Origin: Ascidia mentula
Lineage: Eukaryota > Chordata > Ascidiacea > Phlebobranchia > Ascidiidae
Assembly: GCA_947561715.1 (NCBI GenBank)
Contig: OX387202.1
Location: 12,847,001-12,911,000, forward strand
DNA: 64,000 nt
Direction: 5' to 3'
The notes below the pieces were generated by a model that was not told the origin of the DNA, made no database searches, and saw nothing but the letters and a program-made list of their open reading frames with translations. A program made the translations under genes and the position numbers. Shown here piece by piece: positions 1 to 64,000 of this stretch (within the stretch, counting starts at the first letter, position 1; each line of letters opens with the position of its first letter).

Positions 1-354
1 GCCTTGTGAAAGCGTTTCTAATCATGCGCTATCGACCGAGCTATTATACTGGACGAGGTTTGCCATCAAGTTATTGGTGTAATGTTATCCCGAAGCATTT
101 AAACTTATATAATGTGGTACAGCAGTGCAACGACAGTAATGTTTTTGAAAACCTCCCAAATCATGTCGCCAAATAAATGTAAATCATATTTAAAAGCAGT
201 ATGGAGCCGATAATATGAACTATGAGCAATTCGGTCTGACCAGTGCAGCTATAGGTCGACACAGTGGCCGTCTTTCAACAGCTCACGCAAAATATATAGC
301 AACAAAAAAATGATAAGAAAATTCTCACACTGAGAAGACAAAAAAAAATCAAAC

Positions 355-3300
355 CTTGAAAGATACACAGGCAGAATGTGCTCGCCAGTCTTTTTGCACA
401 TTATGATGCGACAGAGGGTGGCACAGGCTTCGGCTCGACCGGCGTCAGAAGATTCTGGAAATTCGGAAGTGTCGAACATGGGGTTCGAGACCATGTTGTC
501 ACTTGAGGGCGCCACGTTCAATAGACTTCCTGATGTGGAGTAGGGAATACTTGTGGAACGAGCACGACCCTCGACCCCTGTACAAGCATATAGTTATACA
601 GATGAGGAATTGACAATGCACTAATGTGCATGTGTATATGTGTAAGGCATTTGCCTCAATATATTTACATAGGAATAAAATGGAACAATTCAGTTTTTGA
701 GTCTTTTTCAATCTTCAAGTGAGTAAAGCAGTTGGTAAAGATTAGTATTTACGTTAGTGCATGACAACTATGCCCTAAAATGTTCAAAAGAACAATGGAA
801 AATGTAGCAAGAATCATTAAAAAACAAAAGAATATATGCCCCGAAAAATGCAACCTTACCTCCTTTGTCTTTGCCATAGAGAGGTTCGAATTTGCATCCA
901 GCAAGCGCAGCGTTAAAAATCCACTCGCCGAACAAGTGTAGCACGGAGTTGCATTGTGGTCTATTCGGAGCTGGATGGGGTCGCATGTCCAAAGAAGAAG
1001 TGGGAGCGGAGTGAGAGGATGCTGATGGAGGAGTGAGTGAGGATGTAGAGGAGCTTGGACTGGTGGTGGATGTTCCTGGAGAAGCTGGAGGACGTGACAT
1101 TGCAGCTGATGCAGCTCCCTGATTGCAAAAAAATTATTAAAAATTAAGTAAATTGTGGGACTGGTTCCTAAATCTATGCAATAAGCAAACTATGTTTAAA
1201 ATAAAACAGTCAAGGAATCCATACTTATGTATAGGACATAAATACAATACAAACATTCACAATTAAATAGAAATGTCCAACTATGAGATTCATTGAGATA
1301 GCCTACAAAAGTTATGAGAGTTTGATTGGGTTTTGAACAGCATAGCATATAGATATTAAACTAAAATTAGTTCAAGTCTACTCAATGAGAAGCATAATAG
1401 ATTTGGCATTTATATTAAAATCAATAGCATATGCGACTAATGAAAAAAAAATAAGTATGCAGACTAAAAACTGCACAAAAATGTTGTTCTTCATACATAA
1501 TGTCCTCCAACACACATACAGATTGCAAAGCATTAAATATGCACTAGTTGGTAACTATTTAAAAAAGCATGAAATTGTAAATGTAAAACAAGCAAATGTT
1601 TCTAATAATGGTTGTCATGTTCAGTGTAAAATATACTTGTAATCACCTTTTTTGCTTTCCCAGACTTTCTGGCATTTGTCGGCGTGATGGGGGTTGAAAT
1701 TTGGAGCATAACATTTGAATATGTCACTTCATATTTCTTTTGACTGCTTAAACCTGTATGAAATGCACTATACAATTATGTAATGCTACAAAAGATGTAA
1801 TTTAAACTGTGCACTTGTGCATAATTTATCAGGAAGAGCTAATCTGATATTCTACAGACATGAGTGTGGCATTGAAGTTGCATTAATGTATGTAGATCGG
1901 GATTAAAAACTGTCTGAAAGCATTATACCACACCTGTGATGCAAGCAACCAAGGTCACAAAGTCCTTATTGATTAAGTTGCATTCTACTACTATCCAAAA
2001 AATTCATATATTGGTTTGTTGCCATACCTAGGAATCCGTCCACTATAGACGATACCCCCTTCATAGCTTTGAGGAATATATAGGGCAGCATTCGGAGACT
2101 TGGGTCGAAAAGTCCTTCACCTTTGAGTGCAAGTTCGACAAACTTGCCACTCTTAGTGATGAAGTTTGTGTTGCTCAACTCAACCGGATCACTGCAAATA
2201 ACAAATTTACATAAGATTCTGTAATACATCAAGATACACAACATTGGAACAGGCTTTATTTCAATGAAAAAACCCTCTTTGCGCCACAAACATGATATTA
2301 TACTAAAGGACGGTGAACTGTGGCAAACATTTTATTTACGTATGTATATGTGTTTTCATACAAAGGTTTGCATTACATACCTTATCAGATGTAGAATTCT
2401 GTACCAAGACTGGGCAACTTCCTCGTTGTTCATTTCTTTAGGAATAAACTTCATATCTTCATCTGGAACTTTGTATGGAGGAAAGTTTGGTCCGTACATG
2501 AAGGTCAGCAATCTGTTGTATTAAGGATTTGCATATAAGTTGTAATAGTGGAGAAGGAATGGGGTAATATAGTACATGTTAAACATAATGCCATATTTTG
2601 CAAGAATTTTGTTACAGTATAACAGTGTGATTTAATAGAACAAAAACACCCCAGTACAGAGTAACTACAAAAAGGTGTGCAAAACAGGTTTGTGTATGTA
2701 TTAAGAGAGCATCCGATGCAAATCATGTACAAGTGCCCACACACTTATACACACAGGATATTCCTATTAACTTAATTGATTCTATGCACAAACCATCTGA
2801 GCACTTGATCAACATAAAGAGTTTCAAAAAATGGGGTTGTTGTGAAAAATACAAAGCAAACTGCCTAAATAAACTTACACATTTACTTCATTTTACCGCC
2901 TATAGCAGTGATGGTTATGTTAACAATAAAAACTACAAAAAGAAACTTCAGTATTTTCAGCACCTATTGGTAATATTGTAAGTACCTTGACGTCAAAGCT
3001 GAGGATATTCTGCTCCACCAATCCACCACTGGAGGGTGGTGTCTCCATTGTGACATGAGATCTCTTGCCGTCTTCCACAAAGAAGGTGTGGGGAAGCATC
3101 TCGCACATGCGAGCATCCAAACATCAAAAAAAGTTTGCATCAGTTGCTCACACATTTGCTCGGAGAAGCTGTCTGTGAAAATTATTGTAAATAGTCAAGA
3201 GATCAATTTTCATGTTGGTTGTCTTGTGGGTGAAAATCAAAGGGCCTATGTTGCCAATCAGTTCTGGTTGTTGAAAATGTGAAAATAGATCGTAACAGTA

Positions 3301-4837
3301 TTTCTATTGATAGACTGGAAATGTCAGTATTGAAATGATTGTAAAAAAATTTATTAGTTTTAACTTTGTAAGTTACCAGGTTTCAAAACACAATATTAGA
3401 AGTATTGATTTTAAAAAGGGAATGTAATGCAAGGGTTTGCAAATACTTTTTGGTGCGACCTGCCAAAAAATATTCCAATATTCCACTTGCCTAATGAGAG
3501 CAGTTTTACTGCCACTAGTTCTCCTTGCGGCAAACTCAATATTATGTAACAGTGCCATGACTATCGAATCATTGTGTGACAACATAATGCACCAAATGAT
3601 GGTAAGAAAAAGAAATAGACTCTTGATAATGGCTAACCTGCCTGTGTGATCTAAAACCACAAACACACACATAACAAAATAATACATACTTGGTTGAGAT
3701 GGTGGAGACAAGATGGTATCACACACTTTCAATACAAACTTCAGCACTGACTCCCAAGTAGCTCTGTCGAACACTTTAGCCTCGTGGGATAATGATTGGA
3801 CACTCTTTAAAACCGTTTGACACAAAGAAAGTTGGTTTGCAGTTGTACCATCAGACCTAAGTAACAAGATAATGTTAAATCAATCTCTTAAAATCTCCAA
3901 TTTTGATTGTCAACAATTGCAATAAGCTTGTTACAAGAGCCGGACAATGACGTAATAATAGTAGAAAATGTTAGGAAAAGTCATATAACCAAATTGAAAT
4001 TGTCAAAAAAAACAACACACCTTGGGGTAAACAAATTTTCTAAGTGACAAATCATCTTCTGGACGTAAGGCAGTGGTTCTCGTAAAATCGGTGCAGGAAT
4101 GTTTGGTTTTGGAACTGTGACCACTGTAAGCCAGTCCAAGTACAAGTGAACGCTGGCTTTTAGCGTTTCATATTCCAGTAAAGTTAGGCTGAGGCCAAAG
4201 CACACCACTTCCATTGTCCATTTAACCTAAAAATATTGTACAATGTTAGCCAATTTTGCAAAGGACAACATGAATGTAAAGCATGGATCATATGTATTTA
4301 ACTTTTTAAATAAATTGTTGAAAAATTCATGGTTACTTACGAAGTCGTCGTCAACTTGCCTTGAATGGTTTTTGCAGATTTAAGTTATGATATTGTTTTG
4401 GTGGTGATAAATCATTACTATTTCTATAGCATTTAAAAGAGCTCATAGTCATAAGATCACATTACCTGTGTGTCTGTTTGAAGTGCAGGTACTTGTAGGG
4501 ACATGGAATGACCTAATGAATAAACAAAATATGCAATGTTTGTTTGTTTAAACCCTGCAGTTATACAAAGGCATTTGTGTGATGCTGAATACCATGTTTT
4601 TCGATACATTTACACGCCTTCCTCATGTCATTTTTACGTGCTTTCAGTTACTAAAAACACGTGAATATATCCTACAAAACCGCCGTTGGGTTGAGTACCT
4701 GCTGCAGACGAGGGAAGGCTGAGCACAACAGATTTTGCAACCTCTTTTCCCACAAGTGATGGATAGGTATGCAGCACACTGCGACATTTTTCAATGTCAA
4801 CCACCTCTTTCTCGATAGAGGGCCACTCTGCATACAT
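355..4837 (-). CDS. RALGAPB: Ral GTPase-activating protein subunit beta, N-terminal part (exons 1-10; continues off the left edge)
   Basis: Non-catalytic beta subunit of the RalGAP complex, which with an alpha subunit inactivates RalA/RalB; tuberin-like GAP family. Exons on the minus strand: 4837-4699, 4512-4466, 4226-4021, 3856-3690, 3172-2986, 2512-2381, 2191-2028, 1753-1647, 1118-860 and 529-355. All have AG/GT borders and phases that join. The start is the ATG at 4837, giving [12 protein letters not shown], close to the vertebrate MYSEW start. Diagnostic stretches are [50 protein letters not shown] and [12 protein letters not shown], all recalled from the vertebrate protein in the same order. 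Exons 8 and 9 encode a Ser/Thr/Pro-rich linker (about 890-1118 is low complexity). The C-terminal Rap/Ran-GAP-like domain is not in the window, and I could not place the next exon in bases 1-354. It is transcribed away from the receptor gene, with about 3.6 kb between the starts. Confidence 0.93.
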
Positions 4838-7800
4838 TTTTCACCTTCAAATCAAAACTTATTGTACATTTAAAGCGTTTACACGACCAACATTAATTTC
4901 GGAAAACTCTGCTGCAGCTACACCAAAACAAATACGTGGCCAATCAAGCGTGAAATATATCCGTCAATCAAATTTTATTTCTGTGTTTGGTCAAAATCAT
5001 ATGCTTAGGTTCAAATACTGTACTGTAAACCTAACTATGCTGTGCATTCTTTTCTACCTCATTTGAATTCATTTTCGTATTTATTCGGTTTAAATTTATC
5101 AAAATGTTTAATTTTTTTAAATCCGTTTTCCAAGAAAAGTTGTCGAGGCATAGTAGTACCAACCCATCGCAAAACTATGGGCAAAGCTATTCCAGTGTTT
5201 TGTGTCCAATGTTACGTCGGTCAAATCATTTATTGTAATGCAATTTAAGAACAAAAACTGTAAATTCCAGATCGATTTGTAGGTTTTTTGACCAACAGCT
5301 TGTCGAACAACTATTTTATTGTTGTGGCTTTGGTGGACTCAGCGGTAGGTCCGGTGTTTTTGTTTGTCAACAAAGGTTTGAGGGTAGCTGGGATTGTCCA
5401 GCTAAGGTATTTTTATGAAGACATATTTTTATTAGCAATCTAGCGTGCTTTTGGTCAGCAGTTCTATAGATCTACCGCAAGTTTAATTTAACGGCAGACA
5501 GCTAATCATTTCACTTTGAGGAATTTAATTAAAAAAAATTTACTCAAGACGGACACCTATAAAGAATAATACCGTACAGGGGTACCGGAGACGGTTGGGA
5601 CCAACGAAATATACTCGCGTCAGCGTTTTTCAATTGAAGTATAAGGGATGTATAGTTCGTACGTGGAAAAGCCACTGACGAGTTTCAGGTCAAATTTCAC
5701 TTCCAGCTGTGTGCATTATGGCGCTCTGCAGTTGCAGTTAAGCTTGCTGTCATCGATAGCACAACCAAAGCAAGGTAGAAAACCAGTGGAAAGCCCAATG
5801 AATACATGCTTAGCATCGATTGCTCTGCAGTGCCTTAAAAGTGATGTTCATTTTAGTGTTCTGGCCTTTCTAGAATGGTATTAATTATTAATACAGAAGC
5901 GTGATGCCACGAAACTTCCATTAATAATAATGCCTCTGCAGTTTGTGGTGATATATATGTTTTGTCGGTCGTTCCGTTAGTTCTGAGACAGCACTTTCAG
6001 TCGTTCGACGAGCCTGGCTATATATCAGACTGAAATTTGAAAAGATATTACGAAGAGTCAAACGTAATAAAAACACAGCCTTAAGGGGTTAAATCATCTG
6101 CTACTATATTTCTAGAATATTTAAAATGTAAACTCAATATGTATACAAAGAACACCTGTTTTTTATCGTATATTCCGTAAAAAGGTTTTCGTATATTCCT
6201 TTAGAAAGCTCGTATTTATGTGTCAGAATAACAATCTAATGACGAGGGGTCATAATGCGGGATGTGACGTTCATTGCAGCAGGAAGGCAGACAAGAGTCT
6301 ATAGACTGTATGCACATTAAGACGACACCCAAGTTTATCCAGTCTGCTATCTTGACAGTTGCACCAGTTTGCCCGGCGAGCACATGTCTTGTTCATGTAA
6401 TAACAGTCACAAAAGCAGACACGGGCATTTGGAAGTTCGGATTTAATCTACAGCTTTACAGTGTATACACAAGATTTTGGATTGAGCATTGTTCCTTACA
6501 ACAACAATGGCCTGTAGCATTGCGCAATGGACGCAATTTTGTTACCAATTTTTGTAATAGATATTTTTGTAAGTTTCAAAAGAAACTTTATTGCGACAGC
6601 CCAACTGTTAACAATAGGAAACTGCAATAATTTTACGATCCATCGTCAATTCTATACAAATCTAATCGCTTTGTTTACAAGGAAATATTTCAGAATGCAT
6701 ATATTTACACGTTTAATCGAATTCGCAAAGGTTTTCTCCACTGTTGTCCCATTTTGAACGCATTAGTTTTGAAAGCATCTCTGCATTCTGCAGCCAGGAA
6801 TGATGCAAACAACGCAATCTTTGCTCATTTTAAACGAGGTCGTCCAACCCAACCTAACGTTCGAATGCTACCCGCAGTGGGAAGCGGAATCGAACAGCAT
6901 TTATCCATTGCCAGAACCCTGCCAGTCAGGATTAAGGGTAAGTATATGAGATGCAAATGCAAAACAATACGTTGGAAACAGGTAACTGAGTTGCGGAAAT
7001 GCGTCAATACATTGTATAGGCGAGCAACAACAACAAGGAGCGGACTGGTGCGCTTATACGTGGAACCCGATAGTAGTACTGTAACGATTGCGGTCTGCTT
7101 TAAAAGAAATAAGACGGGCAAAACTCTTGATCTTAAAGGAAAGGTGTAAATGAATTGTTTCGGCAAGATGTCCGTTTTATTTCGTTGTAAATTTTTCGGG
7201 AACTAACGATTCCATTTGTCGAAACGTCTCGATTTTTTAGATCCGGGCTTCGCGGGGTTGTTTTTGCAAATAGAAGGTATTTAAGATTTTGTGGTACGAT
7301 CTCTTTTAAGAGATAAAACATGATTTCTATAGTCTGTATTTGTTTTTTTACAATGTAACGCATGCACGCTCACAACACTCAATGACTTTAACTACACAGT
7401 TATAACATCATAATCAAGGCATTCTTTAAAAATAGGGTGCAAAATACTTTTTCAAGCTCACACGGCGTAAAAAAAGAAAAAATCGGTTGAGAACCCCTAT
7501 TTAGATCAACAGATCTACCCTTTCTGCAATATTAGCAAATGCCGCAACGATTTCTTTTGATGTTGCTTCGTTTTGTGCAGTAAAGTAATTTCAAATGTCA
7601 AAATTCCCGCCTATTTTACGCCTCTGGCGCCACAATCGAATTTTGTGGTATACGACCCATCGTATATTGACCAGCATCTGATTATGCGCCAGCATAAGCA
7701 TATCGATTTTCCAAGCCGCTGACATGCAACAAAAACCATGATCCCTGGTTTAAAAATCATGTGACGCGAATTGACGAGTGGAATCCCGTGACAGCGCAAT

Positions 7801-8455
7801 CGTCCTATGGTCAGCACTGATCTTGCAAATTTTTCTTCCATAATATACGGTAACACAACAATTTCTTCCAGTTCTTAATTAGGTGTAGATTTCATGACAG
7901 AAAATGTTTTGTACGCTAAAATACATTTCAAAGTATTAAATCGTTTGCAAATGATTTGGCACTTGATTTTGATGAATCTGAAAAAGACAACGCATGGCAT
8001 TTAATTTCAGCTGTTAAAGAGCATTATGCATTATGCATGCACGCATTGGTTCAGACGATTTACCACAGCTTCCGACATATTGACACTCTTAATGAGATTA
8101 ATTACTCGTAACAAGAAAAAGGCCAAGACAAAATAAATGTTTGTACAGCAGTGCTGATTGCTACAGGATACACGATTTTTGTTGTTGTATTGTATTGCCG
8201 CTGTAGTCACATTGAACTACATTGCATTTCACAGTTCACTTGCGTATAATACACGTTGTATTTGTTAATTAGCAATAACAAAGTGACTTCTATTTAAAAC
8301 TAAGTACTGTCTAATATTTGTGATGGTCTACGGCAACTGTGGAGAAGATTTATGACGTCATAATAACAACAGTTCAATACGAAACAAACTGTTAACCGAA
8401 ATGGTGGAACTGGGTAAAGCTATAAACAATAAAAAGTAATTCACAATGGCTTCGG
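4838..8455. other. Intergenic region between two divergent genes, no gene recognised
   Basis: About 3.6 kb between the RALGAPB start and the receptor start. Both promoters should lie here. An open frame of 131 codons at 6754-7149 (+) has no recognisable domain and is overlapped by an equally long frame on the other strand, so I do not call it. No clear repeat family, RNA gene or CpG-rich promoter block was seen. Confidence 0.5.
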
Positions 8456-11400
8456 TTGCACTGGCGCTTGCATTTGCATCATCAGTGTAAGCAAGCAGTC
8501 ATGCATAGCACAAAGCCTGACAAGACATTTCAATTACAGGAAGCACTACTCGATCTGGGTCTCATATTTGACAGCCTACAGCTGACAAGGGTGATCATCA
8601 CGTGGATCTGCTTTCTCCTGTCATGCGTGGGCAACTTTGCGGTGCTCGCGTGCGTCACCATGTGGCGCGATACAGCTCACATGACTTACTGCCAGTTGAT
8701 CATCACAAACATAAGCATCGCCAATCTCTGCTTCACATTTTTCGTATTGCCTATGGGTAAGTACTGGCATCTAAAACTGTTGATAGTATAGTTAAAGTCG
8801 CGGGAAAACTTCTATCAACGAGACTGGCGTCAAACAGAATAAAAAAATCATATTTTACTTGCGTATAGGTATAAGGCCATTGCTGTACACAATTCACTAA
8901 AATCTGTCATTTCAAAATTTATTTTTTGGCATCTGCACAAATCGTTCGCAGAAATTAAATAAAATCTTGTTTTTCCCATTTTCAGACGGAGTTTGGAACG
9001 TCACTATGATGTGGTATGGCGGTGAACTTGCCTGTCGAGTTTTGAACATGTGCAAACAGTTTTCCATGTACATTTCATCCGTTGTGGTTTTGGTTAGTTC
9101 ATGTTATCATCTGCATGTAAAAAAGAATTGCTGAATTTAATATTGGTGAACGCAATTTTTCCCAATAGTTATAGAATATAACTAATTTTGCATAAAATGG
9201 CTTACAATTCTCTAATCACCGGATTATTTACGAATCGCGTGGGCATCGCGTTAATTAAGTTTTACTTTGTTAGAAAAGACTTCCGTGTTGTCTGTGGTAA
9301 GAGCACCTATATGTTTGTGTATTATTACCCTATGATTGCGGTGGTAAGATCACCTATACGTAAATGTGGAGGTCGCCTGGCAGGTTCGCTTCAGTGTACT
9401 TTGACCACAACCCGCTACGTTTCCGTAGTTCTGTATGTAGAGCAGTGGGTCTGGTTAGTCTTTGGTCGCGAGTTCAAACCTCACCGGGAGCATTTTCATG
9501 CTTGTAGGGAAATGGTTTTGTTCTAGCTTGGCTGTGATGCCAAGCACAAACCATTGATGTAAAGGTGTTTTTCTGATAATTTTCACACGTGTCTATATGA
9601 CCAAAATTAAAAACCACTTGACAAGACCAAGAAATAAGCACACCAGTCGATAAAAAACCTTTATTAAAACATTTTGTTGGTTTTGTCGAGATTGTCGGGT
9701 TTTTAAAACATTTAATTGACGCATTCTATCAAGTTAAATAACAAAGAATCAACCAAAAGTAATATAAAACCAAACACACATTTCTATTTACTATTTATTT
9801 TTTTCTATTTAAGCCCAAATTTCAGAAATTAACACGAAATTGGACCCTGATTACAACTAAAAAAATGTCAACACTTTTTATGCGGTTATAGAATTGTAGT
9901 TTCCAGGAAAGAGAGCAACGTGTCATCTTTGCAGGTGATGACAGTTGACAAAGTAGTTTGTCTGCTCCTAACCAACTCGGCCAACGGCACGAAACCGTTC
10001 ATGAAACGAGTGATGGCCGCAGCTTGGATCTACAGTTTTCTCAACTCTGTCCCTGCTGTAAGTAGCAGCGGCTGTTGATTTAGTCGGGTTATCGATTTTT
10101 GGTGTTCTTTCGTTAAAAGTATATGGATATGAGTGTGTGCATGATTCAGTTTAATATAAAGTTTCTTTAATTTGAAAAAAAAATAATTAAAATAGCTTTA
10201 AACTCTCCCAAAATACTGAAAATACGAAGAAATAATTGGATGCATAAAACTTGGGGTCAAGTAATTTGAACAGGAATTAAATTTGAGCAAATTCGCGGAG
10301 AACATGGTGCATCATATCCTTGACTATGGAAAAGAGTCGCCACAGCGTACTAATTTCTAACCTTCGTGTTATAGTTAGCACTGTATATGAAAATACAAAT
10401 GTACCAAGCAAAAACGGCATTGCCTCACTTTCTTTTACAGAGCTTCATCTTCTCAGTGGAGAAGATCACAGTGTACAACGAAAATTGTCCGAACATTAAC
10501 ATCCCACAATGCACTGACAACTGCCTGCTTGACGACAAGGCCAAGACCTGCTACTTCCTCTACACTATGGCCATGTCATTTTTTATTCCTGTTTTCATCA
10601 TTATTGCTTGCTACGGTCTCATTACCTTGGCCCTCGCGCGCATGAAGAAAAATGCCAAAGGTACAAGAAAAACATATATGTACAAAATAGCCATAATAAT
10701 AAATGAGTGCAAAAGGTAGCCAAGTGCCATAGTCACCAGCTGCACTGATGAGACCTTGCAGGTCGAAACAGTGTGTACACTTGTGTGCAGCTCTCGCACA
10801 AGAAGAACGTTTTGAAATTTATATATGTGTGTTTTAGATGTTTATAGCCTATACGCCTGTAGGGAATCTACATCACCTTTTGTGTAACGTGCTATAAACA
10901 GACAGCCCAACTTGTGCACTTATTGCAGAATCACACCAATGGAAACGTAGCAGTCTGACACGGAAAAAAATTCAGCAAGTCCGAAGGTCTTGGCAGATCG
11001 TCACAGGACTATTGACGGCGTCCTTTTTCATCAGTTGGGGCCCGTACTATCTAACTGGAATGATTTACTACTTCAACGAAAATGTGATGAGCCCAACGGT
11101 AAAAACCTATTTGCTTGTTTTGTTTTTATAGACTTGAACTTTAGTGTTACTACAGCGATTGTCAGGTATAACGTTGTGTACAGTAACATCGAATAGCTGC
11201 TCGTTTTGGAATTCTGAAGTTTAAAATCACTCATGATATTTTGTGTTAACATTAAGGCTATTTAGGTATGCCAAGACAACCCATTACCAATGGTGTGCCA
11301 ACACAAATTAAATTAGGATTTGACCGAATCCAAATACCAGTAGCCATTATTCAGTCGAATCAATAAATTTACGTAATAGTGGTACGCAGAGTTTGAATTT

Positions 11401-12133
11401 CCACTGTACCGACATAATTATACCCTATACTGTCCTTATTTTGCTCTTAATTCGCTGTTTGCGCTAACGTACAATCCCTTTTCGTGCAAAATTTCAAAAA
11501 AACATCGCGCGATTTCAAGCACCCTTGTTTACGGAAAATGTATAGGATTCGCGGTCAATATTTGGAATCAGTGTCCATATTTGGAAAAATTACATATACC
11601 TACTGATAGGTCGGATTTTCAGATTCGGGGTATAACCTTATCGACATATTCGTGCTCTACATACTATACCGTATACGGATTCAAATCCCGGCGCACTTTT
11701 CTGGTCACTAATGCTTAATTGCTTGTGTGCAGACGAGGACGGTGTTGTACACGTCTATGTATTTTTACCCGTGCATTCAACCGTTCGTCACACTGGTACA
11801 GATGAAAGACGTTCGCACCACCATGCGGACAAACACGATTCAACGAGTCACGTCTATATTCAGGTACAGTCACAGTCTATTTTGCATGGTTTTGGGTGGT
11901 TGTAGAGCACACCGCATGTATTTAAATTTTGGTCAACCGAAAACATATATGCGATGCACTGTCGAATATCATTGACAAATTTGTCACCGAAGAACAGCGA
12001 TCTGGTTTTATATTTTACAGTTGATTTTTTGTATTTCAATTTGCTGCATATTTCATAAACTTTATATTTACACAGTCACGACAAACCAGCGAGCCCCCGG
12101 CATAGACCAAACGACGAAATTGAACTGTTTTAA
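8456..12133 (+). CDS. GnRH-receptor-like class A GPCR, 7 exons, about 369 residues
   Basis: Plasma-membrane peptide receptor of the GnRH/corazonin/vasopressin branch. Exons 8456-8756, 8986-9092, 9935-10057, 10441-10660, 10929-11098, 11733-11863 and 12076-12133; lengths sum to 370 codons including TAA. TM1 has the GN pair; TM2 reads NISIANLCFTFFVLPMDG, with Asn at the usual Asp position as in mammalian GnRH receptors. Then come DGVWNVTMMWYGGELAC, nearly the GnRH-receptor DGMWNITVQWYAGELLC, and FSMY in TM3. TM6 has FFISWGPYYLTG. Two switch motifs are altered: DRY is DKV, and the (N)PxxDPxxY box of TM7 is YPCIQPFVT. The intracellular tail is short. The start may be 8456 or the in-frame ATG at 8501-8503. 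Ciona is known to have several GnRH receptors, one reported as an orphan; which one this is cannot be told here. Closest alternative: a related neuropeptide receptor. Confidence 0.88.
9270..9570 (+). repeat. Composite tRNA-like SINE copy in receptor intron 2
   Basis: Holds an imperfect tRNA-like head at about 9425-9490, with an A-box-like stretch and the B-box-like GAGTTCAAACCTC. A second box-like block (GGAGGTCGCCTGGCAGGTTCG, split here by one letter for length: GGAGGTCGCCTGGCAG then GTTCG) lies upstream at about 9368. A tail with a GCTTGG...CCAAGC palindrome follows. The same three parts recur in the 12.83-13.19 kb copy. Ciona is known to carry a composite SINE; the family name Cics-1 is my recollection, not a search result. 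Ends are approximate. Confidence 0.6.
10738..10792 (+). ncRNA. Hammerhead-ribozyme-like sequence in a receptor intron
   Basis: Contains the whole hammerhead core in order. Stem I 5' strand AGCTGCA (10738-10744), CTGATGA (10745-10751), stem II GACCT/AGGTC with loop TGC (10752-10764), GAAA (10765-10768), a stem III hairpin CAGTG/CAC(T)TG (10769-10783), U16.1 at 10784, then stem I 3' strand TGCAGCT (10786-10792) pairing seven of seven with the 5' strand. The base at the cleavage position (10785) is G, whereas active hammerheads need A, C or U, so this copy is predicted inactive or very weak. A second, more decayed relative lies at 22857-22910 (-). Hammerheads are known to travel in Penelope-like and other retroelements. 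Confidence 0.65.
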
Positions 12134-12763
12134 TGACCTTCCTTTTCCGCTACATAGCGGCATACGCAACTGTTGCAAGACTACCACCAAGCGGCAGATC
12201 TTATGGCAAGACACAAACCATTGGTGGGTGAGCGATTGTGGCATCAGCCAAAGCGCCAGAGGCCAGACACATACACCAACTTATCCACATTCTATAGCGA
12301 AGGGTATGTTTGGTTTGAAATCCCTGTTGGAAACAGCAATCAACTGAACGCGAAGCAGAAAAGATACTTGGGATTTGATCGCAAGAAAACTGAATTTGGT
12401 TTTCCCGTGCGCTGCCATTACATATCAATTTATTTTCCACTTTAAGAGTAAGCTTACATACGTGTGCCGATGTTGTTGCGTTTACCGTCAAAGGCGGTTT
12501 CAAAGCTACTTGATCGCCTTTAGAATCGGTTAAAATCGAAATACGTAACCCCCATTGTAAAAGTTTTCAATGTGTATATTCGTCAAACATTTTATGGGTA
12601 TCGATTGTATGCTGTGTGACTATGAATGACAGGAAAGGGAAGCAGTAAAATTACAGTTTATTTAGAGTTTCCTTCAAAAATATACTTGTTTCTGAAACGT
12701 AAATTAACTGACTGCATAATCAAATGTTGTTTGAAACCTTTATCCATTAATAATACAGAAGTA

Positions 12764-12832
12764 TTTCATGCAACCGCGCGCTTGGCACGATCGCCCTAGT
12801 GCGCGGGCGATCACAGCTATCGGTTGCATGAA
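12764..12832. repeat. GC-rich nested inverted repeat / hairpin
   Basis: TTTCATGCAACCG at the left pairs with CGGTTGCATGAAA at the right, and inside it GATCGCCC pairs with GGGCGATC around an 8-nt loop (TAGTGCGC). It directly abuts the SINE that starts at about 12834 and may be its 5' part or a foldback target. Nothing similar in folding was seen at the other SINE copies. Confidence 0.6.
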
Positions 12833-12833
12833 A

Positions 12834-13190
12834 CGCTTCTGCGTTGCGTGATTGCAGTGGTAGAGATTCCCCATACGTATATGTGGAGGTCGCCTGGCAG
12901 GTTCGCGCCAGTGTACCTTGACGAATATATACCCTTCCCCCCTCTATGCTTCCGTAGCTCAGTTCCGTATAGCTTATTGTCGCCCGACAGGTTGTGCGCT
13001 TGCCCACAAGTGTACGTTTGGCCACAATACAATAAGGTCATGTAGCTCGGTTGGTAGAGCGTTGGGCGTAAGCCCAGGGTCGTGGGTTCAAACCTCATCG
13101 GGTGCCTAAGTTTCTAGATCTGGCTCCGAGTTGTCAGGAAAAAGGCTGCAATGCCAAGGCAGCTAAGCCAATAAACAATCAAGTAGTCCT
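12834..13190 (+). repeat. Composite tRNA-like SINE copy
   Basis: Block 1 (about 12838-12910) matches the copy at 37340-37390. Block 2 (about 13030-13108) is a clear tRNA-derived head with A box TAGCTCGGTTGGTAGAGCG and B box GGGTTCAAACCTC. The tail carries GGCTGCAATGCCAAGGCAGC followed by AATAAACAATC. The acceptor ends do not pair and the anticodon loop is not seven bases, so this is a SINE head and not a working tRNA gene. Confidence 0.65.
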
Positions 13191-13812
13191 ATGATAATAT
13201 TGACAATTGTTGATCCCGTTGACCAAAATATGCAGCCATGCAGTGTTTTCACAAAAAGTATTTACTATTGCCTAAGCCTCCTTTTTGCCAAAGCCTCCTT
13301 AGAACCCAGTTGCCACCGTAATTAGGGCAACGAGAAACTCCAAACTTGGTATGTCGAGTGCATCTTGGCCTCACCTGCCTTACGTGCAGCTAAAAAAAAT
13401 GCATTACATTTTACGGGAAAAAAGCCACTGGGTCAGCAGAACAGTAGCATGCTGCAGCAATTACTAGGTAGAACAAAATTTGCCGAGAAGTTTATTTTGG
13501 ACTCGCAGTCTGTTTTGGACTTGGGGAGGATTCTTGAACTAAAAAATATTAACAACAAACTGTCAAAAATCGCAAATGTGGGTCAACCGCTTGTGTGTTA
13601 CAACTGCTCTTATTGCAGTATTCCGGACGTTGATTACATTTGGACAGAAACCTTGAATTTGAAACTGAGAATGTGATTTTCAGGCATTTAGCGTTGAACT
13701 AAGATAATGGCAAAGTTGGTTCTACTTCGAATTAAATGTTGTTGCGTATCTGCATTACTTAGTGTTATTTCAAACAGCTTTATTCAAAAGTTAAACAGAC
13801 TTCTAGTCTAGA

Positions 13813-13852
13813 GGACACAAGGTGGGCCGCGACCCAAAATAGTTTGCCAACC
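13813..13852. mobile_element. hAT-type terminal sequence, fragment
   Basis: GTGGGCCGCGACCCAAAATA followed by GTTTGCCAACC resembles the common hAT end that reads GGGCCGC...AGTTTGCC(G/C)ACCCCTG. The matching other end was not found with confidence, and no transposase is visible, so this is a remnant of a nonautonomous copy. Confidence 0.4.
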
Positions 13853-14412
13853 ATTAGTGAATCGTTGTAATGTCTGGTAGAACGGAGTTGAACAAAGATT
13901 TCAATGCATTTCTTTGCAGTTTAGTCAGCGAAAAAGATTTTTGGCTGCAGGCATGCGGTTTGCAAACAATTTCGCGGGTCATTTGGCGAGGAATTTATGT
14001 TCTTATTTTCACAACATGTTGGTACAAAACAAAAAAAAGAAACGCAGCGAAATTTTTACTGCAGGAAGTTTTTTCAGGATGTGGGTTTGCTAGATGAATC
14101 GAGTTTTAAACAATCATGCTGACGGAACAGTCATCGTATACAGGATACAATACTGATGAATTCGTTTATGGTGTATTATACGCCATCAAAATTTAATCTA
14201 TTGTGCCACGAAAGAAACGTTCCAGCTTATACGGATTTTTTAGGTATATAAACTACTGTGCGGTATAAATGATTTATGGGTTAAACAATATGGGGATTTG
14301 CGCATAAATAAAGTATTAAATATCACCAGCTTAGTCAAAATTTTACTCAGGGAAACTATAGTGGCAGATTAGTTTGCAAGCTCCTAGAGAAAAAAAAACT
14401 GTGGAAAGTCCA

Positions 14413-17400
14413 ATGGGAAAACCAAAAGTGACGGATAACACTGTGGAAAATGCACTGGAAGAGGCTGGCGACTGTGGACTTTACCACATATGGTTGATGA
14501 TGTTGGTCGTTGTTCCCTGCATCATGGTGGGAGCAAATGTGGCCACCTCTGTGTTTGAAGACATGATACCGTCATACCGTTGTGACGTAAACTACACCGA
14601 TTGGTTGAATCAGGTAGGACGTCATCGGCCAGCAGTCCATCCCTTAATTGTTATTTTCTATTCTTCTGGTGTGTGGTGGAGACTGTTGTCACTACGCTTA
14701 TTTTCTTGCGGATTACAATAATTTTTATTATTTTGATTATATTTTGCAGACGTGCAATATTACAGTCAACGACGGAAGGCCTAAATTTCAACATTCTCCG
14801 AACGACAAAAATCCTGAGTGCTACAGGTGAACTTCTGTTTTGACATTTACAAAACCGTACAGAAACAGAGTTAAGGGGTTAATTTTACGGAATGTAGGCT
14901 ACTCAACTTACACGATAAATGGTCAGAAATAATATTATTTCAAAAACATGGTTTGAGGGCGTTCGCCTAATCTGACAACTCTAATAGTTTGTGCTATTGT
15001 TGTTGCTATTATAATTTCTAGGATAGGACTGGAACAACTTGATTATAACGATTTTATTGTATTTGAAACCTAATGAAATCTCGTTGTATAACTGATAAAC
15101 GTTGGTAAATATAATGTACATCTGTATGTGTCACAATGTAAGTTCCCATAAGTTATTACATAAACATCATTTGCAGAACATAGTGTATAAATGGTTACAA
15201 CACATTTGTGTGTACTTTACACATTGTACGATCAACTCCTTGAACCCAGCAGCGTTACATACAACTTCCGCGTTGCAGGTACAGCTTCACGAACGTCTCT
15301 ACGGTCGACTGCCACCAGTGGCAAAGCCAATTGACTAAAAACAACAGCCGCATATCTTTAACCGAATCAGACTTTGAAACCTGCGACCGCTGGACTTACG
15401 ACCGGTCGGATATGCGCGAAACCACGGTAACGGAGTTTTCATTGGTCTGCGGAAGCACGTGGGCTGGATATATTTCCCAATCATCGTTTATGTTCGGCGT
15501 GCTGATGGGAAGCGTTGCAATGGGATGGATTGCAGAGAGGTTGGCAACTTTTTCCTGGTTTTGAGCAGACGCGAAGTGTGATTACATGCCTGCGCAAGCA
15601 TATGAGACGAATGTGTTCCCTTTATTGGTTGACCTACATTTGATTTTGTTTTAAAAAAACTAAGCCAGTTGTTACTACTGTTACCCAAAACTCTGTTGCA
15701 CAAAACAAAGTTTTTTTTGCAATACTAGAGCATTGCAATACTTACAACAGAAGCATATATTCGTTTTACAAATAACTGTGTTTATTTAAACAAATGGGGC
15801 GTGTATGTATTTCTGTTAGACATCCGCCTGTCCTACTGGAAATGCGGGACCAATAAATAAAAACTGCGGAACCCGGCACATATCTGTGCTTTACCCAAAA
15901 TAGCTTCAAATACTGAAGGCATAATTCATGGATGTGACCTTTTTTGGTTTACCTGGATGCGCGTGGCCTCTTTTTCAACTGCGAGGCCCCATTTTCAGCG
16001 CGGGACATTTTTAGTCAAATCGGCTGAGTACTGGTCCTGACTGCATGAGTCTGTAGGAAAATAATCAACAAAACTAACCACATATTTAGAACCAAACCCA
16101 ATATGCAACCACTGTTTCAGATGGGGACGACGGCGTACCTTCCTCCTGTTTGGAATCGGTTCCTTTGCATTTGGAGTTGCGACGGCATTCGTTCGAACTT
16201 ACGTCGAATATGTTGTGTTGAGATGTCTTTTCGGATTTTTTCTGTACAACACCTTTCCCATCTTGTTTATACTGGGTATATATCGATATAGAGTTTTTCT
16301 TTTTAATGTTTATTGTTGTCAAGTGGTCAGTAACCCGTCCAATCAGAAATCACTATACCTGATCATTCGCCTTAATAAAATAAGTATTATTGAAAAAGTC
16401 ATTATATACGAATACGACATACACATTGAATCCAAAAAAATACAATGTACTCCAGGTGCTTAGTGTTGTACATTCCACTCGATAAAAGAGTCACTGCTAT
16501 TCACGGGGCATCGACTTACCAACACCGCACGCATTTCGGGTAACCAATGAAATTACAGGCACCGAGGCCAGAAATTGGCAAGAAATTACCCAATGAATAG
16601 ATATTTATGTAAAACTTAAAAATATTTAGGTAAAAATCTTTTGGTTCAAATTAGGCACCACCAACTAGCGGATTAACACGTACATTACAACGCGATGCCC
16701 GAGCAATCAAGTAAAATGTGATAATCTTACCAGCGTTGTAAATTTCAGTATCGGAACTCATCGTAGCACGTCGCCGGGCAGTCCTCGCACAATACGCCCA
16801 ATTTTTATTTGCTGTTGGTTACATGGTGCTCACTGCCATGGCGTTCATCACCCGACACTGGAGGTCGCTACAACTTTGTCTTTCCATTCCGTGTGGACTT
16901 TCGATTATATTGTGGTGGTGAGTGATTTTAAACTATGTTGGTGTCCACCCGCTAGACAGAAGATTAGATAATCGGGCACTAATGCCAAATTTGGCATGTC
17001 TTTGGTTGGAATGTGAAGCACTGCGCTGTGCTTTGTTCGGATTCGTATAAAGGTCAGACGGCCACGTTAAATTTGTTGCAAGGTTTCTTCCGGAGTCGCC
17101 AAGATGGCTGATTGCCAACAGAAAACGAAGAGAAGCTTTGAAAGTGGTGACAAAGATACAACGAGTGAATACAACCTCATTGTGCGGTTATTCCGGCAGC
17201 AGCAATGGTGCTGTACAGGGTAAGACGAACCGATAAATATTTTGAAAAAAAAACAAGGAAAAAAACTAATAAAAAACAAAATATACAAAAAACAAACATT
17301 AGTACGAATATTACTCTACCTTGCAGTTGGGGCACAAGAAGTTCCACTTACGGAGCGAGATGAGAGGGAGAAAGATGGATGTGATGGATCTTCAACAAAA

Positions 17401-19291
17401 AACAACCAAGCAAAAAATGAAGACAACACCGATCGTGTTGGGTCATTGGATATGTACAGACGCAAGAAACTGCGGTCTATGTCAATGGTTGTTTCCTTCC
17501 AGTGGTAAGCAGACATTTACTGAACGATTTTGAGACTTATTGCGAGATGCGGGTATGATCTCTGTAAACAAAAAAAAGCCGGTAACTAACAGCTCTCTAT
17601 GATAAAAAGACATTTTTTTAGAAATGTCACATTATTTCACACAATGTTTTAGAATACAATCTGATAAACTTAAACATAACCTGTTCGATTTATTTGAGTC
17701 TTAAATTTCAAATCCGATTAAGGACTCCGTTTCCAATCACCTTCTGTTCAGGTTTTCCGTTTCGTGCGTTTACTACGGACTGACGTTAAACGCGGCTCAA
17801 TTAGGCGGGGACCCATTTCTAAACATGTTTTTCAACGGTTTGGCCGAGTCGGTATCAGTACTGCTGGTAATTCCGGTCTTGAACTGTGCCGGTAGAAGAT
17901 TTCTAGCGGTTTCGAGTCAGATCGTGGCTGGGATTTTCTGCATCATTTTGTTTGTTATTCCTGGCGGTAAGAAAAGCAGATTGTTGCGAAAAGCATTTTT
18001 CCAAGTACAAAGCTAGAAATACAGTGTGTTTCAAAGTTTTGTACATTATAAGTGCCTTTCTGTGTGTGAGTAACAGTCGCTCGTATTGTTGGCCAGATTT
18101 GCCATTCACCTTTGACTTGTGTCGCGCAAAAGAAGTGTTGCTGGAACAAGTTGATTTCGTGAAAAAGATATTTTCATTGATTTCAAATTAATTTGTTTAC
18201 AGACACCGGATGGCTCCTAATCGTTTGTTCCATAATCGGGAAGTTCGCGATTGCGTCATCGTTCAGTGTAATGTATCTGCACACAGGAGAACTTTACCCA
18301 ACAACCATGAGGTAATACAACATCAGGACATTGACATTTTGAACTTTGCTGATATTGGTTTGTATCGATTTGAGTACACATGCACAAACAATCTTGTATT
18401 TCACTATTTTTCACTAAGCCTGACTGAAAGACGTTCTTTTTTATCATTTTAAACCCTTTTAAAATAGTTCCAGGTAAATTTACAGCAATGATACACCCTC
18501 ACATAACACGACTTACCCGGTTCATAGTCCCAGTAACATATACAACTTAAAAACACCTTAAAACATGGTTTCGAAATTTCCTATGCTTGTTTGTTTGTTT
18601 TCATGTAAGGCCTCTAAACAAAAAACATATACTGCGAACACCAACTTACCATGGACTCTAAACAAGCATTTTGCTTTTAACCTTTTCTCGTCAACGTTCA
18701 GAGAATAACTGATATAATGCTGCATAGCTTATTTACACTTTTCTCGTGAACATTTTGGATTAATTCAAATGGTAAAATTTTTCAGAAGTGTGGCCATCGG
18801 TGTATGCAACGCTTGGGCTCGTCTTGGTGGGATTGCGTCACCACTGATAGCAATGATTGGTCTCCTAGCCCCCAGTCTACCATACGCCATATTTGCCACA
18901 GTGTCTATTGTATCTGGTAAGCCCACATTTTTGGCGGTGTTATTGAATGGGTAACAACGTTTTTTTGACGTCTTTTTAGCTTTTTCCTTAAAAGCAAAAC
19001 TAGTTACAGTGGTGTGAAGTAAGAAATTCCTTGATATTATTTCCCATTAAACATCTCGTACATAGAAATCATGTTTATAAGTTTCAAACGATGTGATTAG
19101 GGGTACTGATGTTCACTGTGCCCGAGACCACGAACCATCCGTTGTTGGAAACGATAGAAGAAGGAGAGGAATTTATCGCCAAACACTCCAGATCACTAGG
19201 GACCCTTATCGGCCGACTGTGCAAGAGCAAATCCTCGAGGGCCACAGAAGTGCAGACAAACCAACCAATTTCGGTCGGCGCAACGTTGTAA
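14413..19291 (+). CDS. SLC22-like organic cation/anion transporter A, 11 exons, about 607 residues
   Basis: Major facilitator superfamily carrier of the plasma membrane, expected to move organic ions. Exons: 14413-14613, 14750-14826, 15279-15539, 16121-16275, 16749-16917, 17083-17219, 17327-17504, 17752-17966, 18203-18311, 18786-18916 and 19101-19291. Phases close to 608 codons with TAA. Family marks: the large Cys-rich, N-glycosylated loop after TM1 (NYT, NIT, NVS sites and about six cysteines), the loop 2-3 motif ERWGRRRTFLLFG, and FLPESPRWLI after TM6, which is the SLC22 signature. The central cytoplasmic loop (exons 6-7) is charged and poorly conserved. The first ATG (14413) is used; an upstream in-frame TTG is ignored, because the paralogue starts MGNKKETDNTVE at the matching place. 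AATAAA lies at about 19541. The substrate cannot be read from sequence. Confidence 0.9.
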
Positions 19292-20839
19292 AATTAAAAG
19301 AAAACCTAAAATTGTAACATTCATCAACTTTGTTCGATGTCATCATTACTACAAGGAAAGAGCTCCATGAAATACGTCGAACTATAGTTTGTTTTCGTGA
19401 TCACTGTCATCTTTGCTACAAAGTGAATTCGTTTTTTGCGCCTTTGCAATGTTCGCAAGTCCATGGTAATGTAGACTATGAACACGTGTAACATCAAGGC
19501 ACATCGGCGATTGTGTTCGCTGCGAGCTTGCGATATCGAAATAAACAAATATTCGATCAGTCGCAAACATTTGAGCACACTAAATGTTTGCGCGAGCAAT
19601 AAGCGGCAGTGAGCTGAGCAAGGTATGTGCGCTCATCTCTGCAATGTTTGCCGTGAAATGCGCACTCTCTGCCGTTGTGTTGCAAAAAACGATTTTTGTG
19701 TTAAGCGCCAAATTACTCCGTGAATGTTCCATTTCTACTTCGGGTCGTTTGAAATGAATCACAGTTCATACATGATAGTGACGTCATTCGGAAAAAGTCT
19801 CCGTAAATCATGAAGTTTTTAGACAATTTTTTAGACATTCTTGGTGTTCAAAATTTTAAGGCTGATTGTCTCGCCCGATTTCGCAAACCGTCTCTGATAC
19901 GACGCTGCGATGGCGCATGCACACTGGTACGATCGTATGTTGTGCTTCGGTGTGTTTTATATATAGTTCCAGTAAAGTTAAAAGTTCGCGTGCAAAACTA
20001 CTTCAAACATCTTGTTTATAGAGAAATAATTGATAGAGCTCCAAAACCACAATGTTGTTGCATTCAAAGTTTATTCACGCTTTCAAAACACATGATCAAC
20101 AATATGAAACAATTGTAAATTAATTTGTTGGTTTTTGAATATGAGGGTCCTTACAGAACATTCTTTACGTGAAAAACAACCCAATTACGAGCCTATTAAG
20201 TGGGTCACTTCACTGTCAACTGCTTGAAAATACAATCTGTTACAATCTAAATTATGGGTATTCTGCTAACAATCACTGTGCCACAAGATAATTTATTTTT
20301 TTGAATTGAAAGAATATATAAAAATATATTTTTTTTGAGTTGAGATATTACTGACAAACCACAGCTTTGTGGAAAACCACAAAAAGCTACTGACAGTACA
20401 ATATTAAACTTTATGTAACTTGAGCAAAACTATACTCACATTCTGTGTCAAAAGTTCAATTACAGGTATATGTAATGGATGCATAAAAGACAAATTCCTG
20501 ATCCTAGTGATAGCAAAGACTGTAACAAAAGTACTTTTTGTTAAACTACTGCTGCTGCATACTAACATCTTGTACATATTCTCTCTTACATATATCGAGT
20601 CCTAAAATTGCATTTATTTGTAGCTAATACAATTGTTATAATGATAGTTGTTTTAATATAACAATCACACATGAATCATCACAAATTTGCTGTAAATGTC
20701 ATGAAAAATGAGGAACAAATTCATTTTTTTTATATAAACTTGAATCATTATTCACCAGTAGTGAGCATTACAACAATCCTAAATCACTTGTGAACAGCAC
20801 AGCGAATCATATTTTGAACTCAACGACAAGCTATTTCAT

Positions 20840-21070
20840 TACGATGTGCTTACGACGTACGACGGAGTAGAACTCAACTCTACTCGAACGTAGCGTCGTT
20901 AGATTGACTACTTTCGTCGTAAGCGGCGCCGCCGCCGAATGCTTCTCCCACGACGCTCCGACGCAGCGGGCATACAACTGCTCCGACTGTCGCAACCATT
21001 GTATCGTAAGGCCCTTATGACGCGCTTACGACGGCAGACGGCAGATTTGTGTGTACACAACGAGACGATG
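20840..21070. other. CpG-rich patch with repeated ACGACG motifs
   Basis: A sharp change from the AT-rich surroundings: repeated TACGACG/CGTCGTA words in both orientations, GGCGCCGCCGCCG, and TTACGACG near both ends. It could be the end region of an unidentified DNA transposon or a regulatory patch about 1.0-1.2 kb upstream of the atlastin-like start. No open frame was recognised. Confidence 0.4.
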
Positions 21071-21235
21071 TGAAGTTAGTGAATTATTGATGAGTTTTAA
21101 TTAATTAGTGCCGATGTGCTGATGTGTGCCTGATAGTCGGAACTACAAGGGGTATTCAGGTGTTTGGAACGAAATGTTTTGCGATAATTGTAGGCATTGA
21201 GACAGCATCAGCCAACTGTTATTTAGTGTCTTCCA

Positions 21236-21555
21236 CAGGGGTGGACAAACGGCTCGCAGGTCAGAAATCATTGAAAATTTGACAGACGGACAAACGGTCC
21301 ATGCGGGTAAAAATTGGACAATGCACGTTCACAACATAGTTTATGCGACTAACTTATTTACAACAATCAATGTTTAAATACTGCAACAGAGAAGCCAAAA
21401 TAACGTGCAACAAAAAGAATTGTAAGTGGTGAAAGAACTGGTGATCTTCATAGAAACATTTGAAACAAGCTGTTGAACTTATTGTATTCCATTTGATGGG
21501 TACACAAACATGTGCAACGATGTGTGGGGGGCGTGGCAAATTGTTTGACGCCCAT
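21236..21555. mobile_element. hAT-like nonautonomous element (MITE)
   Basis: Left end CAGGGGTGGACAAACGGCTC; right end reads, on the other strand, GGGCGTCAAACAATTTGCCACG. Both resemble hAT terminal repeats of the CAGGGGTGG(G)CAAAC type. About 320 bp, no transposase. Target duplications were not confirmed by eye. Confidence 0.5.
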
Positions 21556-22099
21556 AATGGCTAACGATGTGACGTATGGAAAAATGTGTACATGGTTGTG
21601 ACGTGTTATATTTGCGTTTGTTAAACTGATGTATCAAGTGGAAAGAGTGGTGCAGTCCGTTATAGAATTTTTTCAACACGAATTGGTGTAATTTACTGAA
21701 AACATCCCGTGTATGTTCATGAGCAATCTTGAATGTTGACCCATTTGGCAGTAAGCGGTGTAGAAAAGTTTGTTAAATTTACATTGGCAGGGCTTCCTTG
21801 CTGCGAATTGTCTCAAACCCTGTGACGTAAACCAAAACAAATTGGCAACGGCGGTTAAACCAGCTAGCCTACATGTCTGAACCCGCTAAATAACAAAGTA
21901 GGCGGATCCAAGTGCTTTAAATTGTCTATACATCCTCTGTCTTCTGCTTCTAATGTCCAGTAAACTTCATCGCAATTCGGCTAGACATCGGTGGTTGAAT
22001 TGAGCAACTTTATACTGATGATTCTTTAATGTTGCAAATATAACGATGCAAACATGTTCAAGGAATATTTGACCAACAAAAATCCGAGGGTATTAGGAG

Positions 22100-25000
22100 A
22101 TGACTTCTAAGCCACGAAACATGGATGACCCTGTGTGTTGTTTGACTAACAAGGACCTTGAATTTCAATACGACAAACTGGCTTCAATCATCGAAAAGTC
22201 GAACCTGCTTGATGTTCCAATCGTTATTTATTCCATTGCTGGACCCGAGCGAACTGGAAAATCGTTTCTTCTCAACGTTTTCTGGCACTTATTGAAGGTT
22301 GATGGTGATGATTCTAAGGAGGTAATTTTATCTGAAAGTTAAGTTAACATTTTACAAATTTTGCATGTCTGGAATTTTTTTTTTCTGACGCAAACAAACC
22401 TGATTTCAGGTGACAGATAAGCAAACTCCACTTCCGCGAATATTTGAACACAATTTCCGCACAAAAGCTTTGACTAGAGGCATTTATATGACAACCAAAC
22501 CCATCATATTGACAGAAAATAAGACTGAGGTAAGTTTTGTAGTGCCAGAGTTACACGGGGTAGGCTTTTAGAGTCGAGGTGGAGCTTAAGTTTAAAAATA
22601 ATCCGGAATTTTGACCCGAATTTACATCCAGCTGCATCTGGATCTTACCAGTGAAAGATAAAACGATTTGTATTTCTTTCTTTTTGCATTTGTTAAGTTC
22701 AGTCATGTCAACTCCTCATACAGAGGCAAAGTTTTGAAACATCTGCTCAAAATAAATAAATTTGCACTATGGAGCATTTTTCTGAGTTAACACGATCGTG
22801 AAAACAAAGATGTGAGAAAGGTCCCCTACTAACACAACCAAGGTTTACTTTCTGTGAGCTCCAAACAAATGGCCACTAATTCGACCTATAAGGTCTCATC
22901 AGTGCAGCTTGGTGTGACTCTTCCAGACGACTTTGCCGACCAAATGGTCAGTTTCACCAGGATTACTTTGTTTGTACTGTTTGTCAGCTCGCCGTGTTTC
23001 TTATGGACACCCAAGGCATAAACTCCGGTGACAAGATCGAATGCAAAGAAGGGGACATTTTCTCCATAAGTTTGGGACTCAGTTTCATGCAAATTGTCAA
23101 CGTGGAGAAACGTTTGAAATATCCGGATATCGATACATACGCTGTGGGTTTGCAATGTATGTTTTTGCGTTATTTATACTCAAATATCTTTCGTACAGGC
23201 CCTTACACTTTTTGCCCAACATGTAAACGGTGTATCCGAAAAACAGAAGGTAACTGCTTCAGGCTTTATGGCAAACTAAGCTCACATAAATGTTTGTTTT
23301 TTAGAAATTGATGGTGTTGGTTAGGGATTGGAAATATACAGATGAGTATGAACATGGCTATGACGAAGGCACGAAATACTATGGAGTGAGTTAAGCCAAA
23401 GCGTTACGACATAGATTTTGATTACACAAATTAACTTTTAGGGGCTTATTTGAAAACACTCTTGCGCATTTTAGGCGAATTTTTTTTGAAGTAACGAGTG
23501 AAGAAAATCGACACGCAAATTTTAAATGGAAATTTGTTTCAGTAGGTCTTAATGCCTACTATGAAAAGCAAATATTTTTCAGAACATTTCACAAACACAG
23601 GAAATGAAACTTCAAATCGAATGTCTGAAAAGTTTCTATGCAAAAGAGGAATGTTTTTTGATGCCTCACCCCGGTAATGAAGTGGAAACACCGAACACAA
23701 AACTTCTGAGTGGTGGGTGTAGTTATATAACATGAATGAGTAATGTATATCATCCGACTATCAATGAATCTTTTTTCATTTTCTTTTAATCTTCATTAAC
23801 AGACATAAATCAGGCGGCATGGTCAAGGTTTAAAGAATTATTTCATGTACTCTTCTCATCATCTAACTTACAAGAAGCCTGCACCGTTGCACCAAAAGGA
23901 AAAGACTTTCTCCAGATGGCCAAATACCTAGAGGAAAAACTCGCCCAAGGAGACAGACTTGCAGCACCAAGTGGCTGTTTTAAGGTGAAAACGTTGCACC
24001 GAAAATTCTTAGTTTGCAAAATATCACTAAACGTGTTGCAGCGAATATTACGTTGATAAACTTCAAATACAAACTGAGGCTAATTTTCTTGTGGCCATCA
24101 ATTCCATCAATCTATTTAAACTTATGTTTTCAGAATTTTCTTGGGTTGGTCATAGAAATCGAAATCAAGGAGTCATGTCAAGTCTATAGGAATTACATGA
24201 CAGAAGTAAGAAGGTCTGCAAATTAGTGTTTTGTGATTAAACTCATTTTTTAAAACCTCGACGGGAGAGTATATTCGTAAGATACTAATCCCTAAACAAT
24301 GTTTACCTAATTTTTGTGATAATAATTTTGAAATGAAAAATATACATTTTGTTTTATTTTGAAAATATAGGAAAAGTCGATCGTGCGACATACTTTATAC
24401 AATTTAGCTCTTTTAGGAGCAGTGAGAAAAAACATTACCTGAGTAGTTTATGAGCTACATCAAAGGCACACTGCCGCTACATAACACATACCGGAGTGTG
24501 CAGATAATAAGAAATATATTTTCATTCGTAAGTTCACAGTCAAACAAGGAAATGAATTTCAAAGCATCCACGAAAATCGGGTTAAAACTTCTACGGAAGC
24601 ATTGAAAGAAAAAAAGTTAATCGAAGACATGACTCCACATGTCAACTCTCTGCACGAACTACTTGCAAAAGAATATAAGGTACAGTGATTAATTTAATTG
24701 CGTTTGATATTTTTAAAACTTTTTGAGGATTTAGAAATATAGATTGATGGTTTTATAAATCGCGATAATAACCAGATAATGAGAAAATATTTTCTTATTT
24801 GTGAACCAAACCTTTCGCAGTAAAATTATCAGCACAATTCTTGTCACCACATGAAAGTTATCGGCCTGAAACTGTTGCGAAAACAGCAACTCTGTGTTTA
24901 GTAAGGCATGACATTCTATCAATGAAATACTCCACACCAGCTGTTTAGATAATTAATTTAAATTTTAGATGCTGTTTGAAGAGGTCATGAAACATCAAAT

Positions 25001-28000
25001 AAATGAGTGCGTTAAATTCTACAAGGAACAGATGGAAGGCGTAAGTACTGATTCAGTGGCGCGTAGTATTAAATTATAAACACGCAAAAATTTTTGCCTT
25101 AAATTAAATTTTAAAAAAACACAGAACAAAGAATTTTTCAAAACTTGTAATTTTATTGACACAAAGCTGCGAATGTTTTTAGTTGTACTTTCAGTGTGCT
25201 CGCTTGAATGGACACGATTTAAACAAAAATCATGACGAGAAAGTGGATGCTGCAAAAACCAAGTTGCTTGAGCAAAATCCAATTGAGAAGGATTCGGCGT
25301 ACATCGGACGTTTGCAAGATGATATAGACGCAGTGTATGAGGTACCATTGTAAATATTGACTTTGTGTAATTACAGCAACAAACAGTAGTTTATAAAATC
25401 AATATTCTCAACATTCAAATAAACGACAAATAAACATTTTAGTACCTACAATCTAAACACAAGTTTGAAAAAATAGTAGCAAGTAAATGATTAAATTCAT
25501 GTTTAAATGCGACTGAGACTTTTCAAAGAATACATGCCGCGCATAGTATTCCAAGAACTTTTCAATTAAAATATAACTCATGTTGGGTTTGTCCAGAGGA
25601 AAACACTATGGCAATTAAAATTAAGCAAAAAATATAAATTACATGAGTGTTATCGTGTATTCTAGACTCTGTTTGCTGAAGTCATGAAAATCCAAACCGA
25701 TCAGTGCCTTCAATACTACAATGCACTTATACATGATGTAAGTACTGATGCAGTGTCGTGTACAGTTTTTTTGGAAATTTTATCACAACAAATCCAGGCA
25801 TAAAAACTTTTTTAGTGTGCAAAGTTGAACGGACGCGATTTAAAGAAAAAACATGACAAAAAAAGCGATGAAGCAGTATCTAAATTGTTGGAGCAAAATC
25901 CAATTCAGAAAGATTCTGCGTTTATCAAACGTTTGCAAGACGATATACATGCGGTATATGAGGTACTTTAAAACACTGTTGGCTTGACCTAATAAAAAAC
26001 TTGAAAATAGCAAAAAATTACTTTGCACATAATTCTTTAAGACTGAAATGCTTTCATGTAGAATATTTCGTGAGAAACTATTGTCAGCGTTGGTTTGTCT
26101 CGCATTGTGTTACCTTGATTGACATTTTTAATATAGCTTTGTGGCATACCTATCTCTTTTATTTACTCTACTTGCATAAAAAGTGATAAAGTAGGACTGA
26201 ATTCGTTGTAACTAACCTGCTAACTCTCACAATTACTGTCCTCAGGCTTTGTTTGAGACTGCCGCACAAAATCAAGTAGATGAGTGTCTAAAACATCACC
26301 AGGAACTTATGAATGATGTAAGTATACAGTCACGATTTGGGATTGGCTTAATAAACCAAACTAATTTGTTTCTGGCAAATATCCAACCACAAGCTGCGAA
26401 GAACTAAACATGTTGGGATGATCTCTAATTTCAGTGTGCGCAATTGAACGGAAACCAATTAGAAGAAAGGTTTAACAAGACAAGCAATGAAACAACCTTA
26501 AAACTCATGAGGGAAAATCTAATTCCGATAAATTCGGTGCACGTCCAGCGTCTACAGGCAGAAGTAAATTCGAAGTATAAGGTATGCTTACAATGTCTTA
26601 CGCTCTTTCGAAATGTAAGTCTACATTTCAAACAGTTTTTTTTTTAAATTAAACTCTTATTCTTTATGTCTTTATAGCAAACATAGGCAAACAGCGGCGC
26701 ACGGGCCAAATCTGTTCGTTGGTTCTTTTAAGTTGGCTGGCCTGTGGTTAGTGCAAGAGTCACTTTAAGAACACTGTTCATACCGTGGTTAATGGTAATT
26801 TCACTCCACACACTTTATACTCGCATGCATTGACCACTGGCACGTCTTTAAAATTTGTAAATTTGCCCACAGCTTGTGGAAAAACCTGTTTTGTAGACTT
26901 TTATACTTTCTTTGAAATTTTATTCTTCCTGGCAGCAACAATCACAATATATTTATTTTCAAGGTCAATTTAAAAATCATGATGCAGCACTTTATATGAC
27001 TTGGTGCAACTTTACACTGCAAAACCAGATAATAAAAAATTTTTTTTTGTTATTTGTGAAATAAACCTTTCGCAGTAAAATTATCAGCACAATTCCTATC
27101 ACCACATGAAAGTTATCTGCATGAAACTGTTGCGAAAACAGCAACTCTGTGTTTAGTAAGGCATGATTTTCTATCAATAAAATACTCCACACCAGCTGTT
27201 TACATAACTAATTTAAATTTTAGATGCTGTTTAAAGAGGTCATGAAAAATCAAATAAATGAGTGTGTTAAATTCTACAAGGAACAGATGGAAGGCGTAAG
27301 TACTGATTCAGTGGCGCGTAGTATTAAATTATAAACACGTAACAATGAAGTACAAAATTTTACATCAAAGTAAAAATTAAAAAAACACAGAACAAAGAAT
27401 TTTTTAAAACTTCCAAATGTAATTTTATTGACACAAAGCTGCGAATATTTTTAGTTGTACTTTCAATGTGCTCGCTTGAATGGACACGATTTAAAGAAGA
27501 ATCATGACGAGTAAGTGGATGCTGCAAAAACCAAGTTGCTTGAACAAAATCCAATTGAGAAGGATTCGGCGTACATCGGACGTTTGCAAGATGATATAGA
27601 CGCAGTGTATGAGGTACCATTGTAAATATTGACTTTGTGTACAGCAACAAACAGTAGTTTATAAAATCAATATTCTCAACATTCAAATAAACGACAAATA
27701 AACATTTTAGTACCTACAATCTAAACATAAGTTTGAAAAAATAGTAGCAAGCAAATGATTAAATTCATGTTTAAATGCGACAGAGTCTTTTCATAGAATA
27801 CATGCCGCGCATAGTATTCCAAGAACTTTTCAATTAAAATATAACTCATGTTGGGTTTGTCCAGAGGAGAACACTATGGCAATTAAAATTAAGCAAAAAA
27901 TATAAATTACAAGAGTGTTATCGTGTATTCTAGACTCTGTTTGCTGAAGTCATGAAAATCCAAACCAATGAGTGCCTTGAATACTACAAAGTACTTATGC

Positions 28001-31000
28001 ATAATGTAAGTACTGATGCAGTGTCGTGTACAGTATTTTTGAAAATTTTATCACAACAAATCCAGACATAAAAAGTTTTTTAGTGTGCAAAGTTGAACGG
28101 ACTCGATTTAAAGAAAAGACACGACAAAAAAAGCGATGAAGCAGTATCTAAATTGTTGGAGCAAAATCCAATTCAGAAAGATTCTACGTATATCAAACGT
28201 TTGCAAGACGATATACATGCGGTGTATGAGGTACCCTAAAACACTGTTGGCTTAACCTAATAAAAAACTTAAAAATAGCAAAAAATTACGTTGCACATAA
28301 TTCTTTAATATTGAAATGCTTTCATGTAGAATATTTCGTGAGAAATTATTGTCAGCGTTGGTTTGTCTCGCATTGTGTTACCTTGATTGACATTTTTAAC
28401 ATAGCTCAGTGGCATACCTATCTCTTTTATTTACTCTACTAAAAAGTAAAAGTGATAAAGTAGAACTGAATTCGTTCTAACTAACCTGCTAACTCTCACA
28501 ATTACTGTCCTCAGGCTTTGTTTGAGACTGCCACACAAAATCAAGTAGATGAGTGTGTAACATACGTCACAGAAAGCAGTGCTGGTATTGCGTAATGTTT
28601 TGCGTGTGTAACATACGTCACAGAAACCAGTGCTTGTATTGCGTAATGTTTTGCGCGCAGCTTTGCACATGTACTGCATAATCCCACAATGTGACCCAAA
28701 TGATTGAGCCATCGAATATTCTCGAGTAAAGTGATTCATTCAACATCCTGTTTACCACATAAAATGTTCTCCTATGCTTATGTCACATCACACCTATGTT
28801 CTTGTATTATATTACTTCAAGCGCCTCATGATATCACGTGACATTATTGACCAATCAGCTCTCATAATGGAGAGCGTAAAAAAGCCCAGGTTAGACCGGT
28901 AAATTCATTCTAATTCTATTCTAATTCATTCTATTTGATTCTATTTTGCTGGCATCCTAATAACGTTGTATTGAAAGTTGTAATGTACCGTCGTAATGAA
29001 GAAGATATCAGAAATGAATACAATTATTCGGGAAGAGACCTTGGTTCTGGGTGCTTTATAGAACGGGGCAGAAGCAGGTTTAACCATCAAAGAGACTTAA
29101 TAACCGCTCAGGCCATCGAGACCCTGTTAAATATCTCTGAGACCCTTAGAGTTATTTACAAGTGTCTAAAACATCACGAGGAACTTATGAATGATGGAAG
29201 TATACAGACACGATTTGGGATTGGCTTAATAAACCAAACTAATTTGTTTCTGGCAAATATCCAACCACAAGCTGCGAAGAACTAAACATGTTGGGATGAT
29301 CTCTAATTTCAGTGTGCGCAATTGAACGGAAACCAATTAGAAGAAAGGTTTAACAAGACAAGCAATGAAACAACCTTAAAACTCATGAGGGAAAATCTAA
29401 TTCCAATAGATTCGGTGCACGTCCAGCGTCTACATGCTGAAGTAAATTCGAAGTATAAGGTATGCTTACAATGTCTTACGGTCTTTCGAAATGTAAGTCT
29501 ACATTTAAAACAGTTTTTTTTTTAAATTAAACTCTTATTCTTTATGTCTTTATAGCAAACATAGGCAAACAGCGGCGCACGGGCCAAATCTGTTCGTTGG
29601 TTCTTTTAGGTTGGCTGACCTGTGGTTAGTGCAAGAGTCACTTTAAGAACACTGTTCATACCGTGGTTCATGGTAATTTCACTCCACACACTTTATACAC
29701 GCATGCATTGACCACTGGCACGTCTTTAAAATTTGTAAATTTGCCCACAGCTTGTGGAAAAACCTGTTTTGTAGACTTTTATACTTTCTTTGAAATTTTA
29801 TTCTTCCTGGCAGCAACAATCACAATATATTTATTTTCAAGGTCAATTTAAAAATCATGATGCAGCACTTTATATGACTTGGTGCAACTTTACACTGCAC
29901 AAACAAAATACCGTATTAATAAGTTGATATATATCTTATGTTGGGTATACCTGAGGATATCACTACAGCAATTAATACTGGGCAATAATTTACATGGGTG
30001 TTATCGTGCATTCTAGATTTTGTTTGCCGAGGTCATGAAAATCCAAACCAATCAGTGCCTTGAATACTACACGGAATTTATGTATGGTGTAAGTACTGGC
30101 GCAGTGATGTGCATAGTTTTGGTATACATTTTATCACGATAAAACCACGTATGAAAAGACTTTAACGTATCTGTTTTTAGTGTACCTACTTAACTGGACA
30201 CGAATTTAAAAAAAATCATGACAAAAAAAGTGGTGAAGCAGTATCTAAATTGTTGGAGGAAAATCCAATTCGGGAAGATTCTTCTTATATCAAACGTTTG
30301 CAAGACGATATACATGCGTTGTATGAGGTACTTCAAAACACTATTGGCTTGACCTAAATATAAAAATCAAAATCACAAAAAATTTAATTGCAAGTCATTC
30401 TTTGAGTCTGAAACGCTTTTTAATGTTGAATATAGTAGAAAATTTCGGGAGAAACTATTATTAGCGTTTATGCCCATATCTCGCGTTGAATTGACTTGTT
30501 TAACATGTTTCTTGCAGTTTTGTTTCATTCACTGTTCTATAGCATATATATTAAAGCGATAAGGTAGAACCGAATTGGTTGAAACCACCCTGCTAACTCT
30601 TCGAACCAATGTGCTCAGGATTTGTTTGAGACTGTCATGCAAAATCAAATAAACGAGCACCTGAAACACAACGAGGAACATATGACTGGTGTAAGTATAC
30701 AGATACTACTCGGGATAGGCAAAATAAACATTTTTGACAAATGCCCAAACATAAGTTACGAAGAAAATAAACGGAACGATCTCTAATTTCAGTGTTGGCA
30801 CTTGAACGGAGACCAACTAAAAGAAAGGTTTGACAAGATAAGCAGTGAAACAACCGTAAAACTGCTGTGGGAAAATCCAATTTCAGTGCATTCCGTGTAC
30901 GTCGAACGTCTACAGGCTGAAGTGAATTCAAAATATGAGGTACATTTACAATATCCAAAGTTTTTATTTGTGTTTGTTATACCTTGACTGTTATTCTTGA

Positions 31001-33300
31001 TACCTTTGAAGACTAATATACTCCCAAAGGAATTGTAATCTGTCTGGCTGTAAATAACTCTAAAAAGTGTCTAAGAGATATTTAAAAGTGCCTCGATAAC
31101 GTGATCGCGAGATGAGCTTCTTGGGTTGTAAAACCTGCTTCTACCTCGTTCTGTAAAGCAACCAGATGGATAATTTCCCGAGTAATTACTGCGTTGAAAA
31201 CTGTTACCAGCTTCATTACGACTCTGCAATGGGAAAGTTGATTCTACCTGGTTGAAAGAGACTTGCAGTTAATATCAGATAAGCAGTATAACTGTAATAC
31301 GATAGAATTACGATAGAATAGAATAGAATAGAAGCGAATAGAATGAATTTACAGGTACATACTGGGCTTTACAAAGCTCTTCATACTGAGCGCTAATTGG
31401 TCAATAATGTCACGTGATATCACGAGTCGCTTGAAGTAATATAATACAAGAACATAAATAAGGATATTGTTAGCCAGGAGACATCGAGGTTATATGTAAG
31501 CCGGATATAGGTGATTCACGTGTGCTGGAGAGTCATTGGTGAAAACGTTCTGATGCAACACTTACGGAAGGTGATTCTTCGCGTGTTATCTGGGACGCAT
31601 TCAAGTGATTAGTTTAATACAAGGATAAATATGTATCCTGTAAGAATATTTTATGTGGTAACCAGTATATTAAATGAATCACCTATACTCGAGAACACTC
31701 AATGGGTTAATCATTTAGGTCGGAACTTGCGAAATATTCAATACATCTGGTAACGGACTTGCAAATGCTTGTACAATGCTGCCAACGAAATGAATCACTG
31801 GTTTCTGTGACATGTTACAACACCTACATGTATTACTTGACAAACCTCTCTTGTTATAGACGACTTGTTTTGAGTTTACTGCAACGCTTAATGGGATAGT
31901 GAAAGATAAATTGATATTTAAACATAATACCTTGCATGTTTTTTCTCGCTGTCCTGGCGACCTAGCGTATATTATAACCAATAAAAAATTGCTACTAGTT
32001 AAGAAAGTGAATTTATGCGCATTCGAATGATCTATTTTGCTACAGATTCAACACGGAATACGTCTGATCGTGAAATTTGCAAACAAGTGGGCAGACGATG
32101 TCAAAAAGGTTCCACAACTCTTTGCAATACTAAATGCTAGCTTATAAAGTTCAAAAGTGTTTGGCTTGTTCAAAAACGTGTAACAATATTATCTTCGGTG
32201 CGAAATATCTGGAGTTGACGAGTCTAAAAAAGAAAGCCAGAGCTAAAATGCTGTTTATCATAAGTGGACGTTTCGAACTCTTACTTATATGATAAACAGC
32301 ATTTTAGCTCTAGCTTTCCTTTTTAGAATATTATCTTCTATCACAAGGTTTACAGGCATTGCAGCATTGCTGGATCAGCCACTTTTTCCCCCCAGGTCGG
32401 AGCATAATCTGAAAAATCAACCTTTTCGGGCAACCTTCACATATACGTGTTAATTTATTTTTATTTTCCATTTTAAACAAAATGTTTTAACTTCCAACCG
32501 AACATATTCGCAGTATGTAAACAGAATATTGTATATTTTGTGTTAATATTGCATGGTGAGAATATACTACACTTCAAAAATGCATTGTTCTTTCTCTTCT
32601 TTAAGTTAATGCACTACTTTTGGTACTCTTGTCCCTCTTTACACTAAAGGAAGTGTAGTTTACTCTCACCATGCAATATTGCACTTTATTCTAAAAGAAT
32701 GTAAAGAAATCTGCACTTTATTGTGTATTTTTCTCCTATTTTGTACATTTTATTTTGCGGAAACATTTTTCACAATGTTTAGTTTTTGAAATAAGGTTTA
32801 ATTGAAAATGCAATACGACAAAACAAGTTTTAATTCAAAAAGTAATAAAACGTAACGTGTTTTGATGTTAATAAATATTCCTAAACGTTTGGCAGAAAAA
32901 GTTCGATGAAGATGAGATATCCAAGTTTTTCTCACAAGAAGGAAAAAAATATAATCGTTTGATTTCTGAAGAGCTGAAAAGCGAAGTCTCTCGGAAAGTC
33001 GTCTTGGAAGAATTTAACACGATGATGAAGAGGAAGTTCGACACGGAGCTTGTTCGTCGCAGAAGAAATCAAAGAGGTGCCAAAATGACCGTGGCAGTCG
33101 CTGGCGGTTTGGCTGCAGGGGCTCTGACGATTCTGATTCCTCCAATTGGAGCTGCAGTAGCGGCTTCTGCATATGCTGTTGGTGGCCTTAGTGCTGCAGG
33201 TGGTGTCTTACTAGGAATGCCCGCCTGGTTTCTTACTAGGTTTGCAGGTCCCCCTAAGAAAGCTCCAGATTTGACACAGAGGCCTCAAAACCAATACTAG
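22100..33300 (+). CDS. Atlastin-like GTPase with a tandemly repeated stalk (27 exons recognised)
   Basis: Dynamin-superfamily GTPase; atlastins fuse ER membranes. GTPase exons: 22100-22321, 22410-22529, 22988-23143, 23199-23249, 23305-23385, 23583-23712, 23803-23984. Motifs: P-loop GPERTGKS, switch-I region LTRGIYM, DTQG, and VLVRDW as the G4 RD; then CFLMPHPG as in atlastins. Stalk exons alternate 72 and 147 nt, all phase 0: 24134-24205/24533-24679, 24969-25040/25195-25341, 25666-25737/25816-25962, 26246-26317/26435-26581, 27224-27295/(27467-27613), 27934-28005/28084-28230, (28516-29192)/29313-29459, 30017-30088/30181-30327, 30619-30690/30793-30939. Bracketed exons are damaged. Then 32046-32108 (63 nt) and 32896-33300, which ends with a Gly/Ala-rich hydrophobic segment like a membrane hairpin. 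Without the damaged exons the product is about 1,050 residues, against about 560 for human atlastin. A GBP-like gene is the alternative name. Confidence 0.85.
22857..22910 (-). ncRNA. Second hammerhead-like sequence, more decayed
   Basis: On the minus strand: AGCTGCA, CTGATGA, stem II GACCT/AGGTC with loop TAT, then GAAT in place of GAAA, a degraded stem III region, and GGAGCT, which pairs only partly with the first strand. It matches the copy at 10738-10792 over the 5' 28 bases and the flank CACCA(A), so both derive from one repeat family. It lies antisense in intron 2 of the atlastin-like gene. Predicted inactive. Confidence 0.5.
24770..27022 (+). repeat. Segmental duplication unit A (three stalk modules)
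   Basis: This block and unit B (27023-29898) match along exons and introns, apart from the LTR inserted in unit B. Shared landmarks are AACCAGATAAT at the start and the stretch ending ACTTGGTGCAACTTTACACTGCA at the end (quoted in two parts: ACTTGGTGCAACTT, TACACTGCA). Introns are nearly as similar as exons, so the duplication is recent compared with the older module repeats. Confidence 0.8.
26672..26985. mobile_element. Possible hAT-like fragment in an intron, present in both duplicate units
   Basis: GGCAAACAGCGGCGCACGGG followed by CCAAATCTG resembles the inner part of a hAT terminal repeat. The same stretch is at about 29552-29865 in unit B, so the insertion is older than the segmental duplication. 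The other end is not clear and the ends given are approximate. Confidence 0.3.
27467..27613 (+). pseudogene. Decayed stalk exon (147-nt type) of the atlastin-like gene
   Basis: Copy of exon 25195-25341. The acceptor TTTCAG is changed to TTTCAA, and codon TAA stands at 27512-27514 where the parent has AAA. The remainder, including the donor GAG/GTACC, is almost unchanged. Because all neighbouring exons are phase 0, skipping it would leave the reading frame intact. Host exon, so the changes are given. Confidence 0.75.
28516..29192 (+). pseudogene. Stalk exon (72-nt type) split by a solo LTR
   Basis: Copy of exon 26246-26317. The left part (28516 to about 28555) and right part (29161 to about 29192) of the exon flank a 605-bp LTR. 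The donor after the right part reads GGAAGT where the parent has GTAAGT, so it is also lost. Phase-0 skipping of the exon would keep the frame. Confidence 0.7.
28556..29160 (+). mobile_element. Solo LTR of an LTR retrotransposon (fossil)
   Basis: Begins TGTAACATACG and ends GTTATTTACA, giving TG...CA ends with a 5-bp terminal inverted repeat, flanked by a 4-bp duplication AGTG. About 605 bp. It begins with two tandem copies of an approximately 50-bp segment, contains a CCAAT box and an A-rich TATA-like stretch, and has an (ATTCT)n tract in its second half. No internal region is present, so this is an incomplete element. A relative lies at 31049-31819. Ty3/gypsy-type is likely but not proven. 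Confidence 0.7.
31049..31819 (-). mobile_element. Second solo LTR of the same family, antisense (fossil)
   Basis: On the minus strand it starts TGTAACATGTCACAGAAACC and ends AGAGTTATTTACA, about 770 bp. It shares with the 28556-29160 copy the 5' start, the block with ATATCACGTGACATTATTGA, the (ATTCT)n tract and the 3' end. Flanking duplications are not evident. The two copies differ markedly, so they are separate and not recent insertions. It lies in the intron between 30939 and 32046. Confidence 0.65.
32224..32326. repeat. Near-perfect long hairpin in an intron
   Basis: Left arm 32224-32265 and right arm 32283-32326 are reverse complements over about 42 bases, with two substitutions and one two-base difference; the loop is 17 nt. 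Core of the arm: GAGCTAAAATGCTGTTTATC. It may be a foldback element or a microRNA-like precursor transcribed with the atlastin-like pre-mRNA. Confidence 0.75.
32545..32680. mobile_element. Short terminal-inverted-repeat element (MITE-like)
   Basis: Arms 32545-32574 and 32651-32680 are reverse complements at 28 of 30 positions, starting AATATTGCATGGTGAGA, with a 76-nt centre. It is in the same intron as the 32.2-kb hairpin. Superfamily unknown. Confidence 0.6.
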
Positions 33301-34688
33301 ACAACAAACGCATCAACATAGATTACAAACTGGACATGGTAACGTTGTTGCAAATGAATTAATTACGAACTTTTTAATTAAATTGCTGAAAAAAATGCAA
33401 ATTCGAAGTCGTCCTATATAACATGATTTGTAATAGTTGCCTGGAGTGTGTGAGAAAGTTAAAGTAAAATTCCAATTTTCCGAAGTATCCACATGAGTTT
33501 ACTTTGAGTTTGCCATAATCTGAAAATTGTAGATTTCCAGTCCGTGCTAAACAGTGTTTGATTGACTGCAAAATGGGCAATGCATTGATTGCATTATTAC
33601 GGCAAATAGCGTTTTGCTTAATTGAACTTTGGTTGCTTTCGCTTATCAGGATACGATTGTGCAGCAGTCCAGCTGCAATAGCGCCAAAATCTCGTGATTT
33701 TCCCCTAACATTTTCGTTGTCAATACTGCAATACTGTATCGTCTGTAATGATTGCAATTTGTTGATATATCTTTAATTTAATCTAATTTACATTCAGTGA
33801 TCCTTGCACTTTTTCAGCCATAGACAAATGAGTGAACGAATGAAAACTTATAATTTAATAATAATGTGACCATTGTACGAAACATAAGTCCTGGTGGTCG
33901 TACCATAAGCACGAGAAAACGAGAGACATTTCAGGAAAAAAATTATTCCGCAAAATAGTTCTGTGTAGCTTGCTACTACTGCTTTTACTTTATTAACAAA
34001 CGTTTGTTAAATAGTGCATGTACTTACAACATTTATCGTAAAAGGGCGAGCTTAACTCAGACAAGTGTTTTTTTTTGCAATTCGAGATAGGGTTTGAAAG
34101 AGTTCGTTCCTGTTTGTTTACTCGCAGGAAAATTGTGAAGTCAGCGGAAAAAGCGAGTTAGGATTACGTCCCGTTTGCAAAACCAATGTAATCGGTTTAA
34201 CTAGCGCTTATGTCTGAAACCAGCCGATTCAACACTTGATAATCCTTAAGATAATCTTAACGGGAGGTCCGAATTTACTTATAAGGCTGTGTCCGAAACG
34301 GTTCAATGTTTAGACTTGCGCGAAACGTATTGTACAACTTATTTTGAATCGGATACATTGATATTACGACAAACTGCAATCAGAAATCAGGTCAGGTACC
34401 AAATTAAACAGAAACTTCGGGTTGTCGGGTGGCAGAATGAAACTGATTATTTTACTATGGGCTGGCCTGATGGGCACGTAAAAACGATTTTCGCTGGTGC
34501 AGTCATGTATAGTCAGTCCGTTTAGGTACCATAATGGGCAGTATCTTTCTGAGACAGACAAATGCTTTGTGGATTTCAAAGCAATCATCATGATTTCCTC
34601 TTTGGCTAATAAAGATTTGTGCTAATAAAGTAAAAAGTGATAGCAAAAAGTTGTATAGCAAGCTACAAGCGGAGAAAATAACTGAAAA
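33301..34688. other. Intergenic region, nothing recognised
   Basis: About 1.4 kb between the atlastin-like stop and the start of SLC22 copy B. No exon, RNA gene or repeat family was recognised. It should contain the copy B promoter. Confidence 0.5.
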
Positions 34689-37600
34689 ATGGGCAACAAA
34701 AAAGAGACGGATAACACCGTGGAAAAGGCATTGGAAGAGGCTGGCGACTGTGGACTTTACCACATATGGTTGATGATATTGGTCGTTGTACCCTACATCA
34801 TGGTGGGAGCAAATGTGGTCGCGTCTGTTTTTGAAGACATGATACCGTCATACCGTTGTGACGTAAACTACACCGATTGGTTGAATCAGGTAGGGCTTCA
34901 TCGGCCAACAAGGCTTACTTTTTACTTTTTGTTTTAAATAAGAACTGAGACACAAACGATGGTAGAGACATTCAGTTCCAGCTATATATATAGTATTTAA
35001 TTTTTTTTTGCAGACGTGCAATATTTCAATTGACGAGATCACGAAAACCATTCAACAACTAAAAAACAACAAAAATCCGGAATGTTTCAGGTGACTATCT
35101 CCAGTTTTGATATGTCAAACGAAAGAAAGTCAAAACCTAAATAGCTGCAATTACACAACTGTATAGTTTTGTGTATAGATGCATTATTGGTATCACCGTT
35201 CCTTTAAAAAATATTTACATGCAATCAGTTTGTGGCTCGGAAATATACATAGGAACTTTTGTGAACTGCGGCCTGAAGTCTTAAAACCAAACATAATGGC
35301 GTAATCAAGTTATTCCTCAGGGAAAATCAAATTTAAACCACACTGTTATTTGTCCTAAATTATAACTCACCATTATTGCATTTGGTTCTGCATTTTCGGT
35401 ATTTATATTGGAGGTTAAACGGTTCCTACATATATTTGTGCATTGAACAGTTAATCTTTTCAAACAAACATGATATACTATTCCCTCATGGTAGATACAA
35501 CTTTGCGAACGTCTCCATGGTCGACTGCCACCAGTGGCAAAGTCAATTGAACAAAAACAACAGCCGCATATTCTTGACTGAATCAGACTTTGAAACCTGC
35601 GACCGCTGGACTTACGACCGGTCGGATATGCGCGAAACCACGGTAACGGAGTTTTCATTGGTCTGCGGAAGCACGTGGGCTGGATATATTTCCCAATCAT
35701 CGTTTATGTTCGGCGTGCTGATGGGAAGTATTGCAATGGGATGGATTGCAGAGAGGTTGGCAACTTTTGTAACGTTATTAGCAAACCAGATGTAGACACA
35801 AGGAACGATTAACTGCAAACGTTTGTAAACTGCAAGCATTTACGTTGAAGCCTTATGTGCAGAATAAGCATGATTTTGGATTTGACTTTGATTTGTAAAC
35901 CACGCGTATTTTCTAATTTACCGCTTCTTTATATTCAAGTATCTTCCTAAAAGTGAGCGTGTGGGTCTGTGATTCCCAAAACTTCCCCACGAAAACTTTG
36001 TTTGTTGCAGTGATTGGACATTTAATGGCGAAGCGTGCTTTTAAAAGCATTTTTGCACATTTCCACAATTGGACCTCATATTTGTATTGCGATATCCAGG
36101 GCACCCATGCATCACAAAACATGAAATAAGCTACTATAAGCTACTAAAAAAATTTAAGCACTGTTGCGATCGCCACGCGTACATTGACCCAATATGCAAC
36201 CATTGTTTCAGATGGGGACGACGACGTACTTTCCTCTTGTTTGGAATCGGTTCCTTTGCCTTTGGAGTTGCGACGGCATTCGTTCGAACTTACGTCGAAT
36301 ATCTTGTGCTGAGATGCTTTTTCGGATTTTTTTTGTACAACATCTTTCCCATCTTGTTCATACTTGGTGGGTGATAATGACTTGATATTTGTTTTCGGCA
36401 CGTGGTTGGTAGTCGTCCAATCAGAAAACGCATTACCCGTACTAATCCCCTTGCGTTGTTAATATAAGCCCTATTAAAGCAGAAATTATTCTTTTCCTGT
36501 ACGACGCTTTTCCCGTCTTGTCCAAACAATGTGAGAATAATTTTTTTAGTTTCTAAATTTTATTCACATGGGTAGTTGTTCGTCCAACGAAAAACGCAAT
36601 GTTGAGGCAAAAAATTATTCTATTAAAATTGTGCGGCGTACCTGGATGTAAGACCGTTTCATCTTGGGAGCTGATTATCACAATACTAACAAATAACATT
36701 ATATGCCACTTGCTTTATTACAACAAACATAGCTTGACGAAAATGTTGCAAAAATTGTATCGAACAAAAATTACATTTAAATAAATTGGTCAAAGGCCTG
36801 CTGCTATTTTTTAATTACCTTTAACTACAGTAGCTTTTGTAGTAGCTACATTTTTACAGTTTTAAGAGTATTTTTTTTCTCGCAAATGTTTTAACTTTAA
36901 AACTTACAGTATCGGAACTCATCGTAGCACGTCGCCGGGCAGTCCTCGCACAATACGCCCAGTTTTTATTTGCTGTTGGTTACATGGTGCTCACTGCCAT
37001 GGCGTACATCACCCAACACTGGAGGTCGCTACAACTGTGTCTGTCCATTCCGTGTGGATTGTCGCTTATTCTGTGGTGGTGAGTGATTTTAAACATTGTT
37101 GGTATCCACCGTAAACAGAAGACAGGTTTATTGAAGTTGTAGCTTCATTTATTGACTAGCAAAAATGTTTATGCAATGACATGATTAGCACGATCCACCC
37201 TGCACAGGTCGTTGATCCGGGTGGGCTACAATGCCTAGGCTGCGAAGCCTGCAAACCTAATGATCGCGTTACGTTAGCTGTAATCGCCACGGACCTGCTC
37301 AGTGGGGCGAACCTGCCATACATCCCACTTCATGAAACATTACTGCGTTGTCTGACTATGGTGCGGTTGAGATCCCCTATGTGAAGGTTGACTGATAAAT
37401 TGAGCGCTTGCGCGCCTCCTCGGCCACACCCTATGAATTAACTTTTTGGTAGATCTGCAAGAAGGTTAATAAGACATTGAATTTCTTGCTAGGTTTCTTC
37501 CGGAGTCGCCAAGATGGCTGATTGCCAACAGAAAACGAGGAAAGGCTTTGAAAGTGATGACGAAGATACAACGAGTCAATGCAACTTCACTGTGCTGTTA

Positions 37601-40514
37601 TTCCGGCAGCAGCAATAATGCTGCACAAAACGATAGACAGGGTAAGATGAACCGGTCTAACGTCCTGACATGAAACTACTGCCTTGTTTAAAAATAACTT
37701 TACCAAAATTACGGCTGCATTACTATGCCTATGAAAAGATGCATTCATTCGAATTGGCAAACATTCTTTGAGTTTGCTATTCGGCAAAGCTGATGTTAAA
37801 CGGCATGTTTAAAAATTTTGTCGAGACGCTGGTCGACAAAATGTATTTTCAACAAGACCTTAAACGCACGTAACTTTGCCGTTTCCCAATGAGTTTCGTA
37901 TACTATTTCGTCCTCGTATTCGTCGAATATTCGACCATTCGACCTGTGTCTCTCCGGTTCTTTTAAAATCAAAAGTAGTAAGTAAATGTAGTGAAAACTT
38001 GCGCAACAATTACATTTCCATTCAGCTGCGGCACAAGAGGTTCCGATGACCGAGCAAGATGAGGAGGAGGAAGGTGGATGTCCTTCAACGGATGTCGACC
38101 CAGCGTCAAATGACGACAACACCCATAGTGTCGGGTTTATGGAAATATACAGACGCAAAAAACTGCGGTCTATGTCAATGATTATTTCCTTCCAGTGGTA
38201 AGCTGAAAGAAAGTTTGAGATGTTTGACCGTCAACCCCCATTTTCTGGTGGGGCCACCTGTGACCCATTCAGCTCTGGAGGATACACAATGAAAAAAATA
38301 AACTTTCTAATTTTGTTGAAACTAGGGAAGCTATGTATTTATTTAGTAGTATAAGTAACAACCTGAATGTAACCGAGGTAATATTTTACTATGTTTGGTC
38401 AAACAACTAATTTTTAGACCCGCACTACGTGTGATTTTCGTGTTTCCCAGGTTCATATGCGCAGAAAACTTTATGTTTCAATATTTAAAACTAAATAACG
38501 CCTTATTTAGGTCCGCGTTGATGCTGCCTAAGTTTTAAGAGCAATATTTGACCACTTTTATTGGTCAATGATTATTTATACCAATAAAATTTGAAATAAA
38601 CTACGCAAATAGCTATATTATCGTGCATAATATATAAACCTGACCCGAAATTGAGACAATAGATGATGCACGTATTATTTCTAGTATCATGTGGTGCTGT
38701 TATGTAATGATATTCATTGAAAAGCTTAAAAACATGATTCTTAAAAATTCATCGTACTTGTCACCAATGTCCTATGTCCCATACACGACACCATAAAATT
38801 ATTAGGTTTGTCGTTTCTTAAAAATACGTGCTACGGATACCTATCTTTTTCATAGATACCATACAAGGCCTTAGCTCAAGGATTACCAACTTTATTTGCA
38901 AATTGTACACCAATTGAATCGTTTTTGTACATATTTAGATATAGCTTACAAAACACTTTTATGTTAGGGTCACTGATGAACCCAGGGGCTCTAAAGGGTT
39001 AAATTTGTAAAAATAGTTTTTTTTGCATGTTACGAAGTTCGTTGGAGAAATCACACTCACTAAAACTATTCTCAGGTTTTCCGTTTCATGCGTTTACTAC
39101 AGTTTGACTTTGAACGCGGCCCAATTGGGCGGAAATCCATTTGTCAATTTATTTTTCAACGCTTTGGCGGAGTCGATAGCGGTACTCCTGGTAATTCAAA
39201 TTTTGAACCGCATCGGTAGAAGGACACTTTCGGGAGCGAGTCAGATCGCCGCTGGAATCTTCTGCATCATTTTGTTTGTTATTCCAAAAGGTTACAGATC
39301 GAATTAAAAAGAACTGTACTATACTGAAGAACAAACCTGTATATGTACTATGGAAATAGCTTATTACAGTGTTTCGTACATAATTGTTTCTTTAACTATG
39401 TTGAATATGCGCCAATGAAACACCGATATATAGCCTAATATAATAAAGAAACTCTTCTAAACGTCCTAAACTCACTTGCCGGCGTAATCACAGATATCGG
39501 TTTTAAATTAATCTGTTTACAGACACGGGATGGCTTCTAATCGTTTGTTCCATAATCGGGAAATTCGCAATTGCGTCATCGTTCAGTGTAATGTATCTGC
39601 ATACGGGAGAACTTTACCCAACGACCATTAGGTAATACAGCATCAGGACATTAAGATTTTAACCTTCTGATTTGAGAACATTGGCAAACATTGGAATTTT
39701 GTTATTATTAAACTTTTTTTTAAAGTACCTGATGGCTGTGCTATATTCTCGCCTCAGATTCGATAAAAGCAATTCTAAATCTTGCATATTTGGGTATATG
39801 TGTGGGAAATACCTTCTCTATGATACAAAATTAATTTAGAAAATAGCAAAACTTTAAGCCAGCGTTTTGAACTTTTCTGGCTACACTATCTGTAACAATG
39901 ACTTGCTGAAGATAAATCACATTTTTGAGTATTTTCAGGATAAACTTAAAAGGTAAATACTTTTTTTCAGAAGTGTGGCTGTCGGTGTGTGCAGCGCTTG
40001 GGCTCGTGTTGGTGGAATTGCGTCACCCTTGATAGCAATGATTGGTCTCTTTGCCCCCAGTCTACCATACGCCATATTTGCCACCGTGTCTATTGTATCC
40101 GGTATGTTCACAGTTTTCCATTTTTTTATTTTAGAATTTTTTTTGAGCTTTTATGCAAGTGCAGTTAAACAGAAACTGTGTCACGTGGCTCTAAATTATA
40201 CATCCAGAGCCATACGAACAAACGTAACCATGGAAATAAACATCTCTTCTTGACCCTTTAATAGAAAACTTAACTCTATTTTAATAGAAATCATATAAAT
40301 AAGTTTCAATCGATATGAATCAGGGGTGCTAATGTTTACTCTCCCCGAAACCACGAACCATCCGTTGTTGGAAACGATAGAAGAAGGAGAGGAATTTGTC
40401 GCCAAACACACCAGACCACTAGGGACCCTGATCGGCCGACTATGTGAGACCAAATCCTCGACGGCCACAGAAGTGCAGACAAACCAACCAATTTCGGTCG
40501 GCGAGACGTTGTAA
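34689..40514 (+). CDS. SLC22-like organic cation/anion transporter B, 11 exons, about 609 residues
   Basis: Paralogue of the 14413-19291 gene, with every intron at the same place and phase. Exons: 34689-34889, 35014-35090, 35495-35755, 36212-36366, 36910-37078, 37493-37641, 38026-38197, 39076-39290, 39523-39631, 39971-40101 and 40324-40514. Nine of 11 exons have exactly the same length; exon 6 is 12 nt longer and exon 7 is 6 nt shorter, both in the cytoplasmic loop, where exon 7 is rich in Asp/Glu. Motifs are the same: loop 2-3 GRRRTFLLFG and FLPESPRWLI; TM-flanking PTTIR replaces PTTMR. From about 35578 to 35727 it is almost identical in DNA to copy A. An AATAAA lies at about 40685. It is likely a functional duplicate; no substrate can be assigned. 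Confidence 0.9.
37180..37440 (+). repeat. SINE-related sequence in SLC22 copy B intron 5
   Basis: The part CTTCATGAAACATTACTGCG followed by TTGTCTGACTATGGTGCGG and GAGATCCCCTATG matches block 1 of the 12.83-kb SINE. The upstream half (GGTGGGCTACAATGCCTAGG) resembles the SINE tail inverted. The copy is diverged, and the matching intron of paralogue A (16918-17082) lacks it, so it came after the gene duplication. Confidence 0.5.
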
Positions 40515-43337
40515 AATTGCATGAGGACTTAAAACTGTAACATTTATTGACATTGTTATCGTAGCTTTTGTCATCCTTGCTACAATTTATGTGCAATTTT
40601 TGGGGGTCCATTGTATTATCCACATTTGCAGGTTTTTCAATGGGATTGCACGTACTTTTATCATTACCCATCATAATTCGCAACATAATAAACCACTGTT
40701 ACACAGTTTAGTTCATGCACTTGTCACTGATTTATCATGTTCAGGCCTACTAAGTACTACTATGCAACATCATTGTAAATATTTTGACACAGCATATTGG
40801 GTCATTCTCACAGTTTGTGTTTTGTTCTTGAGGCAGTGAAGCAATCACTAAGTTTTTTATCTCAATGCATTGGTCATTGGCCCGAAATCCTGCAACACCA
40901 CCCATATGCAAGGGCGTCAAATTCTCAGATCTAGAGAAGAAGTTTACTTTGAAGATGACTGGCAGGTATTTAAAATAATATTACGGTAAATATCAAACAC
41001 TGAACTTTCCTCACAAGCAGAATTTTTTCAAACTTGTAGGTAGTTTTACACTTTATTTAGGGCACTTTCGAAAAAGTGTGACGCGTGTGGTTACCAATCA
41101 GTTAAATAATGTCTATAACACGTTGTAATGTTTCCGTGTACAAACAACATCCACGATTTATATTGAAGGTTCGATTGGTAAGTAAACATATCATCACTTT
41201 GGCAATATAGTTACTGGGTTTGAAATATTTATGAAGAAACAGGATTCCTTTTTCTAAACGAAACTTGGTTTCTTTATTAAAGTGTTACTTGCAAATTATT
41301 CAAATCCTTACGGTTTACTCGCGGTACCAAAATGAATGAAATTCCATTGGTCGGTCGGCAATGTGTAAATTTAGTCGGGAAAACGATGGCGCAGAAACCT
41401 TTCAAAAGATTTTGAAGCAATTAAAGCTTTTACTTCTTCAAACGCATCATCGTGGGAGACAACGTTGTCAGATTTAAATCACACAATGTCCAAAGTAATT
41501 GTATGTTGTGTTCTATAGACTGGGAGGTGTTGTAGGCTCGTTCGTTGAATGGAACAATCGTTTTGCGCCAGATGATTTCGCCAAACAGTTTGGTGAATGT
41601 GCTATTATTGTTCAGCTTAATGGTGGTGGTGCGTACAATGTGTTTTTGGTTTAGTAAGAAACCTCTCCAATTCCGGTGTCTTGCTGTCGCGTTCCGCTAA
41701 TCTGTTCTGTATTGAATGCAATTGAAAGGCTAAGGTATAAGTGGAATTTCGGAGTGCGTTTGCAAGACATTTACTTTTTGTCGCAGCACCAAAATGAATG
41801 CAATTCATTGATAGGGAAAAAATGATTTAAATTTAGACGAATAAACGATGGAAGAGAACATTGTCGAAAGAGTTCAAAGCTCCAATTACTTTGCTTGCGT
41901 TCGCGTGTATTCTTTTAATTTTAAAAGTAATTGTCAAGTCACTGACAACGCTTCATTCTGATTCCTTGGTCTGTATGAGAATGGGTGAGGTAACAATGGC
42001 TGAATGATGAATTGTGAGACATTAAACCTATTCAATATATGCTTGTGTTTGATAATCTTCATCCATTTGAAATATACGTCACGAAAACCAAACTAAATGC
42101 TAATGGTTATGCACACAGCGACTGTGCCGACTGGGTGGTGGTCATTAATAATTTCATTTAGAGTTAATTAAACCAAAAGTCATTATGCGTTCTGAAAATG
42201 GTTTCGTCGTTTCGTCATCTTCATAAACAATTGCAATTAACGGTTAAAGCTTTTTGAAACAAATGAACAGATATCAGCAGGTTGTGGTTTTGCCAGTAGA
42301 TACGAAGCTTTAAATTTAGTGTACAAAACTTTTTATAAACAGAGGAATATTTTTGAGAAAAAAATACATCGCAAACCCATTTTCCTGGATAAATACGAGA
42401 TAAAACGATTAATATTGCGATTGCTTGCTTGATGAATGTAAAATATTTGCAGAGAGCTTTTCCCTTATTTAAGCGCAACTTTAACTTACTTTATATCTTT
42501 AAGTTTCTTAGCGTATGTTCTGTCATTTTACGTAGCAATCACAGTGTGTTATGTTCTGTGTGCTGTGTGAACTTCGGAGCGCGTTTGCAAGACATTTAGT
42601 TTTTGTCGCAGCACCAAAATGAATGCAATTCGTCGATGAGCAAGAAATGGTTTAAATTTAGACGATTAGACGATGGAAAAGAGCAATGTCAAAAGATTTC
42701 AAAACTCTACAACTTTACTTGCGTTCGCGTGAATTCCCTTCATTTTGAAAGTAATTGCCAAGTTACTGACAACGCTTCAGTCTGATTACCGTTATATGTG
42801 TTAGATATTAGAATGGGTGAGGTAGCGCAAGACTGAATGATGAATTGTGGGACATTAAACCTATTCAATATATGTTTATGTTTGGCAACCTTCATCCATT
42901 TGAAATATGCGTTCAAATGTACGTCACGAAAACCAAAGTAATTGTATGAACTAATGATTATGCACACAGCGCCTGTCCCCAAATGGGTGGTGATCATTAA
43001 CTATTTCAGTTGAAGTTAATTAAATCAAAAATCATTATGCCTTTTGAAAATGGTTTCGTCGTGACGTCATCTTCATAAACAATTGTAAGCAATAGTTAAA
43101 GTTTATTGAAACATATGAACAGATATCAGTATGTTGAGGTTTTGCCAGTAGATACGAAACTTTGAACTTAGTGTACAGAACTTTTTATAAACAGTGGAAT
43201 GTTTTTGAGAGAAAAAAACGAACCCATTTTCGGAAATATATGCGAGATAAAACCATTAATATTGCGATTTTTAATTTGCTTTACACCTTTAAATTTCTTG
43301 TTTACTTGCAGCGTATGTTCTATCATTTTATGTAGCA
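40515..43337. other. Intergenic region, mostly tandem repeat
   Basis: Holds the end of the SLC22 copy B transcript and then, from about 41.3 kb, diverged copies of a repeat that runs up to the start of the next gene (see 41742-43330). No coding exon was recognised. Confidence 0.6.
41742..43330 (+). repeat. Two-copy tandem repeat of about 830 bp reaching the promoter of the lectin-like gene A
   Basis: Copy 1 about 41742-42568, copy 2 about 42569-43330. Landmarks in both: TTCGGAG(T/C)GCGTTTGCAAGA, TTTTTGTCGCAGCACCAAAA and GTTTTGCCAGTAGATACGAA. The far ends of both contain GCGTATGTTCT(G/A)TCATTTTA followed by (C/T)GTAGCAAT; in copy 2 this is the 5' flank of the start codon at 43338. A more diverged partial third copy is seen at about 41320-41470. 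Confidence 0.75.
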
Positions 43338-46300
43338 ATGTTGTTAAAGTATTATTTGCAAGCTTTCCTGCTTTGTTATCTGAAATGCAAGAATCAATGC
43401 AATTCGTTGACAGGTAAGCTGTGATTCAAATTTGCTCACAAAATTATTCTGTCCTGCTTATAAGTCTAATAAATATTTCGTTACCACAGCAACGTGTGAC
43501 ACAAAGTTATCAGATTTAAATTACTCAATTTCAAAAGTAATCTGCCCACCCAACTGCTGGAGACAATATTCGGATTTGTGTGGAAGTGATGATTACGCAA
43601 AAGGTCCCCTTTGTCTGGCTGCAATGCATGCAGGACTGATGGATAGTAAGTTAAATTGACAGTACCCTGGCATGTGTAACCGATTTTCTTTCATTTGAAC
43701 TCAAACCAAATATTTTTATAAAGATGATGGAGGCTACTTTGAAGTATACAAAAGTAACAAACTACCAGAATATAAAGGATTGGACAGGAACGGAGTGAGA
43801 AGCAAATCTTGTTCGTTTGCAAGATGGTCGTACACATTTGAAAGTAAGCTATGCTCCGGGTAGCGTTTCGGTTAGAATAAATAATTACTATTTATGTAAA
43901 TATAGTGAAATGCAGCACGACAGGGAACAGTGAGTTTTCTGTAACTGATGTACTTTGTCCACCTGGTTGTTCGTCCAACTACGTCTGTGGAACAAATTCG
44001 TACAACAAGAATTCCTCGGTTTGTGCTTCTGCCATTCACGCTGGTAATTTGTCGCGTAAGTTGGTGTAGTTAACACTTTGTGGTTTGCTTGAATCAAACA
44101 TGAATATTTTCAGGAAGTGGAGGATACGTGACGTTTTATTCAAGAAACGGAAGACGCTCATTTATTGGTTCGACCAAGGGTGGTGTAACCAGCAAATCGT
44201 GTGGTTCATCAAGTCAATACTTTTCGTTTACTCGTAAGTTAACAAAAAACCTTCTAACATATAAACAGGGATTTAAAGTGAAAAGAAGTAATAAATGAAA
44301 TAACCCTTGTTTTCTAATCAATATTTTAGGTGAAGATTGTTTGAGAACTTGTTCTAAGAACGGTAAATGTTTGTCTGGAGTTAACGACCAACATTGTTCA
44401 TGCAAGCCTGGGTTGATCGGGCCAGACTGTGAAATGGGTAAGAAATTGCCCTGAAAGCTGGAATATTTGGTGCCATCGCAAAAGGCAGGAAAATTAAAGA
44501 CAAATCCTGCATAAAGTAAACGTTGCAACTCACATAGATTCTGGCGCCTATATATTCCTAGCTGACGTCAACCTACAGGGAGAAAATGTTAATCATTTCA
44601 TGTTTTTCATGTTTAAAAGCAGCAGAATATTTGATAGTTTTGAATTTCCGGCTTTACGATGTTAAAGGTGCTGTTTCGTAATGAAGTTCATGCCCCGAAA
44701 TGTTACTGAGCATGTGACAGTTCACTGAAATTGATTGTAATTATCTTATTTCAGACATAAACGAATGCGAGAATGTAATGCACAACTGTCATCAACATGC
44801 AACTTGCATCAACACCGTCGGCAGTTTTCAATGTTCTTGCGAAGCAAACTACACCGGAGATGGCATTGATTGTTGTAAGTTTGACGTCGTTTTTTCAATA
44901 TTCAAATATTGGGATTCCAACCTCCGGGTCGCGAACTGGTTTGAGTCCGTGATGCATTTGTAACCGGTCAGTAGAAAAGGGAAAATGATAGCCTTTCTCA
45001 AGGATGCCACATTCTGTATGACGATCAGCTAAACGAAATAGCCTTGGGTGCTAACTGTGGTTATAATCGAATTACAGACTAAATAAACTACTTTTTACGC
45101 AACCTATTACCCTATAGTGTGCTATAGGGCCGTGAAGTCAACTCTTCCTATGGAGTAAGAATGCAAATTCACATCATAAAACTTGATTCCTTTTTAGATC
45201 CAGATTTCTGTGCACAAAATCCTGGTATTTGCCAGAACAAAGGAACTTGCGTGGATACAAAAACCTCCTACAATTGTTCATGTGCCCACGGGTACAGTGG
45301 ATCACATTGCGAAAAAGGTAAGATTTTGTATTTTTGTGTTTGGTTTCTCTTTGGTTGAAAGGAATTCAATTTATTAACAATGTTTATGCAAAAGACTTGA
45401 AAATGCCAGGTAAATTCTGCTTAAAAATAATACGCTACAACTCACATTGATTCTGGCGCCAATCTTTTCTTAGCTGACGTCAAGTAACACGAAGAAAATG
45501 TTAATTATTTCATGTTGTATTATTTTTCACATTTAAACAGCAGAATAATTGATAGTTCACAACTTTCAGGCTTACGAACTTTCACTTATAGCCGTGTTGA
45601 AGGTGATTTTCTTTAATGAAGTTCATGCCTCACGTTTTTTTCGGAGCTAAATGCCACTCAGTATGTGACAGTCCACTGAAATTGATCGTAATTATCATAT
45701 TCAGATATAAACGAATGCGCGAATGTAATGCACAACTGTCATCAACATGCAACTTGCATCAACACCGTCGGCAGTTTTCAATGTTCTTGCAACGCAAACT
45801 ACACCGGAGATGGCATTGATTGTTGTAAGTTTGACGTCGTTTTTACAATATTCAAATACAGGGATTCCAACCTCCGGGCCGCGAACCGGTTGAGTCCGTG
45901 ATGCATTTCTAACCGGACAGTAGAAAAGAGCAAAATAATGGCATTTTTTAAGGATGCCACATTCTGTATGACGTTCAGCTAAACGAAATAGCCTAGGGTG
46001 CTTAACTGTGGTTATAATCGAATTACAGACTAAATAAACTACTTTTTACGCAACCTATTACCCTATAGTGTGCTGTAGGGCCGTGAAGTCAACTCTTCCC
46101 TGGGAGTAAGAATGCAAATTCACATCATGAAACTTGATTCCTTTTTAGATCCAGATTTCTGTGCACAAAATCCTGGTATTTGCCAGAACAAAGGAACTTG
46201 CATGGATACAAAAACCTCCTACAATTGTTCATGTTCCCACGGGTACAGTGGATCACATTGCAAAAAAGGTAAGATTTTGTAGTTTTGTGTTTGGTTCTTT

Positions 46301-49300
46301 TTGGATGAAAGGAATTTAATTTATTAACAATGTTTATGCAAAAGACTTGAAAATGCCAGGTAAAATCTGCCTAAAAATAATACGCTACAACTCACATTGA
46401 TTCTGGCGCCAATCTTTTCTTAGCTGACGTCAAGTAACACGAAGAAAATGTTAATTATTTCATGTTGTATTGTTTTTCACATTTAAACAGCAGAATAATT
46501 GATAGTTCACAACTTTCAGCCTTACGAACTTTCACTTATAGCCGTGTTGAAGGTGATTTTCTTTAATGAAGTTCATGCCTCAGGTTTTCTTCGGAGCTAA
46601 ATGCCACTCAGTATGTGACAGTCCACTGAAATTGATCGTAATTATCATATTCAGATATAAACGAATGCGCGAATGTAATGCACAACTGTCATCAACATGC
46701 AACTTGCATCAACACCGTCGGCAGTTTTCAATGTTCTTGCAACGCAAACTACACCGGAGATGGCATTGATTGTTGTAAGTTTGACGTCGTTTTTACAATA
46801 TTCAAATACAGGGATTCCAACCTCCGGGCCGCGAACCGGTTGAGTTCGTGATGCATTTCTAACCGGACAGTAGAAAAGAGCAAAATAATGGCATTTTTTA
46901 AGGATGCCACATTCTGTATGACGTTCAGCTAAACGAAATAGCCTAGGGTGCTTAACTGTGGTTATAATCGAATTACAGACTAAATAAACTACTTTTTACG
47001 CAACCTATTACCCTATAGTGTGCTGTAGGGCCGTGAAGTCAACTCTTATCTGGGAGTAAGAATGCAAATTCAGATCATGAAACTTGATTCCTTTTTAGAT
47101 CCAGATTTCTGTGCACAAAATCCTGGTATTTGCCAGAACAAAGGAACTTGCATGGACACAAAAACCTCCTACAATTGTTCATGTGCCCACGGGTACAGTG
47201 GATCACATTGCGAAAAAGGTAAGATTTTGTTGTTTTGTGTTTGGTTCTTTTTGGATGAAAGGAATGCAATTTATTAACAATGTTCATGGTGTTCGAAACA
47301 TAGGCTCGTTTCCAACCTGCAAGGACGCGTTACAAAACGGCCTTAACGTAAGCGGAGTCTACAACTTAACTTCTCCTCTGACTTTCCAGGGATATTGCGA
47401 CATGGATGGTAGAGCTTGGCTGGTGAGTTTGACTCTTGAGGCTAGAACTGTATCCTAAGTTTAATGGTTGGGAAGCGTTCGGTGGTCGTTTACATGACAA
47501 GTTATTGTCTGAACATCTTACCTTGGTTATAATAAATACCAGGTGTTCCAGCGCCGTTATGATGGATCTGTGAGTTTCGATAGAGATTGGGTGGATTACA
47601 AGAACGGGTTTGGGAATCTATCAACAGAATTTTGGATGGGTTCGTATTGCAATAAAGCAATCCTTAACTAAACGCCTTACAAATTTAATTAAAAACTATG
47701 TACAACTGCTGTTAAATTTTGAATAATAGTTGGTTTTAAATTTAATGCATCTGCTGAACATGTACTGAGTGTTATAACTTGTGCCCACCCAGTTAAATAT
47801 ACAGGCCTACCAAGCTAAACGTTTCAAGCAAGCTTCGTAACAATCCTAGAATCAATGTAACATTATCAGTTAATACAATTTAAATTCCAGTGTTTTCAGC
47901 AATATTATTACAACCAACAAATTTTATCAGGTTTAGAGAAACTGCATCAAATCACCAGTGCGTCCACTAGATGTCGCCTTCGTGTTGACCTTCAAGATTT
48001 TTCCGGAGATCAAGGATTTGCCGAGTATAGGTAAGAATATGACAATTTGACGTTTTCAATTGAATGCCATTGTTTCAATGATAATTTACCCGATGCTGCC
48101 ATGTCGTCATAACTAACAAAATCTTAAAAGACATTAGGGAATACCCCCCTTATTACGTCAGATTCCCAAAATTCGGGATTTAGGTTTGAAACAACACAGA
48201 ATATTCTTGCTGTGTTTTAATGCATTTACTCGGTTCGGAATAATTATGAAAACAAAAAGTTTAGATACCGCACACACATAGGGATGGTAATCAACTCGTA
48301 ACGACCCCACATCACCGTTCTTCAGGTTTGCTCGATCGCTTGGTCGCGGATTGCCGGGACCGAGCTCAGTGGGGCTCAGATTGGGTCGAACGCCACCTTT
48401 TTGCGTTTAGAGAAAGTGGCTGCAGAAAATTTTCTTTCCCTTGATTCCAAATCTTCTGAAGCGTAGGTATCTGGAAGACAGTTCAAGTAAAATTAATCAA
48501 GGCCAAACCGTTTGACAAGTGATGGCAGCAATCTAGTGAATATTAGTGCTGTGTACCGCATCGATATATGGGATAAAAAGATTATTATATTCTCAATCTA
48601 CCACCCATGCATAATCCAGTGTTTGAAATTTCGATTTTCTGTCCAACATGCTCGGCTCCCAATGTTTTGAATGAGGCAACAAAAATCCCGTAATCGCGAC
48701 GTGTAAGACGCTGGCGCAACTTGATTGTCAGTGTATAAGTTGTATAGTGTAAACTCTCTGTGTTCTCTTTGCCCACCCCTGGGTTAGCTGCTGGTCGTTG
48801 CGTGGTTGATTGGATATTGTTGGGCTTCTATGCAAGTAAATGCGTGCATTGGCTTGCAGAGTTAATTCCTTAGGCTAGTGGTTCTTATCCGGAAATTTTA
48901 GGGTTTTAGGTGGATAATTAGTCGGCACCGAAATACACAAAAGTAGTCGGAAAAGAAATATAATGATCTGTATTCACTGTGTGTTGTACACTTATTGGCA
49001 CTTGGTAATGCCATGCGGGAGAAAAGGTTAAAAAAGTATAACAGATATAGCAAAAATGCAATAATTAAATTCTTAGTTAAAAAATGTAAATACCAGTGGG
49101 ATACAAGGATTCCGCTTACACTGAATGTGGGAAATGACAGAAAAAAGGTTAAGAACCACTGCCTTAGGCGATAGTAGCAGTGTTGCAGGAAAGTCTGTTG
49201 CCCAGATGAGTTTATGTGGTCGTTGTTGCCCAACTCCTTGTGGTAAAATCTTGAGTGCCAAGTACTGACCTTTGCCAAAACGTTGCATCTTGACTGGAAA

Positions 49301-50469
49301 GTTAGATTTATCCGCTTTGTTCTTCAGCTACAATAAAGCCTCTTTGTAATCGACTTAAATGGACGTTTAACCTATAACACGTCCCCTGCCAGTGACGTAG
49401 GATCAGAAACATTAAGAAATTCTGTTACAAACAACATAGTTAAATGCGTGTTACAGAATAGTCTCTGCAAAAACTCATCCAACTTTTGCTTCTCTTGTAA
49501 GATATTTCAAATACATCTTGCAATGTCAGCATTGTATGTTTGATTGACATCCTATTTGAATGGAACAGGTTTCAAAAACTTCTTTTGCTTAAAAACTGAC
49601 CTCAAGTCGTTTGTGAACTTAAAGTTAAAAAATATCTGGGATTTTTTCTCAAAACTTCTAATCCCACTCTGTGTTTATTGCTTAGTAGACAAATAAATAG
49701 CCAACATAACACAACACAATGTATGACACATGTCGTTTATTACGTCATTAAGTAGTTAATGTTTAACAATCATTTCCTTGAGCAACAAACTCTCATGTGA
49801 GCCGATTGATTTTAAACAACAAATTATCCGTTGTTATTTAAATTATTTTGCATTAAATTAAACATTATGACATTGTTGTTTTCAGTACTTTCAGCATTGG
49901 CGATGAAGGAAGTTCTTACACAATTACTATATCCGGATATTCGGGGAATGCAGGAGATTCCATGACCACGGTGCCGCACACCATTAACGGGATGAGATTT
50001 TCAACTCGCAACAGAGACAATGATAAGTGAGTAATAATGATACAACGTGTCTGATTATATTTCTGTTTCACTAACAAAGTAAATCGAATTGTTTTTAAAA
50101 AGATAAAATGCATTTAGTTGATTTTCGTTGACAATGTTAACCGCCTACCCTAAATCAACAATTGTAAAAATCAATTGCTCTGAAACAGGGGGTTGTGTTA
50201 AAGTTTTAGTTAAACGCAAGTTTTAACTGAGTTTAAATAATTTGTAACACAGAGTTGTTGACAACCGACTTAATTATAATTGCAGGAGGTCAGAAGAGAA
50301 TTGTGCTGTGACTAATGGTGGAGCTTGGTGGCATCGTGATTGTGGATATGCCCGCCTTAATGGTCCGTGGTCGAGAAATTCTACTAGTATCAACACTATG
50401 ACTTGGTGGAAATGGAAATCCAGTTATGGAAAAATTATGAGCTCTAAGATGAAAGTGAAATGCGAATAA
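43338..50469 (+). CDS. Secreted LCCL-EGF-fibrinogen protein A, 17 exons, about 696 residues
   Basis: Fibrinogen-related extracellular protein, probably a secreted lectin-like or matrix protein. Exons: 43338-43413 (signal peptide), 43490-43645, 43724-43843, 43906-44055, 44114-44233, 44330-44437, 44755-44874, 45198-45317, 45705-45824, 46149-46268, 46655-46774, 47099-47218, 47304-47422, 47543-47639, 47931-48030, 49886-50026 and 50286-50469; total 697 codons. Exons 2-3 and 4-5 each encode an LCCL domain (VICPPNCW... [17 protein letters not shown]... VCASAIHAG). Exon 6 is a short EGF; exons 7-12 are three EGF pairs, the first of each pair calcium-binding (DINEC...). Exons 13-17 form a fibrinogen C domain with [14 protein letters not shown] and [15 protein letters not shown] overlaps the stop codon. 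A nearly identical but shorter gene lies inverted at 59543-63282. Confidence 0.88.
44490..47256 (+). repeat. Three tandem units of about 950 bp, each with one EGF exon pair
   Basis: EGF exons start at 44755, 45705 and 46655, exactly 950 bp apart; the partner exons at 45198, 46149 and 47099 are 951 and 950 apart. Units 2 and 3 are nearly identical including introns, while unit 1 differs more. Gene B has only one such unit. Every exon is phase 1-1, so units can be gained without breaking the frame. Confidence 0.9.
48190..49700. other. Extra sequence in the largest intron of gene A
   Basis: The matching intron of gene B (60140-60553) is about 0.4 kb, against 1.86 kb here, so about 1.4 kb was gained here or lost there. 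It includes a GC-richer stretch (48320-48420, GATCGCTTGGTCGCGGATTG and following) that looks like a repeat end. No coding exon or known element was recognised. Confidence 0.45.
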
Positions 50470-50887
50470 ATGTTAGGGAGGTTAATAGTGACGAAAATAA
50501 CATTGTGTCGTTTGTTACCATGGCAAAGTTGTGTTGATTTACAATTATTGACAGACATTGTAAATACTTTCACCTGTTTTGAAAAAGGCTTTGAATCGTA
50601 AATAACAGGAAAACAATTATACCAAACCGAATTTATTCTACAAATCCTTTAATAGCAGAAACTACACATGTTTGTTATTATTATGGTATTGTTGCATTTT
50701 GTGCATTTCGGATACCACTTCTTCCATAGAATTATGTCAAAGTGTCAATTAGATATATTGACAACATATTCCGTTTTATCATTCCTTGTATATCGTGTCG
50801 TTGTTGTAATCGCATGCAACCGTTTGTATGATTTATGTTGATAATCCATGTAAATATAAACATTGATCCATGAGATTTGACAGTTGC

Positions 50888-53475
50888 TATCAGAATCGCT
50901 GGCGTAAGCGTCAGAAAGCGAAGCAAAGGCCGCCATTTTGAACATAAATCAGTTTTAATCATCACTTTTTACCAAATAAGCACCCCGAAAAAACATTGAA
51001 GCGTGCAAACATCAACATCGGTATAAAATGCAACAGGGCAAATTTTGTGTCCCCTTATAATTAATAAACAGCTTAAACTGTACTGACTGTAAGTGGAAAC
51101 GTCACTGCGTACATTTCCATAAAACCCAGTGTTGCGGACAGTTTAACAATTTTATAGACATTTCTATGTTACTTGATCCCATGTGTTTATATGTGCACAT
51201 TTGCATTACATCATCGCATTCCTTTGTCCTACAAAGCGTGCACACTGGTTTACTTGCGGGAAATAGCCACAGTAATCGTTGACAATAATGTAGATTAGAC
51301 ATTGTCTCGATTCTAGTGATACTTTCAATGTTTGTGAAGTGTTATGTAGACTTAAAGGCCTGTCATGGGCCTCTTTCAGTGTTTTGTAAGCCAGTTGACT
51401 ACGTAGCTAATTTGTGATGAATGTTTGTATGTTTTAGACGCTAAGCTAACACCACAGTGCCTTTAGAAACGTGGTACTGTGAACTTCAGAAATCTCGACC
51501 GTGCCCTGTATGACTGTATGCGTTAAACTGCGCCCTGTTTGTACTGACTGCCCCAATGCTGTCTTGTTGCTGATGTATTGTCTCACCCATTCTACACTGC
51601 TGTCATCCCGAATCTGTGAACGATTTAGCGTACTGATTCGTCGTTCTTTCACTGCACAATATATTCACTAAAAACAAAGAGACTTGGGTGGGGTTGCGAA
51701 TTTCTGACTCATCGTATCTGACGTTGGTACCTACGAAGACCCGGTATAGGCAAACCGATAGCGTAGGCCAATGCATGGCTTTATTTCTGAAGATAACACC
51801 CAGCATCCGGTTTACCATGGAACGCAGTCTGTAGTTTGTTCAAACCTTCAAGCAAAATTACACAGACTACCTTAAGCTAGTAAAAGCCATTACAACAAAA
51901 TGGGAAACAAGTTTCGACATAGAAATCGACGTAGATCAACGATTTTAACCGCCTTAGGACTATGTTAATGACAAGTTTACGAATATTATGCGTCAAAAAT
52001 TAGAAAAAATCAAACAAATGGGAAACCAACATGCAATTGTTTTTCCCGAAAAAAACTGATTAATTTGTTCTTATTGGTAGCAAGATATTTGTATTTCAAA
52101 ATGTAAATTAGCTAAATTGCAAGAGTGTTTTGAAATATTTTGTGGAAAAGTTCAACAAGCTACGACAGCAGAACAAAAAATCCACTGCCACCTAAAAATG
52201 GCGAAGAATTCAAACTAAAATGGAATACGTTCAAATTTAACCGCGGTTGTAGGAAACGTTCTGTGTGATTTTGTTACGCTGATTTTTATCCCGCATTCCT
52301 TGTAACATGCAAGTATGTTGGAAAATACATGAACAGAAACATGAATATTGACATGAAGACATGTTTAGCAAACTCGTCGTGAGTCCAAGGCTACTGCTGA
52401 CCGAATGCTGTGTACACTTTTCTGCTGTGTTATTGCAGTAGTTCCCGCTCTGGTAAGTTTCATATCAGTAAGAAATTAGCGTTGCGTCAACATGCTATGT
52501 GTAAACGTAAATTGTAGCGTTATAAATCAATTGTGTGCTTTGTGAAACGAGATAGGCTACATCAATATTGACCAATATGACAGTTTCGTTTCTGGTTTAG
52601 GAGCTAACATAGATCTTGTACGCTTCCACTACATGGGGTTAATACGAATGGAAGGAATAAAACAATGTTTGAAACAAAGTGTTTCTGATTACCGTCAGTT
52701 GGTTTATTCTTTAAAAATTGTGAAAAATCGACGCGTTGCGGTTCAACCATTTGACTTCGCACACATCCAGTCCTTTGGCCATAGGCTGTTCTACAAATAC
52801 CACCGAAAAACAACTTGAAATGCTTAGACGCGTTCCTGCCGGTGGGTGGGCGTTTGTAAAATGGTGGCGCAGAGCTGTCTTGTCGTTGCTTACCAACTTG
52901 CCTTTAGCTGAATTACAAATGTGTGTAGTGTCCATCTTGTTGAAAATTTATTTTTGGTTTGACCAACGTATTGTTCATGACAAGTTGTGCACGTCACAAC
53001 ATAAGTGCAGAAACACGCACACGTTACATGTTGCAGCGGTTTATATTGTTTGCCTGCTTTTGTTGTTAATGTTGACATTTCGTTAACCATGAATTTGTAG
53101 TTACCATGGTGTTCGCCCAATGCGCACCGCCCACAAGGGTAGCTATCAGGAGGATTTTTCACAATTTATAAAAATATACCAACTGACGGCAATCAGAAGC
53201 ACATTGTTTCAAACATTGTTTTATATCTTCCATTCGTATTTACCCTATGCAACCGCAACATCCGTTTCAAGGACTGTCGTGTATTTGAGCAAGTTGTCAG
53301 TTTCTCTTGAGGGAAAGGACGTTACAATATAAATAGGTTTTGAGGGTTCCGGCACTGATTATAATCTCATGTATCGGGGAGTTATACATTACGGATGCTA
53401 CATTAGAACCAATTACTCCTCTCGTGGCATCGTAATGACTAGATGTGAATAATATTAAGTGGTTTGTGACTGCAG
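50888..53475. other. Spacer of the inverted repeat, part 1
   Basis: AT-rich sequence between the left arm and the myosin-X-like fragment. Apart from the Penelope-like remnant at 52600-53165 I recognise nothing; short open frames at 51.1-51.8 kb on the minus strand are not supported as genes. Confidence 0.4.
52600..53165 (-). mobile_element. Penelope-like element remnant (GIY-YIG endonuclease part)
   Basis: The minus strand encodes a stretch with CTTCHEQYVGQTKNKFSTRW, the C-C-YVGQT-R form of the GIY-YIG endonuclease found at the C-terminus of Penelope-like retroelements, preceded by a Cys-rich stretch (YPCGRC). Further on, in another frame, come TALRHHFTNAHP and a segment with FVEQP and LDVCEVKWLNR that fit the rest of the domain. 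The reverse transcriptase part is not seen nearby. The copy is broken and clearly incomplete. Such elements commonly carry hammerhead ribozymes, which may bear on the two seen elsewhere in the window. Confidence 0.6.
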
Positions 53476-54034
53476 GCAAGTCGAACACCTTCACTGTGGC
53501 GACATCACAACGTGTTTACACTTTCGCGATTGATTCGGGTGAGAAAATGCATCACTGGATCATTTTCCTCAATGAGAGCAAGAACACAGCAAGTTCTGGC
53601 GACTTGGTACGTGATAAACAGACAGAAACTAACCCCCATTTGACTTCAGGTTTTATAATGATTGCTTCACAATTTGTCACAAATCAAAACTACAAAGTTT
53701 AGAAAATAACACAATCAGCTTTTTTAGGAAAGTAAAAGTCTGTAACACTTTCTTTTATAATTCATGACATATTTTTTCTTTGTGTTAAGAGTACTCTCCG
53801 GGCTCGCCCACGATTTCAAATATTGTTAAAATACTTCCAGGCTGGCCAGGATTCTTTCATACAGCAAGGTTAGTTGCTTAAAACATCTTACGAGAAGCAG
53901 AAAGTGAGTCACCAACGACGGTGGTTCGTTCTTAAACCGAACGCGATCGAATATTTCAAGAACAGCAACCGCGATGCCCAGAAGATCGGGTCGATGGGAC
54001 TCAACAGTCTCTGTGTTGTGACGAGAAAGTCTTT
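53476..54034 (+). pseudogene. Myosin-X-like fragment: exons of the split PH-domain region
   Basis: Exon 53476-53606 encodes KSNTFTVATSQRVYTF and DSGEKMHHWIIFLNESK, matching the human MYO10 stretch NSFVIITANRVLH...EEMHHWITLLQRSK. Exon 53901-54034 encodes SHQRRWFVLKPNAIEYFKNS and IGSMGLNSLCVV, matching KKRWFVLTHNSLDYYKSS...LGTLVLNSLCSVV, the next MYO10 segment. A possible middle exon at about 53839-53870 is uncertain. Both have AG acceptors and GT donors, so the piece arrived with introns, not by retrotransposition. No motor, MyTH4 or FERM exon is visible nearby, so this is a gene fragment or part of a gene whose other exons I cannot see. A PLEKHH-type protein is the alternative source. Confidence 0.65.
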
Positions 54035-54641
54035 GTAAGTCCCTGGTGTAGGAGTAAAAGTGGAAAAAACTGTCCCATTTAAATTATGGATAAATGTTGC
54101 TGATGAATTTTCTGTTAGCATAGGTTAAAATGAATTTGTATGTGTTTATTAGAGATAAACACTTGATACAATAAAGCGAACCTCGCTATGAGAGCTTGTA
54201 TAGTTGGACGATTCAGTCTTACCATGAAAAACATGTAACACCCGTTAAAATATTCAAAAGGCCTCAGTCTCAAGGGAAAATCCGATTCACGAGCATCTAC
54301 GCCCTAGTAGAATAGAAAAAACACCCTTATGCAGTACAGCGTACACAACAGGCGAGAGTTTTAAAGCCTTTGTGGCAGTTTGCACCTTCAGTCAGGTGTG
54401 GCAACTGAGCCCCAGAAGAAGTTTACCTCAGCGCTTCACGCTGTCTCAACATTAAATGTCGTCGACTTTCAATAGGATGTATTTGCAGATCATGTTATAA
54501 CCTTAAGCCGGAAAAGAAATTAGTGTGCAGCTGTAAAGCAGTAATCCCCGATGATTTTAACTCATTATGTTTTAACCAACCCCACCTCCACCATATTATT
54601 GCGTATTTGTTTATTTATTTTGTTTTATTTAATTTCACACA
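54035..54641. other. Unassigned sequence between the PH fragment and the LINE
   Basis: About 600 bp with no exon that I recognise. The last part (54545 onward) becomes C-rich and probably belongs to the LINE 5' region. Confidence 0.4.
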
Positions 54642-57600
54642 ATGGCGTCGTATTTAAAGATTTGCACCCTTCATGTTAACGGCCTCGGCCAACCCCCCAA
54701 GAGAAAAGCCCTGTTCCGGTATCTTTCCTCTTTAAACTTTGACATTTTTTGCCTCAAAGAAACTCATTCTAACTCAATCCCTGTGGAAAGTCCGAATGGA
54801 CTTCTGTCCCCATCCTCTTTAACTCGTCACCTCTAAAAAGCCCAGCCTGCGGGGGTGTCGCAGTTCTTCTAAACTCCTACAATCTCCGAATTCTTAATTC
54901 CGTTTCTGACTCTGACGGTCGCATCTTTGCGGCCGACATTTCAAACCCTGACCCACACCTTTCACTTAGTTAATATATACGCACCCTCCGGCACAAATCA
55001 CTACTTACACAAATTCTCCGATTCTCACTACCCCAACAATTCTTCTACCCACCCCATTGTGTTTACTGGTGACTTTAACAGTGTAACTGACCCTACCTTG
55101 GATAATCATCCCCCAGTACACAATCGACAGCCCAGCTACAACCTTATAAAATTATCAACAACTTTTAATCATACAGGATTCCTTTCACCCAAACCTCCGT
55201 CAATTTTCCCGTTAAACATTTATTTACCCCATCCCCTTTTTCGGATTATGATTCAGTTTCGGTTTTTCGTTAACCTTATCTCTGCCCCACCCAGCGGGCA
55301 AGGTAGCAGGAAGAATAATACTAATACCCTTGACGACCCTCATTTTCGCCTCGACTTTCACCGCTTTTACCCTCTATGGCAAATTCTCGCTCCTTTCCAC
55401 TCTAACCCCATGGACTTTTGGGTATCAAATAAATTTAAATTTTGAATTAAAGATAAAATCCCACTGGAAACGCCTGGCTCAACCATCCCGAGACCAAACC
55501 TACTACAGCAGCAAACTCGACACCGCCCGCCAAATTCTCACCGCCAACCCCCCTTCTAACTTCCGTCCTCTCCAATATATCGAAAAAATAAAAATATATA
55601 CTCTTTGCCTTTTTAAATCCCGTTGTTCTGTTCTAAAATCTCTTTCTTTCGACTTCCACTTCCAAAACATAACGGATAAAAACTTCTTTACTCCCAACTT
55701 CTACCCTCACGCCTCCACAGTCCTATACTCGAGATTCAAAACACCCACGGCCTCCCTCACCCAAGGAACCTTTTTCTCATAACCGACAATTCTTCGAAAC
55801 TCTTTATTCTGATCAACACCTTCCAATACCCGACCCTTCTAATTTATTTGTAAAAACTACTTCTAAAGTCATACCAGATCAAAACCTCACAACCAAATCG
55901 AACCTCATCACACAGCACGCAGTAAAAAAAACACTTTCTCTCTTTCCTTCGGTCAAACAGTCTCAGCATCGAGTTTTACTCGCTTTGCTGGGTCTTCATC
56001 AGGGACGACCTTAACCAAGCTCTCAACTTTTCTTATTTTAACTCTTTCAACCCCCACAGAATTCAACCTTGGCCATCTGACCGCGATCCACATAAAAATG
56101 ATTCCACTCTTAAATAATTATTGACCCATTCCTCTTTTAAATACTGATCTTAAAATTCTCCATGAACTTTTAAACTTAGACTTAAACCTTTTACATCCGA
56201 AATTCTTTCTTCCAATCAATTCGCTACTCCCGGTTCCTCCACCTAAGACGCAACATCGCTTCTACGCGATCTACACCACCACGCATCCTCCATCAATTCG
56301 GACACTTTCTTCATTTTCGTAGATTACCAAAAAGCCTTCGATTCTGTTTCATTTTCCTGGCTACTTCTCCAGGTAACTCTCAAATCCTTTCCCACCTGTT
56401 TACTAATTACCTTTCTGCCCTTGACTCTAGCGCCAACTCCCGGGCCTTTGTAAACGGCTTTGCCGCTGTCATCCCAACCCCAGTGTCGTGCCGCAACAGA
56501 CCCAAGGTAATCGCTTACTCCGATGACGTTACTCTAGTGGTGGCTCATCGGCACTCCTTCACCAAAGCCCTCGGTCTCATTGATAATTTTGCTAAATTCT
56601 CTGGTTTAAAACTCAACCCCAACAAAACCGAAGCGATTGCAACCCTTCGATCAGCAAGCCGTTTCTCACTTTTGACTCTGAATACGTCCTCTTAAAGACT
56701 ACTTCAAAAAACAAATCATATCCTGCTGAAACTTACTCCTTACCACCCCAACAGCTAAAACGGATCGACGGCATTGTGGTAAAGTTTGTCGTCGGCCCAA
56801 AAAAACCCACCTTGCCAATAACCACCTGGCAGTCCGTCGTAACCATGACGGTTACGGCGCGTCAAACATTCCCCACTACGCTGACCAATCACTTCTCTAT
56901 TCTATCAAAAAATATTACAATCACCGCCTTTTGGATTCCTCAACTGCTCCGCAACCTAGAACATAATCTTGGAGTTCCCCTCAGTAAACTCTTCAACCTT
57001 CGTACTAGAAATTACTTTCCACACACAACAACACCTTCTTCCCCACTACCTGTACATTCTCGACCTTCTTATACATTTAAAACTCCCTAAACTGAACTCA
57101 TGACCCCTCAAGCTCTCTATCACCGAATTAATGACGAATCCACTTCACTCCATCATTTCAACGATTGCTTTCAAATCCACCATCCTATTTTCCCGAACTA
57201 CCTTAAAACTTTTAATTATCGCCTTCAAATTCCTCCCGTTAAAATGTCAACAAACCTATCTTGCCCTGGATCAAGAACCCCACTGCTACCTTAGCAATTC
57301 CTCCTTCGAAACCTTTTCTCACTTCTTAAACCACTGTCGATCCATTCAACCTCTTCTCACCCTAATTAGAAATATTTTTCGAACTTTAACTAACTCAAAC
57401 TCTTCTCTACTTGATACACCTTCACACATCGCCCTTCTACAACTTCACAACACAACACCATACACAAAAACGTTAGCAGCATTTATTAACACCTCACTTA
57501 CACACACTATGTGGAAAACAAAGAACAAAATTAAACACGACATGCAACCCATCAATGACATTTTCCGGCCTTTGGTTTCATCCTTCAAAACCTCTGTACA

Positions 57601-57760
57601 CTTTAAACTAGCTATCCACCGAACAGGACCAACCCCTTTCTCGAGGGTGTTTTGGCTGATGTTAACGCCACACCGAACCAATGAGACAAAGCAGGCTCCG
57701 CGCTCTAGCGCTCACTCCCGGATGACACCTCCAAAAACTTTCTCCACGTTATCTTAACGA
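54642..57760 (+). mobile_element. Degenerate LINE, APE endonuclease and reverse transcriptase parts (Tx1/L1-like, tentative)
   Basis: At 54642 MASYLKICTLHVNGLGQPPK and FDIFCLKETH are the start of an APE-type endonuclease. At 54960 NIYAPSGTNHY and FTGDFNSVTDPTLD are its middle motifs. At about 56480 FVNGFAA and AYSDDVTLVV with SGLKLNPNKTEAI are reverse transcriptase motifs (YxDD with Ser in place of Ala). At 57290-57340 HCYL...ETFSHFLNHC is a Cys/His C-terminal motif of LINEs. The coding is spread over several frames with stops (for example after 54836, 55445 and 55782) and the fingers/palm middle is missing, so it is inactive. The plus strand is very rich in C and poor in G over the whole element. 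Clade assignment is by look only. Confidence 0.75.
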
Positions 57761-59542
57761 TGTCTTTTTCCTCTTTCCTTGTAGATTGTATATATTGTAA
57801 TTTGTAACTACATGAATATTTAAGACAAATACATCTTCCGACAATAAGTCAAAACTATTAGCAAACTCTCTCCCCAGCGCACATCTGTGGACTTCATTGT
57901 AAGAGTCATTTGACTAATTTTGTGTCAGTGAACTCTTTTTTTGTGTAATTGTCCTTAATGTTATAATATTTATGTCTCGTTAATTTTGTTTCAAGTCTTT
58001 CACGTCCCAATAAGGTTTATTTACAGGATCATGTATCTTTTTGTTTCGGCATATACGCTTACGCCCACTCTCAATACTCCGCTCCAGTGTATAAACCTTG
58101 CAATGAGGGTTTTTGGTGGCTAGAAATTCTATTATCAAGTAGTTTATTTCGATTTCAGGAATCAATTCTACAAAATTTCACTCTCTCCATGCCATCGACA
58201 TTCTTCCATGCAATGCACCCGACAGACGCATCAGACGCGTCTGTGTCCTCCATAAACTGCTGTGTTAAGTTTGGTTATTATACAAGAGTGTATAAGGTCT
58301 AACCTTGCGAGGTGACAAGAAAATGATTGGTAAAGGAAAGCCAAAGCTGGTATGCTACTCATGCCGAAGCATGAGTTGCATCAAGGTGTGCGCAGAGGTA
58401 TGCCCGTGACGTCATCATTTGGGCTGCAATGGGGACCTGAGTGTTGACAAGAAACCTTGTTACACAATTTACCCTCACATAAACCCTTTTCCATAAGTCG
58501 GTGAAATGGAGCCTTTCCTACAGGACATAAGATCATCCTGAAAGCTCCAACCCAATAATTATTAAAACCTAGGTTTCGGCCGAATAAATTCGGCAAACCG
58601 AACTTTCGGTGTATCACTAGTTATCAGAGAAAGCCAAACTGAACTGAATCAAATTTATTGACATCCTCGAATCAAAAATCAACCGTCAAATCTGATGGAT
58701 CAATGTTTATATTTACATGGATTATCAACATAAAGCATGGAAACGGTTGCATGCGATATTACAACAACGACATGATATACAAGGAATGATAAAACGGAAT
58801 ATGTTGTCAATATCTAATTGACACGTTGACACAATTCCATGGAAGAAGTGGAATCCGAAACACACAAAATGTAATAATAAGTAGTGTCGACGTCATATTT
58901 GCAATTATTATGTTGTGTTTTTCTGGCATCGAACGTAATCACGTTGTAAACCAAGTTCAACTCATTTACGGCGAAAGTGCTATTCGTTCGTTGACACTTC
59001 CAGCAACAAGCCGCCTTCAAATGAGTCACGTGGTAATCCGAACTCAAATAACACTGGTATGCATTTTGTATATAGGCCACATGTTTTTTGCGTGAAAAAG
59101 ATACGAAGGGACAGAGGACAAAGGACATATAGGACAGAGACTTTTTGTACGCGTGGTTTGTAACGTGTTATTGTTAATCCTCGTGCGCTTGTTTATTATG
59201 TATTAAACTGATCGATTGACTGTGGGTTTGATAGCAGCCTTTTTATTAGGAGTCAGATATACGGCAGTGTTATTATTTGTGTAGACGTTAACGCCCAACA
59301 AATACCACGATAATAACGAACACGCAGAAAGATGAAGTTCGCTATATTAACACAAAAATTTTAAGGATTTGTGAAAAAAGTTTGGTTTGGTATAATTGCT
59401 TTCCTGTTATTTAAGAATTAAAACCTTTTTCAAAACAGGTGAAAGTATTTACAACGTCTGTCAATACTTGTAAATCAGCGCAACGTTGCCATGGTAACTA
59501 ACGACGCAATGTTAATTTTCGTCACTTAAACCTCCCCAACAT
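57761..59542. other. Spacer, part 2, and 3' flank of gene B
   Basis: 57761-58565: no recognised feature. 58566-58621: hAT end (listed). 58681-59542 matches the 3' flank of gene A in reverse but carries about 440 bp of extra sequence at roughly 58890-59335 that gene A lacks. Confidence 0.5.
58566..58621. mobile_element. hAT-type terminal sequence, fragment
   Basis: Read on the minus strand it is CTAGTGATACACCGAAAGTT followed by CGG...CCGAATTTATTCGGCCGAAACC, which resembles the common hAT end (TAGTGATGCACCGAAA...GGCCGAAACCGAAA). No transposase or second end recognised. Confidence 0.5.
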
Positions 59543-62500
59543 TTATTCGCATTTCACTTTCATCTTAGAGCTCAATATTTGGCCCCATATTCTCCTCCAA
59601 TACCACCAACTCATAGTGTTTACACCAGTAGAAGTTCCCGACCACGGACCATTAAGTTTGGCACGTGAACAAGCTTTATCACGGTGCCACCAAGCTCCAC
59701 CACGAGTCACAGCACAAATACCATTTACCCACCTGCAATTATAATTAAGTCGGTTGTCAACAACTCTGTGTTACAACTTATTTGAACCCAGTTAAAACTT
59801 GTGCTTAATTAAACTTTAACGCAACCCCCTGTTTGAGAGCAAATTGATTTTTACAATTGTTGATTTAGGGTAGGCGGTTAACTTTGTCAACGAAAATCAA
59901 CTATTTGAGGAAATGCATTTCATCTTTTTAACACAACTCGTTTTGCTTATTTAGTAAAACGGAAATATAATCAGACACGTGGTATCATTATTACTCACAC
60001 ATCATTGTCTCTGTTGCGACTGGAAAATCTCATCCCATTTATACCGTACTGCCAATCGTTCATGGAATCTCCTGCATTCCCCGAATATCCGGATACAGTA
60101 ATTGTGTAAGAACTTCCTTCATCGCCAATGCTGAAAGTACTGAAAATAACAACAACATTGTCATAATGTGTAATTTAATGCAAAGTAATTTAAATAACAA
60201 CGGATAATTTGTTGTTTTAAATCAATCCGCTTACATTGGTTTGTTGCTCATGGGAATGATTGTTAAACATAAAACACTTTATGACGTAATAAACGACATG
60301 AGTCATACATTGTGTTGTGTTGTGTGGGATAATTATTGTCAACTAAGCAACGAACACAGAGTGGGATTAGAAGTTTTGAAAAGGAAACCCAGATATTTTT
60401 TTTAACTTGAAAGATTTTAACTTTTAACTTTAAGGGGGTATTTTCCTAATGTTTTTTAAGATTTTGTTGGTTATGACGACCTGGCAACATCGGGTAAATT
60501 TTCTTTAGAACAATGACAATAAATTGAAAACGTTAAATACGTCCTAGTCTTACCTATACTCGGCAAATCCTTCACCTCCGTGTATATCCTGAATGTCAAC
60601 ACGAAGACGACATCTAGTGGACGCATTGGTGACTTGATGCAGTTTCTCCAAACCTGATAAAATTTGTTGGTTGTAATAATATTGCTAAAAACACTGGAAT
60701 TTAAATTGGATTAACTAATACTATTATATTAACTGATGGGAATGTTACGTAGCTTGCTTGAAAGGTTTTCCTTGGTTGGCCTGTATATTTAACTGGATGT
60801 GCGCAAGTTATAACACTCTATACATGTTCAGTAGATGCATTAAATTTGAAACCAACTATTATTCAAAATTTAACAGCAGTTGTACTCAATTTTTATTTCA
60901 ACCTGTAAGACGCTTAGTTAAAGATTGCTCTATTGGAATACAAACCCATCCAAAATTCTGTTGATAGATTCCCAAACCCGTTCTTGTAATCCACCCAATC
61001 TCTATCGAAGCTCACAGATCCATCATAACGATGCTGGAACACCTGGTATTTATCATAACCAAGGTAAGGTGTTCAAAGAATAACTTGTCATGTAAACGAC
61101 CACCGAACGATTCCCAAGCATTAAACTTAGGATACAGTTCTAGCCTCGAGGGGAAACTCACCAGCCAATAACCTCCACCATCCATGTCGCAATATCCCTG
61201 GAAAGCCAGAGGAGAAGTTAAATTGTAGACTCCGCTCTCGTTAAGGCCGTTTTGTAACGCGTCCTTGCAGGTTCGAAAAGAGCCTATGTTTCGAAACACC
61301 ATGAATAGTGTTAATAAATTGCATTCCTTTCATCCAAAGAGAAACCAAACACAAAACTACAAAATCTTACCTTTTTCGCAATGTGATCCTCTGTACCCGT
61401 GGGCACATGAACAATTGTAGGAGGTTTTTGTATCCATGCAAGTTCCTTTGTTCTGGCAAATACCAGTATTTTGTGCACAGAAATCTGGATCTATAAAGGA
61501 ATCAAGTTTCATGATCTGAATTTGCATTCTTCTCCCAGGGAAGACTTTATGGTCCCACAGAACACTAGGGTGATAGGTTATGCAAAAAGTTTCGTTTAGC
61601 TAATCGTCATACAGAATGTGGCATCCTCAAATGAAGGCCGTCATTTTCCCTTTTCTACTGACCGGTTACAAATGCATCACGGACTCAAACCAGTTCGCGA
61701 CCCGGAGGTTGGAATCCCAGTATTTGAATATTCTAAAAACGACGTCAAACTTACAACAATCAATGCCATCTCCGGTGTAGTTTGTGTTGCAAGAACATTG
61801 AAAACTGCCGACGGTGTTGATGCAAGTTGCATGTTGATGACAGTTGTGCATTACATTCGCACATTCGTTTATGTCTGAATATGATAATAACGATAAATTT
61901 CAGTGGACTGACACATGCTAAGTGACATTTAGCTCCGAAAAAACGCGAAGCATGAACTTCATTAGGAACAGCACCTTCAACAGAGCTGGCTATAAGTAAA
62001 AGTTCCTAAGGCCGAAAATTCAGAACTATCAAATATTTTGTAGCTTAAACACAAAAAACATGAAATAGTTAACATTTTGTTGGTTGACGTCAGCTAAGAA
62101 TTTATTGGCGCCAGAATCAATATGAGTTGGAGCGTATACTTTTTAAGTTGGCACATTTCTCTTAGTACTAAATATTCCAGCTTTCAGGGTAATTTCTTAC
62201 CTATTTCACAATCTGATCCGATCAACCCGGAGTTGCAAGAACAATGTTGGTCGTTAACTCCAGACAAACATTCACCGTTCTTAGAACAAGTTCTCAAACA
62301 ATCTTCATCTGAAATATTGATTGGAAAAAAGCGTTATTTCGTTGATCATTTATTTTCACTTTCAATCCCTGTTTATCTGTTAGAAGGCGTTTTGTTGACT
62401 TACGTGTGAACGAAAAGTATTGACTTGATAAACCACACGGTTTGCTGGTTACACCACCCTTGGTCGAACCAATAAATGAGCGTCTTCCGTTTCTTGAATA

Positions 62501-63282
62501 AAACGTCACGTATCCTCCACTTCCTGAAAATATTCATGGTTAACTGAAACAAACCACAAAGTGTTAATTACATTAACTTACGCGACAAGATACCAGCGTG
62601 AATGGCAGAGGCACAAACCGAGGAATTCTTGTTGTACGAATTTGTTCCACAGACGTAGTTGGACGAACAACCAGATGAACAAAATACATCAGTTACAGAA
62701 AACTCACTGTTTCCTGTCGTGCTGCATTTCACTATATTTACATAAATAGCAATTATTTATTCGAACCAAAACGCTACCCGGAGGATAGCTTACTTTCAAA
62801 TGTGTACGACCATCTTGCAAGTGAACAAGATTTGCTTCTCACTCCGTTCCTGTCCAATCCTTTATATTCATGTATTGGGTCACTTTTGTATACTTCAAAG
62901 TAGCCTCCATTGTCTTTACAAAAATATTTGGTTTGAGTTCAAATGAAAGAAAATCGGTTACACATGCCAGGTTACTGTCAATTTAACTTACTATCCATCA
63001 GTCCTGCATGCATTGCAGCCAGACAAAGGGGACCAGCTGCGTATTCATCACTTCCACACAAATCCGAATATTGTCTCCAGCAGTTGGGTGGGCAGATTAC
63101 TTTTGAAATTGAGTGATTTAAATCTGATAACTTTGTGTCACACGTTGCTGCATTAAAGTAATAGATTTAATTCCTGTAAACGCATCCAAATAAAATTCCT
63201 TACCTATCAACGAATTGCATTGCTTTGGGTTTTGGACAAAGAACATCAGAATTGGAAAAACTTGGAAGTAATACTTTAACAT
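58681..63282 (-). repeat. Right arm of the large inverted repeat
   Basis: Reverse-orientation copy of 43338-50887. It contains gene B and its 3' flank. Homology appears to end at the first exon on the outer side: I see no similarity upstream of either start codon. Confidence 0.85.
59543..63282 (-). CDS. Secreted LCCL-EGF-fibrinogen protein B, 13 exons, about 540 residues
   Basis: Inverted paralogue of gene A. Exons on the minus strand: 63282-63204, 63147-62992, 62913-62794, 62731-62582, 62523-62404, 62308-62201, 61874-61755, 61490-61371, 61283-61162, 61042-60946, 60653-60554, 60139-59999 and 59732-59543; total 541 codons. The start gives [20 protein letters not shown], a signal peptide aligned with that of A. 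Two LCCL domains, one short EGF, a single EGF pair (A has three) and a fibrinogen C domain follow. The first LCCL keeps CPPNCW; the second has CSSGC where A has CPPGC. The last exon differs most: NRDND is followed by [20 protein letters not shown], two codons longer than in A. Phases match A throughout. Likely role as for A: secreted recognition or matrix protein. Confidence 0.87.
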
Positions 63283-64000
63283 GGTTTCTAAATATTTTGA
63301 AATTGACTGAATATGTTGCTTAAATAAACGTGTGCCCCGACAACTAATAATATGGTATGTAGTAATCACATCGAAAAGTGTCTCATCAGAATTTTATTCA
63401 ACCAGTCATTAGGAAAAAACAAACACAAAGTGATTTTTCCGAAACTTAATTTCCTTAATTTCAAGCCTGCCTTCACTGACTTATGTTTCCTCTGTAAAAA
63501 TTTACCTTCCAACTGGACGCAGTAATCACAATGAATGAGAATTCGAAACAAACAATACGCGTGCTTCAGTCCAACCTTTACTGAAAATTATATTTTCTGT
63601 TTGGACACAGCAACATTGCAACACGTTAGCAACGCCTCACGTCACGCAGTAGTTCCGTTGATTTTAACGCAAATATTTTGAATCCAATCTCTAATCCGGT
63701 GTGGATATTTGAATTCGGTGTTGATATTTGCATCCGATGTTGATATTTGAATCCGATGTTGATATTTTAATTCGGTTGTGATATTTGGGTTCGTCCGGCA
63801 TATCCCTAAAATATGAAACTTAAATTAAGTGGAGTTACCAACAAGCGAGGGCACTGACACGGTCAATACCCGGAAAAACATTTGGAACGAAAAATAACAA
63901 AAATTCATTTACCACCATACGCTAACTAAAAGCGTGTTAATTGAAGAAACTAATACTCGGGGAAAATAATAGAATAATTATAAATTGAAGCTTTATTGGC
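63283..64000. other. Upstream flank of gene B
   Basis: No gene recognised. Contains a 19-bp tandem repeat (63693-63787) and should include the gene B promoter. Confidence 0.5.
63693..63787. repeat. 19-bp minisatellite, five copies
   Basis: Five head-to-tail copies of a unit close to AATCCGGTGTTGATATTTG, exactly 19 bp each with one to four changes per copy. It is about 410 bp upstream of the start codon of gene B. Confidence 0.85.

Follow-up and report, generated by a model that had tools for sequence, protein, structure and literature searches.

Atlastin-type GTPase genes with a repeated stalk exon pair in the ascidian Ascidia mentula

Introduction

Atlastins carry one three-helix bundle, two transmembrane segments and an amphipathic helix, and in their mode of action the heads dimerise upon GTP binding, the three-helix bundles rearrange and the membranes are drawn together; how the stalk turns head dimerisation into membrane approach is still debated according to the available excerpt of this source (PMC12312388). 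Long arms exist in the superfamily, since the region between the GTPase and the membrane segments of plant RHD3 is called 'much longer' than the atlastin bundle in the excerpted part of PMC3866526. The silkworm BmAtlastin-n, a divergent atlastin paralog with a coiled-coil middle domain and antiviral activity, has 770 residues and no transmembrane segment, and the excerpt of PMC4926086 describes no repeated module in it. The same excerpt reports that a search for guanylate-binding proteins (GBPs) found none in Ciona, and a review asks, in the portion available, whether atlastins took over defence in animals that lack GBPs (PMC9005921). The open-licence literature yielded no variable-number exon-pair array in atlastin relatives, and for atlastin in ascidians it gave unrelated work only, as judged by listing.

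Here we describe a gene within a stretch of 64,000 nucleotides, referred to as the window (C70:12847001-12911000), from a genome of 195.8 Mb in 79 contigs that was searched for its relatives. Two GH6 cellulase matches above the family threshold (E 9e-6 and 1e-4) agree, indirectly, with a tunicate source, as GH6 among animals is known from tunicates. The gene shares with the atlastins (ATL1-3 and Drosophila atlastin) the GTPase domain, several intron positions and the order of a stalk followed by a hydrophobic segment, and with the ordinary atlastin of this genome a 72-nt exon for the first stalk helix; like BmAtlastin-n, it is a divergent atlastin paralog. It differs from atlastin in that seven (window gene) to eleven (its paralog) intact full stalk modules are present at the gene level, followed by a terminal half-module and a Gly/Ala-rich tail. 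With moderate confidence we assign it to a GTPase family derived from atlastin, which has multiplied here and whose stalk has grown by exon-pair duplication, the product being a putative membrane-anchored tether or coat.

Results and discussion

The GTPase head is of the atlastin type

The window gene starts with an ATG at 22100 on the plus strand, and its seven GTPase exons (Table 1) hold the motifs GPERTGKS, DTQG, VLVRDW and CFLMPHPG in frame. The domain matched Pfam GBP (PF02263, 3e-24), the N-terminal domain of GBPs, whose model covers atlastins too. In a PDB search the best match was atlastin-3 (7e-21), followed by atlastin-1 chains (3e-19 to 6e-18), with GBP5 far below at 9e-7. The GBP C-terminal domain (GBP_C, PF02841) was absent from the Pfam scan of the window chain at E 1, and when single modules were scanned it matched 2 of 25 weakly (best E 0.0054), no better than some unrelated families. 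Judged by sequence, the GTPase is of the atlastin type and nearer to atlastin than to GBP, which bears out the reading in the first-pass annotation. None of the PDB matches up to E 0.001 was named Sey1 or RHD3, and we know of no tandem exon-pair repeat in Sey1p or RHD3. With joined chains, blastp aligned the window GTPase to the genome's own atlastin at 3e-26 (29.5% identity over 271 columns); in an exon-by-exon genome search the ordinary atlastin was absent among the 112 matches listed.

Table 1. Positions of the exons and modules of the window gene (numbered within the window), and module numbers of its relatives elsewhere in the genome
Feature	Position	Strand	Modules	Basis or remark
GTPase exons 1-7 and linker	22100-22321, 22410-22529, 22988-23143, 23199-23249, 23305-23385, 23583-23712, 23803-23984	+		splice signals, frame, Pfam, PDB
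Module 1	24134-24679 (A 24134-24205, 72 nt; B 24533-24679, 147 nt)	+		introns flanking A in the same columns as in ordinary atlastin
Module 2	24969-25341 (A 24969-25040; B 25195-25341)	+		exon length, phase, borders
Module 3	25666-25962 (A 25666-25737; B 25816-25962)	+		exon length, phase, borders; B fold predicted
Module 4	26246-26581 (A 26246-26317; B 26435-26581)	+		exon length, phase, borders
Module 5	27224-27613 (A 27224-27295, intact; B 27467-27613, broken)	+		B acceptor AG to AA, in-frame TAA
Module 6	27934-28230 (A 27934-28005; B 28084-28230; both intact)	+		exon length, phase, borders
Module 7	28515-29459 (A from 28515, broken; B 29313-29459, intact)	+		A insertion and donor loss
Module 8	30017-30327 (A 30017-30088; B 30181-30327)	+		exon length, phase, borders
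Module 9	30619-30939 (A 30619-30690; B 30793-30939)	+		exon length, phase, borders
Recent tandem duplicate (modules 5-7) of the modules 2-4 block, with an insertion inside it	27023-29904	+		93.5% and 98.1% identity
Short terminal-module exon, 63 nt	32046-32108	+		also in paralog
Last exon: helical stalk end, Gly/Ala-rich hydrophobic segment, short polar tail, stop TAG	32896-33300	+		sequence, hydropathy
Window gene			nine module positions
Paralog			eleven
Relative	C69		one
Relatives	C52 at 1372k, 1381k, 1387k, 1395k, 1402k		one each	weak scores, exon B length uncertain
Relative	C52 at 1352k		one or two
Relatives	C71, C73		two each
Relatives	C52 at 1362k, C2		three each

The module array of the window gene is partly broken

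The GTPase exons are followed by modules of two exons, exactly 72 nt (A) and 147 nt (B) long, phase 0 and bordered by AG/GT. Nine such pairs had been proposed from the sequence, and exon sizes, phase and borders agreed with that proposal; the completeness of all nine did not hold, as 7 of the 9 pair positions and 16 of the 18 module exons are intact while exons 5B and 7A are broken. Exon 7A matches module 4's exon over 42 nt, then runs into an insertion of ~0.6 kb (about 28557-29165 of the window), and its donor GT has become GG; diverged inverted copies of parts of the insertion were found at 31049-31721 with 77-85% identity. A stalk repeated ten times was therefore an overstatement for this gene, because ten intact modules cannot be made with 5B and 7A dead. 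The predicted end of the array, a 63-nt exon and then a last exon with a Gly/Ala-rich hydrophobic segment, was found as described. By eye, the 7A insertion ends in GTAA/TTACA between copies of AGTGT and resembles a small DNA transposon, and the copies at 31049-31721 sit in the intron upstream of the 63-nt exon.

Modules 5-7 are a copy of modules 2-4. Positions 24770-26291 align with 27023-28560 at 93.5% identity over 1542 columns, and 26283-27025 with 29161-29904 at 98.1% over 744 columns; the copying is a fresh example of array growth. When the exons were joined by script, the frame stayed open for 1053 residues without 5B and 7A and for 980 residues without 5A, 5B, 7A and 7B.

This state of the array bears on whether the window copy works at all. 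It could be a pseudogene or a decaying gene, or modules 2-4 and 5-7 could be two alleles joined by the assembler, so that the paralog described below would be the only working long-stalk gene. The lost acceptor and stop in 5B, the insertion and lost donor in 7A, and the adjoining position of two blocks that are 93-98% identical fit such an account, but the remaining exons are open, keep their splice borders and join to 980 or 1053 residues, and modules 1-4 differ from those of the paralog under constraint. We regard this account as rather unlikely in its full form. The long-stalk design is probably present in the window as a decaying or allelic variant and in the paralog as the intact example.

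An intact paralog carries eleven exon pairs

The paralog lies on the minus strand at C70:12945692-12935967, 56-65 kb downstream of the window gene. It has the same seven GTPase exons and eleven 72 + 147 nt pairs, followed by the 63-nt exon and a last exon similar in kind; 11 of the 11 pairs are open with AG/GT borders, and the 31 joined exons encode 1262 residues with no internal stops. The exon-pair repeat is thus beyond chance, as an independent paralog has all eleven pairs open. Its intron 2 contains a long array of a 9-bp repeat.

Two similar plus-strand genes, SLC22-like by eye, flank the window gene (14362-14718 and 34690-36400), and a third of this kind stands beside the paralog near 12934681; a Pfam search with two short stretches of the SLC22-like genes of the window gave no match. 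A similar gene begins after both the window gene and the paralog, which suggests the duplication and inversion of a block comprising two or more genes.

Exon pairs are copied as units

An identity matrix sorted the modules of the window gene into module 1, modules 2, 3, 6 and 8, and modules 4 and 9, and those of the paralog likewise; window module 1 shares 11-18 of 73 residues with modules other than paralog module 1. Likeness is high within a gene (66/73 between paralog modules 6 and 7, 62/73 between window modules 3 and 6), and window module 3 shares 54/73 residues or less with any paralog module. Like modules are often closer within one gene than to those of the paralog, a pattern that agrees with repeated duplication of single exon pairs or of a few together. 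The first-pass annotation had proposed serial exon-pair duplication, and the copying of modules 2-4 into 5-7, the eleven pairs of the paralog and the module identity classes all support it. The pairs may have been multiplied by unequal crossing-over, which would be harmless to the frame because all module exons are phase 0; a phase-0 exon pair of this kind can be multiplied without breaking the frame.

The same property would allow alternative splicing. With all module exons in phase 0, transcripts could include few modules or a single one, and the array could be a cassette for variants of ordinary stalk length. The phase-0 exons with AG/GT borders among the intact modules of both genes, the frame that stays open when 5B and 7A, or 5A, 5B, 7A and 7B, are left out, and the two sequence classes that recur along the array are all consistent with a cassette. 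However, exons A and B of one module keep the same class, so pairs are copied as units, which speaks against the cassette, and we consider it unlikely.

Between the window gene and the paralog, modules 1-4 gave dS 0.33, dN 0.16 and dN/dS 0.49 by the Nei-Gojobori method (Fisher test against neutrality, p 4e-4). The four like-numbered module pairs ranged from 0.29 to 0.79 in dN/dS, other pairings reached 1.1 (window 9 vs paralog 8), and the recent pair of window modules 3 and 6 gave 1.27 from only 13 changes. Constraint on the modules is present but weak, and between recently copied modules it is slight or missing. Over the 68 codons compared in exon 1 (22100-22303 in the window), dS was 0.034 and dN 0.062; silent divergence is here about tenfold below that of modules 1-4 (0.034 vs 0.33). 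The low divergence of exon 1, with dN above dS, is perhaps due to gene conversion.

The module likely descends from the atlastin stalk

The ordinary atlastin gene of this genome is located at C67:11388356-11379000 on the minus strand (Pfam GBP 7e-87, GBP_C 6e-6), and the first stalk helix is encoded there by one exon of exactly 72 nt, phase 0/0. In an alignment of four sequences, 5 of the 8 window introns up to module 1 match those of ordinary atlastin in column and phase (120, 194, 271, 338, 362). Two more lie near (79 vs 75, 172 vs 175); they agree in phase, and the exons that they end have the same length in both genes (222 and 156 nt). One window intron (column 221) is unshared, and 2 of the 9 ordinary-atlastin introns (246, 404) are missing from the window gene.

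We compared a profile of 25 modules with three atlastin three-helix bundles and obtained a score of 18.6, against 10.7 for the reversed profile and 17.9 for the best of 200 column shuffles. The linker plus module 1 scored 23.8 (reversed 13.5, best of 200 shuffles 21.7). In both tests 0 of 200 shuffles reached the observed score, with a narrow margin, and the profile alignment to the atlastin bundle was collinear over 130 columns. The hhalign probabilities for the module and for the linker plus module 1 were low, 6.6% and 9.8%. Atlastin was missing from the PDB results of hmmsearch with the module profile (E up to 10) and with the profile of linker plus module 1 (E up to 5), and from those of a search with four joined modules; a tblastn search of phages with one module gave no match. 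Exon B of module 3, folded alone, was predicted to form helices at residues 6-27 and 35-48 (mean pLDDT 86.5, pTM 0.44).

The proposed origin of the module in the atlastin stalk therefore gained agreement from exon length, intron columns and the shuffle tests, and none from the PDB profile searches. These failed searches and the low hhalign probabilities are what one would expect if an atlastin-like GTPase had been joined to a helical repeat with no relation to the atlastin stalk. Such a coincidence would have to account for an exon length and for flanking intron columns and phases equal to those of ordinary atlastin's first stalk helix, as well as for the two shuffle tests and the collinearity over 130 columns, and we hold it to be quite improbable. 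Shared descent of the module with the atlastin stalk is likely and rests mainly on gene structure.

The gene family has relatives with one to eleven modules

The last exon had 24 genome matches at E 0.01, itself included. Of these tails, 21 could be paired with an upstream GTPase match within a 12-kb limit, but the match assigned to C52:1411353 is also that of a closer tail, which leaves 20 with an unshared GTPase; the tail exon is thus common to about 20 genes with their own GTPase, many of them clustered. Module counts were taken from 13 GTPase-bearing genes, including a member on C2 whose tail is outside the 24 matches, and the numbers found were 1, 2, 3, 9 and 11 (Table 1). At C52 1372k exon A alone was found, and the linker exon has a stop. 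The 72 + 147 nt rule is looser elsewhere, with B exons of 147 to 159 nt in the C2 and C52 1362k genes and one A exon of 75 nt in the C73 gene. In a GTPase tree the family stands apart from atlastin (support 100) and the window gene groups with the paralog (support 69); the branch leading to atlastin is long and the root weak, so no module number is put forward as ancestral. The subfamily of the window gene has both DTQG and DTEG forms. At C52:1408705-1411718, three module pairs and a tail exon occur, and the 3.3 kb upstream of them contained no match to the GTPase; the locus may be an orphan stalk or belong to a gene whose head went unseen.

The model of the GBP GTPase domain gave at least 154 exon matches in the genome (contigs C52, C67, C71, C72, C2 and C70), by which measure the GBP-domain family is very large in this animal. 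These matches cannot decide whether the animal has GBPs, because the model also covers atlastins. Relatives with 1, 2, 3, 9 and 11 modules in one genome would make the relation of stalk length to tethering distance and to fusion directly testable.

Membrane end and possible function

In the last exon of the window gene, the 19-residue Kyte-Doolittle mean is at least 1.6 within residues 62-95, with a maximum of 1.96; the corresponding segment of the paralog covers residues 62-103 (maximum 2.09), and ordinary atlastin reaches 2.29. Only a short polar end follows this hydrophobic segment. Because AlphaFold modelled the last exon poorly (mean pLDDT 52.6, residues 61-109 under 50), the membrane anchor stays putative. 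Pfam names for the tail were rejected, since all matches fell below the curated cut-offs.

We hypothesize that the product would be held in the membrane by its C-terminal segment, with three-helix bundles in series bearing its head. If GTP binding makes the heads dimerise, as it does in atlastin, the protein may tether or coat membranes at a distance set by the number of modules. Placed end to end, with each bundle estimated at about 3-4 nm by helix length, eleven bundles would measure ~40 nm. A hydrophobic-moment test for helix 3 continuing into the next module as one amphipathic helix was negative (p 0.56), and moment tests on single helices were negative too (exon A p 0.13, helix 2 p 0.23, helix 3 p 0.06). 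A jointed chain is therefore as likely as a rod, and we do not claim a rigid rod. As an ordinary atlastin gene is kept elsewhere in the genome, fusion of the endoplasmic reticulum (ER) need not be the job of the multi-module family.

The family expansion, together with the rather fast protein change, suggests an immune or stress role. The protein could then be an immune GTPase that coats membranes of pathogens or vacuoles, in the manner of vertebrate GBPs or BmAtlastin-n, and not a tether between two membranes. The abundance of GBP-domain exon matches (at least 154), with a model that covers atlastins too, the roughly 20 subfamily genes, many of them clustered, a dN/dS of about 0.5 and the antiviral activity reported in the excerpt on BmAtlastin-n (PMC4926086) would all suit an immune coat. 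On the other hand, the ends of the window and paralog tails lack the CaaX motif, which is a lipid signal, and we find a coat of the GBP kind possible, if less than probable. For the multi-module family as a whole, the analogy with BmAtlastin-n and the question raised in the review mentioned above suggest a role in defence, and the genes offer a hint of an atlastin-derived defence family in an invertebrate. More speculatively still, stalk length could be evolvable and perhaps variable among individuals, the copy number of 1 to 11 setting the reach of a jointed tether or coat, in tens of nanometres, under immune-like selection; we advance this as a doubtful proposal.

Other features of the window

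Rfam and tRNA scans of the window gave no matches. On the minus strand, one open frame occurs twice, at 45704-46045 and 46654-46995, 950 bases apart and identical in 341 of 342 bases, and the pair is a very recent tandem duplication. Open frames at 54873-57754 resemble a LINE-type retrotransposon, and within them positions 56186-56692 matched the reverse transcriptase family RVT_1 at 2e-6, just under Pfam's cut-off.
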